NCBI GenBank assembly: GCA_020723805.1
Contig: DYID01000001.1
Span: forward strand, 142,811-206,810
From: Anaerolinea sp.
GTDB lineage: Bacteria; Chloroflexota; Anaerolineae; Anaerolineales; Villigracilaceae
Direction: 5' to 3'
DNA: 64,000 nt
Shown: piece by piece, positions 1 to 64,000 of the stretch
Numbering within the stretch: position 1 is the stretch's first letter
How the letters are laid out: the number at the start of each line of letters is the position of its first letter
Made by a program: the position numbers and the translations under genes
Notes under the pieces: model-generated
The model's database searches: none
Seen by the model: the letters and a program-made list of their open reading frames with translations, nothing else
What the model was told of the DNA's origin: nothing

Positions 1-124
1 TATTCATGGTTTCTCAGGGATGACATTTGTCTTAATTTTTCCCTCCCTCAACCCCTTTTCGTTCCGTGATATTCATGGTTTCTCAGGGATGACATTTGTC
101 TTAATTTTTCCCTCCCTCAACCCC
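1..124. repeat. 55-bp direct repeat, period 69
   Basis: Bases 1-55 and 70-124 are identical and are separated by a 14-base spacer. The second copy encodes the last residues and the stop of the BMP-type lipoprotein on the minus strand, so the first copy looks like a tandem duplication of that gene's 3' end. More copies may lie left of the window. Confidence 0.9.
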
Positions 125-1089
125 AACACTACCTCCTGTACCTCGGCTGCCAACCGGCTGGGAATGACTTCCGCTGACAGGATGACCTCCACAAAGCCAT
201 TTTGAGAAACCGGCGGATTCCCTGCCCGCAGGCTCCGCATCAATTCCTCGACCGTTGCACTGGCGCCGCCAACAATAGAGGCTGCCACACTTGCGCCTTC
301 TTCTCCCAGCGCCGCCGACTGGTCGCGTTCCGTTCCAATGGTAAGAGTCTTCATGCTGTTTGCGGCACGCAACGCGCCGGCGGCGGTTTCGCCTCCCGCC
401 GCGAAAATTACATCCGTGCCGCTTTGAATGAGGCTTTGCGCCGTTTCGGCTCCCCAATCGGGATCGTTGAACAGTTTGCTGCGGCTGCCTTCGTCGCGAT
501 AAATGACGATGACCTTCACTGTCTCGTCGGCGTATTTTGCCCCGGCGCGGAATCCCTCGCAATACCGCCACATCGAATCGATCCCCGAAGCCTCGCACAC
601 CGCACCGACGGTCTTCGAGCGCGTCAAACGCGCCGCCAGGAGGCCGGCAAGAAACCCCATCTGGTCTTCGGGGAACGTGACCGCGATGAAGTTGGGAGGA
701 GATTCCTCGGCGGGTTGATTCATGCCGATAAAACGGGTGCCAGGATACAGGTCCGCGCTGTGAAGCGTGGCATTTTGCAAGCCGGCGCCCGCCGTGACGA
801 TGACATCGTAACCTTCCTCGGCGAAGAAGGCGATGTTCTTTTCGTAATCTCGCTGATCCAGCGACTCGATGTAGGCGATGTGATCTGCCGTGCCGTTGGC
901 TTGAGCGCGCTGCAGCCCCGCCCAGGTGCTTTGGGTGAGACCGAAATCGTTCAAGCCGCGCGTATCGGTGACCAGCCCGGCGCAGAATACCTCCTCGCGG
1001 CGGCAGTCCGGCTGGGGTGAGCAGGCTGAAATGCCCATAGCCAACATCAATGCTGCTGCCGCCAGCCGGGCGATGGAAGCGTACCTCAT
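73..1089 (-). CDS. BMP-family basic membrane lipoprotein (ABC substrate-binding)
   Basis: The 338-residue protein starts with a lipoprotein signal: a basic N-terminus, an Ala/Leu-rich core and an ISAC lipobox with Cys23. The rest has the two-lobed periplasmic-binding fold of the BMP/PnrA family. Typical segments are DTRGLNDFGLTQSTWAGL near residue 42, the VTAGAGL and FIAVTFPEDQMGFLAGLLA segments, and a final GLREGKIKTN. BMP proteins bind nucleosides or similar ligands for an ABC importer, but no permease or ATPase gene is nearby. The start codon overlaps the stop of the upstream MFS gene by 4 bases, so the two are probably translationally coupled and may serve one substrate. The C-terminus lies in a duplicated 55-bp repeat. 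The family is fairly certain, the ligand unknown. Confidence 0.85.
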   Translation of the reverse strand: MRYASIARLAAAALMLAMGISACSPQPDCRREEVFCAGLVTDTRGLNDFGLTQSTWAGLQRAQANGTADHIAYIESLDQRDYEKNIAFFAEEGYDVIVTAGAGLQNATLHSADLYPGTRFIGMNQPAEESPPNFIAVTFPEDQMGFLAGLLAARLTRSKTVGAVCEASGIDSMWRYCEGFRAGAKYADETVKVIVIYRDEGSRSKLFNDPDWGAETAQSLIQSGTDVIFAAGGETAAGALRAANSMKTLTIGTERDQSAALGEEGASVAASIVGGASATVEELMRSLRAGNPPVSQNGFVEVILSAEVIPSRLAAEVQEVVLGLREGKIKTNVIPEKP

Positions 1090-2369
1090 GCGGGGATTGC
1101 CGCCGCCTCCCCGCGGCGGACGCCCTGCATCATGGCAAAGGCGATGGCGAAGAAGAGCGGCGCAAGGATCATGATGACGTTGTAGTTGTTGCCTGTCAGT
1201 TGAATTGCCCAGCCGTTGATGTTGGGACCGACGATGGCGGAAAGGGTGGAGAACAGGTAATACAAGCCGGTGTAGGTGCCGATGCGCGCCGCGCTGGTCA
1301 GGTCCACGATCATGGGCAGGGAGTTGATGTTGATGAACGCCCAGCCGATGCCGCCCATGATGAGCAGGACGCCCGCGAGGGTCAACATGCGCGCGCCGCC
1401 CTCCTCCAGCGGAATGCCCACCACCGGCAGAGGCGAGATGGCGGTCAACAGCACCTCCGCCGGCGTGATGTAGAGCAGGAACGTGATGATGATGAGGATG
1501 ATCAAGCCGATGGAGATGGTCATCCGCCGTCCGATTTTGCCGGCGATGAAACCGGAAGGAATGGCAAATAATACGAAGAACAACGGCAGGACGGAGAGCA
1601 GGGTCGCGCCGTCGCCGGGCTCCAAACCGAGGTGGTTTTTGGCGTAGAGCGTGAAGAAGGTCTCCACCGCCGAAAAGCCGATGAACCAGAAGAAGATGGC
1701 GAGCAAAATCCGCAAGCCGCTTTTTTCCTGTTCGGCGAACACCTCGCGCAGGCTGGCGAGCATGCCCGGCTGATTCTCGGTCTGTTCATACTCTTTCGGT
1801 TCTTCGATGAAAAGATAGACAATCAGCGCGGCGAGAATCACCAGTGCCGAGCCAAGCCAGAAGGGGAAGGTGGGACTTATCTTATAGAGCATCCCGCCGG
1901 TCTGCAAAGCGACAATGGTGCCGACGCCGCCCATGAAGTTGATGATGCCGTTTGCCTGCGAGCGGAAGGCGGAGGGGGTGATATCCGGCATGAGGGCGAC
2001 GACGGGTGTGCGCCACAACGCCGCGCTCAACAGCAGGGTGCTGGTACATGCCACAAACAGCGGAAGCACTGCCGCCAGCGGAATCAGCCCGAAGGCGATG
2101 GCGGAAATCGGCGCGCCAACGAGGATGAAGGGGATGCGGCGTCCCAGCGGCGTGCGCACGCGGTCCGACCAGGCGCCGACGGGCGGCTGGATGAACAATG
2201 CCGCGATGTTGTCGAGCGTCATGAAGAAGCCGATCCAGCCGGCGGCGATGTGAAATTTTTCAGCAAGAAAGATGGGGACGAAGGCGTTATACACCCCCCA
2301 AATCACACTGACGCCAAAGAAACCGAAACCAAGCAGGAAGGTCTTGCCGTAGTTGAGCCGTGCGGACAT
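1086..2369 (-). CDS. MFS transporter, SLC45/GPH-like
   Basis: This 427-residue integral membrane protein has about 12 hydrophobic segments. The N-terminal region (GVSVIWGVYNAFVPIFL) and the loop QPPVGAWSDRVRTPLGRR after the second helix resemble the SLC45/GPH branch of the major facilitator superfamily, which moves sugars by cation symport. The start at 2369 was chosen because TGGAGG lies 5 bases upstream. The open frame continues further back only through a repeat-rich spacer. It is followed with a 4-base overlap by the BMP lipoprotein gene, an odd pairing that suggests a common small solute. The substrate cannot be told from sequence. Confidence 0.8.
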   Translation of the reverse strand: MSARLNYGKTFLLGFGFFGVSVIWGVYNAFVPIFLAEKFHIAAGWIGFFMTLDNIAALFIQPPVGAWSDRVRTPLGRRIPFILVGAPISAIAFGLIPLAAVLPLFVACTSTLLLSAALWRTPVVALMPDITPSAFRSQANGIINFMGGVGTIVALQTGGMLYKISPTFPFWLGSALVILAALIVYLFIEEPKEYEQTENQPGMLASLREVFAEQEKSGLRILLAIFFWFIGFSAVETFFTLYAKNHLGLEPGDGATLLSVLPLFFVLFAIPSGFIAGKIGRRMTISIGLIILIIITFLLYITPAEVLLTAISPLPVVGIPLEEGGARMLTLAGVLLIMGGIGWAFININSLPMIVDLTSAARIGTYTGLYYLFSTLSAIVGPNINGWAIQLTGNNYNVIMILAPLFFAIAFAMMQGVRRGEAAAIPA

Positions 2370-2416
2370 GGTTGCCTCCAGTTGTGAGTTAAAGGTCACA
2401 GGTCGAAGGTCAAAGG

Positions 2417-3190
2417 TCAAACGTCCTGACTTTCGATTTTTGACTTGAGACCTTCAAGGAATTTTTTGTCCTGTTCGCTGAGTTCCGCCTTTTCCAGCAT
2501 GTCGGGGCGTTTGAGAAAGGTGCGCAGGAGCGCCTGTTCGCGCCGCCAACGTTCGATCTTGGCGTGATCGCCGGAGAGCAGAACCTCCGGCACCTTCCAG
2601 CCGCGGAAGTCGGCGGGCTTGGTGTAGTGCGGATATTCCAGCAAGCCCATGGCGTGCGAGTCGTCTTCTGCGCCGGTCGGGTCGCCGAGCACGCCGGGGA
2701 TGAGACGCGAGACCGCGTCAATGAGCAGGAGCGCCGGGAGTTCGCCGCCGGTCAGCACATAGTCGCCCACCGAAATTTCGTCGGTGACGAGGTGTTCGCG
2801 GACGCGTTCGTCCACGCCTTCGTACCGTCCGCACAGCAGGGCGATGCGTTCGTGGCGGGCGAGTTCCTCGGCGATGCGCTGGTTGAAGACGCGTCCCTGC
2901 GGGGTGAGGAGAATGACCGGGATGTTTGCGGCAGGTTCCGGCGGAGTCAGATGCGGGGCAAGTCCTAGCACGGTTTCGACGGCTTCGAAAATCGGTTCCG
3001 GCTTCATGACCATGCCGCCTCCGCCGCCGTAGGGGGTGTCGTCGGTGGTGTGGTGTTTGTCGTGGGTGTAATCGCGGATGTTGTGAATGCGGACGCTGAT
3101 CAATCCCCGCTGGATGGCGCGTTTGAGAATGCTGGATTGAAGATAGGGAGGGAAGACTTCGGGCAGAAGGGTGAAGACCTCGAACTGCAT
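2417..3190 (-). CDS. trmD: tRNA (guanine-37-N1)-methyltransferase TrmD
   Basis: The 257-residue protein has the length and motifs of bacterial TrmD, the trefoil-knot SAM enzyme that methylates G37 of tRNAs reading CNN codons. Visible motifs are [17 protein letters not shown] at the start, [17 protein letters not shown] near residue 53, [11 protein letters not shown], and the knot [30 protein letters not shown] near residue 141. The final residues [10 protein letters not shown] are encoded by an AAAGTC-type dispersed repeat in the spacer, so the tail is probably a late addition. No Shine-Dalgarno sequence is present, and a -10 box lies 6 bases upstream of the ATG, which suggests a leaderless transcript. 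Confidence 0.95.
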
Positions 3191-3196
3191 GGCTGA

Positions 3197-3202
3197 ATTC
3201 TA
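3197..3202 (-). promoter_or_regulatory. Extended -10 of leaderless trmD promoter
   Basis: On the minus strand TGC-TAGAAT ends 6 bases before the trmD ATG. With normal spacing the transcript would begin at or next to the start codon. No clear -35 was identified. Confidence 0.5.
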
Positions 3203-3254
3203 GCATAGATAAGAGGTAAATTAGAACTGGCTTGCGGGGTGTTGCGGGGGATGG

Positions 3255-3260
3255 TAATAT
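3255..3260 (+). promoter_or_regulatory. Extended -10 of leaderless TPR-gene promoter
   Basis: TGG-TAATAT ends 8 bases before the ATG at 3269, and there is no Shine-Dalgarno sequence between them. It is divergent from the trmD promoter about 55 bases away. Confidence 0.45.
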
Positions 3261-3268
3261 GAATTGCC

Positions 3269-4525
3269 ATGTATCTACCCAGAAGCAGTAAATGGAGCAT
3301 GACCCGCCGCCGGCGCCGCCCGAATTACTTCCGTCTGGCGCTGCTGGGGCTGGTGTTGCTCTTCGGATATTACTTCAATCAGATTTACCTGCCCTCCCAG
3401 CCGAACCCATTCGTGCCGACGCCCACTCCCACGCGTTCGCCCGAGTCGTTCGTGACCGAGGCGCAGGCGCTCTTTGCCGAGGGCAAACTGCTGCCCGCTA
3501 TCGAAGCATACAAATCTGCCATTGCCGCCTCGCCGCAGGATTCCTCCCTCTATGTGGCGCTGGCGCGTGTGCAGGTGTTTGCCGGTCAATATGCGGAGGC
3601 GGAGAAGAACGCCAAGAACGCCGTCCTGCTCAATCCCAATAACGCGCTGGCGCACGGCGTGTTGGCATGGGCGTTGAACTTTCAGGATGGGAAGAACGCC
3701 GAGGCGCAGGCTTCGATTCAGGAGGCGCTGCGGCTCGACCCGAACAACGCCCTGATTCACGCCTACAACGTGGAAATCCTCATCAACTCCGGCTTCGACG
3801 GTGTGCAAAAAGCCATTGACGAATCGCGGGTGGCGCTGGCGCTCGACCCGAACATCGTTGAGACGCACCGCGCGCGCGCCCTGCTCCTCGAGGCGACCAC
3901 CAACTACGAAGAAGCCATTGCCGAATATCAGGCGGCGATTCAAATCAACCCGAACATCCCCGACCTCTACATCGGGCTGGGACTCAACTACCGCGTCCTG
4001 CAGGTGTACGACGAAGCCATTACCGCCTTTACGCGCGCCAACGCCCTCAACCCCGCCGACCCCTTCCCGGACCTGTACATCTCCCGCACCTATGCCACCA
4101 TCGGTGAATTCGCCAAGTCGCTGCAATATGCTGAGACCGCCGTGCAAGACCGCCCCGACGATGCCAGCCTGCGCGGCAACCTGGGGGTGATGTATTACCG
4201 CAACAACTACTGGCCCGAAGCCATCCAGCAGTTGGGATATGCCGTCTACGGCGGCGTAACGGAAGACGGCGTGAAGATCGAGGGCATCCCGCTGACCAAC
4301 GATTTCCGCGTGGCGGAATACTACTACACCTATGGCTTGGCGCTGGCGCGCACCAATCAGTGCGGCGAGGCGCTTCAGATTGTGCAAACACTGCAAGCCA
4401 AGGTCCCTGCAGATGAAAATGCGATGTTCGCCGCGAGCGAGATCATTCGCATTTGTGAAGAAAGACTGAACACTCCGCTGGTGACCACACCAACGCCGGC
4501 TTCAGCCGCAACCCCCACGCCATGA
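3269..4525 (+). CDS. Membrane-anchored TPR protein
   Basis: The 418-residue protein has a basic N-terminus (Arg-rich, residues 11-17), one membrane span around residues 20-36, a Thr/Pro linker (TPTPTRSPES), and then about eight tetratricopeptide repeats with the usual W-LG-Y-A-A-A-P spacing. A short Thr/Pro tail ends it. The bulk should lie outside the cytoplasmic membrane as a protein-interaction scaffold. It overlaps the next gene, a paralogue of the same design, by 4 bases (ATGA), so the two are probably coupled and may form a heteromeric scaffold. A start at 3299 (MTRRRRR) is also possible. Partners are unknown. Confidence 0.8.
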   Translation: MYLPRSSKWSMTRRRRRPNYFRLALLGLVLLFGYYFNQIYLPSQPNPFVPTPTPTRSPESFVTEAQALFAEGKLLPAIEAYKSAIAASPQDSSLYVALARVQVFAGQYAEAEKNAKNAVLLNPNNALAHGVLAWALNFQDGKNAEAQASIQEALRLDPNNALIHAYNVEILINSGFDGVQKAIDESRVALALDPNIVETHRARALLLEATTNYEEAIAEYQAAIQINPNIPDLYIGLGLNYRVLQVYDEAITAFTRANALNPADPFPDLYISRTYATIGEFAKSLQYAETAVQDRPDDASLRGNLGVMYYRNNYWPEAIQQLGYAVYGGVTEDGVKIEGIPLTNDFRVAEYYYTYGLALARTNQCGEALQIVQTLQAKVPADENAMFAASEIIRICEERLNTPLVTTPTPASAATPTP

Positions 4526-5991
4526 ACGTTTCTCCCCGCCGTCCACTTTTCAACCGCCGCCCGCAGTCGAACATCTACCGCATGTTCCTGTGGGTGACGC
4601 TGCTTCTCACCTTTGTCTGGATGCTCCAGCAAATTGACAAAGGCGCCATCCAGCCGCTCTTTCAAGCGACCCTGACGCCCACCCGTTCGGCGGATTCCTA
4701 CGCTCTGGAAGGCGACGCCAACTTCACCGCCGGCAACCTGGACGCGGCGATTCAAGCCTACCGAGAAGCGGTGCGCGTGGACCCGAACAACGCCCAAACC
4801 TGGGCAAAACTGGCGCGCATCCAAACCTATTCCTCCGCTTTTCTCATCACCACCGAACAGCGCCAGGCGCGCCTACTGGAGGCTCTCGAATCCGCGCGCA
4901 AGGCGGTGGAACTTGCCCCCGATGACAGCACTGCTCACGCCATCCTCGCCTTCACGCTGGATTGGAATGCCGACTCCACCATCTACAAGGACGACCCTCA
5001 GCAGGTTCAGAAATTCCTCCTCGAGGCGGAGCAGGAGGCGGTCCGCGCCCTGCAGTTGGACAGCAACAACACTCTGGCGCTGGCTTTCTACGCCGAAGTC
5101 CTGCTCGACCAGCAAAAATGGAGCCAGGCAGAGCAATACATCAACCAGGCGCTCCAGCGCGAAGACGCCGACCGCCTGATGGACGTGCACCGCGTCAACG
5201 CCTACCTGCTGGAGACGCTCGGTCAATACAACCGCGCCATCACCGAATACGACAAGGCGATTGCCCTCGAACCGAATTTCACTTTCCTCTACCTGCGGGC
5301 GGGCGCCAACTACCGCCGCCTTGCCTTTGAAATTCCCAACCCCGAGTCGGCGCGGGGAGTCTATGAGCAATCGCTCGAATATTTCGACAAGGCAGCGCGT
5401 ATCAACGAACAACTCAAGGTGTACGACCCCACGCCGTATCTGTCCATTGCGCGGACCTACTCGCAGTTGGGCGAGTTTTTCGCCGCCGCCCGCAACGTGC
5501 AAAAAGCCCTCGAATACGACCCCACCAACGCCGATATTTACGGGCAGTTGGGCATCGTCTATTTCCGCTCGCGCAACTACGAGGGCTCCATCTACTCCCT
5601 CAAGTGCGCCACCTACGGCTGTTCCGGCGAGGAGTCCTGCCTGGGGCGCGGACTGGACCAGTGCTACCCCGACCTGGCCGAGAACCCGCAGGAAATTCGC
5701 GGCTTGCCAATTGACCCGAATACGGTCGTGTATTACTACACCTACGGGTCGGTGCTGGCGGCGCTCAGCCGTCCGCGTGATAACAAGTGTGGGGAGGCGA
5801 TGCGCGTCTTTCAGGACGTGCGGAACGAACTCACCGCCAACCCCGAAGCCTACGCCGACGCCGCGTCGGTCATCCTGAACATCATCGAGGACGGCGAGTT
5901 CATTTGCAATTCGCTGGCGGAGGGCGGTGCGCCCGCCTCCTCGGTCCCGGGCGAAGCGACAGCCCTTCCGTCAGTCACGCCGACGCCATAA
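4522..5991 (+). CDS. Membrane-anchored TPR protein (paralogue)
   Basis: The 489-residue protein repeats the architecture of the gene before it: a basic N-terminus, a single membrane span near residues 20-37, a TPTRSADSYALEGD linker, TPR units through most of the protein, and a Pro/Thr tail ending in SVTPTP. One long loop between the last TPR units holds a cysteine-rich stretch (CATYGCSGEESCLGRG, about residues 363-378), which could form disulfides outside the cell. The ATG overlaps the upstream stop. The next genes are groES-groEL behind their own promoter, so this two-gene unit ends here. No specific function can be assigned. Confidence 0.8.
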   Translation: MNVSPRRPLFNRRPQSNIYRMFLWVTLLLTFVWMLQQIDKGAIQPLFQATLTPTRSADSYALEGDANFTAGNLDAAIQAYREAVRVDPNNAQTWAKLARIQTYSSAFLITTEQRQARLLEALESARKAVELAPDDSTAHAILAFTLDWNADSTIYKDDPQQVQKFLLEAEQEAVRALQLDSNNTLALAFYAEVLLDQQKWSQAEQYINQALQREDADRLMDVHRVNAYLLETLGQYNRAITEYDKAIALEPNFTFLYLRAGANYRRLAFEIPNPESARGVYEQSLEYFDKAARINEQLKVYDPTPYLSIARTYSQLGEFFAAARNVQKALEYDPTNADIYGQLGIVYFRSRNYEGSIYSLKCATYGCSGEESCLGRGLDQCYPDLAENPQEIRGLPIDPNTVVYYYTYGSVLAALSRPRDNKCGEAMRVFQDVRNELTANPEAYADAASVILNIIEDGEFICNSLAEGGAPASSVPGEATALPSVTPTP

Positions 5992-6046
5992 TCCCCCCTG
6001 TCCATTTGCGGGGTATCAGAGAAATATAAGAGTTTTTCCAATTCCC

Positions 6047-6075
6047 TTGACTTGACCTTGTGAAATAGGTAAGAT
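6047..6075 (+). promoter_or_regulatory. Sigma-70-type promoter of groES-groEL
   Basis: TTGACT (6047-6052) and TAAGAT (6070-6075) are separated by 17 bases. The start of transcription would fall inside the CIRCE element just downstream, the usual geometry for HrcA repression. Confidence 0.8.
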
Positions 6076-6079
6076 TGCA

Positions 6080-6106
6080 TTAGCACTCTGAAAGTTAGAG
6101 TGCTAA
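6080..6106. promoter_or_regulatory. CIRCE operator (HrcA site)
   Basis: TTAGCACTC-N9-GAGTGCTAA is a perfect match to the CIRCE consensus. HrcA binding here would repress groESL until heat or misfolded protein draws off GroEL. hrcA itself is not in the window. Confidence 0.97.
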
Positions 6107-6150
6107 TTTCATGATGATCAAAAAACAAATCCTAATGAGGAGGCAGAAAG

Positions 6151-6453
6151 ATGGCTAATAAGTTAAAACTGAAACCCCTTGGTGGTCGCGTCATCGTAGA
6201 GCCGATTGAGCAAGACGAGAAGACGCCCAGCGGCATCTATCTCCCCGAAACCGCAAAGGAAAAACCTCAGGAAGGCAGAGTGTTGGCGGCGGGACCGGGT
6301 GACCGCGACGACGAGGGCAAGCGCATCCCCCTGGATGTGAACGTCGGCGACCGTGTGATCTTCGCCAAGTATTCCGGCACCGAAGTAAAAGTGGATGGCA
6401 AGAAACTGCTCATCCTGCGCGAAAGCGATATTCTCGCAATTATTGAAGGCTAA
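6151..6453 (+). CDS. groES: Co-chaperonin GroES
   Basis: The 100-residue protein is a standard GroES: the [36 protein letters not shown] start contains the mobile loop that docks on GroEL, and [27 protein letters not shown] closes the chain. It caps the GroEL cavity in the cytoplasm. GAGGAGG lies 8 bases before the ATG. The gene sits directly behind a sigma-70 promoter and a perfect CIRCE, and 18 bases ahead of groEL, so both are one heat-inducible operon. Confidence 0.98.
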
Positions 6454-6471
6454 ATCTGGAGGTAATAAAAC

Positions 6472-8118
6472 ATGGCTGCAAAACAACTGCTCTTTTCTGA
6501 AGATGCCCGCCGCAAACTCAAAAACGGCATGAATATTGTCGCAAATGCGGTGAGCGCCACCCTCGGTCCGAAAGGACGCAATGTGGCGGTGGACCGCAAG
6601 TTTGGCTCCCCCACCATCACGCACGACGGCGTCTCCGTCGCGAAGGAAATCGAACTCGAAGACCCGTTTGAAAACATGGGCGCGCAGCTGCTCAAGGAAG
6701 CCGCGTCCAAGACCAACGACATCGCCGGCGACGGTACCACCACCTCAACCGTGCTGGCTCATGCCATCGTTAACGAAGGCTTGAAAGCCCTCGAAGCCGG
6801 CTTTAACCCCATGCTCCTCAAGAACGGCATCATGCTGGCGACCGAAAGCGTGGTGGAAGAACTCCGCAAGATGGCGGTCAAGATTGACACCAAAGAGGAA
6901 ATCGGTCACGTCGCCACCAACTCCGCCGCCGATGAGCAGATCGGTGCGCTCATCGCCGACGTGATGGACAAGGTCGGCAAAGACGGCGTCATCACCGTCG
7001 AAGAATCCAAGTCCCTGCAGTTCGAGACCGAATACGTCGAAGGTATGCAGTTCGACCGCGGCTACATCTCGCCCTACTTCATCACCAGCACCGACAAGAT
7101 GGAAGCCGTCATCAACGAACCGTACATCCTGATTCATGAAAAGAAAATCTCCGCCGCACAGGATATCGTCCCCATCCTCGAAAAACTCGTCCAGATCGGC
7201 AAGCGCGACCTGGTTATCATCGCCGAAGATATTGACGGTGAAGCCCTCGCCACCCTCGTCCTCAACAAACTGCGCGGCATGTTGAATGTGCTGGCTGTCA
7301 AAGCCCCCGGCTTCGGCGACCGCCGCAAAGCCATGCTGCAGGATATTGCCATCCTGACCGGCGGCACGGTCATCTCCGAAGAGACCGGACGCAAACTCGA
7401 AACCGCCACCATTCAGGACCTGGGTAAAGCCGAGAAAGTGGTCTCCGACAAAGAGAACACCACCATTGTCGGCGGCAAAGGCAAGAAGAGCGACATCGAA
7501 GGACGCATCAAAGAGATTCGCGCCGAAATCGAAAAGAGCACCAGCGATTACGACCGCGAAAAACTCCAGGAACGCCTTGCCAAACTGAGCGGCGGCGTCG
7601 CCATCATCCGCGTGGGCGCGGCGACCGAAACCGAACTGAAGGAAAAGAAGCACCGCGTCGAAGACGCCCTCTCCGCCGCGCGCGCCGCTGTCGAAGAAGG
7701 CATCGTCCCCGGCGGTGAAATCGCCCTCATCAACGCCGCCTCCAAACTGGACAAACTGGCGAAGGAAAACGGCGACTACGAAGAAATCCGCGTTGGCATC
7801 AACATCGTCAAGAAGGCGCTCGAAGCCCCGATTCGTAAACTCGCCGCCAACGCCGGGCAGGACGGCTCTGTCATCATTGACACTGTCCGCCGCACTGCCG
7901 CCGAGAAGAAGAACAAGAACATCGGCTACAACGTGTTGACCGGCAAGTACGAAGACATGATCGAAGCCGGCGTGATTGACCCGGTCAAAGTGGTGCGCGG
8001 TGCGCTCGAAAATGCCGCCTCCATCGCCTCCATGATCCTGACCACCGACGTGCTCATCACCGACATTCCCGAAAAGGAAAAACCCGCTCCGATGCCGCCT
8101 GGTGGCATGGATTACTAA
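6472..8118 (+). CDS. groEL: Chaperonin GroEL
   Basis: The 548-residue protein is full length for GroEL. The ATP site [11 protein letters not shown] is near residue 86, VEEGIVPGG lies near residue 407, and the tail ends in PMPPGGMDY, the flexible Gly/Met end. It forms the folding chamber that works with GroES. GGAGG precedes the ATG by 9 bases, and the stop is followed by a strong hairpin terminator. It is a single copy in this window and nothing looks degraded. Confidence 0.98.
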
Positions 8119-8136
8119 ACCATCCCCTGCCTCTTT

Positions 8137-8169
8137 CCCCTCTCCCGCGCGGGAGAGGGGTTTATTTTT
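8137..8169 (+). terminator. Rho-independent terminator of groESL
   Basis: CCCCTCTCCCGC pairs perfectly with GCGGGAGAGGGG to give a 12-bp stem with no spare loop bases, followed by TTTATTTTT. It lies 19 bases after the groEL stop. Confidence 0.85.
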
Positions 8170-8173
8170 AACG

Positions 8174-8179
8174 TATAAT
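8174..8179 (+). promoter_or_regulatory. -10 box of leaderless isomerase gene
   Basis: A consensus TATAAT ends 7 bases before the ATG at 8187, with no Shine-Dalgarno sequence in between, so the mRNA probably begins at the start codon. Confidence 0.6.
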
Positions 8180-8186
8180 CAACCCG

Positions 8187-9086
8187 ATGTTACCCCGTCA
8201 CTTCTTTCTCCGACTTTTCCTGATCCTTTTCCTTCTCTTGGGGATGACCGCCTGCGCCTCCAATACGACGCCGGCACCTGCCTCCTCCACCCCCGAGCCG
8301 ACGTTTACGCCGGCGCCGCCCACTCCCACCCTCGAGCCGATGGCGCTCATCGTGAACGGGGAGGGCATTCCCATCGCCGAGTTCGAAGCGGAAGTCCAGC
8401 GCTATATCACCGCGCAGGCTGCGCTGGGCAAATCGGTGGACCCGCAAACCGCCGCCCAAGTTGTGGCAGAAGACTTCATCGCGCAACTGCTCCTCGCGCA
8501 GGGCGCGCGCGTCAACGGTTTCAGCCTCGATGACGCCGCCCTGCAGGCGCGGGTGGATGCCCTCGCCGCGCAAGCCGGCGGGGCAGAAGCGCTCTCAGCG
8601 TGGCAGCAGGCGCATGGGTACAGCGACCAGTCCTTTCGGTCCGCTTTGAGGCGTGCGGCAGAGGCGGCATGGATGCGCGACAAAATCGTCACCTCCATCT
8701 CCGGTACTGCCGAGCAGGTACACGTCCAGCAAATTCTGCTCTATAATCGTGAAACGGCTCAGAGCTTTTTGCTGCAATTGAACGGCGGCGCCGATTTCGA
8801 CGAACTGGCTTTGCGCGCCGACCCGCTCACGCGCGGCGACTTGGGCTGGGTGCCGCGCGGCTACCTGCTCGACCCGCAAATTGAAGAAGCCGCCTTCCGC
8901 CTCGAGGCGGGGCAGTACAGCGACGTGATCGAGACGCAGGTCGGGTTTCACATCGTGAAGGTGCTGGAGCGCGACCCCAACCGCCCGCTTTCGCCCGATG
9001 CCTACCTCGCTCTGCAGGAACGAACGCTCAAGCGCTGGGTGGAAGAGCAGAAGCAGTTTGCGAAAGTGGAAATCCTTCTGCCGTAA
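8187..9086 (+). CDS. Parvulin-type peptidyl-prolyl isomerase lipoprotein (SurA/PrsA-like)
   Basis: The 299-residue protein opens with a lipoprotein signal peptide (hydrophobic residues 6-19, lipobox MTAC with Cys23) and a Thr/Pro linker. A SurA-N-like helical region follows (about residues 50-170), then a parvulin domain from about residue 180 with the marks VHVQQILL, GADFDELAL, GDLGWVPRG and VGFHIVKVLERDP. It should help fold exported proteins on the outer face of the membrane. The start is fixed by the lipoprotein signal, and a -10 box lies only 7 bases upstream. The next gene, also an exported protein, starts 20 bases after the stop, so they are probably one transcript. Confidence 0.88.
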   Translation: MLPRHFFLRLFLILFLLLGMTACASNTTPAPASSTPEPTFTPAPPTPTLEPMALIVNGEGIPIAEFEAEVQRYITAQAALGKSVDPQTAAQVVAEDFIAQLLLAQGARVNGFSLDDAALQARVDALAAQAGGAEALSAWQQAHGYSDQSFRSALRRAAEAAWMRDKIVTSISGTAEQVHVQQILLYNRETAQSFLLQLNGGADFDELALRADPLTRGDLGWVPRGYLLDPQIEEAAFRLEAGQYSDVIETQVGFHIVKVLERDPNRPLSPDAYLALQERTLKRWVEEQKQFAKVEILLP

Positions 9087-9105
9087 CTTGCAACGGAGTG
9101 ACTTG

Positions 9106-9804
9106 ATGAGATCACAATCGCCTTTGGGACTTTGGGATATTCTCACGCTCGGCGTGCTGGCGCTGACCGCCTGCCTTGCCGGGTATTTTGCCCTGATTTT
9201 CGTCAACCCGAATTCTTCCCTGAACTTTCTGCCGCCCGGCGGGCGGCTCGCCCCTACCTCCACGCCTACACCGGCGCCCGCTACGCTTCCTCCCACTTGG
9301 ACCGCCAGCCCTACGCTGGAAGCCACGCCGACCAATACCCTCATCCCCACTTGGACGCCGATCCCCACCAACACGCCGTTTTCGCTCGTCCCGCCCACCC
9401 GCACCCCCAAACCCACCAGCACTCCCAAAGCGCCGTTTACTGCCATCTCCGTTCAGCAGGTGGATAGCACCATCATTCACCCCGATGTTGCCTGCAACTG
9501 GGCGGGCATCGGCGGGACGGTGGTGGATGCCAACAACAGCCCGGTAATTGGCACGGTGGTCGTCCTGCGCGGTTCGTTGAATGGCAGCACGGTGGATTTG
9601 ACCACAGTGACCGGCGTCAACAAGGAGTACGGTCCTTCCGGGTTCGAGTTTGTCATCGGGAGTGAGCCCGTCGCCTCGAACAAGACCCTCTACGTGCAAC
9701 TGGTGGATTTGAGCGGTCTGCCGCTTTCGGACAAGGTGGAGATTGTGACCTCCGCCGACTGCACCAAGAATCTGGTGCTGGTGAAGTTCAAGAAGACCCG
9801 TTGA
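9106..9804 (+). CDS. Membrane-anchored protein with Pro/Thr linker and beta domain
   Basis: The 232-residue protein has one N-terminal membrane span (about residues 10-30), a long Thr/Pro-rich linker (about residues 45-107) and a C-terminal domain of some 115 residues. That domain has the look of a carboxypeptidase-regulatory-like or other beta-sandwich fold: DVACNWAGIGGTVVDANNSPVIGTVVVLRG, then YGPSGFEFVIG. The start at 9106 has GGAG 8 bases upstream; the open frame extends back into the preceding gene but without a site. It follows the isomerase gene closely. I do not recognise a function. Confidence 0.7.
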   Translation: MRSQSPLGLWDILTLGVLALTACLAGYFALIFVNPNSSLNFLPPGGRLAPTSTPTPAPATLPPTWTASPTLEATPTNTLIPTWTPIPTNTPFSLVPPTRTPKPTSTPKAPFTAISVQQVDSTIIHPDVACNWAGIGGTVVDANNSPVIGTVVVLRGSLNGSTVDLTTVTGVNKEYGPSGFEFVIGSEPVASNKTLYVQLVDLSGLPLSDKVEIVTSADCTKNLVLVKFKKTR

Positions 9805-9815
9805 ACCAACATGAC

Positions 9816-9976
9816 TAACTGATGTTACGCAGTCTATTCGTGCCGCGACACATTGTCCCCGCATGGGGATTCATGTCGCCTGAAAACGTGAGATACCCTT
9901 CGGCAGGGTTTTGACAGGCTCAACCTGCCTGCTCAGGGCAAAAATCTCGCACCACTGCGTAAGGTGAGTGACTAAC
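9816..9976. repeat. MITE-like TTACGCAG element, copy A (with nested module)
   Basis: The ends form imperfect inverted repeats: GATGTTACGCAG on the left, and TGCGTAAGGTGAGT on the right. Inside are the shared segment CGACACATTGTCCCCGCATG and a GAGAT/ATCTC stem that holds a roughly 50-bp module rich in CAGGCTCAACCTGCC. Together with copy B this fills most of the 438-base gap between genes; no coding sequence was seen there. Confidence 0.75.
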
Positions 9977-10030
9977 CTCAAAAAGAATCATTCGACCACG
10001 TAGCCACGGATTTCACAGATGTACACGAAC

Positions 10031-10064
10031 AAAAAGCCAACCCTTTTCAGCGGGTTGGCTTTTT
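10031..10064. terminator. Bidirectional hairpin terminator
   Basis: AAAAAGCCAACCC and GGGTTGGCTTTTT form a 13-bp stem with an 8-base loop. A-run and T-run on either side allow termination in both directions, between the plus-strand gene ending at 9804 and minus-strand ilvE. Confidence 0.75.
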
Positions 10065-10065
10065 G

Positions 10066-10181
10066 ATTAACTCATGTTACGCAGTTTTCTCGTAGCGCGA
10101 CACATTGTCCCCGCATGGGGATTCATGTCGCCTGAAAACGCGAGATGAATCTCGCGCCACCGCGTAAGGTGAGTGATTAAC
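10066..10181. repeat. MITE-like TTACGCAG element, copy B (without nested module)
   Basis: ATTAACTCATGTTACGC at the left and GCGTAAGGTGAGTGATTAA at the right are inverted copies. The core matches copy A, but the GAGAT/ATCTC stem is closed by two bases where copy A has about 50. Confidence 0.75.
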
Positions 10182-10242
10182 TTGTCTTTGGGCGGTCAAT
10201 CAAGATCCGTGAGAATCTGTGGCTGACCAATCAGTTTTTTCT

Positions 10243-11160
10243 TTACACCGCCACGTTCCAATGCGCGTACTTTTTGTTCCTTCCCCTCAGAACGTCTTCG
10301 TAAAGGGCGCGGAGTTTGGTGGTGACCGGACCCATCACCCCCGCGCCGATGGGGCGGTGATCCACCCTCGTCACGGCGGTGATTTGGGCGGCAGTGCCGG
10401 TCATGAATAGTTCCTCGGCGATGAACACTTCCGTGCGGTCAATGGAACGCTCGCGCACTTCCAAGCCCAGTTCCTCCCGCGCCAGTTCGATGACCGATTT
10501 GCGCGTGATGCCCTCGAGGATGTTATCCGTCACCGGTGGCGTGACCAGCACTCCGTCGCGCACCATGAAGACGTTCATCGCCGAGCCTTCCGAGACGTGC
10601 CCGTTCTGGTCGAGGACGAGCGCCTCGTCGAAGCCAGCGCGGGCGGCGTCGGTCTTGATCAGCGCAGAGTTGACATACGCCCCGGCAACCTTGCCGCGCG
10701 CCGGGATGACGTTATCGTCAATGCGCCGCCACGAGGAGAAGGTCACGTGCGCGTCGGTGTCGTTCTTGACGTACTTTTCGTACTTTATCACGAACATGCT
10801 GAACTCGTCCTTCAGGTCGTGCAGTCTTACGCCGATGCCCAGGTCGGCTTTGTAAAAAGTGGGGCGCATGTAAATATCGCACTGCCAGTTATCGGTGCGG
10901 AGGAGATCGAGCGTGAGTTGAATCAGGCTTTCCTCGTCGTAATCGGTCTGCATTGCCAGCATCCGCGCCGAATGCAGTAATCTGCGAAAATGGTCATAGG
11001 GACGAAAAACGAAGAGACGCCGCATCTCTTCGTTCCAGTAACCTCGTACGCCGCCGAATACCGCTGTGCCATACAAAAAGCCGTGTGTGGCTATGCTGAT
11101 TTTTGCCTCTGATAGAGGCACGATTTTTCCCTCAAAAAACGCGTGCTTCGAGAGATCCAC
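10243..11160 (-). CDS. ilvE: Branched-chain amino acid aminotransferase IlvE
   Basis: The 305-residue protein is a fold-type IV PLP aminotransferase. Diagnostic stretches are HGFLYGTAVFGGVRGYW near residue 26, RGKVAGAYVNSALIKTDA with the expected PLP lysine near residue 155, GFDEALVLDQNGHVSEGSAMNVFMV, and the late ITRKSVIELARE. It makes the last step of Val, Leu and Ile synthesis in the cytoplasm. The start codon is GTG, preceded by GGAGGT 8 bases upstream. A TATAAT-type -10 lies about 40 bases further up. No other branched-chain genes are adjacent, and no leader peptide or T-box was seen. Confidence 0.93.
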   Translation of the reverse strand: MDLSKHAFFEGKIVPLSEAKISIATHGFLYGTAVFGGVRGYWNEEMRRLFVFRPYDHFRRLLHSARMLAMQTDYDEESLIQLTLDLLRTDNWQCDIYMRPTFYKADLGIGVRLHDLKDEFSMFVIKYEKYVKNDTDAHVTFSSWRRIDDNVIPARGKVAGAYVNSALIKTDAARAGFDEALVLDQNGHVSEGSAMNVFMVRDGVLVTPPVTDNILEGITRKSVIELAREELGLEVRERSIDRTEVFIAEELFMTGTAAQITAVTRVDHRPIGAGVMGPVTTKLRALYEDVLRGRNKKYAHWNVAV

Positions 11161-11437
11161 CAGGACACCTCCAAAAAAGAAATGGGACCAACTCTTACAG
11201 CGGGATTATACCTGATACCCTCTGCTGTGATTGCGAGCGTTGATGAATTGTAAACCATCTCAACCCTGCTTCGAAAACGGGAGTGCCCAATGTCGTGGGC
11301 TTAGCCACAGAGAGCGCAGAGATTTTGAGATTTTTCTCAGGGGGGTCTCTGTGAGCTCTGTGGCAGAAAAATCTTTAGCCCATTCTTTTAGACACTCTCT
11401 CGAAAACCAGGGTGCGTTCGACGCCGTTTCACAATGC

Positions 11438-11443
11438 TATAAT
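11438..11443 (+). promoter_or_regulatory. -10 box of leaderless gene at 11451
   Basis: TGC-TATAAT, an extended -10, ends 7 bases before the ATG. There is no Shine-Dalgarno sequence. The 290-base gap upstream also holds a CACAGAGAGCGCAGAG-type dispersed repeat (about 11305-11365). Confidence 0.6.
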
Positions 11444-11450
11444 TCCCCGC

Positions 11451-12341
11451 ATGGACATCCGTGCAGGCATCATTGCCGCCATTCTGTTATCCGTCATCGG
11501 GGGCGTCATTGTCTTTCGCAGCGGCTACCGCGCTTGGCTTTCGGCAAGGAAACTGACGTTTTACCGAATCAAACGTCAGCGGGTGAGAGCCGGTCTATTC
11601 ACCATCCTCGGATCGCTGGTCCTGTTTGGTTTCGCCGCCCTGTTGTATTTCTTTGGTGAGCCGGTCGCTTATCGTTACTTCCCGCCCTCACCGACCATCA
11701 CCCTTTCTCCGACCATCACACTCTCGCCCACTATTACGTTATCTCCAACCATTACCCTCACCCCAACCATCACGAATACGCCCTCTGTGACCGACACGCC
11801 CACCATCACCCCCACGCCGTTCATCCCGCCGGTCATCGAAGCGCTCTTTGTCAGCGAAGTGACGCCCAATCCTGCCGCCGTGTTCAGCCCTTTGCAGTTC
11901 ACGCGCGACTGCTCCAACTTCACCAACTTTACCGCTGCCACCGTCTTCGAGAACCCCACCACCTATATTTGCGCCGTCTTCACCTACGACCAAATGGTGC
12001 CCGGCGCGCAATGGACGGCGCTCTGGTACCGCGACGGCAAACTGGTCCACTACGAAACCATCCCTTGGGACGGGGAGGTGGGCGGCTATGGCTTCACCGA
12101 ATGGAGGGCGCCCGCCTCGGAGTTTTTGCCCGGCACTTACGAAGTGCAAATCTTCGTGGGGCTGGAATGGAAAGTGGTTGGTCAATTCATCCTGCAAGGC
12201 GATGCGCCCACAGCGGCTCCCACCCCGACCCTTACCTTCACTCCTTCTCCGACGATTACCCGTACGCCGACGTTGACTCCCTCCCCAACGGTGACGCGCA
12301 CCCCAACTGGCACTCCCTCCCAAACCCCGCCTCCTCCTTAA
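11451..12341 (+). CDS. Membrane protein with Thr/Pro repeat linker and extracellular domain
   Basis: The 296-residue protein has two N-terminal hydrophobic segments (about residues 5-25 and 45-65). A striking run of (L/I)SPTIT-type hexapeptides follows, starting near residue 80. A globular domain of about 120 residues contains FVSEVTPNPAAVF and QWTALWYRDGKLVHYETIPWDGEVGGYGFTEWR, a pattern seen in Anaerolineae surface proteins of unknown role. A second Thr/Pro tail ends the chain. The first hexapeptide array is near-perfect at DNA level, so it may vary in length between strains. Function is not recognised. Confidence 0.7.
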   Translation: MDIRAGIIAAILLSVIGGVIVFRSGYRAWLSARKLTFYRIKRQRVRAGLFTILGSLVLFGFAALLYFFGEPVAYRYFPPSPTITLSPTITLSPTITLSPTITLTPTITNTPSVTDTPTITPTPFIPPVIEALFVSEVTPNPAAVFSPLQFTRDCSNFTNFTAATVFENPTTYICAVFTYDQMVPGAQWTALWYRDGKLVHYETIPWDGEVGGYGFTEWRAPASEFLPGTYEVQIFVGLEWKVVGQFILQGDAPTAAPTPTLTFTPSPTITRTPTLTPSPTVTRTPTGTPSQTPPPP

Positions 12342-12420
12342 CGGACGGCTGGTCTTGTCTCGAGAGGCAGTCTCCACACTGACGCCTTCACATTCATACC
12401 CCCCTCAAAGGAATCCACCC

Positions 12421-12909
12421 ATGACCGAAAAATCATTCCAGGACTACTACCCCGACGCCCTCGCTCATTGCTACGGCTGCGGACGCCTCAACGAACACGG
12501 ACACCACCTCCAATCTTATTGGGATGGCGACGAATCGGTTGCCTACTTTACGCCCCAGCCTTACCATATCGCCATCCCCGGTTACGTCTATGGCGGACTG
12601 CTCGCCTCGCTGATTGACTGTCACGGCACGGGGACGGCGTCTGCCGCCTTGTACCGCGCCGCCAAAGCCGAAGACCCCAACGCCGAACCCAACACCCGCA
12701 CGCTCACCGCCTCTCTGCATGTGGATTTTATCAAACCGACTCCTCTTGGCATCCAATTGGAAGTGCGCGGCAGAGTAAAGGAACTCAAAGGGCGCAAAGT
12801 GGTCATCGAGGAGTGGATCATTGCCAACGGCGTCATCACCGTGCGCGGGGAGGTGGTCGCCGTGCAGGTGCCCGAGTCACTGGTAGATGAGTTACTGAAG
12901 GGAAAGTAA
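12421..12909 (+). CDS. PaaI-family hotdog thioesterase
   Basis: The 162-residue protein has the hotdog fold marks of PaaI-like acyl-CoA thioesterases: the HCYGCGRLNEHG start, PGYVYGGLLASLIDCHGTGTA (the helix carrying the catalytic region) and SLHVDFIKPTPLG, then VEGRV-type strands. The likely reaction is hydrolysis of an acyl-CoA in the cytoplasm; the acyl group cannot be named. ATG 12421 is chosen because AAGGA lies 9 bases upstream and the CYGCG motif sits at the expected distance. Neighbours give no pathway hint. Confidence 0.82.
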   Translation: MTEKSFQDYYPDALAHCYGCGRLNEHGHHLQSYWDGDESVAYFTPQPYHIAIPGYVYGGLLASLIDCHGTGTASAALYRAAKAEDPNAEPNTRTLTASLHVDFIKPTPLGIQLEVRGRVKELKGRKVVIEEWIIANGVITVRGEVVAVQVPESLVDELLKGK

Positions 12910-12924
12910 GAAAGCCAATGTTTA

Positions 12925-12957
12925 ATGTGGCTACTTGATGGTACAATGTGACCACAT
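12925..12957. promoter_or_regulatory. Promoter and operator of the Phd/VapC module
   Basis: ATGTGGCTAC (12925-12934) and GTGACCACAT (12948-12957) form an imperfect inverted repeat, matching in 8 of 10 positions. It flanks a TACAAT -10 box at 12942-12947. This is the expected layout for autorepression by the antitoxin. Confidence 0.5.
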
Positions 12958-12969
12958 GAAGGAGCCGCT

Positions 12970-13245
12970 ATGAATGAATTACGTGTAGGAACTCGCGAGT
13001 TGAAAAACAAACTAAGCGAATATCTTCGCCGCGTCAAAAAGGGACAAACGATTATCGTTACCGAACGCGGGAATGTTGTCGCACAAATCAGCCCCCCCCA
13101 ACAAACAATCGAAGAACGTCTTTGGGCAATGGTAGAGGCGGGATTGGCAGATTGGAATGGGGAAAAACCAAAGCCTCATAAACCCAAAATCATCAACAAA
13201 AGCGGCAAAATGATGTCGGACCTGATTATGGAGGACAGGCGGTGA
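12970..13245 (+). CDS. Phd/YefM-family antitoxin
   Basis: The 91-residue protein starts with the DNA-binding fold of Phd/YefM antitoxins (VGTRELKNKLSEYLRRVKKGQTIIVTERGNVVAQI) and has a charged C-terminal tail that should wrap the toxin. AAGGAG precedes the ATG by 6 bases. It overlaps the toxin gene by 4 bases and lies directly behind a promoter flanked by an inverted repeat, which it probably binds. Its base composition is less GC-rich than the flanking genes, as is common for mobile toxin-antitoxin pairs. Confidence 0.88.
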   Translation: MNELRVGTRELKNKLSEYLRRVKKGQTIIVTERGNVVAQISPPQQTIEERLWAMVEAGLADWNGEKPKPHKPKIINKSGKMMSDLIMEDRR

Positions 13246-13682
13246 TCGTCTATTTTGACACCAGTGCGCTTCTGAAAGCCTATGTGCAAGAAGACGGTTC
13301 GAAAGAAGTCCTGGCATTGCTGGATGACGCGGAAAATCTTTTTGGAAGTATTGTGCTTACAAAAGTAGAGATGGCTTCCGCCATTCAAAGGGCGATACGA
13401 GTTTCTGGCTCGCTTCCTGCACATGCTGCCCAAGCCTGGCAGGATTTTCTGGATGACTGGGATGCTTTTACTCGCCTGCGTGTCACCACAAGTACAGTTG
13501 AAAGGGCAAGTGAAATTGCCTGGAAATACGGCTTGCGAGGATATGACTCGCTTCACCTCGCTGCAGCATTAATGTGGCAAGAGGCATTGGATGCCAAAGT
13601 TACCTTTGCTGTTTTTGACCGCGACCTATGGACGGCTGGCAGGAAAGCCGGTTTGGAACCTTGGTCCCCAGCGATACCCTGA
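13242..13682 (+). CDS. vapC: VapC-type PIN-domain toxin
   Basis: The 146-residue protein is a PIN-domain RNase. The acidic metal-binding residues are seen in VYFDTSALLKAY near residue 5, TKVEMASAI near residue 44, GYDSLHLAAAL near residue 103, and FDRDLW near residue 127. VapC toxins cut tRNA or rRNA and are held off by their antitoxin. The start is GTG within the GTGA overlap with the upstream antitoxin. The pair is complete, with no sign of decay. The RNA target cannot be told. Confidence 0.88.
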   Translation: MIVYFDTSALLKAYVQEDGSKEVLALLDDAENLFGSIVLTKVEMASAIQRAIRVSGSLPAHAAQAWQDFLDDWDAFTRLRVTTSTVERASEIAWKYGLRGYDSLHLAAALMWQEALDAKVTFAVFDRDLWTAGRKAGLEPWSPAIP

Positions 13683-13771
13683 AAGTTTCCTCTTTTCAAA
13701 GGTGAAACCGCCTTATGGGTGGCGGAAGCACGGGTGGATGAATTGTTGACAAGGAAAACGGGAATAAACAA

Positions 13772-13808
13772 AGCCCTCCGGGTTTTGAACCTCGGAGGGC
13801 TCTCTTTT
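13772..13808. terminator. Hairpin terminator after the toxin-antitoxin pair
   Basis: AGCCCTCCG and CGGAGGGCT form a 9-bp stem with a 12-base loop, followed by CTCTTTT. Confidence 0.7.
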
Positions 13809-13810
13809 AC

Positions 13811-13943
13811 TTCCTCACCTTACGCCATTACTTCGTATCGCGACATGATGCCGCCTGAAAACACGAGATACCCTTCGGCAGGGTTTCGACAGGCTCAACC
13901 TGCCTGCTCAGGGCAAGAATCTCACGCCACCGCGTAAGGTGAC
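13811..13943. repeat. MITE-like TTACGCAG element, copy C
   Basis: CTCACCTTACGC on the left and GCGTAAGGTGAC on the right are inverted. The interior matches copy A and includes the CAGGCTCAACCTGCC module. The right end abuts the stop codon of the VWA reading frame at 13944. Confidence 0.75.
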
Positions 13944-14831
13944 TTACTTCTTCGCCATCTCGTCCTTCACAGCGTGATACAGGCTCTCCGCTTTCAACTC
14001 GCTGAGCGCATAGCACGGCGCCTTGAGGTGATTTGCCAACTGCTGGGCAAGTCCCTGGTCGAAGGCGGCGTGCTCCATGTTGATGACCACGCTCTTGATT
14101 TTCTCGTGCGCAATCAAGTCGGCGAAGCGATACGCCTCCTCCTGCGGCGGCAGCGTGCCAATGGAGACATTCCCAGCCCCATCGGTCAGTACAATCAACA
14201 GCGGTTCGATGTCGGGATGATGAAGTTTCTCCTGCCGCAGCACATCCGCCGCCAGCAGCAGCCCCGCTGAAAGCGGCGTCTTCCCGCCGACGGGAATGTC
14301 CATCAAAGCGCGCTGGGCAAGCTGCACCGAATTGGTCGGCGGCAGGACAAGCGTCGCGCGGTCCTTTTGGAAGACGATCAGCCCCACCCGGTCGCGGCGT
14401 TGATAGGCGTCGGTGAGCAGGGAAAGTATCGCGCCCTTGGTCGCGTTCATCCGCTCCGCCACTGCCATGGACCACGAAGCATCCACCAAAAACAGAACCA
14501 GATTCGCCACCCGCTTCACGCGGATCTTGCGTTGTAAATCCGACGACTCGATGGCGAACGCCAGCCGTTTGCGTTTTTCGATCCGCCGTTTCTGATATGG
14601 CGCGGCGGCGCGGAAGGTGGCGTCGAAGGCAATATCGTCCCGTTTGTTGCCGGCAGGACGCGCTTTGATATAACGTCCGTGTTTGCGCTCGGTCTTGGTC
14701 AGCGAACGTCTGCCCGCATGTTTGCGCGCCAGTTTGTCGAGCGGCGTGTTCAACTTGCGGGGCTGAAACTTTTCGCCCGCTTTCACCTTTTGTCCGCCTT
14801 CCCACCAATTTGCCGATGTGTTTGCAAACAC
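13944..14831 (-). CDS. chlD: VWA part of chelatase medium subunit (ChlD/BchD-like), -1 frame
   Basis: This frame encodes a von Willebrand A domain with a MIDAS motif (FLVDASWSMAVAERM, and later LTDGAGN). It matches the C-terminal half of Mg/cobalt-chelatase D subunits. The nominal start is GTG 14831 without a ribosome site. In the same frame the open reading continues upstream to about 14905 as an acidic linker (KLKLEDEREEGPQEGKPEPTKQD), which is what normally joins AAA+ and VWA domains. A -1 slip at the run of nine A at 14899-14907 would fuse it to the AAA+ part into one protein of about 683 residues. So it is probably not a separate gene. Confidence 0.8.
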   Translation of the reverse strand: MFANTSANWWEGGQKVKAGEKFQPRKLNTPLDKLARKHAGRRSLTKTERKHGRYIKARPAGNKRDDIAFDATFRAAAPYQKRRIEKRKRLAFAIESSDLQRKIRVKRVANLVLFLVDASWSMAVAERMNATKGAILSLLTDAYQRRDRVGLIVFQKDRATLVLPPTNSVQLAQRALMDIPVGGKTPLSAGLLLAADVLRQEKLHHPDIEPLLIVLTDGAGNVSIGTLPPQEEAYRFADLIAHEKIKSVVINMEHAAFDQGLAQQLANHLKAPCYALSELKAESLYHAVKDEMAKK

Positions 14832-14893
14832 GTCCTGCTTCGTCGGCTCGGGTTTGCCCTCCTGCGGACCCTCCTCGCGCTCATCTTCCAGTT

Positions 14894-15994
14894 TTAAGTT
14901 TTTTTTTCCTCGGGTTTGCCTTGTTGGGATTCGGATTCGTCCGACTCCGCCTCATTCGGAACCGATTGACCTGCCAGCTGCTCGATGCGCTCCTGCAACT
15001 GTTCGGTTGTCATCTCCGCCTGCTGGAAGGGCGTGCGTTTGATGCGGTGGGGGAGCGCCAGTTCGGCGGCGAGGGCGATGTCGTGGTCGTTGATCTTCGT
15101 CCGCCCTTCGAAGGCGGCTTGTGCGCGCGCGGCTTTGAGGATGACCAAGTCGGCGCGGTGACCGTCCACATTCAGGGAGGAGGTCAACGCGGCGATGGAA
15201 AGCAGGTCGCGGCTGGTGTGCTTGACCTGCGCCACCAGTTCGCGCGCCTGTTCGATCTGCCGTGAAAGTTCCTCCTCCTTCGGCAGCCACTGCTGGCGGA
15301 AGGCTTCCGCATCCTGCTCGAACGCCAGGTTGCGTTCCATGATCATGACCCGTTCACGCGCGTCGCGAATACCCACGATGTCCACCGAGAGGGCGAAACG
15401 GTCGAGCAGTTGGGGACGCAGTTCTCCCTCTTCAGGATTCATCGTCCCGACGAGAATGAAGCGGGCGGGGTGCGTGAAGGAAATCCCCTCGCGCTCCACC
15501 ATGTTCACGCCCATCGCGGCGGAATCCAGCAGCACATCCACCACATGGTCGTCGAGCAGGTTCACCTCGTCAATATAAAGCAGACCGCGGTTGGCGGAGG
15601 CAAGCACGCCAGGCTCGAAATGGCGTTCTCCCTTTTGAATGGCTTGCTCGATGTCGAGCGTTCCCACCACGCGGTCTTCGGTGGCAGAGACCGGCAGATT
15701 GACGAACGGCGTGGCGCGGATATGAAAGGGGATTTCCTTTTTCCCCTCGAAGCGTTCCTTGCACTCGGTGCACCAACTATTGGGCTTGTCGGGATCGCAG
15801 CCAAAGCGGCAGTCATCCACAACTTTAACTTTTGGAAGCAGAGCGGCAAGCGCCCGCGACGCGGTGGATTTTGCCGTGCCGCGCTCGCCGCGAATCAACA
15901 CGCCGCCGATGCGCGTGTCAACGGCGTTCAAAATGAGGGCGCGTTTCATGCGCTCCTGTCCGACAATGGCAGTGAAAGGAAAAATTGGTGGCAT
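14894..15994 (-). CDS. chlI: Chelatase AAA+ subunit (ChlI/BchI-like), zero-frame product
   Basis: The 366-residue product has the AAA+ fold of Mg/Co-chelatase small subunits. The Walker A motif GERGTAKST is near residue 36. The insert with cysteines DDCRFGCDPDKPNSWCTECK follows. Walker B LLYIDEVNLLDDHVVDVLLDSAA lies near residue 143, and the sensor GTMNPEEGELRPQLLDRFAL comes after it. Start 15994 (MPPIFPFTAIVGQ) has GGAG upstream; the longer frame runs through a repeat. An ATTATA on the plus strand at 16017-16022 gives a -10. The gene ends in an acidic tail and a stop just after nine A. A -1 slip there would yield the D subunit, so one gene can supply both I and D. Cobalt insertion for B12 is plausible given the corrinoid genes nearby. 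Confidence 0.85.
   Translation of the reverse strand: MPPIFPFTAIVGQERMKRALILNAVDTRIGGVLIRGERGTAKSTASRALAALLPKVKVVDDCRFGCDPDKPNSWCTECKERFEGKKEIPFHIRATPFVNLPVSATEDRVVGTLDIEQAIQKGERHFEPGVLASANRGLLYIDEVNLLDDHVVDVLLDSAAMGVNMVEREGISFTHPARFILVGTMNPEEGELRPQLLDRFALSVDIVGIRDARERVMIMERNLAFEQDAEAFRQQWLPKEEELSRQIEQARELVAQVKHTSRDLLSIAALTSSLNVDGHRADLVILKAARAQAAFEGRTKINDHDIALAAELALPHRIKRTPFQQAEMTTEQLQERIEQLAGQSVPNEAESDESESQQGKPEEKKT
14899..14907 (-). other. Candidate programmed -1 frameshift site in chlD
   Basis: Nine A in a row on the coding strand contain the slippery heptamer A-AAA-AAA, two codons before the zero-frame stop TAA (14894-14896). After a -1 slip, translation leaves the AAA+ frame and continues as KNLKLEDE into the VWA frame. 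Without a slip a short chelatase I subunit is made. CGAGG sits immediately upstream. Confidence 0.7.
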
Positions 15995-16152
15995 TGGTTG
16001 TAAACTCCGAAGGGTGATTATAACGCGTGAATCCGATTGCTGTGCAAACCTCCCTCCTGCCGGTTTCAGAATTTTCTCCGTGCTCTCTGTGGTGAAAATG
16101 TTTCGCAAGCCTGCGCAATTACGCACGCCCTTCATTCTTCATTACATCAGGG

Positions 16153-16181
16153 TTGCAAAGTTCCTGTTTCGCCTGTATAAT
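16153..16181 (+). promoter_or_regulatory. Promoter of rpsA
   Basis: TTGCAA (16153-16158) and TATAAT (16176-16181) are 17 bases apart, giving a leader of about 27 bases with a Shine-Dalgarno sequence. Confidence 0.7.
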
Positions 16182-16213
16182 CTCGCTACATTTTCGTAAT
16201 CGGAGTATCTCAA

Positions 16214-17494
16214 GTGACAGATCAGAATCAGACCCTGCCCGCTCAGGGGAGCGAACCCATCAAGCAGGGAGAACAACCCGGCGTCAACAACAATAACCAG
16301 ACCATGGAATCCCTGCTCAATGAGCAGGAATTGAACATTGACCTGCCCCAGGCGGGAGAGATCCGCAAGGGGCATATTGCCAGCATCAGCCCCTCGCAGA
16401 TTCTCGTTAGCATCGGAGCGAAGTCCGAGGGCGTGGTCTCTGGCAAGGAACTGGAACAGTTGTCGGCGAAGGAACGCGACGCGCTGCAGGTCGGGCAGGA
16501 AGTATATGTGTATGTGCTCAGCCCCGAAGATGCCAACGGCAACGTCGTCCTGTCTTTGAAACGCGCCCAGGATGAAATCGCCTGGGAAAAAGTGGAAAAG
16601 CACCTCGAAGAAAACAGCGTCATCCACAGCAAGATCATCGGCTTCAACAAAGGCGGTCTGATCGCCTCTGTCGAAGGCTTGCGCGGCTTCATCCCCTCTT
16701 CACAAGTCAGCGCCCTGCGCCGCATGCAGTCCACAGGTGAGACCCCCGAACAGCGCTGGCAAAAAATGGTCGGGGAACCCATCTCCGTCCGCGTCATCGA
16801 AGTGGACCGCGAACGCCGCCGCCTGATTCTCTCCGAAAAAGCCGCCAGCCCCGAAACGCGCCAGTCCATCAAAGAACGCGTCCTCGAAGAACTCAAGGAA
16901 GGCGAAGTGTACACCGGGCGCGTCACCAGCATCGCCAACTTCGGCGCCTTCATCAACGTCAACGGCGCCGACGGTCTCGTGCACCTCTCCGAAATCTCCT
17001 GGGACCACATCGAACACCCGCGCGAAGCGCTCGAAGTGGGGCAGGAGGTCAAAGTCAAAGTCATCAACATTGACCGTGAAAAGAAGCGCATCGGTCTCTC
17101 CATTCGTGCCCTGCAGGAAGACCCTTGGAAAGCCCGCCTCTCCAAATACAGCGTCGGGCAGTTGGTCGAAGGCGTCATCACCCGCCTCACCAAGTTTGGC
17201 GCATTCGCCCGCCTCGAAGGCGACATCGAAGGTCTCATCCACATCTCCGAGATCTCCGAAAACCGCATCGAACATCCCAAGGAAGTCCTCAAGGAAGGCG
17301 ATGTCAAGACCCTGCGCGTCATCCGCATTGACCCCGAACAGCACCGCATCGGCTTGAGCCTGCGCAAAGTGGACTCCGCCGCCTTTGCCGACAAAGACTT
17401 CAAACTGATGACCGCCGAACTCGACGCTCTCGAGCACGAAGAGCCCGACGGACCCCCTGCCGAAGACCAACCCAAAGCGGACTCGGAAGCCTAG
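16214..17494 (+). CDS. rpsA: Ribosomal protein S1
   Basis: The 426-residue protein has four S1 RNA-binding domains, beginning near residues 47 (GEIRKGHIASISPSQILVSIG), 131, 217 (GEVYTGRVTSIANFGAFINV) and 304. The last two carry the classic G-V-T-FGAF-V-GLIHISEIS pattern. It binds mRNA on the small ribosomal subunit. The four-domain form is shorter than the six-domain enterobacterial S1 but usual outside Proteobacteria. The start is GTG with CGGAG 9 bases upstream. It has its own promoter and ends at a hairpin terminator, so it is monocistronic. Confidence 0.93.
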   Translation: MTDQNQTLPAQGSEPIKQGEQPGVNNNNQTMESLLNEQELNIDLPQAGEIRKGHIASISPSQILVSIGAKSEGVVSGKELEQLSAKERDALQVGQEVYVYVLSPEDANGNVVLSLKRAQDEIAWEKVEKHLEENSVIHSKIIGFNKGGLIASVEGLRGFIPSSQVSALRRMQSTGETPEQRWQKMVGEPISVRVIEVDRERRRLILSEKAASPETRQSIKERVLEELKEGEVYTGRVTSIANFGAFINVNGADGLVHLSEISWDHIEHPREALEVGQEVKVKVINIDREKKRIGLSIRALQEDPWKARLSKYSVGQLVEGVITRLTKFGAFARLEGDIEGLIHISEISENRIEHPKEVLKEGDVKTLRVIRIDPEQHRIGLSLRKVDSAAFADKDFKLMTAELDALEHEEPDGPPAEDQPKADSEA

Positions 17495-17505
17495 CCTGAA
17501 CCACA

Positions 17506-17537
17506 AACTTCCCGCCTCAGGCGGGAAGTTCTTTCTC
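17506..17537 (+). terminator. Hairpin terminator after rpsA
   Basis: AACTTCCCGCC pairs with GGCGGGAAGTT around a 3-base loop, followed by CTTTCTC. It ends 3 bases before the next ATG, so it may also limit read-through into the dipeptidase gene. Confidence 0.75.
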
Positions 17538-17539
17538 TC

Positions 17540-18631
17540 ATGCTCATCGTTGATTCCCATCAAGACCTTGCTTGGAACATGCTCACCTACGGGCGCGACT
17601 ACACCCGTTCCGTGCAAGAGACCCGCCGCCTCGAAGCCGGCACCCCCACCCCCCAACAAAACGGCGACTCCCTCCTCGGCTGGCACGAATACCAGCGCGG
17701 CAAAATCGCGGTCATCTTTGCCACCCTCTTCGCCGCCCCCCTCCGAAAGAAGGAACCGGGCGACATTCTTCTTTATCAAGACTCCGAAACCGCCCACCGC
17801 CTCTACCGTCAGCAAATTGACCTCTACCGCCAACTCGCCGATTCCCACCCCGACAAATTCCGCCTCATCGCCTCGACCTCGGAACTGGACGCCGTCCTCG
17901 AACATTGGTCTCGCCCCGAACTGGATTCCAGCGGTCACCCCGTTGGCTTGCTCTACCTCATGGAAGGCGCCGACGCCATCCGCTCCCCGCACGAACTCAC
18001 CGAATGGTGGGACCTCGGTCTGCGCATGATTGGCTTAGCCTGGGCAGGCACCCGCTACTGCGGCGGCACCGGCGAACCCGGTCCCCTCACCGACGAGGGA
18101 CGCCGCCTCCTGCGCGCCATGGCAGACTACAACTTCATCCTCGACCTCAGTCACATGGACGAAGCCGCCGCCCTCGAAGCGCTCGACCGCTACCCGGCTC
18201 CCGTCATGGCATCCCACGCTAACTGCGCCGCCCTCCTGCGCGGCGCGGAAACCAACCGTCACCTGCCAGACCATGTCATTCGTGCGTTGATCGAACGTGA
18301 AGGCGTCATCGGCGTCATTCCCCTCAATACCTTCCTCAAAGTGGGCTGGCTCCGCAAACAGGGCAGCCGCCGCGAAGAGGTCCCGCTGGATGCGCTGATT
18401 GCTCACATTGACCACATCTGTCAACTGGCGGGGAATTCCGAACATGCCGCCATCGGCTCCGACTTCGACGGCGGCTTTGGCTTGCAATCCGTCCCGCCCG
18501 AACTCGACTCCATCGCCGACCTGCCCCTGATTGGCGATAAACTCATCGAACGTGGCTACAGCCAAACCGACGTGGAAAACATCCTCGGCGGCAACTGGCT
18601 GAGATTCCTGAGGAGGAACTTGCCCTCATGA
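17540..18631 (+). CDS. Peptidase M19 family (membrane dipeptidase)
   Basis: The 363-residue protein is a metal-dependent TIM-barrel dipeptidase of the M19 (renal dipeptidase) family. Metal ligands are seen in VDSHQDLAWN near residue 4, the second-site histidines in DLSHMDEAA and MASHANCAAL, and the IGSDFDGGFGLQSVPPELDS segment near residue 306. No signal peptide is visible, so it acts in the cytoplasm, probably on dipeptides. The ATG follows the rpsA terminator directly and has no Shine-Dalgarno sequence, so its transcription start is unclear. It overlaps the following membrane-protein gene by 4 bases. Confidence 0.88.
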   Translation: MLIVDSHQDLAWNMLTYGRDYTRSVQETRRLEAGTPTPQQNGDSLLGWHEYQRGKIAVIFATLFAAPLRKKEPGDILLYQDSETAHRLYRQQIDLYRQLADSHPDKFRLIASTSELDAVLEHWSRPELDSSGHPVGLLYLMEGADAIRSPHELTEWWDLGLRMIGLAWAGTRYCGGTGEPGPLTDEGRRLLRAMADYNFILDLSHMDEAAALEALDRYPAPVMASHANCAALLRGAETNRHLPDHVIRALIEREGVIGVIPLNTFLKVGWLRKQGSRREEVPLDALIAHIDHICQLAGNSEHAAIGSDFDGGFGLQSVPPELDSIADLPLIGDKLIERGYSQTDVENILGGNWLRFLRRNLPS

Positions 18632-19086
18632 ACATGAACGGCGGCTCAGACTCCCGAATCTCCTATGTGCGCATCCGCTTCAGCCTCACCATGATTTTCT
18701 TCGGCTTCTTTGTGTTCACGGTGGGCGCCAAGCCTGGCTGGTACGGCTGGGACCGTAGTCCCGTGGTGGGCTTCATCCAAATCTCCGTCTTCCTGATTGG
18801 TTTGGCGATGATTTGCATCGGCGGTTACACCGGCTTGATTGCCCTGTGGGGAAAAGAGCCGCGCAGCATCGTGGCGGATATTGGCATGCGGCTGGTCGGC
18901 ACCGGCTTTGTGATTTCCGTCTTCACCGGCATGGCAGACGTGTTTGGCATGGGCTCGCACCTGCCGCCGATGAGACCTTACTTCGGTCCCTGGCAATCTG
19001 GGGGAGTGCTTATTGGTCAGATTGTGATTGCCTTGGGCTTTTTGATGATGATCCCCTACCATCTCTACATCCGCCGGCTGCGCTAA
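18628..19086 (+). CDS. Four-helix membrane protein of unknown function
   Basis: The 152-residue protein has four hydrophobic segments at about residues 15-33, 48-70, 84-106 and 125-145, with few charged loops. No family is recognised. Its ATG overlaps the stop of the M19 dipeptidase gene (ATGA), so it is translated with it. TGAGGAGG upstream is inside the dipeptidase gene. A MITE-like element lies just after the stop. Confidence 0.7.
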   Translation: MNMNGGSDSRISYVRIRFSLTMIFFGFFVFTVGAKPGWYGWDRSPVVGFIQISVFLIGLAMICIGGYTGLIALWGKEPRSIVADIGMRLVGTGFVISVFTGMADVFGMGSHLPPMRPYFGPWQSGGVLIGQIVIALGFLMMIPYHLYIRRLR

Positions 19087-19100
19087 TAAAGCAAAAAGCA

Positions 19101-19231
19101 TATCCTACGCAGTGGCGCGAGATTCTTGCTCTGAACTGGCAGGTTGAGCCTGTCGAAAACCTGCCGAAAGGCATCTCGCGCTTTCGGGCGACATCAATGT
19201 CGCGCTGCGAGAAAACTGCGTAACATCAGTT
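19101..19231. repeat. MITE-like TTACGCAG element, copy D (inverted, with nested module)
   Basis: TCCTACGCAG on the left and CTGCGTAACATCAG on the right are inverted copies. The interior is the reverse complement of copy A, including GGCAGGTTGAGCCTGTCG. Confidence 0.75.
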
Positions 19232-19292
19232 GGTAATTTTTTGTGTGTACCTGCTCTCTTGCGCCGAACAGATACAACAAAAGATGGGGGCT

Positions 19293-19676
19293 TTATACCG
19301 GTTGCGGCACCGGCGGCGGAATGAACAGCCTCACGATCCACGTATTCAGCCTGAGCATACGGTCCCCGATATACTGCGCCGCCTTTGCCAGCCACATCAA
19401 CAGGAACGGCTTGCGAATGAAGATCAAGGCAAGGGTAAACAACACCAGAAAGACCCCATAAAGCAGCGCCCGCAGGACGAACAGGACAAGCACGACCGAC
19501 AACTCCAGGGGCCAGAAGGGCAGCAAAGTAAACGCCAGAGGGTGATAATCCCGCTTCTGCGGGTCACCGGCGGGCTTCCGGGCGTTGACATAGTACGCAT
19601 ACCCCATGGATAGAAATAATATCAACGAGGTAATGAGATACACCCACAGACACACCCGCAAAAATTCGTCCCGCAT
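19293..19676 (-). CDS. Small membrane protein of unknown function
   Basis: The 127-residue protein has three strongly hydrophobic stretches at about residues 8-28, 50-72 and 74-92. It ends with a Pro-rich tail (IPPPVPQPV). No family is recognised. It stands alone between a MITE-like repeat and a perfect 10-bp inverted repeat 34 bases upstream of its start, which could be an operator. The codon pattern is consistent with a real gene, but support is limited to that and the membrane profile. Confidence 0.55.
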   Translation of the reverse strand: MRDEFLRVCLWVYLITSLILFLSMGYAYYVNARKPAGDPQKRDYHPLAFTLLPFWPLELSVVLVLFVLRALLYGVFLVLFTLALIFIRKPFLLMWLAKAAQYIGDRMLRLNTWIVRLFIPPPVPQPV

Positions 19677-19709
19677 TGAATGCCCCGAAGAACTTTCTAT
19701 GGTTGTGAG

Positions 19710-19734
19710 TTTGGGATAACATTCTTATCCCAAA
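19710..19734. promoter_or_regulatory. Perfect 10-bp inverted repeat, possible operator
   Basis: Arms TTTGGGATAA and TTATCCCAAA are separated by CATTC. It lies between the small membrane gene (minus strand) and the M20 gene's 3' end. The A/T arm ends and the 5-base spacer look more like a dimeric repressor site than a terminator. The cognate regulator is unknown. Confidence 0.45.
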
Positions 19735-19788
19735 GGAACATTATGATTACGTTATAGCAATTTCCTCATTTCGCCCGCAAGTAACAAA

Positions 19789-19818
19789 CATCCCGTGTAT
19801 CTCATGACACACGGGATG
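19789..19818 (-). terminator. Hairpin after the M20 gene
   Basis: CATCCCGTGT and ACACGGGATG make a perfect 10-bp stem with a 10-base loop. On the minus strand it is followed by TTTGTTACTT, a weak U-tract. Confidence 0.5.
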
Positions 19819-19828
19819 CCCAAAGGTT

Positions 19829-20989
19829 TCAGCCGTTTTCAAGGAACCGTCTTGCGGTTTCCACCAGCATGGCAGTGCCAATCGGAAGCGCCCGCTCGTC
19901 CAGGTCGAATTTTGGGTGGTGGAGTTTGTACTCTTCATGCCCTGCCTTTTGCGTGCCGAGCGTGAACATCGCACCGGGCGCCAGCCGCAAAAATTCCCCG
20001 AAATCCTCCGCGCCGAGCGTCTTCCCGATTTCGTGCACGTTTCCGGCGCCGAGCAGCTCCTTTCCCACCGCGCCAATGACCTCGGCAACTCCCTTGTCGT
20101 TCACCATCGGCGGACCGCCGTACTCGAAGCGCAGTTCGTAATCACCGCCCATCGCCCGGGCAATCTCGAACGCCCGCCGAATCTCGACGCGCAGTTGCTC
20201 GTGCAGTTCGGGGTTGGCGTAGCGGAACGTGCCGCTGATTTTTACCTGATCGGGAATCACGTTTTCCGTAAACCCGCCGTTGATGACGCCGATGCTGACC
20301 ACTGCCGGCTCGAACGGATTGATTCGGCGCGAGACGATTCCATTCAACCCCAAGATGACGTGTGCCAGCAGATGAAACGGGTCCACCGTTTGATCGGGGT
20401 GCGCTCCGTGACCGCCCTTGCCGGTAATCACGCCGTACCAGTTATCCACGCCGCCCGAACACGGACCGGCGCTGATGCCAATCGTCCCGACCGGCTGCGC
20501 CGGGTCCACATGCTGGGCGATGACGAAATCCACGCCGTCCATCGCGCCTTCCGCCGCCATGCGTTGAGCGCCGCTCTTGCCTTCCTCATCCGTTGTCTCT
20601 TCGCAGGGCTGAAAGAGAAACCTCACCCGCCCCGGCAGTTTTTCTTTCGCGAGCAGGAATGCCGCTCCAAGCGCCATGGCAGTATGGGCATCGTGTCCGC
20701 AGGCGTGCATCGCGCCGGGCGTCTTGGATGCGTACTCATATTCGTTCTGCTCGAAGATGGGAAGCGCATCCATATCCGCGCGGATGGCGACCACTTTGCC
20801 GCCCTCTCCAATTTCGGCGACCACGCCGGTCTTTCCAACGCCGCGCCTGACCCTGTACCCCATCTTTTCCAACTCATCCGCCACAATCTTTGCCGTGCGG
20901 TGAAGTTCAAAGCCGATCTCCGGGTGCATGTGAAAATCGCGCCGCCACTCGATCAACTCTTCCGAAATCGCATGTGCCTGCTTGATCAT
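19829..20989 (-). CDS. M20-family amidohydrolase (N-acyl amino acid hydrolase)
   Basis: The 386-residue protein is a zinc amidohydrolase of the M20D group (hippurate/N-acyl-amino-acid hydrolases). Metal ligands are in HACGHDAHTAMALGAA near residue 93, EETTDEEGKSGAQRM near residue 130, HVDPAQPVGTIG and the late LGAEDFGEFL. It probably removes an acyl group from an amino acid in the cytoplasm. AGAGG precedes the ATG. It is the last gene of a same-strand run containing three MttB-type methyltransferases, a corrinoid protein and an S9 peptidase, so its substrate may be an acylated or methylated amino acid. That link is only contextual. Confidence 0.88.
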   Translation of the reverse strand: MIKQAHAISEELIEWRRDFHMHPEIGFELHRTAKIVADELEKMGYRVRRGVGKTGVVAEIGEGGKVVAIRADMDALPIFEQNEYEYASKTPGAMHACGHDAHTAMALGAAFLLAKEKLPGRVRFLFQPCEETTDEEGKSGAQRMAAEGAMDGVDFVIAQHVDPAQPVGTIGISAGPCSGGVDNWYGVITGKGGHGAHPDQTVDPFHLLAHVILGLNGIVSRRINPFEPAVVSIGVINGGFTENVIPDQVKISGTFRYANPELHEQLRVEIRRAFEIARAMGGDYELRFEYGGPPMVNDKGVAEVIGAVGKELLGAGNVHEIGKTLGAEDFGEFLRLAPGAMFTLGTQKAGHEEYKLHHPKFDLDERALPIGTAMLVETARRFLENG

Positions 20990-21007
20990 CGTTTACCTCT
21001 TTTCCTC

Positions 21008-21044
21008 AACTGATCACTGATAACTGATCACTGATAACTGACAA
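21008..21044. repeat. CTGATAACTGATCA short tandem repeat
   Basis: TGATCACTGATAACTGA is repeated about twice between the M20 and MttB genes. Versions of the same motif occur inside ligA (about 33247-33290) and inside the Mo oxidoreductase (about 46655-46700). Confidence 0.7.
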
Positions 21045-22457
21045 CTACCTCACCAACTCCCTCTCCGCCGCCGCCATGATGCGGTCCAGTTCCGCTTCCT
21101 GCTGCGGCTCCAGCGGCGGGACGACATGCTCGCGCAAAATCCGCTCCGCTTCGGCGATGGCATAATCCGCCATCTGTTTGCGTCCGAATTTCCCTTCCCA
21201 CGTCTCCCAGGAATTGCGTTCCGCCAGTTTGGTGAGCGCCAGTTCGCCCGCCCGCAGATGCTTCATGGTGTGCTTTTGCCCGAGGAAGTTGCGCGTGCCG
21301 TCCATCACGTTTTGAATCACCTCCACCGCCAGATGCTCCGCATCCGCCGACAAGCCCCTCCTCAACCGCAGAATGCTCCCTGCCAGTTCGTCATCCAGCA
21401 CCATCTGCGCATACGACCCCATGACGCCCGCCTCCATCTCGCCGATGCCGGAAAGTTCGTCCGCGCCAGCCAGGGCGGGGATGGCGGCGTTGAGTCCGCG
21501 CTCGAAGGCGTTCTGGGCGTCGAGTGTATGGGCGTTCGTTGAAAACCCATAGACGTTGACGGAGAACCCGTAAAAATGTCCGAGTTGAACCGTGGCGGCG
21601 GAGGCAAGACCCAGTTCGACGCCGCCCCAAATCAATCCCGTGCGCGGCTCCAGCATCCCCAGCCGTCCGCAATACACCGCGCCGCAGCCCGGGTTGACAA
21701 TCTGCGCCAGCACCAGCAGGGAGAGCGTCTCCGCGCTTTGCTGGACGAGGCTCCCGCTGATGGTCATGGGAGAGGTTGCGCCGCCGGTTGGGGCGGGCAG
21801 GTTCGAGCAGATGACGCCTGCCCGCGCCATCTCCAGGATCGCCGCCGCGGCGTGGTCGTGAACCGTCAGCGGGCTGACCGGCGAAAGCGACAACGTGAGT
21901 TCGTGCGGCGGCGTGCCGACCACCGCCGCCATCTCCACCGCATACTTGACCTCTTCCGCAAATTGGATACCCGGTCCCTGCACCGGCTTGGTCGTGTGCG
22001 GCAGGGTGTGACGATACATGAACAGCGACATGAGTTCGCCCGGCACATCGCGCGGCGTGAAGAACGGCGTGACGGTATGACAGTGGGGGAGCGCATCGAG
22101 CAGTCGCGCCGCGTCCACCACATCCTGCTGGGTGGCGATGCGGCGCGTGCCGGTTTGAGCGTCGAACACATCCCGCGCGCCGCCCAGGTTGTGAAAATAC
22201 AAATTCCCGCCGCCCAATTCGTTGACCTGCCCGTTGCGCCCGCGAATGACCGGGCGTTTGTTCGCCCGTGCAATACAATCCATCACCAGGTTCGGCGGAA
22301 AGCAAACGCGATTGCCCTTGAGGGTGCAGCCCGCATCGGTCAGGATGTCGAGCGTGGGTTTGTGAGTCCAAATTACGCCCACTTCGTTCAACACCCGCAA
22401 GGTGGCTTCGTGCATGGCTTGAATCTCTTCGGCGGAAAGGAATTTGAGTCGTTCCAT
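21045..22457 (-). CDS. MttB-superfamily methyltransferase (paralogue 1)
   Basis: The 470-residue protein is a TIM-barrel methyltransferase of the trimethylamine methyltransferase (MttB) superfamily. It starts with LKFLSAEEIQAMHEATLRVLNEVGVIW and has the family's later LGHFYGFSVNVYGFSTNAHTLDAQNAFE segment and a long helical end. It is uninterrupted by an in-frame TAG, so it is a non-pyrrolysine member, like the glycine-betaine and related demethylases. It would pass a methyl group from a quaternary amine to a corrinoid protein. GGAG lies 6 bases before the ATG. Two paralogues and one corrinoid protein are upstream. Confidence 0.88.
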   Translation of the reverse strand: MERLKFLSAEEIQAMHEATLRVLNEVGVIWTHKPTLDILTDAGCTLKGNRVCFPPNLVMDCIARANKRPVIRGRNGQVNELGGGNLYFHNLGGARDVFDAQTGTRRIATQQDVVDAARLLDALPHCHTVTPFFTPRDVPGELMSLFMYRHTLPHTTKPVQGPGIQFAEEVKYAVEMAAVVGTPPHELTLSLSPVSPLTVHDHAAAAILEMARAGVICSNLPAPTGGATSPMTISGSLVQQSAETLSLLVLAQIVNPGCGAVYCGRLGMLEPRTGLIWGGVELGLASAATVQLGHFYGFSVNVYGFSTNAHTLDAQNAFERGLNAAIPALAGADELSGIGEMEAGVMGSYAQMVLDDELAGSILRLRRGLSADAEHLAVEVIQNVMDGTRNFLGQKHTMKHLRAGELALTKLAERNSWETWEGKFGRKQMADYAIAEAERILREHVVPPLEPQQEAELDRIMAAAERELVR

Positions 22458-22495
22458 GATGGCTCCAAAGGGGAGATATGCACATGTGTGCGTGC

Positions 22496-24292
22496 CTATC
22501 TTCCCAAGTGCTGCGCCAAAAACGCCACGCGCTTCGTTTCGGCATCCAGCACATTTTCGATTTTCAAAAAGGTGTGACCTTCCTCTTCGTACAGCAAAAA
22601 ATCCACGCGCTTGCCGAGTTCCAGAAGTTTATCACGCGCCGCCAGCGAATCGGACGCCGGACAACGCGGGTCTCTGCCGCCGCAAATCATCTGCACCGGC
22701 GCGCGGACCCGCTCCAAAAAGAAATACGGCGAAGCGTTATACCACCTCTCGTAATGCTCTTTGGGGTCGCCCATGTTTTCGATGTTCCAATGCTGAAGAT
22801 CTTCGCGCGAATCCTCATGCGACTTGAACCAATTGGTGAACGGCACCAGCGCCGACCCGGCGCACCACAACTCGGGAAAGCGCGTCAGGCAGACCATCGT
22901 CAAATACCCGCCGTGACTGCGCCCCGTCACCGCAATCTTATTCGCCAACCCTTCGCGCAAAAGGTAGTGCGCCCCTGCCGCAACGTCATCCGCATCCACG
23001 CCGCCCAGATCGAACCGCGCCGCATACTGCCACACGCGCCCATAGCCGGTCGAGCCGCGATAATTCGGCGCCAGCACCGCATAGCCGCGGCTCGCCAAAT
23101 GCGCCATCACGGGATTCCACTCAGCGGCGTAATGCCAGTTCGGTCCGCCGTGAATCATCACCACCGCCGGCGCAGGCGTTTGTTTCGGACGAAACAACAG
23201 TGCAGGAACAGACGCGCCATCCATGCCCGCATACTCGATTTCCTCCGGCAGGATGAACTCCGCCCGCCGCAACTCCTCCGGCAGAGAATGGGTCAATTGG
23301 ACGGACTCCCCTGACTCGAGGTCGAACATCCACAAATCGGACGGCTGGCGCGGACTGCTGAACGCCGTCACCGCCCGCTTCGCATCAGACGTAAGCCTGA
23401 TTCTGCCATGGACGCCTTTTCCCACCTCGAGCCTTATCCTCGTCCCCTCCGTCCCGATAGTTTCCACCCAGTTGACCGCCCCTTTGCTCTGCGTGTAGGC
23501 AAGAATTGAAAGTTGTGTGCTGGGTGAAGCGCGAGGCGCAAAAACCGGCATTTGCGAGTCCCCTTCGCTTTGCGTCACCCACTCGATCTGCCGTGTGGAA
23601 AGGTCGTAAAGCCCAACGTCGAACCAGCCGCGTTCATCTGACTGGAACGCCAGTTTCCCGCCCTGCGGCGACCAGTGAGGTTCGCCGGCGTTCAGCGGCA
23701 GTTGGATGACTTCCCTCGTCACCAGGTCAACGATGAATATGCCGTAATCCTGCCCGTGCATTTCGCAACTGACCGCCAAATGCCTCCCGTCCGGCGACCA
23801 TTCCACCTGCCAGGCGGGGTGACCGCTATCCAGCACGAGCCGCGGCTTGCCGCCCTGCGCCGAAACGATGTATGCGCTGAAGTGACCTGCTTCGTCGCTG
23901 AGAAAAGCCAGTTGACTTCCGTCCGGCGACCAGCAGAAGTTGGGCTGAAGAGCGTGGGGAATGCCGGGCGTCAGGTCGGTGTGCTGCTGCGCGGCGAAAT
24001 CGTAAACGACGAGGTGATAACTTTCACTGCCGTCGGCATCCAGCACATAGGCAAGGCGCGAACCGTCGGGCGAATAACGCGGGTTGAACTTGCCGCCCGG
24101 CTCGGAGGTAAGTTGGACGATCTTCCCCTCTCCGAGCGGGAGAGGGGACAGGGGCGGGGGCGGTAAAGAAATCTCATAAATCTGCCATTCACCGGTTTGA
24201 TTCCAGGCGAAAGCGAGTTTTGAATTGTCCGGGGCAATGTCGAAGAGCGGGTCCACATGCGGGACGCGCAGGAGTTGGGCGAGGTCGAGCAT
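22496..24292 (-). CDS. S9-family peptidase with beta-propeller
   Basis: The 598-residue protein joins an N-terminal WD40/TolB-like propeller (SPDGSRLAYVLDADG, SPDGSQLAFLSDE, SPDGRHLAVSCE blades, to about residue 340) to a C-terminal alpha/beta hydrolase of the prolyl-oligopeptidase family. The nucleophile is in VTGRSHGGYL, the Asp near GGRDPRCPASDS, and the His in EEEGHTFL. There is no signal peptide, so it is cytoplasmic and probably cleaves short peptides. It starts 4 bases after the stop of the MttB paralogue 2 gene, so it is part of the methyltransferase operon, perhaps releasing methylated amino acids. A CCCCTCTCCC stretch is encoded near residue 45 (PPPPLSPLPLGEG), which looks like an absorbed repeat. 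Confidence 0.88.
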   Translation of the reverse strand: MLDLAQLLRVPHVDPLFDIAPDNSKLAFAWNQTGEWQIYEISLPPPPLSPLPLGEGKIVQLTSEPGGKFNPRYSPDGSRLAYVLDADGSESYHLVVYDFAAQQHTDLTPGIPHALQPNFCWSPDGSQLAFLSDEAGHFSAYIVSAQGGKPRLVLDSGHPAWQVEWSPDGRHLAVSCEMHGQDYGIFIVDLVTREVIQLPLNAGEPHWSPQGGKLAFQSDERGWFDVGLYDLSTRQIEWVTQSEGDSQMPVFAPRASPSTQLSILAYTQSKGAVNWVETIGTEGTRIRLEVGKGVHGRIRLTSDAKRAVTAFSSPRQPSDLWMFDLESGESVQLTHSLPEELRRAEFILPEEIEYAGMDGASVPALLFRPKQTPAPAVVMIHGGPNWHYAAEWNPVMAHLASRGYAVLAPNYRGSTGYGRVWQYAARFDLGGVDADDVAAGAHYLLREGLANKIAVTGRSHGGYLTMVCLTRFPELWCAGSALVPFTNWFKSHEDSREDLQHWNIENMGDPKEHYERWYNASPYFFLERVRAPVQMICGGRDPRCPASDSLAARDKLLELGKRVDFLLYEEEGHTFLKIENVLDAETKRVAFLAQHLGR

Positions 24293-24296
24293 TCTC

Positions 24297-25778
24297 TCAG
24301 GCGGTGACGGGAGAGAGTTCGTGCGCCGGCAGTGCCCTCATCCCCGCCTTGCGGGCGAGGTCAAGGACAAAGGCGTGGAGCCGTTCCACTTTGGCAGGAT
24401 CAAGCGTCGGCGGGGTGTAGGAGGCGAGCAGTTCCCGCACGCGGAGTTTGGCGCGTCCGAAAGTATCCAGCCGCCCGGCTTCCTTCCAAACGCGGATGGA
24501 GTCGCGGTCAATGACACTGCTGGGGATGTGCTGTTCCTTTTTGAACAGTTTCATCGTAATCTTCTGCTTCAGGAAATCGCCGCCCTTGAAGTTGATTTCG
24601 TTGTCGTAGAAGCCGGTGGCGAGCGTCTCGGTGTGGACTTTCATGCCTTCGATCATGCGCCTTGCCATGGCGATGCCTTCCGCGTCAATGACCAGTTTTT
24701 CGGCGCTCTGGCAGAGCAACGAATCGAGCATGCCTGCGCCGGAGATCATGTTGATGCCGCTCAGCGCGCCAATCAATGCGCCCATGCCGCTTTCGAGCCC
24801 GGCTTGCATGTCGAGGATTTTGGACTCGGTGGTGCCGAGATAGGCGTGCGTGGGCAAGCCGAGCGATTTTCCGACCTGTGCGTAGGAGGAATCGATCATG
24901 GCGGTTTCGACAGCGCCCATCGGTGTGCCGCCTTTGCGCATGTCGAAGATGGCGGGCGCGCCGCCCCACACGATGGGAGCGCCCGGCTTCGCCAGTTGGT
25001 GAATGGTGATGCCGGAGAGACATTCCGCCGCGTGCTGGGTGACCGCGCCCAGCAGGGTGACCGGCGCCGCCGCCCCTGCCAGCGGCATGGAGACGATTTC
25101 GGCGGGGACGCCGGCGCGCGCCAGGGTGATGAGGTTGCCAGCGCCAAAGTTCGACCAGATCAGCGGCGGCGATGGGCAAACGTCGAAGACGGCGCGCGGC
25201 TGCCGGCGCAATTCTTCCTGCCCGCCTGCGAAGATGGCGAGCATTTCGATCATGGCATGTACCGTTTTATTGGTGAATGCGCCGGTGACAATCGGTTTTT
25301 TGGAATAGAGCATCACCAAGTACAAGCGGTACAGATCGTGCAGGTCTTTGGGAACGTCGTCGCAGACCACCATGGTGGCTTGGGCGTCGTATTGCGGAAT
25401 CTGCTCGGCAACCTTGATGAGGCGGATGAGGTCCGGCGTTTCGGCGGTTTTGTGTTCGAAGGTGTCGGGGTCGAGAACGGCGACGCCGGAGGAACCCGGG
25501 TCGAACTGAACCGTGTCGCCGCCGTATTCCACTTTGGGATTCCCGTCGTAGTCGTAGAGATGGAATGTGCGCGGCACGGTGCTGAGGGCGGTCTGCACGA
25601 TCTGCTTGGGGATTTTGACGACGCAGGTCTCTTCGTCCACCTGCGCTCCCGCCTCGGCGAGCAGTTTCCGCGCCTCGGCGTTCAATACCTTGATGCCCGG
25701 CTTGAGCAGGATTTGATACGCCTCCTCGAGGATGCGCGGGATCAAATCCTCCGACAATAAAGTGAGTTTGGGACGCAT
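24297..25778 (-). CDS. MttB-superfamily methyltransferase (paralogue 2)
   Basis: The 493-residue protein belongs to the same superfamily as its two neighbours. Its N-terminus reads LTLLSEDLIPRILEEAYQILLKPGIKVLNAEARKLLAEAG, and a conserved late stretch LPTHAYLGTTESKILDMQAGLESGMGALIGALSG is present. No in-frame TAG occurs, so no pyrrolysine. GGAGG lies 6 bases before the ATG. The three paralogues differ greatly in sequence, so they probably take different methylated substrates while sharing one corrinoid carrier. The substrate cannot be named from sequence. Confidence 0.87.
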   Translation of the reverse strand: MRPKLTLLSEDLIPRILEEAYQILLKPGIKVLNAEARKLLAEAGAQVDEETCVVKIPKQIVQTALSTVPRTFHLYDYDGNPKVEYGGDTVQFDPGSSGVAVLDPDTFEHKTAETPDLIRLIKVAEQIPQYDAQATMVVCDDVPKDLHDLYRLYLVMLYSKKPIVTGAFTNKTVHAMIEMLAIFAGGQEELRRQPRAVFDVCPSPPLIWSNFGAGNLITLARAGVPAEIVSMPLAGAAAPVTLLGAVTQHAAECLSGITIHQLAKPGAPIVWGGAPAIFDMRKGGTPMGAVETAMIDSSYAQVGKSLGLPTHAYLGTTESKILDMQAGLESGMGALIGALSGINMISGAGMLDSLLCQSAEKLVIDAEGIAMARRMIEGMKVHTETLATGFYDNEINFKGGDFLKQKITMKLFKKEQHIPSSVIDRDSIRVWKEAGRLDTFGRAKLRVRELLASYTPPTLDPAKVERLHAFVLDLARKAGMRALPAHELSPVTA

Positions 25779-25820
25779 ACGACACCTCCAATCAATCTAA
25801 AGCGCTTCTTTCCACTTTCT

Positions 25821-25885
25821 AACTCACCGTACGCAGTGCGTCGCACCACAGCGAAGGTGCGACGCACCCTCTGCGTAACACGAGT
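25821..25885. repeat. MITE-like TTACGCAG element, copy E, with strong hairpin
   Basis: CTCACCGTACGCAG (25823-25836) and TCTGCGTAACACGAG flank a perfect 11-bp stem, TGCGTCGCACC (25837-25847) with GGTGCGACGCA (25856-25866). It lies between two MttB genes and could act as an RNA processing or attenuation hairpin. Confidence 0.75.
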
Positions 25886-25887
25886 TT

Positions 25888-27357
25888 CTAACTTGCTACG
25901 ACACACACCTCCCTTTCGACCGACTCGATGATCTTCGCCAGTTCTTCGCTGAGTTTCGGGTCGAGCGGATCGGGTTCATGCTCCTGCAAAATGCGCCTTG
26001 CCTTGGCGAGCGCCCAGTCGCGCGCGTCGTCCCGCTTGGTTTCCCATTCGCTGTAAGGGCGGCGGTCCATGAACTCAGGCATGAAGAGTTCGCGGGCATG
26101 TTTGCGCGTGTGTTTCTGCGCGAGGAAGTGACCGCCCGGTCCCACGTTGGCAATCGTTTCCAGCGCGAGCGTTTCCTCGTTGACCTCGATGCCCTGCATC
26201 ATTTTGTGGACAATCGAGAAGATTTCGCAATCCAGCATCATCTCGGCATACGACCAGATGCGGCTCCCGTGCAGGAACCCGCAGCCGAGCAGCATGTCGG
26301 ACATGACGGCGCTTGCCATGAAACTGGAGAGAGCGCCTTCGAGTCCTGCCTGCCAGTTGGGTTCTTTGGCGCCGGTGGCAAACGCGCCCATCGAAAGCGG
26401 AATGTTGTAAAAATCTGCCAGGGCGTTGGTCGCCGCGCCGAAGAGGAAGTCTTCGGGTCCGCCGCCGGTGTAGGCGCCGCTTCGCAGGTCGGCAGCGGTT
26501 TGCGCGGCGGCGTAGAAGACCGGTGCGCCGGGATACGCCAGTTGCAGCAGCGCTGTCGCCGCGATGACTTCCGCGTTGCCCACCGCCAGATTTCCCGCCA
26601 GCGTGGCGGGACCGGTCGTTAGGCAGGATGCCATCGTCATGAAGCCGGTGGGAACGCCGTGCTCTGCCGCAATCAGCGCCGCATCCAGGCTGCCGCCATC
26701 GTGACCGAGCGGGGAGGCGGTGCATTGCATCAGTGAGAGAACGGGGCGTTTGCGCAGTTCCTCCTTGCCGCCGGCGATGAGCGCCGCCATCTCCATGGCG
26801 GCTTTGGCTTCATGGACGCTGTAAATGGACTCGGTCTGTACGTGCTTGGTGGAGTTTTCCCAAATGGTCTTGATTTCGTGCAAGCCGCGCGTTTCGGCGG
26901 GCTTATCCTGCGCGGAGACGGGCACCCAGTGGAAGCCGACCTCCGGGGTGGCGTCGGCGACGCGGGCGATGTCGCGCACGTCGCGCAGGCTCGAGGTCCG
27001 TTTTTGACCCGTTTCGATGTCAATCACTTCCACGCCGCAGCCGTCCGTCCCGAGGAAGACGTGGTTGCCGTCCAGCGGACAGTCCTGTGCCGGGTCGCGC
27101 GCCGCCAGCGTATAAGCGGGCGGACAGTTCTTCAGCGCGTCTTCGATGACCTGCGGCTTGACGCGCACGACCTTCCGCTCCCGATCCACGCTCGCGCCGT
27201 GCGCCTCCCAAATTTCCAGCGCGCGCGCCGAAGGAAACCGCACGCCGACGTTTTCGATGATCCACAACGTGGCGTCGTGAATCTTTTGCACCTCCTCTGC
27301 GGTCAATACCTCCAGCCGCAGTTTGGGGTTGCTGATGGATTTGATGTTTTTGGACAT
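25888..27357 (-). CDS. MttB-superfamily methyltransferase (paralogue 3)
   Basis: The 489-residue protein shows the MttB-superfamily pattern: LRLEVLTAEEVQKIHDATLWIIENVGVRFPSARALEIWEAHGA at the start, the substrate-pocket region VLSLMQCTASPLGHDGGSLDAALIAAEHGVP, and YNIPLSMGAFATGAKEPNWQAGLEG. There is no in-frame TAG. GGGAGGG lies 5 bases before the ATG. It is the first methyltransferase after the corrinoid-protein gene, which makes it the likeliest direct partner of that carrier. The 109-base gap to paralogue 2 holds a MITE-like hairpin. Confidence 0.88.
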   Translation of the reverse strand: MSKNIKSISNPKLRLEVLTAEEVQKIHDATLWIIENVGVRFPSARALEIWEAHGASVDRERKVVRVKPQVIEDALKNCPPAYTLAARDPAQDCPLDGNHVFLGTDGCGVEVIDIETGQKRTSSLRDVRDIARVADATPEVGFHWVPVSAQDKPAETRGLHEIKTIWENSTKHVQTESIYSVHEAKAAMEMAALIAGGKEELRKRPVLSLMQCTASPLGHDGGSLDAALIAAEHGVPTGFMTMASCLTTGPATLAGNLAVGNAEVIAATALLQLAYPGAPVFYAAAQTAADLRSGAYTGGGPEDFLFGAATNALADFYNIPLSMGAFATGAKEPNWQAGLEGALSSFMASAVMSDMLLGCGFLHGSRIWSYAEMMLDCEIFSIVHKMMQGIEVNEETLALETIANVGPGGHFLAQKHTRKHARELFMPEFMDRRPYSEWETKRDDARDWALAKARRILQEHEPDPLDPKLSEELAKIIESVEREVCVVAS

Positions 27358-27488
27358 AGAGCCCTCCCGAGGCTTATGTCTCTACTCTCTCTTCGTTGGT
27401 CGTGCCTGGCAGCCGTCTTGATTCAATCTGTTCAAAATTCGCAAAGATTAGCGTAGATTAGTGGATGAGAACGCCTTTGTAGTGCCAA

Positions 27489-28139
27489 TTATTCCTTGCC
27501 AACCAGTTTCTTCGCCAACTGCACCGCGCCGACGGCGTCTTCTGATGTGCCGTCTGCCTTGATCTTTTCCGCCCATTCGCGGGTGATGGGCGCGCCGCCC
27601 ACCATCACCTTGATGCGCGGACGCAGACCTTCCTTGTCGAGTTCCTCGATGACTTCGCGCTGGCGGACCATCGTGGTGGTGAGCAGGGCACTCAAGCCGA
27701 TGATTTGCGCGTCTATTTCGAGCGCCTTGCCGATGATCTTCTCTGCCGGCTGGTCCACGCCCAGGTCGGTCACTTCAAAGCCTGCGGCGCTCAACATCGT
27801 GCCGACCAGCGTCTTGCCGATTTCGTGAATGTCGCCCTCCACTGTGGCAAGTACCACGCGCCCCATCATCTCGCGCGCCTCGCCGAGTTTGAGCAGTTCG
27901 GGTTCCAAGACGGCGACGGCGGCTTTCATCGCTTCGCCCGCCATGACCAGTTCCGGCAAAAACGCCTCGCCCTTCCCGAACAGGTCGCCGATGTAGTTGA
28001 CGCCCACCACAAACCCGTTCGTAATCGCGTCCAACGGCGGGATGCCCAGTTCGATGGATTTTTGCGCGAGTTCAACTGCGGTCTCCTTTTCACCGTCAAT
28101 GATGCTTTGCGCCATCTGTTTGTAAAGTTCCTCGTGCAT
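27489..28139 (-). CDS. Corrinoid protein (MttC/MtbC-like)
   Basis: The 216-residue protein has an N-terminal four-helix cap (about residues 1-88) and a Rossmann B12-binding domain. The cobalt-ligand motif is DIHEIG, i.e. D-x-H-x-x-G, near residue 102. It is followed by GFEVTDLGVDQPAEKII, and GGAPITREWAEKIKADGTSEDA closes the site. It carries methyl groups between the MttB-type enzymes and a second methyltransferase. AAGGAGG precedes the ATG. It lies between the GntR regulator and three MttB genes. No activating enzyme (RamA) and no MtrH/MtbA-type partner is in the window, so these must be elsewhere. Confidence 0.93.
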   Translation of the reverse strand: MHEELYKQMAQSIIDGEKETAVELAQKSIELGIPPLDAITNGFVVGVNYIGDLFGKGEAFLPELVMAGEAMKAAVAVLEPELLKLGEAREMMGRVVLATVEGDIHEIGKTLVGTMLSAAGFEVTDLGVDQPAEKIIGKALEIDAQIIGLSALLTTTMVRQREVIEELDKEGLRPRIKVMVGGAPITREWAEKIKADGTSEDAVGAVQLAKKLVGKE

Positions 28140-28159
28140 TGCGATGCCTCCTTGATGAT

Positions 28160-28900
28160 TTATAGACCCAACTGGTTCAATTTTCGGTCGAGCAATTCCT
28201 GCGGCACTGCCAGATACAAAACAATCTGCCGCCCGATTTCAACAATGTGTTCCTCGGCGCGCTGTTCGGCGAGCGCCGCATCCTGCGCCTCGATTGCCTC
28301 CGCAATGGCGAGATGCTCGCGATATTCCTGGCGGATGCTTTCCTCCAGCGCCTCAGGATGCTCGAACATCGCCTGATAGAGCATCCAATCGGGGAACGAA
28401 TTCGCCGCCACTTTATACACGCGAATCAACGTCGAATTGCGGGTTGCCTCGGCAACCGTGGCATGGAAGTGCACGCTCAACTTGCGGGAGGCGGGCATGT
28501 CCTCGAGGCGGGTCAAACTCCGCGATTGACGGACGATCCGCTTCAATGCCTCGACGTGAGCCTGTTCCCGGTTCAAAGCCGCCGCCCGGCTGACGGCTTT
28601 TTCCAGCAGCAGCCGCGCCGCATAGGACTCGGCAATCTCCTCGTGGCTTGGCTGTGGGACGCGCACCCCGCGATACGGGACGCGTTCCGCCAGCCCCGCC
28701 GCATCGAGCAAATCCAGCGCCTCTCGAACCGGGGTCATGCTGACCCCCAGTTGCGAGGCGATGTCTTCCTGCCTGAGCCAGGCGCCGGGCTGATACTGCC
28801 CGGAGATGATTTTTTCCAGCAGAACGTCGAAGATGTCCTCTTTGAGCGGTCTTTTGGGGGCAAGGTCGGCGGTCTCTTTGGTGGGGGAGGGAATGGTCAT
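28160..28900 (-). CDS. GntR-family regulator, FadR/FCD subfamily
   Basis: The 246-residue protein has an N-terminal winged helix-turn-helix (about residues 20-85: EDIFDVLLEKIISGQYQPGAWLRQEDIASQLGVSMTPVREALDLLDAAGLAERVPYRGVRV). A C-terminal FCD ligand-binding helical domain ends near residue 225, with histidines and acidic residues that usually bind a metal and a carboxylate ligand. It is the first gene of the minus-strand methyltransferase run, 20 bases ahead of the corrinoid gene, so it probably controls that operon in response to its substrate. An A/T-rich stretch with TATAAT on the minus strand (about 28925-28950) gives its promoter. Confidence 0.9.
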   Translation of the reverse strand: MTIPSPTKETADLAPKRPLKEDIFDVLLEKIISGQYQPGAWLRQEDIASQLGVSMTPVREALDLLDAAGLAERVPYRGVRVPQPSHEEIAESYAARLLLEKAVSRAAALNREQAHVEALKRIVRQSRSLTRLEDMPASRKLSVHFHATVAEATRNSTLIRVYKVAANSFPDWMLYQAMFEHPEALEESIRQEYREHLAIAEAIEAQDAALAEQRAEEHIVEIGRQIVLYLAVPQELLDRKLNQLGL

Positions 28901-28957
28901 CGAAGCCTCTGGGAACCGAAGGTGATTATAAATTATATATAATTTTTTGAGCAGGGG

Positions 28958-30121
28958 TTACACACCCCTAACTGGTGAGAGATTTGGATTCTCCCTCAAC
29001 ATCCACGCCAGCGGAGCCGCGACCAGCACAAGCCCGGCGGTCATCACCAACACGGCGGGGAAGCCGTATTGCTCCGCCAGCGGACCGGTCAACAACATGC
29101 CGAGCACGCCGGAAGAGAAGATGAACCCCAAAATCAACCCGGAAGCCAACGCCATTCCGCCGGAGACGATGCGCTGCGCCAGCACGACCATGATGCTGTG
29201 AACCGAGCCGGTGAACGCGCCCCCCAGCGGCACCAAGACATACAGCCACGGCGACCAGCCGATGCGGCTCATGAGGTAAATCGGAACAGCGGCAAGCATC
29301 AACGCCGCCGCCGCCACCTTTCGTTTGGTGAAACGGTCACCCAAATATCCGCCGATGACGTTTCCCAACGCCGAGCCGCCCATGAACAGTCCCGCCATGT
29401 TCCCGTAGGTCTGGGCGTTCAACCCCAGGTCTTTGAGATACTTGGGCAGGAAGTTGATCATATTTGCTTGCGACCAGGATTGAAACGTCGCCACCACCGC
29501 CAGCAGGAGAATGAACCCCCAGCCGGCTTGCAGGCGAACCTTTCCATCATCCCCCTTGACCCTGGGGTGCGGATGATTTTGCCGCAGTTGATAGGCAACG
29601 GAGATGCCAATGGGAATCGAGACCACAGGCAGGATGATGAGCGCCGGCAGTCCCATGCGCGCCAGAATCAAGCCGGTGATGACGGGTCCCATGAAATGTC
29701 CCAACTGCCCCGCCATAAAGAACAACGATGTGGCGGTCGTTTCGCGCCCCTGCAAACGGTGACGTCCCTGCAGGGTGGCTTGGACAGTGCCGACCGGGTG
29801 AAAGGCAGACGAACCGAGCGCGGCGACGATCAGGCTGATCAGCCCCCACGTGCCGGGGATGAAGATCGCGCCTGCAAAGAACACCGTCATCCACAACACG
29901 CCGCCCGCCGCCAGCCAGCGCGGTCCCACGCGGTCCGACATCCAGCCGAAGAAAGGTTGTGTCAGCGCAGAGACCCAGACGTAGATTGCCGAATACAGCG
30001 CGATTTGCGTTTCGGTCAGACCCATGTAGGTGAGCAGAACGGGACGGCTGGCGTTGAAGACATCCACGATGAAATGGCTTGCCGCAACCGAGGAAAAAAG
30101 GGAGTCGAGGAGCAAAGGCAT
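28958..30121 (-). CDS. MFS transporter, fosmidomycin-resistance (Fsr)-like
   Basis: The 387-residue protein has about 12 membrane helices. FFGWMSDRVGPRWLAAGGVLW after helix 2 and LGSSAFHPVGTVQATLQGR resemble the Fsr branch of the major facilitator superfamily, many of which export drugs or metabolites. Start 30121 (MPLLLDSLF) is chosen because the longer frame upstream only reads through a TTTGCGATTTTGGATT repeat (peptide QIQNRKSKIANPKSQI). No good Shine-Dalgarno sequence is present. It precedes the GntR/methyltransferase operon on the same strand and could transport its substrate. Confidence 0.8.
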   Translation of the reverse strand: MPLLLDSLFSSVAASHFIVDVFNASRPVLLTYMGLTETQIALYSAIYVWVSALTQPFFGWMSDRVGPRWLAAGGVLWMTVFFAGAIFIPGTWGLISLIVAALGSSAFHPVGTVQATLQGRHRLQGRETTATSLFFMAGQLGHFMGPVITGLILARMGLPALIILPVVSIPIGISVAYQLRQNHPHPRVKGDDGKVRLQAGWGFILLLAVVATFQSWSQANMINFLPKYLKDLGLNAQTYGNMAGLFMGGSALGNVIGGYLGDRFTKRKVAAAALMLAAVPIYLMSRIGWSPWLYVLVPLGGAFTGSVHSIMVVLAQRIVSGGMALASGLILGFIFSSGVLGMLLTGPLAEQYGFPAVLVMTAGLVLVAAPLAWMLRENPNLSPVRGV

Positions 30122-30180
30122 GAGGATTTGCGATTTTGGATTTGCGATTTTAGATTTGCGATTTTGGATTTGTGATTGGC
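30122..30180. repeat. TTTGCGATTTTGGATT dispersed repeat
   Basis: About four imperfect copies of a 14- to 15-base unit lie between the MFS and nadD genes. The last codons of nadD (peptide TPITNPKSQI) are read from it. Confidence 0.75.
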
Positions 30181-30794
30181 GTTTTGGAGGGGAGATAGAG
30201 ATGGTGGTCGAGGATGTATTCGTACACGGCGGGATGGAGATAGTAGCGGAACGGACGCCCTTCGGCGATGCGGCTGCGAATCTCGCGCGAGGCAATTTCC
30301 AACAGCGGCGCATCCACATAATGGACCTTGGAACGGATGCCCGGCAATTGCCTTTCCAACTCTTCGAGGTCTTCCTGTTCGCCGGGACGGTGCATCACCC
30401 CCACCCAGTGACATGCCTGGAGCAGTTCTCTGGGGCGGTTCCAGGTGGGCAGGTCGCGCAGGGAATCGCTGCCGATGATGGGGGTGATGTCGGCGTTGGG
30501 ATAGTGCTGGGCGATTTGCCTCACGGTGTCCACGGTGTAGTGCGGTCCGGGGCGTTCGAGTTCGACGCGGGAAAGTTCGAACGCCGGGTTATCCTGAATG
30601 GCGAGCTGCACCATCGCCAGACGGTGTTCGACCGGCGTGATGTCCTGATGTTGTTTGTGGGGCGGGTCGGGGGTGAGCACCCACAGGATGCGGTCCAGGT
30701 TGAGTTGGTCGCAGGCTTCCGAGGCAAGGATGAGGTGACCGAGATGCGGCGGGTCGAAAGTGCCGCCGAAGAGTCCAATCTGAATGCGGGACAT
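30150..30794 (-). CDS. nadD: Nicotinate-nucleotide adenylyltransferase NadD
   Basis: The 214-residue protein carries the nucleotidyltransferase signature GLFGGTFDPPHLGHLILA at residues 7-24, with the HxGH ATP motif. IIGSDSLRDLPTWNRP follows, and the late IASREIRSRIAEGRPFRYYLHPAVYEYI corresponds to the ISSTxIR site. It makes NaAD in NAD synthesis. Start 30794 (MSRIQIG) fits the family. A TATACT -10 lies only 6 bases upstream, so the mRNA is probably leaderless. The last ten residues come from a dispersed repeat. Confidence 0.93.
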   Translation of the reverse strand: MSRIQIGLFGGTFDPPHLGHLILASEACDQLNLDRILWVLTPDPPHKQHQDITPVEHRLAMVQLAIQDNPAFELSRVELERPGPHYTVDTVRQIAQHYPNADITPIIGSDSLRDLPTWNRPRELLQACHWVGVMHRPGEQEDLEELERQLPGIRSKVHYVDAPLLEIASREIRSRIAEGRPFRYYLHPAVYEYILDHHLYLPSKTPITNPKSQI

Positions 30795-30800
30795 GGTTGA

Positions 30801-30806
30801 AGTATA
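30801..30806 (-). promoter_or_regulatory. -10 box of leaderless nadD promoter
   Basis: TATACT on the minus strand ends 6 bases before the nadD ATG. The TTTTTGCTAAG half-site at 30815-30825, shared with the divergent antitoxin operator, lies just upstream of it. Confidence 0.5.
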
Positions 30807-30814
30807 ACGCGTTC

Positions 30815-30885
30815 TTTTTGCTAAGACTTGTGGCAAAATCCAATCAAGTGTACAATGCTTAGCAGAATTGATTTTTTGCTAAGCA
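30815..30885. promoter_or_regulatory. Promoter and operator of the AbrB/PIN module
   Basis: TTGTGG (30828-30833) and TACAAT (30851-30856) are 17 bases apart. TGCTTAGCA (30856-30864) and TGCTAAGCA (30877-30885) are a perfect 9-bp inverted repeat overlapping the start of transcription. A third half-site, TTTTTGCTAAG, is at 30815-30825. Confidence 0.65.
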
Positions 30886-30896
30886 AGGAGGTCCCT

Positions 30897-31145
30897 GTGG
30901 TAATCCCATCTGTTAAAGTGAGTAATCGCTACCAAATTGCCGTTCCACAACAGGCGCGCAAACGATTGAAAATAAAGAGCGGTGACCGTTTGTTGGTTGA
31001 TGTTCAAGACGGAATCATTATCCTTCTTCCCGAACCGCAGAACTATACTCAAGCGCTGGCGGGTTTGCATCGCGAGATATGGGAAAAGTCCGCTGAGTAT
31101 ATTGTTGGGGAGCGAAATGCATGGACAGACTCATCCAAAGGCTAG
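30897..31145 (+). CDS. AbrB/SpoVT-type antitoxin
   Basis: The 82-residue protein has a swapped-hairpin AbrB DNA-binding domain (IPSVKVSNRYQIAVPQQARKRLKIKSGDRLLVDVQDGIIILLP) and a C-terminal tail that should bind the toxin. GTG 30897 is chosen because AAGGAGGT lies 5 bases upstream; the longer frame has no site and would cover the operator. It overlaps the PIN toxin gene by 25 bases. It should repress its own promoter through the palindrome at 30856-30885 and, through the extra half-site, could touch nadD. Confidence 0.85.
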   Translation: MVIPSVKVSNRYQIAVPQQARKRLKIKSGDRLLVDVQDGIIILLPEPQNYTQALAGLHREIWEKSAEYIVGERNAWTDSSKG

Positions 31146-31570
31146 CAAAGACAGGTGTTATCGGTATTGACACGCCTGTTTTTATTTACCACCTTGAAGC
31201 GCATCCGCAATATTTTCCCTTGACATTGGAAATACTTTCCAACATGGAAAAGGGAAAATGGACAGGAGTAACTTCTGCAATCACGCTTATGGAGATCAAT
31301 GTACATCCCTGGCGGCTCGGACGTGAAGATATAGCCCGGAAATATGAAACCCTTCTGGTCAACTTTCCCCACTTGAGCATTGTAAGCGTTGATCGTGATG
31401 TTGCACGTATCGCGTCCCAACTGCGGGCAAGGTTTGGCGTACATCCCCCGGATGCCTTGCAGGTTGCCGCCACTCTTATGGCAGGTGCGAGGTTGTTTTT
31501 GACGAACGATCAACGCTTATCAAATCTTCAATCATTGATTGATGTCGTTGTATTGGATGATTATCTATAG
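31121..31570 (+). CDS. PIN-domain toxin (VapC-like)
   Basis: The 149-residue protein has the PIN RNase acidic residues: IGIDTPVFIYHLEA near residue 15, TSAITLMEINVHP near residue 49, and PPDALQVAATLMAGARLFLTNDQRL near residue 109. It is paired with an AbrB-type antitoxin that overlaps its start by 25 bases. Base composition is lower in GC than its neighbours, consistent with transfer. The target RNA is unknown. Confidence 0.85.
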   Translation: MDRLIQRLAKTGVIGIDTPVFIYHLEAHPQYFPLTLEILSNMEKGKWTGVTSAITLMEINVHPWRLGREDIARKYETLLVNFPHLSIVSVDRDVARIASQLRARFGVHPPDALQVAATLMAGARLFLTNDQRLSNLQSLIDVVVLDDYL

Positions 31571-31581
31571 AACAGTGACCC

Positions 31582-32748
31582 ATGAACGAAATCTATGATG
31601 CCATCGTGATCGGAGCAGGGGTGATTGGGGCGAGCGTTGCCTACAACCTTTCAAAGCGCGGGTTGAAAGTGCTGATTCTCGAACGCCGCACGGTTGCCGC
31701 CGGCGCAACCGGCGCTTCGAGCGGACTGGTGCGGATGCACTACGATGTGGAAGTCGATTCGGCGCTGGCGTGGGAGAGTTTTCAGTTTTTCCGAAATTGG
31801 CGCGAGCGCATCGGCGGGGAGTGCGGTTTTCGCAAAACGGGATTTTTGCAAATCGTCGCGCCGGAAAAGAACGATCACCTGCGCGCCAACGTCGCCATGC
31901 ACAAGCGGATCGGCATCATCACCGATATTGTCACCGCCGGCGATGTGAAGCGCATCGCCCCCATGCTCAAAACCGACGATTTCGAACTCGCGGCATACGA
32001 GCCCGAATCCGGTTACGCCGACCCGGTGCTGACGACCAATTCCTTTTTGGAGCAGGCAAAGGCGCGTGGCGCAGTCCTGAGGCAGGCGTGCGAGGTGACG
32101 GGAATCCGCGTCGGCGGGGGGAAGGTGCAGGGTGTAGAGTCAGGCAAAGGGTCGTTCGATGCGCCGATTGTCGTCAATTGCGCGGGGACGTTCGCGGGGC
32201 GGGTCGGCCGGCTGGCAGGGGTCGAAATCCCGCTCGATACGTGGACGCATGATGTGGCGTTCGTGAAGCGTCCGCCGCAGGTTGAGAGGCATCCGACGGT
32301 GATTGACGATGCGCTGGCGATGTATTTCCGCCCGGAAGGTGACGCGTTGACGCTGGTGGCGCTGGAGGACGGCAACCGCATGGGCGAGCCGCCCGAAGCG
32401 GAGTTGGGTCAGGTGGATAAGGAGTTTGTGATGCGCGCCATTGACCGCATCTGCCGGCGCGTGGAAGGTATGGAGGCGGGAGCGCTTCATTCCACACATG
32501 TGGGGCGCGACGGTCTGACGCCCGACCAGCGCGCGGTGATGGATCAGGCGGGACCCGATGGGTTCTATATCGCCTGCGGTTTCAGCGGCACGGGATTCAA
32601 GTTGTCGCCGGCGGTGGGTGTGTGCATGAGCGAGTTGATTTTGGACGGGCGGGCGAAATTGGTGGATATTTCCTCGCTCACCCTCGGGCGGTTTGCACGC
32701 GGAGAGTTCCTGCGCGGCGAACATTCTTATGGCGATATTTGGAGGTAA
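31582..32748 (+). CDS. DAO-family FAD-dependent oxidoreductase
   Basis: The 388-residue protein has an N-terminal Rossmann FAD motif (DAIVIGAGVIGASVAYNLSKRGLKVLILER) and the D-amino-acid-oxidase/sarcosine-oxidase-beta fold, with GATGASSGLVRMHYD and the late GFYIACGFSGTGFKLSPAVGVCMSELI. It probably oxidises a secondary or N-methylated amino acid. No partner subunits (alpha, gamma, delta) are adjacent, so it may act as a single enzyme. The nearby MttB methyltransferases and M20 amidohydrolase make an N-methyl amino acid a fair guess. It starts 12 bases after the PIN toxin and 7 bases before ligA. Confidence 0.85.
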   Translation: MNEIYDAIVIGAGVIGASVAYNLSKRGLKVLILERRTVAAGATGASSGLVRMHYDVEVDSALAWESFQFFRNWRERIGGECGFRKTGFLQIVAPEKNDHLRANVAMHKRIGIITDIVTAGDVKRIAPMLKTDDFELAAYEPESGYADPVLTTNSFLEQAKARGAVLRQACEVTGIRVGGGKVQGVESGKGSFDAPIVVNCAGTFAGRVGRLAGVEIPLDTWTHDVAFVKRPPQVERHPTVIDDALAMYFRPEGDALTLVALEDGNRMGEPPEAELGQVDKEFVMRAIDRICRRVEGMEAGALHSTHVGRDGLTPDQRAVMDQAGPDGFYIACGFSGTGFKLSPAVGVCMSELILDGRAKLVDISSLTLGRFARGEFLRGEHSYGDIWR

Positions 32749-34839
<2,091 letters not shown>

Positions 34840-34844
34840 CCGCG

Positions 34845-35053
34845 AAGGGATGCGCCCGTTCCAGATCATGGTGAATGCCCATCTGACGAACCATGGTGAA
34901 ATCTATGACACCCCTTCGGGGTTTAGAAATTATAAAACCCGCATTCTATAATGGTTTCATCCCTTCGGGATTGATTGGCTGGTGAAGATAATCCCGAAGG
35001 GATGGCAGGATTGTAAACCCCCAAGGCAAAACAAAACACAATCCCGAAGGGAT
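34845..35053. repeat. REP-like palindromes ATCCCGAAGGGAT
   Basis: Palindromes lie at 34910-34922 (ACCCCTTCGGGGT), 34959-34971, 34991-35003 and 35041-35053, plus a half-copy near 34848. They immediately precede the REP-associated transposase gene, in both orientations, as expected for REPs mobilised by that transposase. Confidence 0.8.
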
Positions 35054-35080
35054 GACATGATTCAAAATTCGAGGCGAGAT

Positions 35081-35545
35081 ATGGCTGGAACATATTCCCA
35101 AATCTACATCCAAATCGTTTTCGCTGTGCAGGGACGCCAGAACCTCCTTCAGAAGGAATGGCGGCAGGAAGTTTTCAAATATATGGTGGGCATCATCAAG
35201 AACAAGGGACAAAAGCCAATCATCGTCAACGGTGTAGAAGATCATGTTCATGTTTTGGTGGGGCTGAAACCTTCCATGGCATTATCCGATCTGGTACGGG
35301 ATGTGAAAAACAATTCCTCCAATTTCATCAACGATCGCTCATGGATTAAAGGCAGGTTCAACTGGCAGGAAGGCTACGGGGCATTCTCATACAGCCATTC
35401 GCAAATCGGAAATGTGTACAACTATATTTTGAATCAAGAAAAGCATCACGCCAAGCAAACCTTCAAGGACGAATATCTTGATTTTCTCAGGAAATTCGAA
35501 ATCGAACATGATGTGAAATATTTGTTCGACTGGGTTGATTTGTAA
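35081..35545 (+). mobile_element. tnpA: REP-associated tyrosine transposase (RAYT, IS200/IS605-like TnpA)
   Basis: The 154-residue protein has the Y1 transposase fold: IYIQIVFAVQGRQNLL at the start, the HUH metal motif EDHVHVLVGL near residue 54, and the catalytic Tyr in NVYNYILNQEKHH near residue 117. It cuts and joins single-stranded DNA at hairpins. ATG 35081 is the start matching the family (AGTYSQIYIQIVFAVQ). Four REP-like palindromes precede it, so this is a REP-linked domesticated transposase more than a free IS. The gene appears intact. Confidence 0.88.
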
Positions 35546-35675
35546 TTAATTGCCCGTTGGAATCGAAGCGCAATCCCTCGCAGACTGTTATGGTAAAATA
35601 CCGCCCATTCTGACACAAAGGACGCCTTGGGGGAGCATCGAGCCTTTGTGGAATTCTATTTTTGGAGCATAACCT

Positions 35676-37337
35676 ATGCCTCGTCGTTCTTTGGCTCGTC
35701 TCTACAAGGACGAGTTCAGCGGCTATTCGCTTGCCAAATTTCAGCAGGACCTGCTTGCGGGTCTGACTGTTGCCGCGGTTGCCCTGCCGCTTGCGCTCGC
35801 CTTCGGCGTCGCCTCGGGCGCCACCGCCGCCGCGGGTCTCGTCACCGCCATCGTGGCGGGCTTCGTCATGGGGGCGCTCTCCGGCGCGCCCTACCAAATC
35901 AGCGGACCGACCGGCGCCATGTCCGCCGTGCTCATCGTCCTTGCCAACCGTTACGGGCTGGAGGGCATCTGGATCGCCGGGCTTTTCTCCGGTCTGCTCC
36001 TGCTGCTCATCGGTCTCATGCGGCTTGGTCGCTTCATCGCCTTCATCCCCTCTGCCGTCATCAGCGGCTTCACTTCGGGCATTGCGCTCATCATCTTCAT
36101 CGGGCAGATTGACAACTTCCTCGGCGTCAAGACCGAAGCCGCCGAAACCGCCGCGCAAAAACTGCTCGGATATTTTCAGGGCGGCATCACCCCCAATCTC
36201 CAGTCTCTAATTCTCGGATTTGTTGTTGTGGGGACTATGTTGTTCATGCCCAAGAAGTGGAACGCGCGCTTCCCCGCTTCGCTGCTCGGCATCATCCTCG
36301 CCACGCTTCTTTCCTCGACCTTGAACTGGTCGGTGGCAACGATTGGTGAGATTCCCCGCACGCTCTTCCTCGCCGACCGCCTCAGCCTGGCTCACATCCC
36401 CTGGCAGAATCTCCCCGACTTCATCGCCCCCACGCTGACCATCACCGCCCTCGGCGCGGTGGAATCTCTGTTGTGCGGCGCGGTCGCCTCGAACATGACC
36501 GGCATCCGCCTGCAAGCCAACCAGGAACTCATCGCCCAGGGCGTGGGCAACATGCTCATCCCATTCTTCGGCGGCGTCCCTGCCACCGCCGCCATTGCGC
36601 GTTCAAGTGTGGGCATCAAATCGGGCGGGCAGACGCGCCTCGTCAGCATCATTCACGCGGTCGGGTTGCTGCTCTCCATGTTTCTGCTCGCGCCCTTCAT
36701 GGCGCGCATCCCGCTTGCTGCGCTGGCGGGCGTGCTGATGGTGACCGCCGTGCGCATGAACGAATGGCACGCCATCCGCTTCATCTTCGGCAAGCGCTTC
36801 AAGACCGACATGATCGCCTTCACCGTCACCATGCTCGCCACCATCACCCTCGACCTGACGCAAGCCATCCTCATCGGCTCGTTCATGGCGGGCGCGGTGT
36901 TCCTCAACAAAATCGCCACGCTCGATATCGAAGTGCAGGAAGTGGACGTGGAACGCCTGCGGCAAAGAGGCATCGAGACAGCCGGCAAGTGCAAGCATGT
37001 GAAGGTCGCTTTCCTCACCGGTCCGCTCTTCTTTGCGGCGGTGGGACAGTTCAACGAAGCCTTCCAAAGCCTGGGCGATACGCACGCCCTCATCCTTTCC
37101 ATGCGCGGCGTGCCGCTGATTGACACCGCCGGTCTCGAAGCCATTCACCGCCTCGATGAGCGCCTCGAAAAACAAGGCGGCACACTCATGTTTGCCGGCA
37201 TTCACGGGAACGCCTATACCATGATGAAACGCGGCGGGCTGGTGGAACACATCGGCGAGGAAAACTTCTTCTGGTCCAGCGACCAGGCAATCGTCGAGGC
37301 GGAGAGGCGGGGCTGTAAATTTTGCCCGCAGGAGTGA
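35676..37337 (+). CDS. SulP-family anion transporter with STAS domain
   Basis: The 553-residue protein has the SulP permease core of about 12 to 14 helices, with the typical segment ISGPTGAMSAVLIVLANRYGLEG near residue 72. A cytoplasmic STAS domain begins near residue 435 (VAFLTGPLFFAAVGQFNEAF, then ILSMRGVPLIDTAGLEAIHRLDERLEKQGGTLMFAG). SulP proteins move sulfate, bicarbonate or dicarboxylates. The sulfur-oxidation genes 10 kb away make sulfate attractive, but SulP substrates cannot be told from sequence. GGAG lies before the ATG. It appears to be a single-gene unit. Confidence 0.9.
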   Translation: MPRRSLARLYKDEFSGYSLAKFQQDLLAGLTVAAVALPLALAFGVASGATAAAGLVTAIVAGFVMGALSGAPYQISGPTGAMSAVLIVLANRYGLEGIWIAGLFSGLLLLLIGLMRLGRFIAFIPSAVISGFTSGIALIIFIGQIDNFLGVKTEAAETAAQKLLGYFQGGITPNLQSLILGFVVVGTMLFMPKKWNARFPASLLGIILATLLSSTLNWSVATIGEIPRTLFLADRLSLAHIPWQNLPDFIAPTLTITALGAVESLLCGAVASNMTGIRLQANQELIAQGVGNMLIPFFGGVPATAAIARSSVGIKSGGQTRLVSIIHAVGLLLSMFLLAPFMARIPLAALAGVLMVTAVRMNEWHAIRFIFGKRFKTDMIAFTVTMLATITLDLTQAILIGSFMAGAVFLNKIATLDIEVQEVDVERLRQRGIETAGKCKHVKVAFLTGPLFFAAVGQFNEAFQSLGDTHALILSMRGVPLIDTAGLEAIHRLDERLEKQGGTLMFAGIHGNAYTMMKRGGLVEHIGEENFFWSSDQAIVEAERRGCKFCPQE

Positions 37338-37419
37338 TAAGATAAACGACAGTCGTCGCGGGCGGTTGTCTTCTTTTACCTATTTGACTTTGCGGAGACT
37401 TGCGTTCTCTGCGATTGAG

Positions 37420-37436
37420 GACGTTAGAGAACGTCC
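37420..37436. repeat. GACGTTAGAGAACGTC palindrome
   Basis: A perfect hexamer palindrome around AGAG lies just upstream of the Gfo/Idh gene. Related copies occur at 44638-44656, 48888-48906, 62358-62376 and 63706-63724. Confidence 0.7.
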
Positions 37437-37460
37437 CCTGTGCATTCTGGAAGGAGCAAT

Positions 37461-38441
37461 ATGTCCAAAGTATTGAATTGGGGTTTGCTTTCCACGGCGC
37501 GCATCAACCGCGCGCTCATCCCGCCGCTGCAGGTCTCGCGGCGCAACAAACTGCTGGCGGTGGCTTCGCGTTCGCAGGCAGCCGCCGACGCCTACGCCAA
37601 GGAAAAGAAGATTCCGCGCGCCTATGGCTCTTATGAAGCGCTGCTCGCCGACCCTGAAATTGACGTCATCTACAATCCGCTTCCCAATCACCTGCACGCC
37701 GAATGGACGATCAAAGCCGTGCAGGCGGGCAAGCATGTGTTGTGCGAAAAGCCGCTCGCGCTGAGCGTGGAGGAAGTGGACGCCATCCGCGAGGCGGCGC
37801 GCAAGCATGGACGGGTGGTGGCGGAGGCGTTCATGTACCGCCACCATCCGCAGACGCTGAAGGTGCAGGAAATCGTGCAAAACGGTTCACTCGGGACCCT
37901 GAAACTGATTCGCGGTTCCTTTACCTTTATCCTCACCCGTGAGGGAGACGTGCGCCTGAGACCCGAATGGGGCGGCGGGAGTATTTGGGATGTGGGTTGT
38001 TATCCCATCAGTTACGCGCGGACTGTCGTCGGGGAGGAGCCGCTTGAGGTGTTTGGCTGGCAGGTTACAGGTCCGACCGGAATCGACGAGACGTTTGCCG
38101 GGCAGATGCGCTTCAGGAACGATGTCATCGCGCAGTTCGATTCGAGTTTCGTCATCCCCTTCCACGCCTTTATGGAAATCGTCGGCAGTGAAGGAACGCT
38201 GAACATCCCGCATCCGTTCAAGCCCGGCATTGCCGAAAAAATCTACCTCACGCGGGGCGAACGAATCGAGACCATCACCATCAAGGGCATCGAACTGTAC
38301 AGCGGCGAGGTGGAAGACATGGCGGATGCCATCCTGCTCGGCAGGACGCCGCGCATTCCGCTGGAAGACAGCCGCGCCAACGTGGCGGCGATTGCCGCGT
38401 TTCTCGAATCGGCGCGCACGGGCAAGCCTGTGCGCCTGTAA
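37461..38441 (+). CDS. Gfo/Idh/MocA-family oxidoreductase
   Basis: The 326-residue protein has an N-terminal NAD(P)-binding Rossmann fold (LNWGLLSTARINRALIPPL) and the family signature HVLCEKPLALSVEEVDAI near residue 93, with the catalytic-type Lys. The C-terminal alpha/beta domain contains GGGSIWDVGCYPISYAR, which holds a conserved cysteine and Tyr region. It likely oxidises or reduces a sugar or sugar derivative. AAGGAGC lies 6 bases before the ATG. The next gene is an alpha-oxoamine synthase, but they need not be related. Substrate unknown. Confidence 0.87.
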   Translation: MSKVLNWGLLSTARINRALIPPLQVSRRNKLLAVASRSQAAADAYAKEKKIPRAYGSYEALLADPEIDVIYNPLPNHLHAEWTIKAVQAGKHVLCEKPLALSVEEVDAIREAARKHGRVVAEAFMYRHHPQTLKVQEIVQNGSLGTLKLIRGSFTFILTREGDVRLRPEWGGGSIWDVGCYPISYARTVVGEEPLEVFGWQVTGPTGIDETFAGQMRFRNDVIAQFDSSFVIPFHAFMEIVGSEGTLNIPHPFKPGIAEKIYLTRGERIETITIKGIELYSGEVEDMADAILLGRTPRIPLEDSRANVAAIAAFLESARTGKPVRL

Positions 38442-38500
38442 CTGGACAGAACCTTTTCCCTCTGCTACACTTCCCCCCACATTTTTCCGGAGGAATACGA

Positions 38501-39712
38501 ATGGATGTACATCACACCGATGACGCTGTAACCCGCCGCATCAAGGCGTTTACGGAGCGCGTTGCCCAGGTCAAGGCAAACGACCTTTATTTTTATAACC
38601 AGCCTATCGAGGAGATTTTGCCCGGCATGAAGGTGCGCGTGAACGGGCGCACCATGGGAATGTACGCCTCCTACAGTTACCTGGGCTTGATCAACCACCC
38701 GCGCATCAACGAAGCCGCCAAACGCGCCGTGGACAAATTCGGCACGGGGACGAACGGCGTGCGCTCCCTGGCGGGCTCGCTCACCCTGCATACCGAACTG
38801 GAAGAGACCATTGCACACTTCAAACACGCCGAAGCCGCCATCACCTATTCTTCCGGTTACGCCACCAACCTGACCGTCGTCTCCACCCTGATGGGACGCG
38901 GCGATTACGTCTTCTCGGACAAACTCAACCACGCCTCCATTGTGGACGGCTGTTTGATGTCTGGCGCGGAATTTCGCCGCTTCCGCCACAACGACATGGA
39001 ACACCTCGAGGGCTTGCTTCGCAATGCCCCGCCCGATGTCGCCAAACTGGTCATCGCCGACTCGGTCTTCAGCATGGATGGCGACATCATTGACCTGCCA
39101 AAGATGGTGGAGTTGTGCAAAAAATACAACGCCTGGCTGATGATTGACGAAGCGCACTCGGTGGGCGTGCTGGGGGAGCGGGGTACGGGCATCGAGGAAC
39201 ATTTCAACATGTACGGCGCGATTGACATCAAGATGGGCACACTGAGCAAGACCATCCCCTCGGTGGGTGGGTATGTTGCCGCCAGCAAAGACATCATCAC
39301 CTACCTGCGTCACGCCAGCCGCGCTTACATCTTCTCTGCCGCGCTGCCGCCCGCCCAAGCCGCCGCCGCCAACGAGGCATTCAAGGTCATTCTCGATGAA
39401 CCCTGGCGCATCGAACGCCTCAACCAAAATACCAAACAATTCATCGGCGGGCTGAAGAGCATGGGTTTCGATACGATGTTGACCGAAACCGCCATTGTCC
39501 CTGTGCTGTGCGGCGACGACAACACCGCCTTTGCCATGACGCGCGAATGCCAGCACAACGACGTGTTCGTCCTGCCCGTCGTTTCGCCCGCCGTCCCCGA
39601 AGGGCTCGCCCGTCTGCGTGCCACCGTCACTGCCGCGCACGAACCCGACGAAATCGAACGCGCCATGGAAGTCATTGGCGAGGCGGGGAAGAAACTGGGC
39701 TTGATCAAATAG
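38501..39712 (+). CDS. Alpha-oxoamine synthase (KBL/BioF-like aminotransferase)
   Basis: The 403-residue protein is a fold-type I PLP enzyme of the alpha-oxoamine synthase family (glycine C-acetyltransferase, BioF, serine palmitoyltransferase). Marks are YSYLGLINHPRINEAA, GTGTNGVRSLAGSLTLHTELEE, HASIVDG, DEAHSVGVLGERGTGIEEHF near residue 209, and the PLP lysine in KMGTLSKTIPSVGGYVA near residue 250. It condenses an amino acid with an acyl-CoA. The family member cannot be fixed; there are no bio genes nearby. GGAGG precedes the ATG by 8 bases. Confidence 0.88.
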   Translation: MDVHHTDDAVTRRIKAFTERVAQVKANDLYFYNQPIEEILPGMKVRVNGRTMGMYASYSYLGLINHPRINEAAKRAVDKFGTGTNGVRSLAGSLTLHTELEETIAHFKHAEAAITYSSGYATNLTVVSTLMGRGDYVFSDKLNHASIVDGCLMSGAEFRRFRHNDMEHLEGLLRNAPPDVAKLVIADSVFSMDGDIIDLPKMVELCKKYNAWLMIDEAHSVGVLGERGTGIEEHFNMYGAIDIKMGTLSKTIPSVGGYVAASKDIITYLRHASRAYIFSAALPPAQAAAANEAFKVILDEPWRIERLNQNTKQFIGGLKSMGFDTMLTETAIVPVLCGDDNTAFAMTRECQHNDVFVLPVVSPAVPEGLARLRATVTAAHEPDEIERAMEVIGEAGKKLGLIK

Positions 39713-39765
39713 GACGCCAGCCTCGCAGGCTGATGGCTTCCCTGCCCCCATTACCCATAGTTACC

Positions 39766-40989
39766 ATGCGCCTGCGCTTTCAACTCATCGTTTTCATGCT
39801 CGTCCGCACCATCCTGAACACCATGCACAGGATGGTGTATCCTTTTTTATCGGTCTTCGCGCGCGGGCTGGGCGTCGAAATCACCACGCTCTCCTACGTC
39901 ATCACCGTGCGTTCCTTTATCGGCATGTTTGCGCCTGTCTTTGGCTCGATTGCCGACCATCGCGGGCGCAAATTTGGGGTTTTGAGCGGCATCCTCCTGT
40001 TTACCCTCGGCATGAGCGCCGTTGCGCTGCGACCGAACTTCCTCACCTTCAGCCTCGCCGTCCTTTTTGCCATTCTCGGCAAATATCTCTTCGACAGTTC
40101 CATGCAAGCGTACTTTGGCGACCGCATTCCCTACGAACGGCGCGGCACGGCGCTGGCAGTCACCGAAGTGGCGTGGTCGTTGGCGTTCATCGCCGGGGTC
40201 CCGTTGATGGGATGGTTGATTGCAGGCGGCGGGTGGAATGAACCGTTCCGCTGGCTGACAGGACTTGGGCTGCTCATGTTCGCCGTCATCTGGCGGATGA
40301 TGCCTCGGCACGAGCCCTCCCATGCGGAGGCTGCGCTTCAGACTCCGCCCCAGCCTGGTGCGGCAAAAAAATTTCGCGCCGTGCTGACAAATATCCCCGC
40401 CCTGGCAGGGATTTCCATTGCAATATGGGCGAGCGCCGCCAACGAACTCGTCAATCTGATTTTTGGCGTGTGGCTCGAAGACTCGTTTGGCTTGAAGATC
40501 GCCGCGCTGGCGGGCGCTTCTGCCGTGCTGGGGTTGTCTGAACTCAGCGGCGAGGGACTTGTGGCGCTCACCACCGACCGCCTCGGCAAGCCGCGCGCTC
40601 TCCTGCTGGGGTTGAGCGGCAACGCGCTGGCATCCCTGTTACTGCCCTTCATCGGGCGGACGGAACTCGGCGCATTGATTGGGCTGTTCCTGTTCTACAT
40701 CACCTTTGAGTATGTGATGGTCAGCCACATCCCCCTGATGACGGAGGTCATGCCCGAGGCGCGCGCCACCCTGCTCTCTTTCAACCTGACCGGTCACTCG
40801 CTGGGACGCATGATCGGCGCACTGCTGGCGACGTTCATTTACCAGCGCTTCGGCTTTTTCCCTGTGGCGCTCACCGCCATCCTCTTCAATCTGTTTGCCC
40901 TGCTGGCGCTCGGTGAGTTGACACAGCGTTTCATCATCCTGCCGCGCATCCTGGCGTGGTTTCGGCGCGCGGAGGAGATGGAAGCATGA
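39766..40989 (+). CDS. MFS transporter of unknown substrate
   Basis: The 407-residue protein has about 12 hydrophobic helices. The loop after helix 2 reads GSIADHRGRKFGVLSGILLF, a variant of the MFS motif A. The second half carries DRLGKPRALLLGLSGNALA. A start at 39733 (MASLPPLPI) is also possible; neither has a Shine-Dalgarno sequence. It follows the oxoamine synthase gene by about 50 bases and overlaps the next gene by 4 bases. The substrate cannot be inferred. Confidence 0.75.
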   Translation: MRLRFQLIVFMLVRTILNTMHRMVYPFLSVFARGLGVEITTLSYVITVRSFIGMFAPVFGSIADHRGRKFGVLSGILLFTLGMSAVALRPNFLTFSLAVLFAILGKYLFDSSMQAYFGDRIPYERRGTALAVTEVAWSLAFIAGVPLMGWLIAGGGWNEPFRWLTGLGLLMFAVIWRMMPRHEPSHAEAALQTPPQPGAAKKFRAVLTNIPALAGISIAIWASAANELVNLIFGVWLEDSFGLKIAALAGASAVLGLSELSGEGLVALTTDRLGKPRALLLGLSGNALASLLLPFIGRTELGALIGLFLFYITFEYVMVSHIPLMTEVMPEARATLLSFNLTGHSLGRMIGALLATFIYQRFGFFPVALTAILFNLFALLALGELTQRFIILPRILAWFRRAEEMEA

Positions 40990-41558
40990 GCGTTCTTCTT
41001 TTGTTCGTATATGGGGTCAGCCTGGCGTATTTTGCCCTGACCCTTTTGTGGTTCCTCGTCCCTGCTTTCTACGGACTGCCCTCCAAGCCGACCCAGCCCA
41101 ACCGCATTCGCAAGGCATTGCGGATGGCGGGCTTGAAGGAAGGGGAGACGCTGTATGACCTCGGCGCCGGCGACGGGCGCGTGCTCTTCATCGCCGCGAG
41201 GGAATTCGGGGCAAATGCTGTCGGTTTGGAGGTGGGACCGGTGCAGGTCGCCTTCGTTTGGCTGCGAATCCTGCTGGGCGGGGCAGGGGAGCGGGTGCGG
41301 GTTAGGTGGGCAAACTATTACCGCGCCGACTTAAGCCAGGCAGACGTGGTCTTCATCTACGCCACCCTGCGCGAGTTGATGAAACTGGCTCCGCATTTGC
41401 AGAAACAGATGCGGGCGGGGACCAGGCTGGTTTCGATTGCGGCAGACTTCCCTGAGTGGGAACCGACGGCGTTCGATGAGGAGAGTCTGATCTTTGTGTA
41501 TGAAATGCCGCCTCGTCAGGGCAGTCTGACAACGTATCTTCTCAAACGGACAGATTAA
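40986..41558 (+). CDS. Membrane-anchored class I SAM methyltransferase
   Basis: The 190-residue protein has an N-terminal membrane span (residues 3-25) followed by a compact Rossmann methyltransferase domain. The SAM-binding motif I YDLGAGDGRVLFIAARE is near residue 57, an acidic residue follows in AVGLEVGP, and DVVFIYATLRELMKLAP is motif IV-like. Such short single-span enzymes resemble protein-lysine methyltransferases of the ATPSCKMT type, but that is uncertain. Its ATG overlaps the stop of the MFS gene (ATGA). The 3' end overlaps the convergent DUF2270 gene by 4 bases. Confidence 0.75.
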   Translation: MSVLLLFVYGVSLAYFALTLLWFLVPAFYGLPSKPTQPNRIRKALRMAGLKEGETLYDLGAGDGRVLFIAAREFGANAVGLEVGPVQVAFVWLRILLGGAGERVRVRWANYYRADLSQADVVFIYATLRELMKLAPHLQKQMRAGTRLVSIAADFPEWEPTAFDEESLIFVYEMPPRQGSLTTYLLKRTD

Positions 41559-42628
41559 TTTTCCTCGGAGAGGGGGTTGAAACCGCGTCCCAACACTTCC
41601 TGCGCGGGTGAGACAATGACAAACGCCTGCGGGTCTTCCTTTGCCACAGCCGCCTTGAGATTATGTACTTCGGTGACGGTCAGCGCGCACATCAGAATGG
41701 AGCGTTCGGCGCCCGTGTACATGCCCTTGCCTGAGACGGCGGTGACGCCGCGCCCCAGGTCGCTGAGGATGCGTTTGGAGACCGTTTCGGCTTTGTTGGT
41801 GATAACCATCGCCAGCAGCTGTTTGCGGCGGTGACGCGGGGCAAACCAGGCACGCAAGCCTTTGGGTTTTTCCCGCCCGTTGGCGGTAAGCGGGACAGTC
41901 TCCTCGCCAAAGCGCGGCAGGATTTCGCCCGTAGCGTGGGTCATGGTGACAGTCCCGATGGCAATCAGCATCAGGAAACCATAGTAGATTGCCCCCAGCG
42001 TGAGCATCAGTTGTCCGGGAAGAGGTCCGACACTGCCGCGTTGAATGAATTCCGCCACACTGGCGGCTGGTTGGGGAAAGAGATAACTTTTTGCCAACCA
42101 GGAGGCGCCCAGGATGCCGTAAATCCACAAGTAATTGCGCCGCAGACGCCTGCCGAACGCCTCCCACATGGAAATGGGGAATTTGGGCATGAGCAGATTT
42201 TCCGCCAGGCTTTCCGCCCATTCGGGCGAGGGATGAAACGGCGGCACGAGCATGGCGGCGTAGAAATCGGTTTCCATCAGACGGATGCGGTAACTCCACA
42301 GTTCGTAGTAGCGGTAGCGCCTTGCCTCCATGAAGAGAAACCAGGTAATCAGCAGGGTATTGAGGATGATGACCCCGTGATGGACGGTCGGTTGGCTGAA
42401 GGCAATGGAAAGCGCCGCGCCGGTGGAGACCACCGCCCAGTTCGTGGTGGTATCCAACCTTTGCCGCCACACGTTGGCGCGCTGGATTTCGGCGCGGAAG
42501 AAATGTACCATGGCGGTGACAAATTCGCTGGTCTTCAGGCTGTATCCGCGATACGTCCAGACCGGCTCTTCCGGTTCCTGTTGCGCGGATGTTTTTCCCT
42601 TGGGGGTTGATTTTTTTTCTGTGGTCAT
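41555..42628 (-). CDS. DUF2270-DUF2179 membrane fusion protein
   Basis: The 357-residue protein joins a DUF2270 membrane region (about residues 25-215: TYRGYSLKTSEFVTAMVHFFRAEIQRANVWRQRLD and four hydrophobic segments) to a C-terminal domain. That C-terminal domain (about residues 270-350: LLAMVITNKAETVSKRILSDLGRGVTAVSGKGMYTG) resembles DUF2179, which usually ends YitT-like transporters. DUF2179 is thought to be a small ligand-binding or regulatory module. The gene follows the SLC13-like permease by 4 bases, so the two are co-transcribed and may cooperate. No function can be named. Confidence 0.7.
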   Translation of the reverse strand: MTTEKKSTPKGKTSAQQEPEEPVWTYRGYSLKTSEFVTAMVHFFRAEIQRANVWRQRLDTTTNWAVVSTGAALSIAFSQPTVHHGVIILNTLLITWFLFMEARRYRYYELWSYRIRLMETDFYAAMLVPPFHPSPEWAESLAENLLMPKFPISMWEAFGRRLRRNYLWIYGILGASWLAKSYLFPQPAASVAEFIQRGSVGPLPGQLMLTLGAIYYGFLMLIAIGTVTMTHATGEILPRFGEETVPLTANGREKPKGLRAWFAPRHRRKQLLAMVITNKAETVSKRILSDLGRGVTAVSGKGMYTGAERSILMCALTVTEVHNLKAAVAKEDPQAFVIVSPAQEVLGRGFNPLSEEN

Positions 42629-42632
42629 CGTT

Positions 42633-44432
42633 TTATCCTATCGGTTTGAGGAGCGGGAGAAGAACCATCAAAACCATCACGAGCAGAATCGTGAGCGGGA
42701 TGCCCACGCGGGCATAATCCTTGAACGTGTATCCGCCCGCGCCCATCACCATGACGTTGACGGAATGCCCCAGCGGAGACATGAACGCCATCGAAGAAGC
42801 CACCGCTACTGCCAGCGCCACGCTCCTCGGCTCCATCCCGACCTGTTGGGCGGTGGCAATCGCAATCGGCGCAATGACCGTCACCGCCGCCGCCCCGTTG
42901 ACGATTTGAGTCAGCGCAACGGTCAACAGAACGAACCCCGCCAGCAAGCCCAGGTGTCCCGAATTCCTGAACGCCGCGACGATGCCCTCCGCGAACATGA
43001 CCGACGCTCCTGTCTTGTTCAGCGCCACGCCAACGGGCAGCATCCCCGCCACGAGGAACAGACTGCGCCAGTCAATGGCGCGGTATGCCTGATCCATGCT
43101 CATCGCGCCGATCAAAACCATCGTCACTGCGCCGCTCAACATGATTTCCGCAATCAGGCTGGGGAAGACAACCGCCAGCGCCAGAGTCAAAAGCATGACC
43201 AAAGCCGTAGCCCAGCCGCGCAGCGTCATCCGCCCAGAGGGAGCCGACTCCGCCAGAAGGATCAAGCCGGGCTCTGTTCGCAGCAGGCTCAGGCTTTTTT
43301 CCGTCCCTTGCAGGAGGAGCCCGTCGCCGAATTCCAGCGGCAAATCTGCCAGCCGCGTGCGGATGGGACGTCCGCGCCGCCAGATCGCCAGCACCTTCGC
43401 GCCGAATTTCTGCTCGAAGCGCATCTCCCGCAGGGTCTGCGAAGCCAGGGGCGAGCGCGGCGCAATGGCGGCTTCGATGAGTTTCACATCGGGCGTGGCG
43501 AGGTAATCCTGCTGCCATTCGCCGGAGGGCAGAACCTCCAGCATATCCTTCAGCGACTCGGGCAGGCTGTCTTCGGGGCGCGCCACAATCAGCAGAATGT
43601 CGCCGCCTTTCAGCGCGGTGCCCGCCTCGATGGGCAGGGTGGAACGTCCGCGCTGAATCGCAATCACATTGAGATTGTATTTTTCACGCAAACCGCTCTT
43701 CGCCAGAGTCACACCGTCGAGGCAGCCGCCCTTGCATACCATTGCCCGCACCAGCCGTTCCGAAAGTTGATAGGCATTCAGCAAATCAGCGGATTCCTGC
43801 CCCTCTTCGTGCCGCTCGGCGGGAGATTGCGCGGGCAGCAGCTTCCGCCCCCAAAACACCATGTAGAGGATTCCCGCGAGCGTGAGGGGAACGCCGATGG
43901 GCGCAAACTCGGTCAGGGTGAAGCCGGGCAGGTTGGCGTCCCTCAGCAAACCGCTCACCACGATGTTTGTTGTTGTCAGCAGGGTTGCCATGCCGCCCAA
44001 GATCGTGCCGAATGCCAGCGGCATCAGCAGTTTCGACGAGGAGACCTTCGAGCGCCGCGCCACCCCCGAAATCGAAGGGAAGAGCAAAGACGCCGCGGCA
44101 ATGTTGTTCATGAACAACGACAACGTCCCCGCCGCCGCCATCACGCCGAAAATCAGTCTCCGCTCGCCCGCACCGAACAAGCGGATGATGGACGCCCCCA
44201 TCCGCTCGGTCATTCCCGAACGGCGCAATCCCTCCGCCAGCACAAACGCCGACATCATGATGATGACCGCCTGCCGGCTGAACCCCGAAAAGGCTTCCTG
44301 CGGAGTCAAAATTCCGCTCAAGCCCAACGCCAGCATTAGCATCAGCGCAACAATGTCCGCTCGCAAAACGTTCCCCAGAAGCAGCAACGCGGCAACGCCG
44401 AGGAACAACAATGTGAGACTCAGTTGTGACAT
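42633..44432 (-). CDS. SLC13-family permease with TrkA-C domains
   Basis: The 599-residue protein has two sets of membrane helices around a central cytoplasmic region (about residues 200-375) that contains two TrkA-C/RCK-C-like domains. This is the usual layout of large bacterial SLC13/DASS permeases such as putative sulfate, citrate or dicarboxylate carriers. Marks include SAFVLAEGLRRSGMTERMG in the first half and LFLVAGMLPVGVALNKTGASVMFAE in the second. ATG 44432 is the likely start. Regulation by a nucleotide through the RCK domains is plausible. The DUF2270 gene follows directly. Confidence 0.85.
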   Translation of the reverse strand: MSQLSLTLLFLGVAALLLLGNVLRADIVALMLMLALGLSGILTPQEAFSGFSRQAVIIMMSAFVLAEGLRRSGMTERMGASIIRLFGAGERRLIFGVMAAAGTLSLFMNNIAAASLLFPSISGVARRSKVSSSKLLMPLAFGTILGGMATLLTTTNIVVSGLLRDANLPGFTLTEFAPIGVPLTLAGILYMVFWGRKLLPAQSPAERHEEGQESADLLNAYQLSERLVRAMVCKGGCLDGVTLAKSGLREKYNLNVIAIQRGRSTLPIEAGTALKGGDILLIVARPEDSLPESLKDMLEVLPSGEWQQDYLATPDVKLIEAAIAPRSPLASQTLREMRFEQKFGAKVLAIWRRGRPIRTRLADLPLEFGDGLLLQGTEKSLSLLRTEPGLILLAESAPSGRMTLRGWATALVMLLTLALAVVFPSLIAEIMLSGAVTMVLIGAMSMDQAYRAIDWRSLFLVAGMLPVGVALNKTGASVMFAEGIVAAFRNSGHLGLLAGFVLLTVALTQIVNGAAAVTVIAPIAIATAQQVGMEPRSVALAVAVASSMAFMSPLGHSVNVMVMGAGGYTFKDYARVGIPLTILLVMVLMVLLPLLKPIG

Positions 44433-44461
44433 TGACAAAAAATTCGCTTTTCCTTATGGGA

Positions 44462-44656
44462 TGAAAATCCGTTACTTGTCGCCTGAAAAGACGAGATCAA
44501 TCTCGCCCTACCGCATAAGATGAGTTGCTCAAAACGACGCTTCGGGACTCACCCGAGGCTGATTCTGTTTCGAGAGGCATTCGCGGCGCTTCGAGCATCG
44601 GGGGGGGGGAAATCCCCGCCTCAGCGCATGGCAGCGGACGTTAGAGAACGTCCGCT
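44462..44656. repeat. Repeat-rich gap: MITE-like copy F and GACGTT palindrome
   Basis: At 44469-44529 lies a short TTACGCAG-family element (TTGTCGCCTGAAAAGACGAG then ATCTCG...CGCATAAGATGAG). At 44638-44656 GCGGACGTT-AGAG-AACGTCCGC forms a perfect stem, which also supplies the last codons of the Mo oxidoreductase gene. No gene was seen between 44439 and 44640. Confidence 0.65.
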
Positions 44657-47637
44657 ACGCGTTTCGGTAATTTATACGCCTCTTTCGTGGGCTTGAGAGG
44701 GCGGCTCAGCCAATACGGACGGCGCGTGCCGTCGGGGCTGAAGCGGGTTGCGGGTCTCGTCATCGCCAGCCATTGACGATAGACCTGCATGGACTTGTTC
44801 GTATCCACGAACAGGTCGCCCGCTTTTTCGCCGGGCTCGGCTTTGCTGACCTTGAACACCTTTTGCAGCCAGCAATGGACTCCGCTGATGGGGTCGGGGT
44901 GGACGGCGTGGGCGAGGTTCTGGTTCACGCCGACGTTGCTCCACCAGATACGGCTGGTGTCGGGGTCGGAGGATTCCCATGCCTTCGCGCCGTGAACGAC
45001 GCGCATGAGGAAACCGCCCTTGCCGTCTTCGTGGATTTCCACGAGGTTGGATGAACCTTTGCTCACGCCCGCGTCTTCCTGCAAGCGCCAGCGTCCCAAG
45101 TGGTGGCTGACGGCGATGATGCCGGGCTTGATCCCTTCCGTCACCCAGACCGTATCCACGAAGTAGCCGATTTCGGTCTCCACTTTGGCGAGGTCGCCCG
45201 TTTCCAGTCCGAGGCGCTGCGCGTCTTCGGGATTCATCCAAATCGGATTCTTGTGCGAGATTTCATACAGCCACTTCGCGTTTGCCGAGCGGGTGTGAAT
45301 GAGCGTGGGCAGGCGGAAGTTCGGCAGCAGAATCATCTCGCCTTTGGAGCGGTCAATTGCATCGGGGTGGACGTGACTCTTGATTGCCCAAGGGATGACG
45401 TATTGCTTTTCGCTCCAGCCCCAATCGTGAAGCGTCTGGCTGAAGAATTCGAGTTTCCTCGAGGGCGTGTCGAAGCCCGTTTTGATTTCGCCGTCTATGT
45501 TTATACCTATGGGTTGGTTGTCTTTGAAGACGGTGTCGTTAGGGGCAACTGAGTAATTGGTAATTGGTAATTGGTCGGCGGAATTACCATTTACCGCTTT
45601 ACCAATTACCTTTTCAAACGGCGCGTAGTTCTCCTTCTTCACTTCAAACACGCCATACTTGCGCATGTATTCGAGCGGGGTCAGTCCTTCCTTTGCGGCG
45701 GCTTCGGGCAGACCTGGCACGGAGTTCTCGAAAATCCAGCGGTAGTATTCCTCCACCGTGATGATTTCACCAGGGCGATACGGGCTCTCGAACCACTGAC
45801 GAATGCCGAGCGAACCGTCGGGGTCCACGCGCGCGGAAAGTTGAATCCACCACTCGTTTTCTTCCCACACTTCGCCGGGGTTGGCTTGGTAGGTGAAGTC
45901 CACTTTCATGCCCGCGCGTTCCATCGCCACGCGGCGCACGGGCTGGCGGAAGGCGATCCACTGCCCGGCGTGCGTTTCCTGACTCATCAGGTCGTGGCGT
46001 TCGGGTCCGTGTCCCATCGGCAGGACGTAATCGGCAAACCAGGCGGTCTCGTTCCAGGTGGGCGTGAGGGCGACGTAGCATTTGATTTTCGAGTTTTCGT
46101 CCTTGAGCGCCTTGAGCCACATGAAGCCGTCGGGGTTGATCCAGAGGGGGTTATAGACGCGGGTAAAGTACACGTCAATTTCGCCGCGTCCTTCTTCGAG
46201 CATGTGCGGCAAAAGCATGGACATCTCGTAATGCGCGAGCGGGTATTCGATGGGGTAGTGCAGTTCGTTCCACGTTTCGGGAGCGGGCGCACCCTTGAAC
46301 GGTTTGGGGACGAATTTGTTCCAGTTGGTCAACGAGGTTCCGCCCTTGTTACCGATGCTTCCCGTCAGGACGTTGAGGAAGAACAGACAGCGCGAGACCT
46401 GCCACCCGCCCAGGTTGCCGACGCTCGCGCTGCGCCAGACGTGCGTGGCGAGTTTGCCGTCGCAGTTGGCGACGAGGCGCGCAGTCTCCTGGATGCGTTC
46501 GATGGGGACTTCGGATTCTTCGGCGGCGCGTTCGAAGGTGTATTCGGCGTAGAGGTCTTTGAGGAGGCGATCAAACAAGTCGAAAGTCAAAAGTCGAAGG
46601 CGTTGCCCTGAGCCTGTCGAAGGGTCGGACGCGGCGCTTCGAATCTCCGCCGCTAACTGCTCACTGTTCACTGATACCTGATTACTGGCGACTGCCTGAA
46701 GTGTCTCCTTCCAGTTCACCCACTTGCGGACGAAGTCTTTGTCGTAGAGATCGTTTTGGATGAGGTGATTGGCGATGGCGAGCAGGACGGTGTTTTCACT
46801 GCCGGGGTAGGTGGGCAGCCAAACGTCGCTCATCGAGGCGGTGTTCGAGAGACGCGGGTCGAAGGTGATGAGTTTCGCGCCGTCGGTCTTGGCTTCGATG
46901 ATGCGCTGGGCGTGGGGGTTGAAGTAGTGTCCCGTTTCGAGGTGACTCGAAATGAGCAGGATGACGCGCGCGTTGGCGTAATCGGGGCTGGGACGGTCCT
47001 GTCCGCACCAGAAGTTGTAGCCCGCGCGCGAGGACGAGGAACAGACGTTGGTGTGGCTGTTGTGACCGTCCATGCCCCAAGTCTGCACGACGCGGTTGGT
47101 GTATCCGTCTTCGCCGGGGCGACCGACGTGATAGACGATTCCGTTCGGGCGGCGCAGTTTGCTCTCGCGCATTTTCTCGGCGATTTCGGTGAGGGCTTGT
47201 TCCCAAGTGATGCGCTCCCATTTGCCTTCGCCGCGTTTGCCCACTCTCTTCAACGGATAAAGAATTCTTTCGGGATCATAAACTTGATTATGTGTCGCGG
47301 GTCCCTTGGCGCAGTTGCGTCCGCGCGAGCCAGGGTGGACGGGGTTGCCTTCGAGTTTGCGAATTTCGTAGGTGTCTTTGTCCACGTAGGCGAGCAGTCC
47401 GCACGCGGCTTCGCAGTTGAAGCACACGGTTGGCACGAGGGTGTATCTCCGCGCCACTTTGCGGGGCCACTCTTTGCCGTCCCATTCGACCCAGTCGTCC
47501 CACACATCGGGAGGCGGATACTGGCTGATGCGCCCGTCGGGGTGGACGACTTCGGTCAGTTTGACGGGGGCGCGGTCCGAGGTCGAGAAGTGAGGCGGGG
47601 TGAGTCCTGCGGAGGTTTTGGGAGTAGATTGGGTCAT
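44641..47637 (-). CDS. Molybdopterin oxidoreductase (SoeA/PsrA-like)
   Basis: The 998-residue protein is a DMSO-reductase-family catalytic subunit. Cys72, Cys75, Cys79 and Cys109 bind a [4Fe-4S] cluster, followed by the bis-MGD domains (VCSSSSRAGYNFWCGQDRPSPDYANARVIL, ITFDPRLSNTASMSDVWLP) and a C-terminal dinucleotide-binding domain. No Tat signal is present, so it should face the cytoplasm, as SoeA does. With the upstream ferredoxin/NrfD fusion it forms a complex like SoeABC (sulfite to sulfate) or PsrABC. Start 47637 was chosen because the longer frame only translates repeats. Residues about 315-355 (with DPSTGSGQ) and 686-695 (DQLPITNY) are dispersed repeats read in frame, and the last residues come from a palindrome. 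Sulfite dehydrogenase is inferred from context. Confidence 0.75.
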   Translation of the reverse strand: MTQSTPKTSAGLTPPHFSTSDRAPVKLTEVVHPDGRISQYPPPDVWDDWVEWDGKEWPRKVARRYTLVPTVCFNCEAACGLLAYVDKDTYEIRKLEGNPVHPGSRGRNCAKGPATHNQVYDPERILYPLKRVGKRGEGKWERITWEQALTEIAEKMRESKLRRPNGIVYHVGRPGEDGYTNRVVQTWGMDGHNSHTNVCSSSSRAGYNFWCGQDRPSPDYANARVILLISSHLETGHYFNPHAQRIIEAKTDGAKLITFDPRLSNTASMSDVWLPTYPGSENTVLLAIANHLIQNDLYDKDFVRKWVNWKETLQAVASNQVSVNSEQLAAEIRSAASDPSTGSGQRLRLLTFDLFDRLLKDLYAEYTFERAAEESEVPIERIQETARLVANCDGKLATHVWRSASVGNLGGWQVSRCLFFLNVLTGSIGNKGGTSLTNWNKFVPKPFKGAPAPETWNELHYPIEYPLAHYEMSMLLPHMLEEGRGEIDVYFTRVYNPLWINPDGFMWLKALKDENSKIKCYVALTPTWNETAWFADYVLPMGHGPERHDLMSQETHAGQWIAFRQPVRRVAMERAGMKVDFTYQANPGEVWEENEWWIQLSARVDPDGSLGIRQWFESPYRPGEIITVEEYYRWIFENSVPGLPEAAAKEGLTPLEYMRKYGVFEVKKENYAPFEKVIGKAVNGNSADQLPITNYSVAPNDTVFKDNQPIGINIDGEIKTGFDTPSRKLEFFSQTLHDWGWSEKQYVIPWAIKSHVHPDAIDRSKGEMILLPNFRLPTLIHTRSANAKWLYEISHKNPIWMNPEDAQRLGLETGDLAKVETEIGYFVDTVWVTEGIKPGIIAVSHHLGRWRLQEDAGVSKGSSNLVEIHEDGKGGFLMRVVHGAKAWESSDPDTSRIWWSNVGVNQNLAHAVHPDPISGVHCWLQKVFKVSKAEPGEKAGDLFVDTNKSMQVYRQWLAMTRPATRFSPDGTRRPYWLSRPLKPTKEAYKLPKRVADVL

Positions 47638-47837
47638 AGGGTCTCGGTTTCGTAATGCGTGATACGTAATTCGTAATTCGTAATTCGTAATTCGTAATTC
47701 ATAATTCGTAATTGGTAATTGGTAATTGGCGAAATGCGGTGAGTGAGCGGGATAAATCCCTGCCTCAGTATGTGAAAGTCGGTTAAAACCGACTCTGCCT
47801 TCAGCCCAAAGGGCTTCCATGAACTGAGCAGGCTCGT
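47638..47837. repeat. TTCGTAA/TTGGTAA heptamer array
   Basis: From 47662 to 47729 a 7-base unit, TTCGTAA changing to TTGGTAA, is repeated about nine times. The rest of this 200-base gap holds no gene. It lies between the two co-directional oxidoreductase genes. Confidence 0.8.
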
Positions 47838-49547
47838 TCACGAATTCGGAATATACTGCGGCGCCATGACGAAGGCGTATTCATAGAAGAACAAACCAAC
47901 GGCGGCGCACAGCGCGGCGAAGGGCATGGAGGTCGGCAGGAGGAAAATCATCGCCAGCGGGAGGAGATGCGCCAGCGCGATGCCGCCCCACCAGTAATGA
48001 TTGCGGAAGCGTCCGTGCGTCATTTCGCGGTAGCCCAGCAAAGCGACTTCGGAGGCGAAGGAGTTGAACTTGCCCGAAAAGGTCAGGAGCAGATTCAGCG
48101 CAATGCTGGCGGGGAAGAGGCGGAAGAGCATATCGCTGAGCGATTCGGGGTAGGGGACGAACAGGTTGAGGACGATGAACGTTCCGCTGGCGACCATCAT
48201 GGACTGCGTGAAGAGTTGGAACGGCAAAAGCGGACTCTGCCACATGTCGCGTCCCTCTGCCTGACCGAGCAGGAAAGCGGAATAAATCACGGCGAACAGC
48301 GCGAGCGGGAACGTCAGCCACGCGGCAAACGGACGGAGGGCTGATGCCGTTTCGAGGGGCAGAATCCCAACCTGAGCCGCCCCTTCGACCAGCCACCACA
48401 GTCCCGCAATGGCGGTGAAGCCAACCAGAATGAACGCGCCGCGCGCCACCCACGACTTCCACTGCGGGCGGAACAGGATGTTGAGGAAGCGTTTGGGCTG
48501 CGAAAGGTCTTTGATGAGCAGAATCACCGTGACGAGCATGAAGACCATTGCGGTGAAGCCTGCGGTGAGGAAGGCGGTGGAGTCGAAGGCGAATAGACCG
48601 AACATCGCGCCGAGGCTGAGGAGCATGAAGAGTCCGCCCGCGATGTTTTTGGTGACGAGATAGGCGGGCAGTTCCCAATGCCAGTTGATTTTATGCTGCG
48701 CGTTGTACGCGGTCTGAACCATGTGTTCGGCGACGCGCCCGCCGATTTGGATGGGACCGTAGAGCGGGCGTCCCTGTTCGCGCGGGGTGCGGATGGGCGC
48801 GCCGCTCCGTGCTCGCCCCGTCGCTAGAGAGCGACTGCTACGCGGCTCACGACGATTACGCGTGTCATCCCCCGCGTAGCCGATGTTCTCTAACGTCGGC
48901 TGCAACACGGGCAATTCATACAACGCTGTGTTTTGCTCGGTGATTTTGTCCGCCCACATGAACGAGTCATGCGCGGGGGAGGCGGAGGGATGAAGCGCCC
49001 AGTCGTTGCCGTTGATGTAGAAGAGTTTGGGGGCGGTACCCTGCTCAGGCTTGCGAACGGTCGCTTGGGCGGTTGCCAACTTTCGGCTGATTTCCGAAGC
49101 GGGGTCGTTCAAATCTCCAGCGATGATGGCGTGTTCGGGGCAGACGACGACGCAGGCGGGTTCGAGTCCCACATCCAGGCGATGGGCGCAGAAGTGACAT
49201 TTGGCGGCGGTGTTGGTTTCAGGGTCGAGATAAATCGAGTCATAGGGGCAGGCTTGCATACAGGATTTGCATCCGATGCAAATGCTGGGGTCGAACTCGA
49301 CGATGCCATCGTCGCGCTGGTACATGGCGGTCACGGGACAGATGCGCACGCAGGGCGGATTGGCGCAGTGGTTACAGCGTGTCACCTGAAAGCGGCGGCG
49401 CACGTCGGGGTAGGAGCCCGTCTCCACGTACTTGACCCACGTGCGATACACGCCAAGCGGCACTTGATTCTCGGACTTGCACGCGGTGGAGCACGCATGA
49501 CAGCCGATGCATTTGGATTGGTCAATGAGGAAGCCGTAGTTTGGCAT
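47838..49547 (-). CDS. Ferredoxin/NrfD fusion (SoeB-SoeC-like)
   Basis: The 569-residue protein fuses two subunits that are usually separate. Residues 1-160 hold four [4Fe-4S] Cys clusters (CIGCHACSTACK, CNHCANPPCVRICP, CIGCKSCMQACP, CHFCAHR...CVVVCP), as in DmsB/SoeB. Residues from about 290 on are an NrfD/DmsC-type membrane anchor of about eight helices (WELPAYLVTKNIAGGLFML, ILFRPQWKSWVARGAFIL). It should carry electrons between the Mo subunit and the quinone pool. The linker region (about residues 214-255) contains GYAGDDTRNRREPRSSRSLATGR, which is a palindromic repeat in frame. It precedes the Mo gene on the same strand. Confidence 0.85.
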   Translation of the reverse strand: MPNYGFLIDQSKCIGCHACSTACKSENQVPLGVYRTWVKYVETGSYPDVRRRFQVTRCNHCANPPCVRICPVTAMYQRDDGIVEFDPSICIGCKSCMQACPYDSIYLDPETNTAAKCHFCAHRLDVGLEPACVVVCPEHAIIAGDLNDPASEISRKLATAQATVRKPEQGTAPKLFYINGNDWALHPSASPAHDSFMWADKITEQNTALYELPVLQPTLENIGYAGDDTRNRREPRSSRSLATGRARSGAPIRTPREQGRPLYGPIQIGGRVAEHMVQTAYNAQHKINWHWELPAYLVTKNIAGGLFMLLSLGAMFGLFAFDSTAFLTAGFTAMVFMLVTVILLIKDLSQPKRFLNILFRPQWKSWVARGAFILVGFTAIAGLWWLVEGAAQVGILPLETASALRPFAAWLTFPLALFAVIYSAFLLGQAEGRDMWQSPLLPFQLFTQSMMVASGTFIVLNLFVPYPESLSDMLFRLFPASIALNLLLTFSGKFNSFASEVALLGYREMTHGRFRNHYWWGGIALAHLLPLAMIFLLPTSMPFAALCAAVGLFFYEYAFVMAPQYIPNS

Positions 49548-49571
49548 TGGTAAGTAGTAATTGGTAATTGG

Positions 49572-50657
49572 TTATGCGGCTTGCGGAGGGGCGACCGCGT
49601 TCATGATGGCGGTGGTGAAATCAGTCGGCGTGACGCCAGGCGATTGGATGTTGAGGCGGTAGTACGCTTCTTCGATTTTGGATTTGAGCGTTTCGGGCGT
49701 GGCGGCGACGCCGCGCAGGGACTGTTCGAGCGCGCCGACCGCGAAGACGGGGAGCAGGGTGAAATCGCCAGAGATGGTCACGTCGTCAATGCGACCTTCG
49801 CGCAGGCGGGCGATGACGCGGATCAAACCGCCCTGCGCCTTGAACGCCGCTTCGACGATGTGGACATCCTGATGAATCTTCACGCCCTGCTGTTTGAGTT
49901 GACCTTTTTGATACAGCCACTCATCGGAGGTAAAGCGGGCGTCAATCTCTTTTGCCATGGCTTCCTCTTCGGCGGTCCATTCGCCCGCCACGATTTCAGC
50001 GCCCAATGCTTCGGAGACCTTCTTCAGGTACAGGTCTTTGACCATGACACGGTCAGGCGTGGAGCCGAGTTGTTCGGTCATGGTGGTCATGTAGGCTTCG
50101 AGCGACTCGAAGATTTTGTCGCGCATTTTCTCGGAGGGGACTTTCAACACCTGCGACATGGTCTTCTTGTCGAAGGTGTACATCAGACTGCCGACGAGAA
50201 TCTCGGCAATGCCCATCTGCGCCGCGCCTGTGCCGCCGATCTTCTTGCCGTTGACGTGGATGTCGTTGATGGGGCGGTAGTTGGCGTTGATGCCCAGTTC
50301 CTTGTAGGTCTGCACGATGGGGTCAATGTAGAGGGTGAAGCGTTCTTCGAGCGAGGCAGGCAAATCCTCCTTATGGAAAATCCATTGTGTGAAGAGTTGA
50401 CCGCTGTCGAGATACACCGCGCCGCCGCCGACCTCGCGGCGATAGACGGGCAGGTTGTGCGCCGCGCAGTAATCCAAATCCACTTCCTTTTGCAAATCCT
50501 GGTGATAGCCGATGGACACATACGGCGCATTCGGCGAGACGAGAATGATGGTATTGGGGGTGTCCGGTTTCATCGCGTATCCGACCGCGTGGTAAACGGT
50601 CTGCGAGCGGAGGGGCGACACGCCTTCCATGTAGAGCAAACGGATTTTCTTGGACAT
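49572..50657 (-). CDS. lplA: Lipoate-protein ligase (sLplA-like)
   Basis: The 361-residue protein has the LplA/BPL fold: SQTVYHAVGYAM, VSIGYHQDLQKEVDLDYC, the lipoyl-binding loop RREVGGGAVYLDSGQLFTQWI near residue 73, the catalytic-type lysine region NDIHVNGKKIGGTGAAQMG near residue 128, and a C-terminal accessory domain. It attaches lipoate to a specific lysine. It stands directly next to two LbpA-like lipoyl carriers, as in sHdr loci that have a dedicated lipoylation enzyme. AAAGGAG precedes ATG 50657. Upstream, the frame only reads a GTACAC-type repeat. Confidence 0.9.
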   Translation of the reverse strand: MSKKIRLLYMEGVSPLRSQTVYHAVGYAMKPDTPNTIILVSPNAPYVSIGYHQDLQKEVDLDYCAAHNLPVYRREVGGGAVYLDSGQLFTQWIFHKEDLPASLEERFTLYIDPIVQTYKELGINANYRPINDIHVNGKKIGGTGAAQMGIAEILVGSLMYTFDKKTMSQVLKVPSEKMRDKIFESLEAYMTTMTEQLGSTPDRVMVKDLYLKKVSEALGAEIVAGEWTAEEEAMAKEIDARFTSDEWLYQKGQLKQQGVKIHQDVHIVEAAFKAQGGLIRVIARLREGRIDDVTISGDFTLLPVFAVGALEQSLRGVAATPETLKSKIEEAYYRLNIQSPGVTPTDFTTAIMNAVAPPQAA

Positions 50658-50726
50658 TGGGAGACTCCTTTGGGGGTGCTGTGGGTAAAATAGGTACACA
50701 GGTATACAAGTACACACGTACACGCG

Positions 50727-51173
50727 TCAGTCAATGCAACGCAGGCAATTAACTTTCAATTCTTTGATTCTTTCCTTATATCTCTCCGCCGCTTCTTCAC
50801 CCGTGACTAAGTGACTGGATTCCGCTTCGAGATTCGTCGGTCTCACTTTGACGAACCAGCCATCTGTGTATGGCTCTTTGTTTGCCAGCAGAATATTCTT
50901 TGCAAAGCCTTCTTCATTGGTCGCTACGATCTCGCACGAGAACGGCGCGGGGAACGGTCCCACCCATTTCGCAGACTCAACCGTCGCCAACGCCTTGCCT
51001 TGCGCAACCTTCTTGCCAACATCCCGAAAACTGATCGCCGCGATTTTTCCGCAGCGCGTCTGAGCGACATCGGTCATGCCGAGCGTGGCGATCTCGCCAT
51101 CGAAGCGAATCCACACATCGCGCTCGATGTCGTAGTAGAGGTCTTCGGGGATGTCGCAGGCGTAGAAAATCAT
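50727..51173 (-). CDS. lbpA: GcvH/LbpA-like lipoyl carrier 2
   Basis: The 148-residue protein has the GcvH fold with the lipoylation lysine at residue 69 in TVESAKWVGPFPAPF; glycine-cleavage GcvH has ESVK in this place followed by a different context. The Trp-Val-Gly-Pro that follows is shared with its paralogue at 52899. No other glycine cleavage gene is nearby. In sHdr loci such proteins (LbpA) carry sulfur on the lipoyl arm. Start 51173 aligns with the paralogue (CDIPEDLYY against CNIPENLYY). It ends with an unusual Cys pair (CLRCID). Confidence 0.88.
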   Translation of the reverse strand: MIFYACDIPEDLYYDIERDVWIRFDGEIATLGMTDVAQTRCGKIAAISFRDVGKKVAQGKALATVESAKWVGPFPAPFSCEIVATNEEGFAKNILLANKEPYTDGWFVKVRPTNLEAESSHLVTGEEAAERYKERIKELKVNCLRCID

Positions 51174-51236
51174 TAGTGTGCAGTTTGCGCTCTCGAGCGT
51201 GTACCTGGCGTTCTCGAACACCAAATACGCGCGCTG

Positions 51237-51276
51237 TTGGTAATTGGTAAATGGTAATTACCAATTACCAATTACT
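51237..51276. repeat. Inverted TTGGTAA heptamer hairpin
   Basis: Two and a half TTGGTAA/ATGGTAA units are followed by the reverse complement, making a long A/T-rich stem next to the 40-residue gene. A similar inverted pair is at 57083-57121. Confidence 0.75.
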
Positions 51277-51394
51277 TACCCTTGCTCATCATCGCCACGG
51301 TGTAAACCTTGATGTTCAGAACGATGAAGCGCCAGAGTTGATAGAGTTTGAAGTTCATCCAGAACTTCTCGGCTTTGGAAAATTCCTGCTGCAT
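51272..51394 (-). CDS. 40-residue protein, unknown function
   Basis: The small frame reads MQQEFSKAEKFWMNFKLY... and ends VYTVAMMSKGK. AAGGAG lies 7 bases before the ATG, a better site than most genes here have. It is rich in aromatic and basic residues with an amphipathic or weakly hydrophobic middle (LWRFIVLNIKVYTVAMM), so it could lie along the membrane or bind a partner. It starts 40 bases after the SQR-family gene and precedes lipoyl carrier 2. No family is recognised. Confidence 0.6.
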   Translation of the reverse strand: MQQEFSKAEKFWMNFKLYQLWRFIVLNIKVYTVAMMSKGK

Positions 51395-51434
51395 ATCGGT
51401 CTCCTTGTGGGTCGAAATTAATTTCGACCTGCAA

Positions 51435-52874
51435 CTATTCAGGAATCAACGTCCAACCTGGGCGGGCTTTGAACTTCCACATGAAGGTGTGATGGAGCAG
51501 GAACTTCATCCATGCGCCGCTCAAGCCCATTTCCAGATGCGAGACGAACAGGTCTCGCCCATATTCGTTGGGGTATTTTTTGCGGTCTGGGACGACGGGA
51601 CGCATGACAATGGTCACTGCCGAGCCGTCCCACAGATTGTCGCCCATGCTGGCGATGCACGCCGCCACCATCTCGCTCATGCGCTCGCTGTGAGATGGTT
51701 CGCGCCCGTTGACCGCGTCAATGACGTTCAGCGCCACAATACGTCCAATCTCGCCGCTGACCATACCCGTGCGCGGCGGCGCGGGAGCGATGGCAACGTT
51801 GTTCTTGTTGGTGAAGGGCTTGGAGATGGGACCGGGAGGCGCGAAGGCGATTCCCGCCGCAAAGATGTTGGGGTAGTTGGGATTTTGATATTTGGCGGGC
51901 CAGGCTTCGGGGGTGTTAGCAAGTTCGGGGTAGGGCAGACCGTATTTCGCGTCCACGAGGACGAAGCCCGCAGGGTTGACCAGTTTCGAGGAGACGTCCG
52001 AACCGTCCTTCCCGATGTATTTGAACGGCTGTCCCTTGAATTGCGGGATGAGCATGGCGAAATCGAATTCGCTGACATGCTCCTCGCCCTCGTAATCCTG
52101 CCAGTAGATTTTGCCTTCCTCGACTTTGGTCACGCCTGCTCGAATCTGGTAGCGGATGCCGTGGTCGTTGAAGACAGATTTGATGAACTCGTCGCTTTTT
52201 TGCACGACACCATTGCGCTTGATCTGCACGCCGTTGACTCCGAAGTCTCCCAATTCAGGTTCGTTGGAGAGCCACAGGATGTCGGCTTTGTCGCGCAGAC
52301 CCTTTTTCACCAAATCCTTGTGGACGTTGACGATGTATTCGAACGCCGCGCCTTGGCAGGTTGCCATCGGGTGCCCCGTGCCGATGACGATTTTCACCTT
52401 CTCGCCTTTCTTCATGCGTTCGCACAGCGCAAGGTAGGCGTCGCGGGTTTTGATGGCATGAGGGTAGGAGCAAATGGAATGGGTGAAACCGTTTTCGGGG
52501 CCGAGACCGGGCGTGCCGGCGAAGTTCAGCAAAGGACCGGGCGCGATGACCATGTAGTCGTAATCGAGCCGCGTTTCCTTGCCCGTCGCCACTTCATCTG
52601 CCAGCACGTACTGGTCGCCCGCGTCGGGGTGAATCTCTTTCACCGCCGCGTGGACGAACTTGACGTTCTTGCGGTCATACACGGGTTTGAGTTTGAAGAC
52701 GGTCTTTTCGGGCTTCATGTGACCGACTCCCACCCAAACCCACGACGGCAAGTAACTGAACACATCGCGGTTGCTGACTACCGTGACTTCATGCTTCCTG
52801 CCGATTTTGCTTCCCAGGTACAACGCGGTGGTGTGACCTGCGAAGCCCGCGCCGATAATGAGTATTTTTGCCAT
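51435..52874 (-). CDS. SQR-family FAD oxidoreductase (sulfide:quinone reductase-like)
   Basis: The 479-residue protein has a Rossmann FAD motif (ILIIGAGFAGHTTALYLG) and the SQR/FCC layout. Cysteines at 135 (HSICSYPHA), 173 (GHPMATCQGAAFEY) and near 412 (MVAACIASMG) occupy the places where SQRs hold their redox-active and persulfide-bearing cysteines. An FAD-binding APPGPISKPFTNKNNVAIAPAPPRTG stretch and a C-terminal amphipathic tail also fit. It would oxidise sulfide to polysulfide or persulfide at the membrane and reduce quinone. It is embedded between two lipoyl-carrier genes. Sulfide is the likely substrate but related SQR-like enzymes differ. Confidence 0.82.
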   Translation of the reverse strand: MAKILIIGAGFAGHTTALYLGSKIGRKHEVTVVSNRDVFSYLPSWVWVGVGHMKPEKTVFKLKPVYDRKNVKFVHAAVKEIHPDAGDQYVLADEVATGKETRLDYDYMVIAPGPLLNFAGTPGLGPENGFTHSICSYPHAIKTRDAYLALCERMKKGEKVKIVIGTGHPMATCQGAAFEYIVNVHKDLVKKGLRDKADILWLSNEPELGDFGVNGVQIKRNGVVQKSDEFIKSVFNDHGIRYQIRAGVTKVEEGKIYWQDYEGEEHVSEFDFAMLIPQFKGQPFKYIGKDGSDVSSKLVNPAGFVLVDAKYGLPYPELANTPEAWPAKYQNPNYPNIFAAGIAFAPPGPISKPFTNKNNVAIAPAPPRTGMVSGEIGRIVALNVIDAVNGREPSHSERMSEMVAACIASMGDNLWDGSAVTIVMRPVVPDRKKYPNEYGRDLFVSHLEMGLSGAWMKFLLHHTFMWKFKARPGWTLIPE

Positions 52875-52898
52875 TTCTGCCTCCTTTGGGAGTTGTAA

Positions 52899-53336
52899 TT
52901 ACTCGAAGTTGAGATTCTGCTCTTCCATAAACTTTCGATACGCCTCCACCGCCGCTTCGCCCGTGACGAGGGAGGCGGATTCGCCCGCCCAGTCTGCAGG
53001 CTTGAGTTTGACGAACCAGCCTTCGCCGTAGGGGTCGCTGTTGATGAGGGACGGCTTCGCCTTCGCCGCTTCGTTCACTTCGACGATTTCTCCCGTGATG
53101 GGCGACGTGACGGGACCCACCCACTTGCCGCTTTCCAAAGTTCCAGCGCTCTTACCCTTCTGCACCGTGCGCCCCGCTTCCTTCGGCGTGACGTTGACGA
53201 TGCCCTTCGCCAGGTTCTGCGCCACGTCGGTGATTCCAATTTTCACCGTGCCGTCGTCCTGCGGCAGCGCCCAGGCGTGTTTCTCCACCCAGTAGTAGAG
53301 ATTTTCAGGAATATTACATCCGCGAACTGTTGCCAT
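52899..53336 (-). CDS. lbpA: GcvH/LbpA-like lipoyl carrier 1
   Basis: The 145-residue protein is a GcvH-fold carrier with its lipoylation lysine at residue 71 in LESGKWVGPVTSPITG. The N-terminus ATVRGCNIPENLYYWVEKHAWA aligns with the paralogue at 50727. There are no gcvT, gcvP or lpd genes near. Together with the ligase, it fits the sulfur-carrier role of LbpA in sHdr-type sulfur oxidation. It lies 24 bases ahead of the SQR gene, in the same direction. Confidence 0.9.
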   Translation of the reverse strand: MATVRGCNIPENLYYWVEKHAWALPQDDGTVKIGITDVAQNLAKGIVNVTPKEAGRTVQKGKSAGTLESGKWVGPVTSPITGEIVEVNEAAKAKPSLINSDPYGEGWFVKLKPADWAGESASLVTGEAAVEAYRKFMEEQNLNFE

Positions 53337-53357
53337 GTTATTCTCCTTTGTTATCTC

Positions 53358-53489
53358 CGTTGGTCGAGTAGCCGCGTTCTTGTTCTTTGCGGCGTATCGA
53401 GACCAACGCTTTCAGGTAAACGAAATATTTCTTGAAACTGGTGGTCTCGATATGACACTCGCTGCCGCTCGTGTCTACTCGACCACCGA
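53358..53489. repeat. Two inverted GTTGGTCGAGTAG / GTATCGAGACCA repeats
   Basis: GTTGGTCGAGTAG...GTATCGAGACCAAC (53360-53408) and GGTGGTCTCGATA...CTACTCGACCACC (about 53441-53488) are two copies of one palindromic family in opposite orientation. They fill the gap between carrier 1 and the small zinc protein; the right copy overlaps the latter's last codons. Confidence 0.75.
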
Positions 53490-53765
53490 GCCTTGATTGT
53501 GTTCACCTTGCAAATGATATAAAAGCAGATCGAACACGACCAGCCGAATCTCGTACTCATATTCTGACACAAAATTCGGGTCGCGGCGCGCCTTTTTTGT
53601 GACCTGTTCGTAACTCGCGCCGCACACGGGACAGGTGATCACGTAAAACGTGTGCTTGGTAAATTCGTCCACGCGCACGCCCAGCGTATCGCCGTGTTTC
53701 TCCGCCAGGTGGTTGTGGACTTCGGAACGCTTACCGCTAAAGTCGCAATAGGGACATTTCCACAT
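53475..53765 (-). CDS. Small C2H2/Cys4-type zinc-binding protein
   Basis: The 96-residue protein has a C2H2-like finger (CPYCDFSGKRSEVHNHLAEKH, residues 4-24) and a second Cys pair (CPVCGASYEQV, near residue 45). The C-terminal half is helical and acidic. Its last residues overlap a dispersed repeat. No family is recognised. It lies in the sHdr-like locus between the membrane FeS oxidoreductase and lipoyl carrier 1 and could be a regulator or an assembly factor. That is context only. Confidence 0.6.
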   Translation of the reverse strand: MWKCPYCDFSGKRSEVHNHLAEKHGDTLGVRVDEFTKHTFYVITCPVCGASYEQVTKKARRDPNFVSEYEYEIRLVVFDLLLYHLQGEHNQGSVVE

Positions 53766-53826
53766 GAGAGATTAGAGAATGGGGAGTAGAAAGTAGAGAG
53801 TCATGGGGGACTGTTTGACTATTGGA

Positions 53827-55908
53827 CTAGCCGACTATTTGACTAACTTCTTCCACCCCAACCGCTTCCGCCACCAACTGAATGATGTCGCGGACTTCGA
53901 TCTTGCCTTCGTTGCCTGTGGTCTTGACCGCGTCGGAGTACATGATCATGTCTTTGGGGCAGGTGACGATGAACAACTGCTTCTTGTCGCTGGGATGGCT
54001 CTGGAACGTGGACAAAGCCTCCTTGATGCGGTTCTCGGCGGGACGTTCGCCCGGCGCGACCTTCCCCATCCAAATCTGCCCGCCGCCCGCGCCGCAGCAG
54101 AACGAGTTCTCGCAGTTGCGCGGCATTTCGTGGAATTCCACGCCGAGCAGTTCGAGCAACTTGCGCGGAGCGGTGAATCCGCCGTTGTAACGTCCGAGAT
54201 AGCAGGGGTCGTGGAAGGTGACTTTGTAGTGCGAGAGTTTGTTCTTGATCGTGAGTTTGCCTTCTTCAAAGAGTTTGAGCAAAGTCACGGTGTAGTGCTT
54301 GACTTCAAACTTCCCGCCAAATTGCGGATACTCATTTTTGAGCGTGTTGAACGAGTGCGGGTCGGTGGTGACGATGCGCTGGAACTGCGCCTTGCCAAAC
54401 GCCGCCATGTTCTGCTCGACGAGTTGCTCGAACAGACCTTCTTCTCCCACGCGGCGCACATCGTTGCCCGCGTTGGATTCGTTCTGGTAGAGGATGCCGA
54501 AGTCCAAGCCTGCCTGATGGAAGATGCGCGCGACCATTTTCGTGTTCGGGATGACGCGCTCGTCGAACGAAGCGGTGTCACCGACGAACCATAGATATTC
54601 GACGGGTTCTTCGCTCGCGTTCTTGACGGGGAACTCCATCTCCTTCGCCCAGCGTCCGCGCAGACGTTTGCCCTTGCCCATCCAGTTGCCGTTCGTGGCG
54701 AGCGATTGCAGCGCGGTCTGCACGCCGCTGTCAATCTCGAAGCCGTCAATCAACATGCGGCGGCGGATGTCCACGATGTCTGCCATCGGTTCATTGCCGA
54801 CAGGACACACGCGGACACAGGCGTAACACGTTGTGCAGGACCAAACCGCCTCGGGGGAGATAACAGTCTCAGTAAGCGGAGCCTGCAGCAGGTCGGGGTG
54901 AGAACCGAAGGTCGCTTCCTTGAGAAGATAACGCTTGTTCACCTCCAATGCCGAAGGGGAGAGCGGTCGCCCGTAAAAATTCGCAGGGCAGACATCCTGA
55001 CAGCGATTGCATTGCACGCAGGCGTAAGCGTCCAGGATGCGCTTCCAGGCGAGATCGGTGATGACTTTCGCGCCAGGGTCGTACTTGCGCCCGTCAATGA
55101 CTTTGAGTGGAATCGCGGGGTCGAGCTGACCGCGCGGATTTTGTTTTGCCAAACCGAGATTGACGGGCGCCATGAAGAAGTGTGTGTGCTTGGAGCGCGA
55201 GAGGTAGGGGATGATGAACATCACCCAGCCGAGGCTCACCCACCACGCAACGTGAACGCCGACTTCGGACGCGCCGAAGAGGGAGTTGAGGAAACTGGCA
55301 AACGGCATGAACGGGTCGGCGCCTTCGGTCAGGCGGAAGGCTTGACTGAGCACATGCGCGGTGACGTGCATGATGACGAACACGCCGACGATGAGCGAAT
55401 CTCTTGCCTGCCCGCCCGCCTTGACTTTGGGATTCAACAGTACGTTCTCGCGGTAGGTGAGCGCCTTGTCTTTGACGATGAAGCGGCGCACGAGAAAGAC
55501 CGTGATGGCGATGAGCAGGAATACGCTCATTACATCAGAGATAAGGTTGTAGGCGTTGATGAGGGGAACGGTCCATGCGGGAGGCGCGATGTGTTTGCCG
55601 CTGTAGGTGAGGTCGAAATTGGGGATGAGCCCTTCCATCACATCGAAGAGATTGACGAAGGCATAGGTGATGAGACCGAAGAACAATCCCAAGTGAACCG
55701 CGCTCAACGCTTTGCGCGCTTTGAAGATGGTGCGCTGGAACAAAACAGTTATCGCGGCTTTGACGAGACTGCCAGGGATGTTCTTCAACTCAGGCGCGGG
55801 GCGTCCCTTGCGGATGGTGTCAATGATGGTCTTGAAGCCGTGAATCGTGAACCCCGCCGAGACCAGCGCGAGAAGGATGAAGAGGATTTTTTCGATAGGT
55901 GTGAGCAA
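53827..55908 (-). CDS. ETF:menaquinone oxidoreductase-like membrane FeS protein (EMO-like)
   Basis: The 693-residue protein fuses a NarI-like region of about six helices (residues 5-270, with histidines suited to bind heme b) to two [4Fe-4S] motifs (CVQCNRCQDVCP, CTTCYACVRVCP) and an HdrD-like CCG region. It resembles the ETF:(methyl)menaquinone oxidoreductases found next to etfBA. The first CCG copy lacks all cysteines (LWFVGDTASF, ILYQNESNAG, VTTDPHSF). In the second, the last Cys is replaced by Asp (HDPCYLG, SFCCGAGGG, VTCPKD). TTG 55908 with GGAGG upstream is the likely start; the longer frame reads through a heptamer array. It probably passes electrons from Etf to menaquinone. Confidence 0.85.
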   Translation of the reverse strand: MLTPIEKILFILLALVSAGFTIHGFKTIIDTIRKGRPAPELKNIPGSLVKAAITVLFQRTIFKARKALSAVHLGLFFGLITYAFVNLFDVMEGLIPNFDLTYSGKHIAPPAWTVPLINAYNLISDVMSVFLLIAITVFLVRRFIVKDKALTYRENVLLNPKVKAGGQARDSLIVGVFVIMHVTAHVLSQAFRLTEGADPFMPFASFLNSLFGASEVGVHVAWWVSLGWVMFIIPYLSRSKHTHFFMAPVNLGLAKQNPRGQLDPAIPLKVIDGRKYDPGAKVITDLAWKRILDAYACVQCNRCQDVCPANFYGRPLSPSALEVNKRYLLKEATFGSHPDLLQAPLTETVISPEAVWSCTTCYACVRVCPVGNEPMADIVDIRRRMLIDGFEIDSGVQTALQSLATNGNWMGKGKRLRGRWAKEMEFPVKNASEEPVEYLWFVGDTASFDERVIPNTKMVARIFHQAGLDFGILYQNESNAGNDVRRVGEEGLFEQLVEQNMAAFGKAQFQRIVTTDPHSFNTLKNEYPQFGGKFEVKHYTVTLLKLFEEGKLTIKNKLSHYKVTFHDPCYLGRYNGGFTAPRKLLELLGVEFHEMPRNCENSFCCGAGGGQIWMGKVAPGERPAENRIKEALSTFQSHPSDKKQLFIVTCPKDMIMYSDAVKTTGNEGKIEVRDIIQLVAEAVGVEEVSQIVG

Positions 55909-55914
55909 GGAGCC

Positions 55915-56116
55915 CTCCCGAAGATGGTAATTGGAGATTGGTAATTGGTAATTAGAGATTGGCGATACGCGATGGTATTGGTTATCGCTGGTCAACCATC
56001 CACGAATGTGACCACGAATGCGCGAATGAGTTGCGCAAATTCGGGTATTCGTGAATTATTCGTGGACGGTTTTTCTAAACAATCTCCAATTACTATTTAC
56101 CACTTACCAATTACAG
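55915..56116. repeat. Heptamer arrays and GAATGCGCGAATG-type repeat
   Basis: TTGGTAA heptamers at 55925-55956 and 56091-56115 surround a CACGAATG/CGCGAATG-type dispersed repeat (about 55998-56073). The right array overlaps the end of the EtfA gene. Confidence 0.65.
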
Positions 56117-57058
56117 CAATTCCAACATCGCCTCCGCGACTTCAAACAAATCCGCCGTCGCGCCGTAATGCGCCACGTTGAAGATCGGCGCTTTCTTGTC
56201 GGTGTTGATGGCGATAATCAACTCGGCGCTCTTCATGCCTTCGAGATGTTCGGGCGCGCCAGAGATACCGAGCATGAGATACAACTTCGGCTTGACCTTG
56301 AGTCCCGACTTGCCAACCTGCCTTGTGCGCGGCAGCCAGCCCGCGTCCACCACAGGACGCGAAGCCGAGACCACCGCCCCCAGTTTCGCCGCCAACTCCT
56401 CGGCGAGTTCGATGTTCTCCTTCCCGCCGATGCCGCGCCCGACAGAGACCAGTTTCGTCTGCGCGGTGATGTCCACGTCGCCCGCCACAGGTTTGAGCAT
56501 CTCCACAAATTTCATCTTCAACCCGCTCAGGTCCACAGGCGAAGCGATTTTCGTTGCCGCCGTCGAACCCTGTCCCGCCTCGGCAGGGAACGACCCCGCC
56601 AGGCACGCCACAATCGCCGTCTCGCCTTCGGGCGCGACCTCCGCCGTCAACTTGCCGCCATACGCCTGACAACTCACGACAACGCCGCCCCCTTCGGCGC
56701 GCACGTCCTTCGCATACGCCGCGCACGGAACGCCGAGTTTTGCCGAAAGCCACGCCGCCACGTCCATGCCTGTCACCGTCCAGCCGAACAGGACGACCCT
56801 CGGCGATTTTTCTTTGACCAGCGCTTCGATGACTTTCGCATACGCTTCGGGATTGAACTGACTCAGCGCCGCGTCGTCCACCTGGATGGTGGAATCGGAG
56901 GCGAAGACATTCGCGTCCACCCCGCCTCCGACCACGACGGCAATTGCCTGCCCTCCCAGGGCTTTTGCCAACTCTTTGGCTTTTCCTGCCACCTCGAACG
57001 ACACATCGGAAAACTTGCCGTCCAGATGTTCGGTGATGACAAAGACATCATTGCTCAT
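56111..57058 (-). CDS. etfA: Electron transfer flavoprotein alpha subunit
   Basis: The 315-residue protein has the EtfA architecture: an N-terminal adenine-nucleotide-like domain and a C-terminal FAD domain. The FAD site is seen in VVSASRPVVDAGWLPRTRQVGKSGLKVKPKLYLMLGISGAPEHLEGMKSAELIIAINTDKKAPIFNVAHYG. Together with EtfB it would accept electrons from the sHdr-like complex and deliver them to the EMO-like protein encoded next. Heptamer repeats lie in the gaps on both sides. Gene order etfB-etfA-emo matches loci of electron-transferring type. Confidence 0.95.
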   Translation of the reverse strand: MSNDVFVITEHLDGKFSDVSFEVAGKAKELAKALGGQAIAVVVGGGVDANVFASDSTIQVDDAALSQFNPEAYAKVIEALVKEKSPRVVLFGWTVTGMDVAAWLSAKLGVPCAAYAKDVRAEGGGVVVSCQAYGGKLTAEVAPEGETAIVACLAGSFPAEAGQGSTAATKIASPVDLSGLKMKFVEMLKPVAGDVDITAQTKLVSVGRGIGGKENIELAEELAAKLGAVVSASRPVVDAGWLPRTRQVGKSGLKVKPKLYLMLGISGAPEHLEGMKSAELIIAINTDKKAPIFNVAHYGATADLFEVAEAMLELL

Positions 57059-57121
57059 GTTTATCTCCGTTTGCGGGAATTTGTAATTGGTAACTGGTAA
57101 TTACCAATTACCAATCACGAA

Positions 57122-57877
57122 TTATGCCAACCCTCTGCTCTTCAACAACTCCACAATCTTCGCCGCCACTTCCTTCGGCGAACCTTCGATCATCTCGGCA
57201 TGACCCGTCACCACAGGCGGAGCCATCTTCTTGAACGCCAACCCCGACGACGCCTCACCCGACGGCGCGACCTTCTCCACCGTCGCTGTCTGCGCCATCT
57301 GGCGGACTTTGCTCACGGGCGCATAGCGCGGCGGCTTCGGCGCGGACTGTACGCCCGCCACGAAGGGCAGCGTCACGGCGTATTTCATCCCCACGCCGCC
57401 AGGGAATTCCTTCGAGACCGTCGCCGTGCTGCCAGAGACTTCGATTGCGCTCGTCCCGCCGATGTAGGGCATATCGAGATACGCCGCAATCATCGGACCG
57501 ATCTGTCCGTCAATGTCATTCGAAGCCTGCACGCCCGCGAAGACCATATCCGCGCCCATGCCTTTGATGGCTTCCGCCAGCCATTTGGCTTGCTGATGCG
57601 AGTCGGCGGCGGGGTCGTCGGCGGTGATCTTCACCACTTTGTCCGCGCCCTTTGCCAGCGCGAGATGAAGCGCGTTATCCAACTCCCCGATCAAATCCAC
57701 GCCGACCACGGTCACCGTCCCGCCGACGGCTTCCTTGATCAGCACCGCCTGCTCGATGGAATGCTCGTCCCACTCGTTGAGGACGAAATCCACCGAGTCG
57801 AAATCCACATTGTTGCCTTTGACGGGCAGGTCATCGGCAATGCTGGGGATGTGTTTGATGGCAACTACGATGTTCAT
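57122..57877 (-). CDS. etfB: Electron transfer flavoprotein beta subunit
   Basis: The 251-residue protein is a typical EtfB: VVAIKHIPSIADDL at the start, VLNEWDEHSIEQAVLIKEA, and the conserved signature near LPFVAGVQSAPKPPRYAPVSKVRQMAQ around residue 170. It binds AMP or FAD and docks redox partners. AGGAG precedes the ATG. It directly follows the HdrC-HdrB-like fusion, and no acyl-CoA dehydrogenase is near, so its electron donor here is probably the sHdr-like complex. Confidence 0.95.
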   Translation of the reverse strand: MNIVVAIKHIPSIADDLPVKGNNVDFDSVDFVLNEWDEHSIEQAVLIKEAVGGTVTVVGVDLIGELDNALHLALAKGADKVVKITADDPAADSHQQAKWLAEAIKGMGADMVFAGVQASNDIDGQIGPMIAAYLDMPYIGGTSAIEVSGSTATVSKEFPGGVGMKYAVTLPFVAGVQSAPKPPRYAPVSKVRQMAQTATVEKVAPSGEASSGLAFKKMAPPVVTGHAEMIEGSPKEVAAKIVELLKSRGLA

Positions 57878-57972
57878 GAAAATCTCTCTCCTGTGTTTCA
57901 GTTACAAATTCACGTCAAAAGTCGAAAGTCAAAGGTCGAAGGACTTTCGACTTTTGACTTTCGACGAATTGA

Positions 57973-59253
57973 TTATTCACCACGCATTGACCTATCCAAC
58001 AACTCCAAAATATCCAACACATCCACATGTTCATTCCCCGTGGACTTGACCGCATCCGTGAAGCGCGAGACTTCGAAGGGGCAAGCCACTGCCAGCACGT
58101 TCGCGCCTGTGGAAGCGGCTTCCATGGCGCGTTTTTCGGAGAGACGCATGGTGGTATGTTGTGCGGTGAACGAGTCCAACCACATGCCGCCGCCACCGCC
58201 GCCGCAGCAATAACCGTTCTCGCGGTTGCGCTGCATTTCAACCAGTTCCACGCCAGGGATGGCTTCGAGCAGTTTACGCGGCGCTTCGTATTCGCCGTTG
58301 TGCCGCCCCAGATAGCACGGATCGTGATAGGTGATTTTCTTATTGACGGGGTGTTTGAGCAGCGGCTTGAGTTGGTCGAGATGACGCGCCAGGAAGGTGG
58401 TGTAGTGAACGACGGGGCGTTCAAAGCCATACTTCGGGTACACGTTCTTGAAGGCGTTCAACTCATGCGGACCCGTGACCACCATCTCCTTCCACTCGTA
58501 CTTGTTGAAGGTGGCAATGTTGTACTCCGCCATCATCTCGAAGAGACCCTTCTCGCCCGCCAGCCGCTGGGAGTCGGCGTCGTCCTTTTCTTCCTTGCCG
58601 AGGATGGCGAAGTCAATGCCGAGCGCGTTGAAGATGCGCGCCGCCGCGCACGCCGCGTCAATGCCGCGCGGATGATAGGACGGGTACGAGCCGACATACC
58701 ACAGCACATCCACAGGACGACCAACATCCTTAATAATCGGCACAGGCACGCCCGCGGACTGTATCCACGCGTCGCGTTTGCGCTGAGGCTGTCCGAGCGG
58801 GTTGCCTGTCTTGGCGGTATTTTCAAATGCCTGCTGCAATTCGTTCGGGACGAACTTGCCTTCCAGAATCGCCTGCTCGCGCGCGGCGGGCATGATCTTG
58901 ACCATGTTCACTTCTTTGGGGCAGACGCGCAGACAGTTGGCGCAGGTGGTGCAAAGCCACAGTTCGGGCGCTTCGGTCAAGTCCATGCCTGTTTGGGCGT
59001 AGCGATAAAGTTTGCGCGGACCGTAATTCCCGACCACGTCCACAGGGCAGACGGCGACGCACTTGGCGCACTGATAACAATTCGCAAAGGATTCCGCGTT
59101 GGGGATGGACGCAATCTTCTCGATCAGTTCGGGCGTGTACTCGAAGATGACCCGCTGCTCGAACATGCGGTTCCAATGCCCCGAAACGTCAACGCCATCC
59201 ACGACGATGTTTTCTTTTTCGACTGCTACTGCTTTTTGATATTTCTGTGCCAT
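57973..59253 (-). CDS. HdrC-HdrB fusion (sHdrB3-like)
   Basis: The 426-residue protein joins an HdrC-like part with two [4Fe-4S] motifs (CYQCAKCVAVCP near residue 60, CTTCANCLRVCP near residue 100) to an HdrB/HdrD-like part with two CCG domains. The first CCG domain has no cysteines (YVGSYPSYHP, ILGKEEKDD, VTGPHELNAF). The second keeps HDPCYLG and YCCGGGGGG but reads ACPFEV, with Glu in place of the last Cys. This is the arrangement described as HdrB3 in Etf-type (type II) sHdr loci. It lies directly before etfBA. AGGAG precedes the ATG. Confidence 0.85.
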   Translation of the reverse strand: MAQKYQKAVAVEKENIVVDGVDVSGHWNRMFEQRVIFEYTPELIEKIASIPNAESFANCYQCAKCVAVCPVDVVGNYGPRKLYRYAQTGMDLTEAPELWLCTTCANCLRVCPKEVNMVKIMPAAREQAILEGKFVPNELQQAFENTAKTGNPLGQPQRKRDAWIQSAGVPVPIIKDVGRPVDVLWYVGSYPSYHPRGIDAACAAARIFNALGIDFAILGKEEKDDADSQRLAGEKGLFEMMAEYNIATFNKYEWKEMVVTGPHELNAFKNVYPKYGFERPVVHYTTFLARHLDQLKPLLKHPVNKKITYHDPCYLGRHNGEYEAPRKLLEAIPGVELVEMQRNRENGYCCGGGGGGMWLDSFTAQHTTMRLSEKRAMEAASTGANVLAVACPFEVSRFTDAVKSTGNEHVDVLDILELLDRSMRGE

Positions 59254-59273
59254 GAAGGATGGTCTCCTGTTGT

Positions 59274-59545
59274 TGGTAATTGGTAATTAGTAATTGGGGT
59301 ACTGTTTACCAATTTGCTTTTCTCTTTACCGCTTACTGAGCGGGGCTGCCCTAAAGGGTGCTTCGCGAAAGCCGCCTGCTCAGTTCGTAGAAATCCTGCG
59401 GATTACGCGCCGAGTCGGATTTATCCGACTTTCATGTATTGAGGACGGGATTCATCCCCGCCGAATCAACATCAATCAAAATCGCAATCTCTCCGCAACT
59501 CTCTATCCATCAGAATTACCATTTACCATTTACCAATTACAAATT
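59274..59545. repeat. Repeat-filled gap before the HdrB3-like gene
   Basis: TTGGTAA heptamers occur at 59274-59297 and, inverted, at 59513-59545. Between them lie mixed short repeats. No gene is seen in this 283-base gap. Confidence 0.65.
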
Positions 59546-60307
59546 ACTTGCCTTCCTCAACCCAAGCAATCTCCGCGCCATATTCGGCAGGGTGGGCAAT
59601 AACCCATTGAACTCTCGACTCAACCGCCAACTGGTCGTGCCATACAAATAAACGCTGTACGCGCACGCCAGAAAGGCGCTGTTGGCAAACGGAGCGCGCT
59701 TCGGGTCGTCGGTCAGGGCGGGGGTGAACAAGCCTGTCCCTTCGCCGAACTTGACGCTCATCGCCGTCACCGCGCCCACGCGGACGTAGCCATCCGCGAG
59801 ATTGTCCGCTTGCAGATTGTGGACGCTCCCCGCCAGCAGCGGCAGAATGCCCGTGCCGACGGTCGGGTCCCACAGCCAGCGAGTCCACAGCCAATGCTCG
59901 GTGGGGAAGGTGTTGTGTAAAAGTCCAGTGGCGAGTTCGAGAGCGAGGCGAGTGTCGAGCGCGTTCAAGGTTTCTACAAAGGTCGCAACTCGCACGGGAG
60001 TTGGCGCGTCGCCGTGCAGTAATTGCTCGAAGAGCGAGTAATCGCCCTGCGCGAAGTAATTGGTAATTGTTCGCGCATTCGCTTTGGTGTGCGTGACAGC
60101 GGAAGCGATATCAGCGAAGGATGAAGCCAACGAAGCAGAATCAAGCCGAAGTCCAGAAAAGAGGCGGGCGTGACGTTCCGCCAATTCGTCTGCAATCGCA
60201 ATCACATCCTCAGGTGAGACCTGCGCGAGCGCCTCCTGCAAGGTCGCTTGCAATTCAGGGTCGTCGGGACCCGTCTTTTGCTTGATGATGTGACTCTGTC
60301 GCTGCAT
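59537..60307 (-). CDS. Helical protein, like the conserved 'hyp' of sHdr loci (DUF1641-type)
   Basis: The 256-residue protein is mostly helical and lacks membrane spans. ALAQVSPEDVIAIADELAERHARLFSGLRLDSASLASSFADIASAVTHTKANA is followed by a Trp-rich segment (TEHWLWTRWLWDPTVGTGILPLLAGSVHNL). It stands between the HdrA-like and HdrB3-like genes, the position of the conserved hypothetical (DUF1641-like) subunit of sHdr operons. RTITNYFAQ (residues about 78-84) matches the TTGGTAA heptamer repeat in frame. Start 60307 lies right after the repeat; no Shine-Dalgarno sequence is seen. Confidence 0.65.
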   Translation of the reverse strand: MQRQSHIIKQKTGPDDPELQATLQEALAQVSPEDVIAIADELAERHARLFSGLRLDSASLASSFADIASAVTHTKANARTITNYFAQGDYSLFEQLLHGDAPTPVRVATFVETLNALDTRLALELATGLLHNTFPTEHWLWTRWLWDPTVGTGILPLLAGSVHNLQADNLADGYVRVGAVTAMSVKFGEGTGLFTPALTDDPKRAPFANSAFLACAYSVYLYGTTSWRLSREFNGLLPTLPNMARRLLGLRKASNL

Positions 60308-60333
60308 GTCAATTACCAATCACCAATTACCAA

Positions 60334-61380
60334 TCACGCCCTCACCAACGCCATTGCCCGCGCCGCCGCGAGACCCGCCGACGAAATCGAGTCGTTGAGG
60401 TCCGCAGGACCCGCCGCCGCGCCCGCGACGAAAATGCCAGGCACCGACGTTGCAACGGTATCGAGTCCGCCTTCGCCGCCCGCTTCGATGAAGCCATATT
60501 TGTTTTGCTTCACGCCGAAGAGTTGCGCGATGGCGCGCGTGCCTGCGCTCGGCTCCATGCCCACCGACAGCACGACCAAATCCATCGTCACTTCCATTGG
60601 GCGGCTCATCGTCGTGTCTTCGCCGCGAATGAGCAGTTGATCGCCTTTCTTCAACACTTCGCTGATGACGCCCTTGACGTAATTGACCTTGTGCTGTTCC
60701 TGCGCCTTCCAATAAATTTCGTTTTCCCAGTAACCGTACATGCGCATGTCAATGTAAAAGATCATCACCTTGCTGTCGGGCAGTTGCTCGCGCAACTCAA
60801 TCGCCTGCTTGGACGCAATACCGCAGCAGACCTTCGAGCAATATTCATTTCCAATTTGTCTGTCGCGCGAACCCACGCATTGAATGAACGCAATCTTTTT
60901 CGGCTTCTCGCCGTTCGACGGGCGGACGACGTTGTGTTCCTTCAACATCTTCTCAAGGTCGGTCAGCGTGATGACATCGGGGAACGTGTAGTAGTTGTAG
61001 TATTGCGTGGCGCGCCCTGGATCGAAATGCTGGAAGCCTGTGGCGATGATGACCGAGCCGACGTGGAGCGTCTCCGCCTTCCCGCCCGCTTCAATCTGGA
61101 CCTCGAAGTTGCCAGCGCTCCCAGACATTCCCTTCACTTCGGCGTTGTACTTCACTTCCACCCGCGCGTGGTTCGTGACCGACGCGGCGAGTTCCGCCAT
61201 CGCCTCCGACGCGTCGCGCCAGTGATGGGTGAGTTTGGCGTAGCCTTCGCGGTCGGGCGTTCCGCCCAAGCGGTCGCGCTTTTCGAGCAGAATGACCTCC
61301 CCGCCGAGTTCCGCCGCAGACCGCGCCGCTTCCAACCCCGCAGGTCCGCCGCCGATTACCAAAATTTTTCCAGATGTCAT
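60334..61380 (-). CDS. sHdrA-like FAD/[4Fe-4S] flavoprotein
   Basis: The 348-residue protein has an FAD Rossmann motif (ILVIGGGPAGLEAARSA) and a single FeS site with Cys168, Cys181, Cys185 and Cys186 (CVGSRD, then CSKVCC). It ends with an FAD stretch GIFVAGAAAGPADLNDSISSAGLAAARAMA. It is much shorter than methanogen HdrA and lacks the ferredoxin and thioredoxin-like domains, as is usual for sHdrA. It should be the flavin subunit where sulfur-derived electrons are gathered. AGGAGAA precedes the ATG. It is flanked by HdrB-like and 'hyp'-like genes. Confidence 0.88.
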   Translation of the reverse strand: MTSGKILVIGGGPAGLEAARSAAELGGEVILLEKRDRLGGTPDREGYAKLTHHWRDASEAMAELAASVTNHARVEVKYNAEVKGMSGSAGNFEVQIEAGGKAETLHVGSVIIATGFQHFDPGRATQYYNYYTFPDVITLTDLEKMLKEHNVVRPSNGEKPKKIAFIQCVGSRDRQIGNEYCSKVCCGIASKQAIELREQLPDSKVMIFYIDMRMYGYWENEIYWKAQEQHKVNYVKGVISEVLKKGDQLLIRGEDTTMSRPMEVTMDLVVLSVGMEPSAGTRAIAQLFGVKQNKYGFIEAGGEGGLDTVATSVPGIFVAGAAAGPADLNDSISSAGLAAARAMALVRA

Positions 61381-61469
61381 TTGTGATTCTCCTGTGTCAG
61401 GATGATTTCAAATGGTCGAAAGTCAAAGGTCGAAGGTCTTGTGACTTTCGACCTTTGACTTTTGACTCG

Positions 61470-62252
61470 TTATGCCGCCGTCGCAATCATGTAACGAAAA
61501 CAATTTCCAATGCGATAGCCGCCAGCCGCGGTCTTGAAGGGCGCGATGGTTTTCAAGACTGCCTCGCGGACGGTCGCTTCATCCGTGTGCTGAATGGCTC
61601 GGATGGCTGGACCCGACGAAAGCAAGCCGCGCAGCGCCGTTTCATCATCGGGATATTCCCATGGGCAGTCCACTTTCTTGACTTCGCCTGGGGTCAAACC
61701 AGCGTCTTTTGCCAGGGCTTCCAACGCGCCCTCCGCAGAGAGAGCGTACGGACCTGGCGCGCCTGCAGGCGGCGGAGGCAGGAGCGAACCCATTGCCGCA
61801 ATGTACGCCGCGGATTCGTTTTCTTCGCGCCTGCCAAACACTGCGATGACGACCTTTCCGCCTTTTGAAACGCGGCTCGCTTCACGTAAAGCGTTCACAG
61901 GACTTGCCGCAAATTGAAAGGAACTGAAACCCGTCACTAAATCAAACGCTTGGTCCTCGTAAGGCAATTCTTCCATTTCGCCTGTGCGGAAATCGCCGCT
62001 GCGGACGCGCTCGCGGGCAATCTCCAGCAGATTCTCCGCCGCGTCCAGCCCGCTGACCTTGACCCCGCGCTTGGCAGCCATCTCGCAGAAAATGCCCGAG
62101 CCGCAGCCGACATCCAAGACAGATGAGTTTTCGCCCAGGGCGGTCTCATCCAGCACGGCGCCAAAGAGCGGAATGGCAACCCCTTCCTGCACGTCCGCCC
62201 AATCTCTGGCGCGCGCGCCCCACATTTTTCCTTGCATGCCCGCAGTTCCCAA
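61470..62252 (-). CDS. Class I SAM-dependent methyltransferase within the sHdr-like locus
   Basis: The 260-residue protein has motif I VLDVGCGSGIFCEMAAKRG near residue 50, followed by VSGLDAAENLLEIARERV, the post-I stretch MEELPYEDQAFDLVTGFSSFQF, and SRVSKGGKVVIAVFGR, all typical of class I methyltransferases. TTG 62252 is preferred: AAAGGAG lies 6 bases upstream, while later ATGs have none. It separates the HdrB1-like and HdrA-like genes, where sHdr loci usually have no gene. The acceptor is unknown; a thiol, a quinone or a small metabolite are all possible. Confidence 0.8.
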   Translation of the reverse strand: MGTAGMQGKMWGARARDWADVQEGVAIPLFGAVLDETALGENSSVLDVGCGSGIFCEMAAKRGVKVSGLDAAENLLEIARERVRSGDFRTGEMEELPYEDQAFDLVTGFSSFQFAASPVNALREASRVSKGGKVVIAVFGRREENESAAYIAAMGSLLPPPPAGAPGPYALSAEGALEALAKDAGLTPGEVKKVDCPWEYPDDETALRGLLSSGPAIRAIQHTDEATVREAVLKTIAPFKTAAGGYRIGNCFRYMIATAA

Positions 62253-62454
62253 AGTTTCTCCTTTAGCGTAGCGACGCTCTCCTACCATCGGCGTTACACC
62301 TGCCCTGGCAGGCGGCGCCAAGGGGGAACGCCGATTACGCGCCAGCCGCGTAACAGACGTTCTCTAACGTCCGCCCAACCTTGTGTTGCAATGCTAATTA
62401 CCAATTACCAATTACCAATTACCGCTTACTCAACGTATGTACATGTGTACCTGT
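62253..62454. repeat. Repeat-filled gap between the methyltransferase and HdrB1-like genes
   Basis: GACGTTCTCTAACGTC-type palindrome (about 62358-62376), a GCGTAACGCCG-like inverted stretch, TTGGTAA heptamers (62395-62428) and TGTACATGTGTACC-type repeats (62430-62475) lie here. The last overlaps the end of the HdrB1-like gene (peptide STQVHA). No gene is seen. Confidence 0.7.
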
Positions 62455-63675
62455 TTACGCATGTACCTGTGTACTCACCACAGGCTTATCCGCGTCTTCC
62501 CAGGTGATTCCAGATTTCGTCCCCGCGCGGATCGCGTCGAGGTCGCCCTGGAATTCGTCCCAGTATTTCTGCCAGTTGATTCCCAACTTATCAAGGAACG
62601 GACGCCAGTCCGTCGAGTGCCAGTGGAACTGCACCACGCGGAAGGGATGCGCTCCCATTGCCAGCGCCGCCACCTGCGCGTCGGACAAAACAGGGATGCC
62701 CACCTTGCGGTCATGCGCCTTCGCGGCGAATTGACTCTTATCGAGCGTGGTCACACAGCCCGTGTCGTGAGTCACCGTCAGGTCGGGGTTGACTTCGTTC
62801 TTCATCGTCTCGATTTTGCGAAGCACGGCGAACGAACGGGTGAAGTCGCGCTGAACCAGCACGTGACGGAAGCCGAAGCCGCAGCAGTCGAACCAGGTGG
62901 AGTAGTCCGCCACGTTGATCCCGAGCGCTTCGAGCGTGGCGGTGACGGTGGCGGTGCGTTGACCGCCGTAGATGTCGGGGTCGTAGATGGCGTCTTCGGC
63001 GACGATTTTGTAGTAATGGCAGGCGGGATGGACGGTGGCAGTGATCATGCTCATGTCCACGGTTTGCTTTTCCGCGAACTTCTTCCGCATGACGTGAACC
63101 CACTCGCTGTAATGGACGATCTCTTCGGGCAGGACGAGCGGCTTGCCGAGTTTGTCCAAAATGCGGCGGACTTCGTCGCGCAGTTCCTTGTGGTGAACCA
63201 ACTGTTCGCGGATTTCCTTGTAATGTCCGTAGGACGTGCCGCAGTGGATCATCGGGAAGTAGCCCGTCTCGTAGGCGGCGGCGAAGTTGCGAACCATCAC
63301 TGCGGCTTGCGCGGCGGCATTGGATGTGGCGGAGGCGTAATAATTCCAGCCTGTGCAAGAGGTCTGGTCGGTGGGGTCGAGATAATCCAGTCCAAACTGA
63401 CGGTGCAGCCAGAAAATGGACGAAGTGTAGCCGGGGATGTGCCCGCACTGCCCGCAGGATTTGTGATGCCAGGTATGGTCAATCGGGATCTTCTTCGTGC
63501 GCCCAAATTTCGTGGTCACTTCCACGTGGTTTTCGGGCATGCGCTGGACGACGATCTCGCCCTTCGCTTCCAATTCAAACAACGCCTCGCGGATGTCGTG
63601 CGTCGGCGCAACCTGCGCGTCGCGGACGACAGCGTGCGATTTGCGTTCGAGGATTTCTTCTACAGTAGTTGTCAT
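62455..63675 (-). CDS. sHdrB1-like heterodisulfide reductase subunit B
   Basis: The 406-residue protein shows two degenerate CCG-type regions. In the first, Cys74 and Cys77 (SCGQCGH), Cys107 (TSCTGW) and Cys145 (IHCGTS) remain. In the second, Cys219 (HPACHYY), Cys264-Cys265 (WFDCCGFGF) and Cys307 (DTGCVTT) remain, with Thr where the last Cys is expected. HdrB binds non-cubane clusters and is where the disulfide or sulfur substrate reacts. ATG 63675 has GGAG 6 bases upstream. It is longer than methanogen HdrB because of about 70 extra N-terminal residues. It leads the locus, directly after the gene cut by the window end. Confidence 0.8.
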   Translation of the reverse strand: MTTTVEEILERKSHAVVRDAQVAPTHDIREALFELEAKGEIVVQRMPENHVEVTTKFGRTKKIPIDHTWHHKSCGQCGHIPGYTSSIFWLHRQFGLDYLDPTDQTSCTGWNYYASATSNAAAQAAVMVRNFAAAYETGYFPMIHCGTSYGHYKEIREQLVHHKELRDEVRRILDKLGKPLVLPEEIVHYSEWVHVMRKKFAEKQTVDMSMITATVHPACHYYKIVAEDAIYDPDIYGGQRTATVTATLEALGINVADYSTWFDCCGFGFRHVLVQRDFTRSFAVLRKIETMKNEVNPDLTVTHDTGCVTTLDKSQFAAKAHDRKVGIPVLSDAQVAALAMGAHPFRVVQFHWHSTDWRPFLDKLGINWQKYWDEFQGDLDAIRAGTKSGITWEDADKPVVSTQVHA

Positions 63676-63838
63676 GGCTTCTCCAATCATTTTGTGCGTA
63701 GATGTCATCGTCGGCGTTAGAGAACGCCTTCTACGCAGGATCAAACCGATAAAACGGGATCAGGTCAAAGGTCAAGGATGAAGCGTTTCTTTCGTCTTTC
63801 TTCTTTCATCCTTCACAATTCATCCTTCATCCTTTTGC

Positions 63839-64000
63839 CTATCCTTCTTCCAACTCTTCCTGCATAACATCTGCCAATAAATCGTACAACCCTTCGTCAA
63901 TCTCTTTGATGATGTCCATGTTGCCCGTCTCGAACCAGATGGTGTAGAGTTCGAGCAGGGTCTTGCGGTTGGTCTTCCACGCCGCATCCGTGACCCCGCG
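63839..64000 (-). CDS. C-terminal end of a gene cut by the window, probable HdrC-like subunit
   Basis: An open frame enters from the right edge and ends at TAG 63839-63841. Its last 53 residues are helical and acidic (RGVTDAAWKTNRKTLLELYT..., then LLADVMQEELEEG). Cysteine motifs, if any, lie outside the window. sHdr loci usually begin with hdrC1 directly before hdrB1, so an HdrC-like protein is expected here; the visible part does not prove it. A 163-base gap with TTCATCCTTCATCC-type repeats and a GGCGTT-AGAG-AACGCC palindrome follows. Confidence 0.45.
   Translation of the reverse strand, partial: RGVTDAAWKTNRKTLLELYTIWFETGNMDIIKEIDEGLYDLLADVMQEELEEG

Follow-up and report, generated by a model that had tools for sequence, protein, structure and literature searches.

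The stretch of DNA analysed here (64,000 nucleotides of a contig from Anaerolinea sp., hereafter the window) carries on its minus strand, at 44641-53336, six genes which had been predicted to encode an enzyme of the sulfide:quinone oxidoreductase (SQR) family, two LbpA-like lipoyl carriers, a lipoate ligase and a molybdenum oxidoreductase with its ferredoxin/NrfD partner; HMM matches and coding-like GC3 confirm all six, with their strand and coordinates. They form the downstream part, about one half, of a single-strand block from TusA to the Mo subunit, which spans about 21.6 kb rather than the 19 kb first given, since it continues past the window edge: further upstream the contig carries TusA-DsrE2-STAS-DsrE3-sHdrC1. 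The features are the following (G and L numbers denote genomes and loci used for comparison):

41555..42628, minus: membrane protein (DUF2270/DUF2179), which G112, G018, G072, G088, G055 and G216 likewise have downstream of the Mo gene
42633..44438, minus: DASS/CitMHS-type anion transporter, cluster neighbour also in G112, not seen in the G018, G072, G088, G055 and G216 regions
44641..47637, minus: catalytic subunit of Mo-bisPGD type with 998 aa and without Tat signal, SoeA-like by analogy (ORF open to 47841)
47838..49547, minus: 4Fe-4S (SoeB-like) and NrfD (SoeC-like) fusion, 569 aa (HMM)
49572..50657, minus: lipoate-protein ligase with catalytic and C-terminal domain, sLpl(AB)-like (HMM; ORF open to 50723)
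50727..51173, minus: LbpA2, GcvH-like lipoate-binding protein (GCV_H HMM; ORF open to 51224)
51272..51394, minus: 40-aa microprotein following the SQR clade, between SQR and LbpA2
51435..52874, minus: sulfide:quinone oxidoreductase family flavoprotein (Cys135, Cys173, Cys406)
52899..53336, minus: LbpA1, GcvH-like lipoate-binding protein (GCV_H HMM)
53475..53765, minus: small Zn-finger-like protein, recurrent in the cluster (Pfam matches under cut-off)
53827..55995, minus: membrane HdrD-like Fe-S protein with CCG domain (HMM)
56111..57058, minus: EtfA (HMM, synteny)
57122..57877, minus: EtfB (HMM, synteny)
57973..59253, minus: sHdrB3 (fused C2-B2)
59537..60319, minus: sHdrH/Hyp (position only; no Pfam or NCBIfam match)
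60334..61380, minus: sHdrA
61470..62321, minus: methyltransferase, variable accessory, in G112, not seen in the G216, G018, G072, G028 and G088 clusters
62455..63744, minus: sHdrB1
63839..64000, minus: sHdrC1, 3' part (rest of the gene, then DsrE3, STAS, DsrE2 and TusA, beyond the window edge)

The open reading frames hit by the HMMs for the Mo-bisPGD oxidoreductase (44641-47841), the lipoate ligase (49572-50723) and one GCV_H protein (50727-51224) extend beyond the likely starts. The Mo subunit has its conserved start at ATG 47637 and not at GTG 47841, family relatives opening with M-T-K or similar, and the stretch 47637-47841 is a 7-nt repeat array; the corrected starts of LplA and LbpA2 lie at about 50657 and 51173. 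The HdrD-like membrane protein at 53827..55995 is a candidate Etf:menaquinone oxidoreductase (EMO).

Type II sHdr systems are defined, in PMC11582611, by shdrC1-B1-A-H-B3 and etfAB in one syntenic cluster, and this is what the block contains, with H assigned by position only. The order from TusA to LplA is found also in six other genomes of the family (split over contigs in G216, and with divergent ligases in G072) and members of five further families have it too, complete, cut off or in another arrangement; because most of the order recurs in relatives, it is not due to chance. As a whole, the locus is probably best explained as a Chloroflexota type II sHdr operon, with predicted cytoplasmic oxidation of sulfane sulfur. 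Its kind is not new, since Sulfobacillus and Thermomicrobium have type II clusters and Acidithiobacillus has soeABC beside sHdr: the order soeABC-mogA-rhd-tusA-dsrE-hdr in A. caldus (PMC6335251) and the hdr-etf-lbpA cluster of Thermomicrobium roseum (PMC6776052) have been described, and to call the block unusual, as in the original prediction, was an overstatement.

Both lipoyl carriers and the linked ligase stand as first read. The carriers (GCV_H family matches at 50727-51224 and 52899-53336) are GcvH-like proteins with the lipoyl lysine, which in LbpA1 we take to be that of ESGKWVGP; they are encoded together with sHdr and share 50-57% (LbpA1) and 36-44% (LbpA2) identity with type I loci. 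That they are ordinary glycine-cleavage H proteins was rejected, a distinct gcvH existing elsewhere in the genome beside a GcvP-like gene (named by eye). The ligase shows both the catalytic and the C-terminal domain (49572-50723) and is linked to lbpA, as in sLpl(AB). LipS1 and LipS2, which about three in four sHdr bacteria possess as partners (PMC10332631) and which are expected nearby in the sLpl(AB)-LipS1/S2 pathway, occur neither in the window nor in the stretch upstream of it, and a genome search for LipS2, run without positive control, found none; both are present in the G072 and G231 clusters.

The flavoprotein at 51435-52874 is, as predicted, an SQR-family enzyme, combining a match to the FAD/pyridine-nucleotide fold with the three catalytic cysteines, which are kept in 43 of 43 aligned SQRs; loss of the third cysteine was considered and rejected, alignment to the A. 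ferrooxidans enzyme placing it at C406. With the A. ferrooxidans type I SQR (C128/C160/C356 in that enzyme) the window protein shares, by alignment, all three catalytic cysteines, but it is longer, belongs to a separate clade and has a downstream microprotein; it may be of type IV. The microprotein gene (51272-51394, 40 aa), overlooked in the original prediction, accompanies this SQR clade at 42 of the 43 loci examined; no Pfam family was found for it, and it is an undescribed companion of the clade. In Marivivens sp. JLT3646 the SQR and the microprotein are both plasmid-borne.

Whether the SQR belongs functionally to the block is less clear-cut, and the possibility that it is a detoxification enzyme, brought into the operon by chance and not feeding sHdr, is a serious one, though not the one we would choose. 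No cluster gene lies within the flanks (up to 1.5 kb) at 28 of the 30 family SQR loci inspected (a count that leaves aside fragment L024 and, of the 38 family genomes, the 8 without a locus), only 2 of 18 same-genus genomes sampled have the SQR, and the otherwise complete cluster of G112 is devoid of it; the SQR is a rare addition and no standard part. Against mere chance, the order LbpA1-SQR-microprotein-LbpA2 is not unique to the window, being shared by one other genome found, of another genus (G425, locus L240), and in the first family sample the SQR occurs in 4/7 sHdrA-positive versus 0/10 sHdrA-negative genomes.

As to the Mo enzyme, the part of the original prediction which placed it on the cytoplasmic side, with a ferredoxin/NrfD partner, has held, the subunit being without export signal and its relatives repeatedly linked to sulfur-relay genes, while the SoeABC assignment has not. 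An RRxF-type motif is absent from the first 60 residues in 20 of 23 clade members; the match in T. roseum is an RRYFL stretch just before the Fe-S site, as are presumably those in two near relatives of T. roseum. The phylogenetic placement against SoeA, proposed with the prediction, puts the window Mo subunit in a fully supported clade of Chloroflexota, Rhodococcus and haloarchaea, outside the SoeA clade (each with 100% support), an outcome close to the one which the prediction itself had named as speaking against it. SoeA here means SoeA beside type I sHdr clusters, the A. vinosum (ADC63403.1, as cited in PMC6382920) and A. aeolicus proteins not being among the rows; they were sought in a contig scan covering the best 80 of 551 confirmed stretches, almost all from Proteobacteria. 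A sister relation of the two clades is not rejected, nor is it demonstrated, with an AU p of 0.117 in the first tree and 0.208 in a second tree made without the long branches NapA, FDH, TtrA and G029, both trees leaving out the near-duplicates G216 and G182, one Thioalkalivibrio locus, the SoeA locus L218 (E. mobilis) and 12/30 Mo loci. On these sequences, with rows that lack the proteins of A. vinosum and A. aeolicus, the Mo subunit does not count as SoeA.

The gene is found in 15/18 sHdrA-positive versus 33/283 other genomes of the phylum, counted without correction for relatedness, with G184 (41% sHdrA-like) not taken as sHdr-positive and G055 (sHdrA not found, EMO-to-LplA part present) taken as negative. 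In 10 of the 15 genomes with both genes, from four families and at differing positions, it adjoins the cluster or that half of the cluster which shares its contig, the two lying on different contigs in the other five; family member G028 has sHdr and no Mo gene. Relatives in Rhodococcus and in G232 directly adjoin TusA/DsrE genes, one haloarchaeal relative adjoins a TauE-type sulfite exporter and a rhodanese, and those of Rhodococcus are linked to MBL-fold proteins, possibly persulfide dioxygenases. In 10 of 14 Mo-gene regions examined the Fe-S/NrfD gene is the sole query gene; among these, TusA lies just beyond the region in G243, and DsrE-like and TusA-like genes were recognised by eye in G204, no sulfur-linked gene having been seen in the other eight, and the T. 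roseum and Natrinema plasmid copies have no TusA/DsrE neighbours. Because four families of the phylum have the Mo gene adjoining sHdr genes, a role as cytoplasmic sulfite:quinone oxidoreductase is favoured, by analogy and not by membership of a known family. The genome also encodes two PF00174 (SUOX/YedY-type) proteins, which might be alternative sulfite oxidisers; AprA was not found above cut-off in this genome, nor in 14 control genomes.

A cytoplasmic reductase of polysulfide, thiosulfate or another sulfur oxyanion, in a cluster serving sulfur reduction or redox balancing, is an unlikely alternative for which similarity speaks: PhsA/DmsA-type reductases score highest among the HMMs, the top PDB match (2vpw) was deposited as a thiosulfate reductase, and outside the window clade the closest row of the tree is a Tat-bearing enzyme from Azoarcus, which itself matches the PhsA model best. 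Identity with PhsA, TtrA, ArrA, DmsA or FDH was nevertheless rejected on the HMM search, and in the equivalog test (PhsA, TtrA and ArrA models, no separate PsrA model being listed) the NCBIfam scores fall far below the cut-offs (PhsA 206.7 against 694, TtrA 113.1 against 1750, ArrA 99.6 against 1600), although Acidithiobacillus SoeA does so as well, with 206.4 bits against PhsA. The named reductases in the set bear Tat motifs, unlike the window clade, and the linkage to type II sHdr, to the MBL-fold proteins of Rhodococcus and to the TauE exporter also speaks against a reductase. Still less probable is a true SoeABC, orthologous to the proteobacterial enzyme: the matching subunit types, the missing Tat signal, the near-equal PhsA scores and the partnership with sHdr (PMC6335251; SoeA adjoins 8/30 annotated type I clusters, e.g. 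A. marinus L134 and Sulfuriferula L156) would suit it, a single clade is not rejected by the AU values, and the published SoeA label may cover a mixed group (the soeA sequences of PMC6382920 do not all group together), but identity to type I-linked SoeA is 23-30% over partial stretches of 239-364 residues, no better than the 26% to PhsA, the clades are separate with the Azoarcus enzyme as nearest outside row, proteobacterial SoeA is present (69-100%) in 8/8 sHdr proteobacteria searched against one match of 33% among 201 phylum genomes (E <= 1e-60), and Fe-S and NrfD, separate subunits at SoeA loci, are fused in the window. In the literature, no paper was found with both SoeA and Chloroflexus as whole words.

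A sulfide-to-sulfate route is a reasonable prediction from the genes, in which we infer all reactions, the direction of electron flow, the entry of sulfur into the cytoplasm and co-expression. SQR would oxidise sulfide to persulfide or polysulfide with quinone as acceptor; TusA, DsrE2 and DsrE3 would pass on the sulfane sulfur; the linked ligase would charge LbpA1 and LbpA2, from which sHdr would receive it and release sulfite. Electrons would flow from EtfBA via the membrane EMO-like protein to menaquinone, and the cytoplasm-facing Mo-bisPGD subunit, on its fused Fe-S/NrfD anchor, would oxidise sulfite to sulfate with quinone as acceptor, acting like SoeABC yet belonging to a separate clade. 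The sulfur import step is a gap in this scheme and counts against it. The original reading is borne out for the type II sHdr core, the carriers, the ligase and the SQR cysteines.

It is tentatively proposed that Chloroflexota, some Actinobacteria and haloarchaea have in common a second cytoplasmic sulfite:quinone oxidoreductase, which evolved separately, has a fused Fe-S/NrfD anchor and replaces SoeABC at the end of type II sHdr pathways. The microprotein would be a partner of its SQR clade, possibly helping at the membrane or at the quinone site, and in this genome the pair would have been set between the LbpA carriers to couple the oxidation of sulfide directly with the loading of lipoate. 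Little is known of how sulfite is removed at the end of many sHdr pathways; if the role of the Mo enzyme is true, Chloroflexota, haloarchaea and Actinobacteria contain sulfate-forming sulfur oxidisers that surveys based on SoeA overlook. The operon, being compact, offers concrete assay targets, and the microprotein is a testable new accessory factor.

Among known systems, the block resembles Sulfobacillus hdr cluster II and T. roseum trd_0160-0142 in its core set, EtfAB, TusA/DsrE and LbpA (PMC11582611, PMC4378227, PMC6776052, PMC6067878), the likeness to Sulfobacillus, whose cluster includes EtfAB and a long membrane HdrC-like gene (PMC4378227), extending to that gene with its CCG domains; it differs from the described type II clusters in the attached Mo enzyme and SQR, the Mo homolog of T. 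roseum, which with its fused Fe-S/NrfD gene bears the locus tags TRD_RS12030/12035, being plasmid-borne with no adjoining sHdr gene. With the PsrABC, PhsABC and TtrABC enzymes the Mo enzyme shares the subunit architecture and the best HMM and PDB similarity, whereas it has no Tat signal, scores far under the equivalog cut-offs and lies in an oxidative gene neighbourhood. With SoeABC beside type I sHdr it has in common a Mo subunit without Tat signal, Fe-S and NrfD-type anchor modules and the linkage to sulfur relay and sHdr genes, but the Mo clade is separate, identity is about a quarter, the anchor is fused, and the surroundings of the Mo site read HTNVCSS in the window enzyme and HGGFCSV in SoeA.

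The six genes that the original prediction placed at 44641-53336, namely an SQR, two lipoate-binding carriers (LbpA1 and LbpA2), their linked lipoate ligase (LplA), a 4Fe-4S/NrfD fusion and the Mo-bisPGD catalytic gene (Mo subunit), are found there on the minus strand with the expected domain matches; the conserved start of the Mo subunit is at 47637, and a 40-residue gene absent from that prediction lies at 51272-51394, in the gap between SQR and LbpA2. Etf, sHdr, DsrE and TusA were named from Pfam matches, gene order and similarity (TusA by translation and its match to relatives) and, with the gene order followed along the contig beyond the window, the block reads as follows, spanning about 21.6 kb from TusA to the Mo subunit.

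Gene order in the direction of transcription (minus strand)
TusA, DsrE2, STAS protein, DsrE3, sHdrC1, sHdrB1, methyltransferase, sHdrA
then a protein in the sHdrH position, fused C2-B2 (sHdrB3), EtfB, EtfA
then an HdrD-like membrane protein bearing a CCG domain (candidate EMO), a small Zn-finger-like protein, LbpA1, SQR, microprotein, LbpA2
then lipoate ligase, 4Fe-4S/NrfD fusion, Mo subunit, DASS-type transporter, DUF2270/DUF2179 membrane protein

A repeat with a 7-nt period (GTAATTG/C) occupies several intergenic gaps of the operon, one array lying within the Mo open reading frame (47647-47754, 49510-49578, 51237-51275, 55922-55976, 57064-57129, 59273-59304, 62384-62422 and 45550-45581), and Mo-gene DNA from the repeat-bearing part matches many other contigs of the same genome. 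Elsewhere in the window, at 21045-28139, several MttB (trimethylamine methyltransferase)-like proteins and a corrinoid protein were recognized by eye from translated starts.

At E <= 1e-70, sHdrA is present in 19 of 301 genomes of the phylum, one match (G184, 41% identity) being doubtful; longer stretches around it were inspected for 16 of the 18 clear cases, window included, and 2 kb for G220. The order TusA-DsrE2-DsrE3-C1-B1-A-H-B3-EtfB-EtfA-EMO-Zn-finger-LbpA1-LbpA2-LplA recurs in the window's family f1 (G112, G018, G028 and G088; also G072, whose ligases are divergent, and G216, where it is broken up among contigs) and in families f54 (with an extra LbpA), f23 and f16, some of these clusters being cut off at contig ends; TusA and C1 are placed downstream in f51 (G135), as is DsrE2 in f31 (G243), in whose cluster LplA was not found. 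The G216 cluster may be partly duplicated, since two different EtfB copies (98% and 89% identical to that of the window) lie on two contigs (loci L062 and L238). On a small plasmid of Acidithiobacillus ferrooxidans (L126), an sHdrB1 homolog (52.7%) lies near GcvH-like, hemerythrin and globin genes, with no further sHdr gene annotated within the 25 kb shown.

Compared with the annotated type I sHdr loci, LbpA1 is 50-57%, LbpA2 36-44% and the ligase 28-34% identical; two of these loci deviate, their first carrier matching LbpA1 at 37-39%. A separate GcvH adjoins a GcvP-like gene elsewhere in the genome. LipS1/LipS2, reported for 74.3% of sHdr-containing bacteria (PMC10332631), lie within the clusters of G072 and G231 and are absent from that of the window; LipS2 was not found in the window's genome in a search run without positive control. 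In G072 (L067 15709-20000 and L068 1-449) the Mo genes are separated from LbpA2 by a further LbpA-like gene, ligase genes and LipS1/LipS2, which looks like the insertion of a second lipoylation cassette.

The position of SQR is rare: among 30 loci inspected with flanks of up to 1.5 kb, it lies between LbpA1 and LbpA2 only in the window and in G425, of another genus, and the two carriers are adjacent without it in the 14 relatives' clusters showing both, as well as in G216 and G055. At E <= 1e-100, SQR occurs in 38 of 150 genomes of the family and in 2 of 18 of the window's genus; the window protein is 84% identical to that of the same-genus G216, compared with 95-99% for the sHdr proteins and about 90% for the Mo protein, which hints that SQR was acquired or exchanged separately. 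The cysteines aligned with C128, C160 and C356 of A. ferrooxidans SQR are kept in all 43 aligned proteins. Directly after SQR, an open frame of 28-54 residues carrying RFxx[LI][NS]xK is found in 42 of 43 loci from several phyla (the window, L012-L023, L127-L129 and L240-L265, with Thiodictyon, Marivivens and Sulfurovum plasmids among them), the sole exception being the Acidithiobacillus SQR used as outside reference; among 20000 random stretches of equal length, 29 contain this motif, which was defined after the sequences had been viewed. Four of these microproteins gave no Pfam match, and a narrow literature search found no published description.

The original prediction had labelled the Mo enzyme SoeABC-like, a label that phylogenetic placement does not bear out. 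Comparison loci came from an sHdrB1 search (best 80 of 551 stretches, 30 of those 80 annotated); in 8 of the 30 a Mo gene and an Fe-S gene lie upstream of TusA, and these were taken as SoeABC because they share the soeABC-mogA-rhd-tusA-dsrE-hdr arrangement described for A. caldus (PMC6335251). To their SoeA the window protein is 23-30% identical over 239-364 residues. SoeA was found at 69-100% identity in all eight named proteobacterial genomes searched and, at E <= 1e-60, as one match (33%) among 201 genomes of the phylum. In a 36-row tree, 21 rows (Chloroflexota, T. roseum, R. jostii RHA1, Halomicrococcus and Natrinema; the f54 protein is nearly identical to the T. roseum plasmid copy) form one group including the window protein and seven SoeA rows another, each with SH-aLRT of 100%; on these alignments the window protein is placed outside the SoeA group, and a sister relation of the two groups is possible. 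The phylum is taken as Chloroflexota on the strength of the near-identity between the f54 and T. roseum proteins; the plasmid record lists T. roseum under Thermomicrobiota in NCBI terms. The neighbour of the window clade is a Tat-bearing Azoarcus protein (support 99%; 85% in a reduced tree without the long-branched NapA, FDH, TtrA and G029), a topology that unites SoeA with the window clade is not rejected by the AU test (p = 0.117 and 0.208), and the deeper branching order is unsure because of long branches. The NCBIfam models do not separate the two proteins, since both the window protein and Acidithiobacillus SoeA score far below the equivalog cut-offs. SoeA as published may itself be a mixed set; Thioalkalivibrio soeA sequences are reported not to group all together (PMC6382920). 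The listing of SoeC in PMC8076601 names Proteobacteria, Clostridia and Aquificae only.

At E <= 1e-120, 48 of 301 genomes of the phylum encode a protein of the Mo clade: 15 of the 18 clear sHdrA-positive ones, compared with 33 of the remaining 283 (Fisher p ~8e-11, relatedness not corrected for). All seven sampled f1 genomes with the gene have it directly downstream of the LbpA-LplA part, in G072 beyond the extra genes; it lies upstream of TusA in G174 (f54) and, at roughly 4 kb, in G061 and G246 (f23), and in G243 it and the Fe-S/NrfD gene are transcribed divergently from TusA. Mo and sHdr genes are on separate contigs in 5 of the 15 genomes with both (G126, G182, G190, G220 and G231), and the Mo gene is missing from the sHdr-bearing G028. 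The linkage, repeated in differing arrangements, argues for a functional tie between the Mo gene and sHdr. Relatives of the Mo gene adjoin DsrE and TusA, near MBL-fold hydrolases, on Rhodococcus pRHL3; in Halomicrococcus the neighbours are genes for a rhodanese, a TauE-type exporter and a guanylyltransferase of the molybdenum cofactor, and in G232 rhodanese-TusA-DsrE2. Speaking against a sulfur role, ten of 14 Mo-gene regions show no query gene apart from the Fe-S/NrfD gene; among them, G243 is sulfur-linked just outside, and in G204 DsrE-like and TusA-like genes were recognized by eye. Outside sHdr clusters, a metal-sensitive regulator adjoins the Mo genes of T. roseum, with a similar one in G126, and LysR-like regulators lie near those of G118, G166 and G041 (L119, L234, L226, L227 and L237; families assigned by eye except in T. 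roseum). On a plasmid of Natrinema halophilum, a gene for dihydrolipoyl dehydrogenase stands close to the Mo genes (L211, 9320-10750), which are directly followed by an Mrp/NBP35 gene, as in Rhodococcus.

The catalytic domain should be cytoplasmic, given that 20 of 23 clade members have no Tat-like motif in their first 60 residues, the match in the other three (T. roseum and, presumably, its two near relatives) being the stretch just before the Fe-S site; a cytoplasm-facing anchor fits the fusion, in which the Fe-S domain is at the NrfD N-terminus and hydrophobic segments begin at residue 301. Our best guess, predicted by genomic context, is a sulfite:quinone oxidoreductase. It need not be the sole sulfite oxidiser, as two PF00174 (sulfite-oxidase/YedY-family) proteins, possible alternatives, are encoded in the genome (G000:C41:4383-4856 and C20:48433-48906); AprA was not found there, 14 control genomes also falling below the cut-off. 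The sulfide-to-sulfate pathway proposed originally is a fair prediction.

The window's cluster is of type II as defined in PMC11582611, with shdrC1B1AHB3 and etfAB in one syntenic cluster. The core of the block is already known from published clusters: hdr cluster II of Sulfobacillus combines EtfAB with a longer membrane HdrC-like gene that has six transmembrane helices and a pair of CCG domains (PMC4378227), the membrane HdrD-like protein of the window showing five hydrophobic segments and a CCG match; the T. roseum cluster, with hdrABC, etfAB, tusA, dsrE and three lbpA, is reported to be upregulated 45-fold on average in persistence (PMC6776052); and a group whose two or three LbpA genes are linked with EtfBA is described from Actinobacteria and Firmicutes (eLife 2018, PMC6067878). 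Hdr-like genes have also been reported from Chloroflexaceae MAGs (PMC13384644). The block is a variant of a kind of cluster already described.
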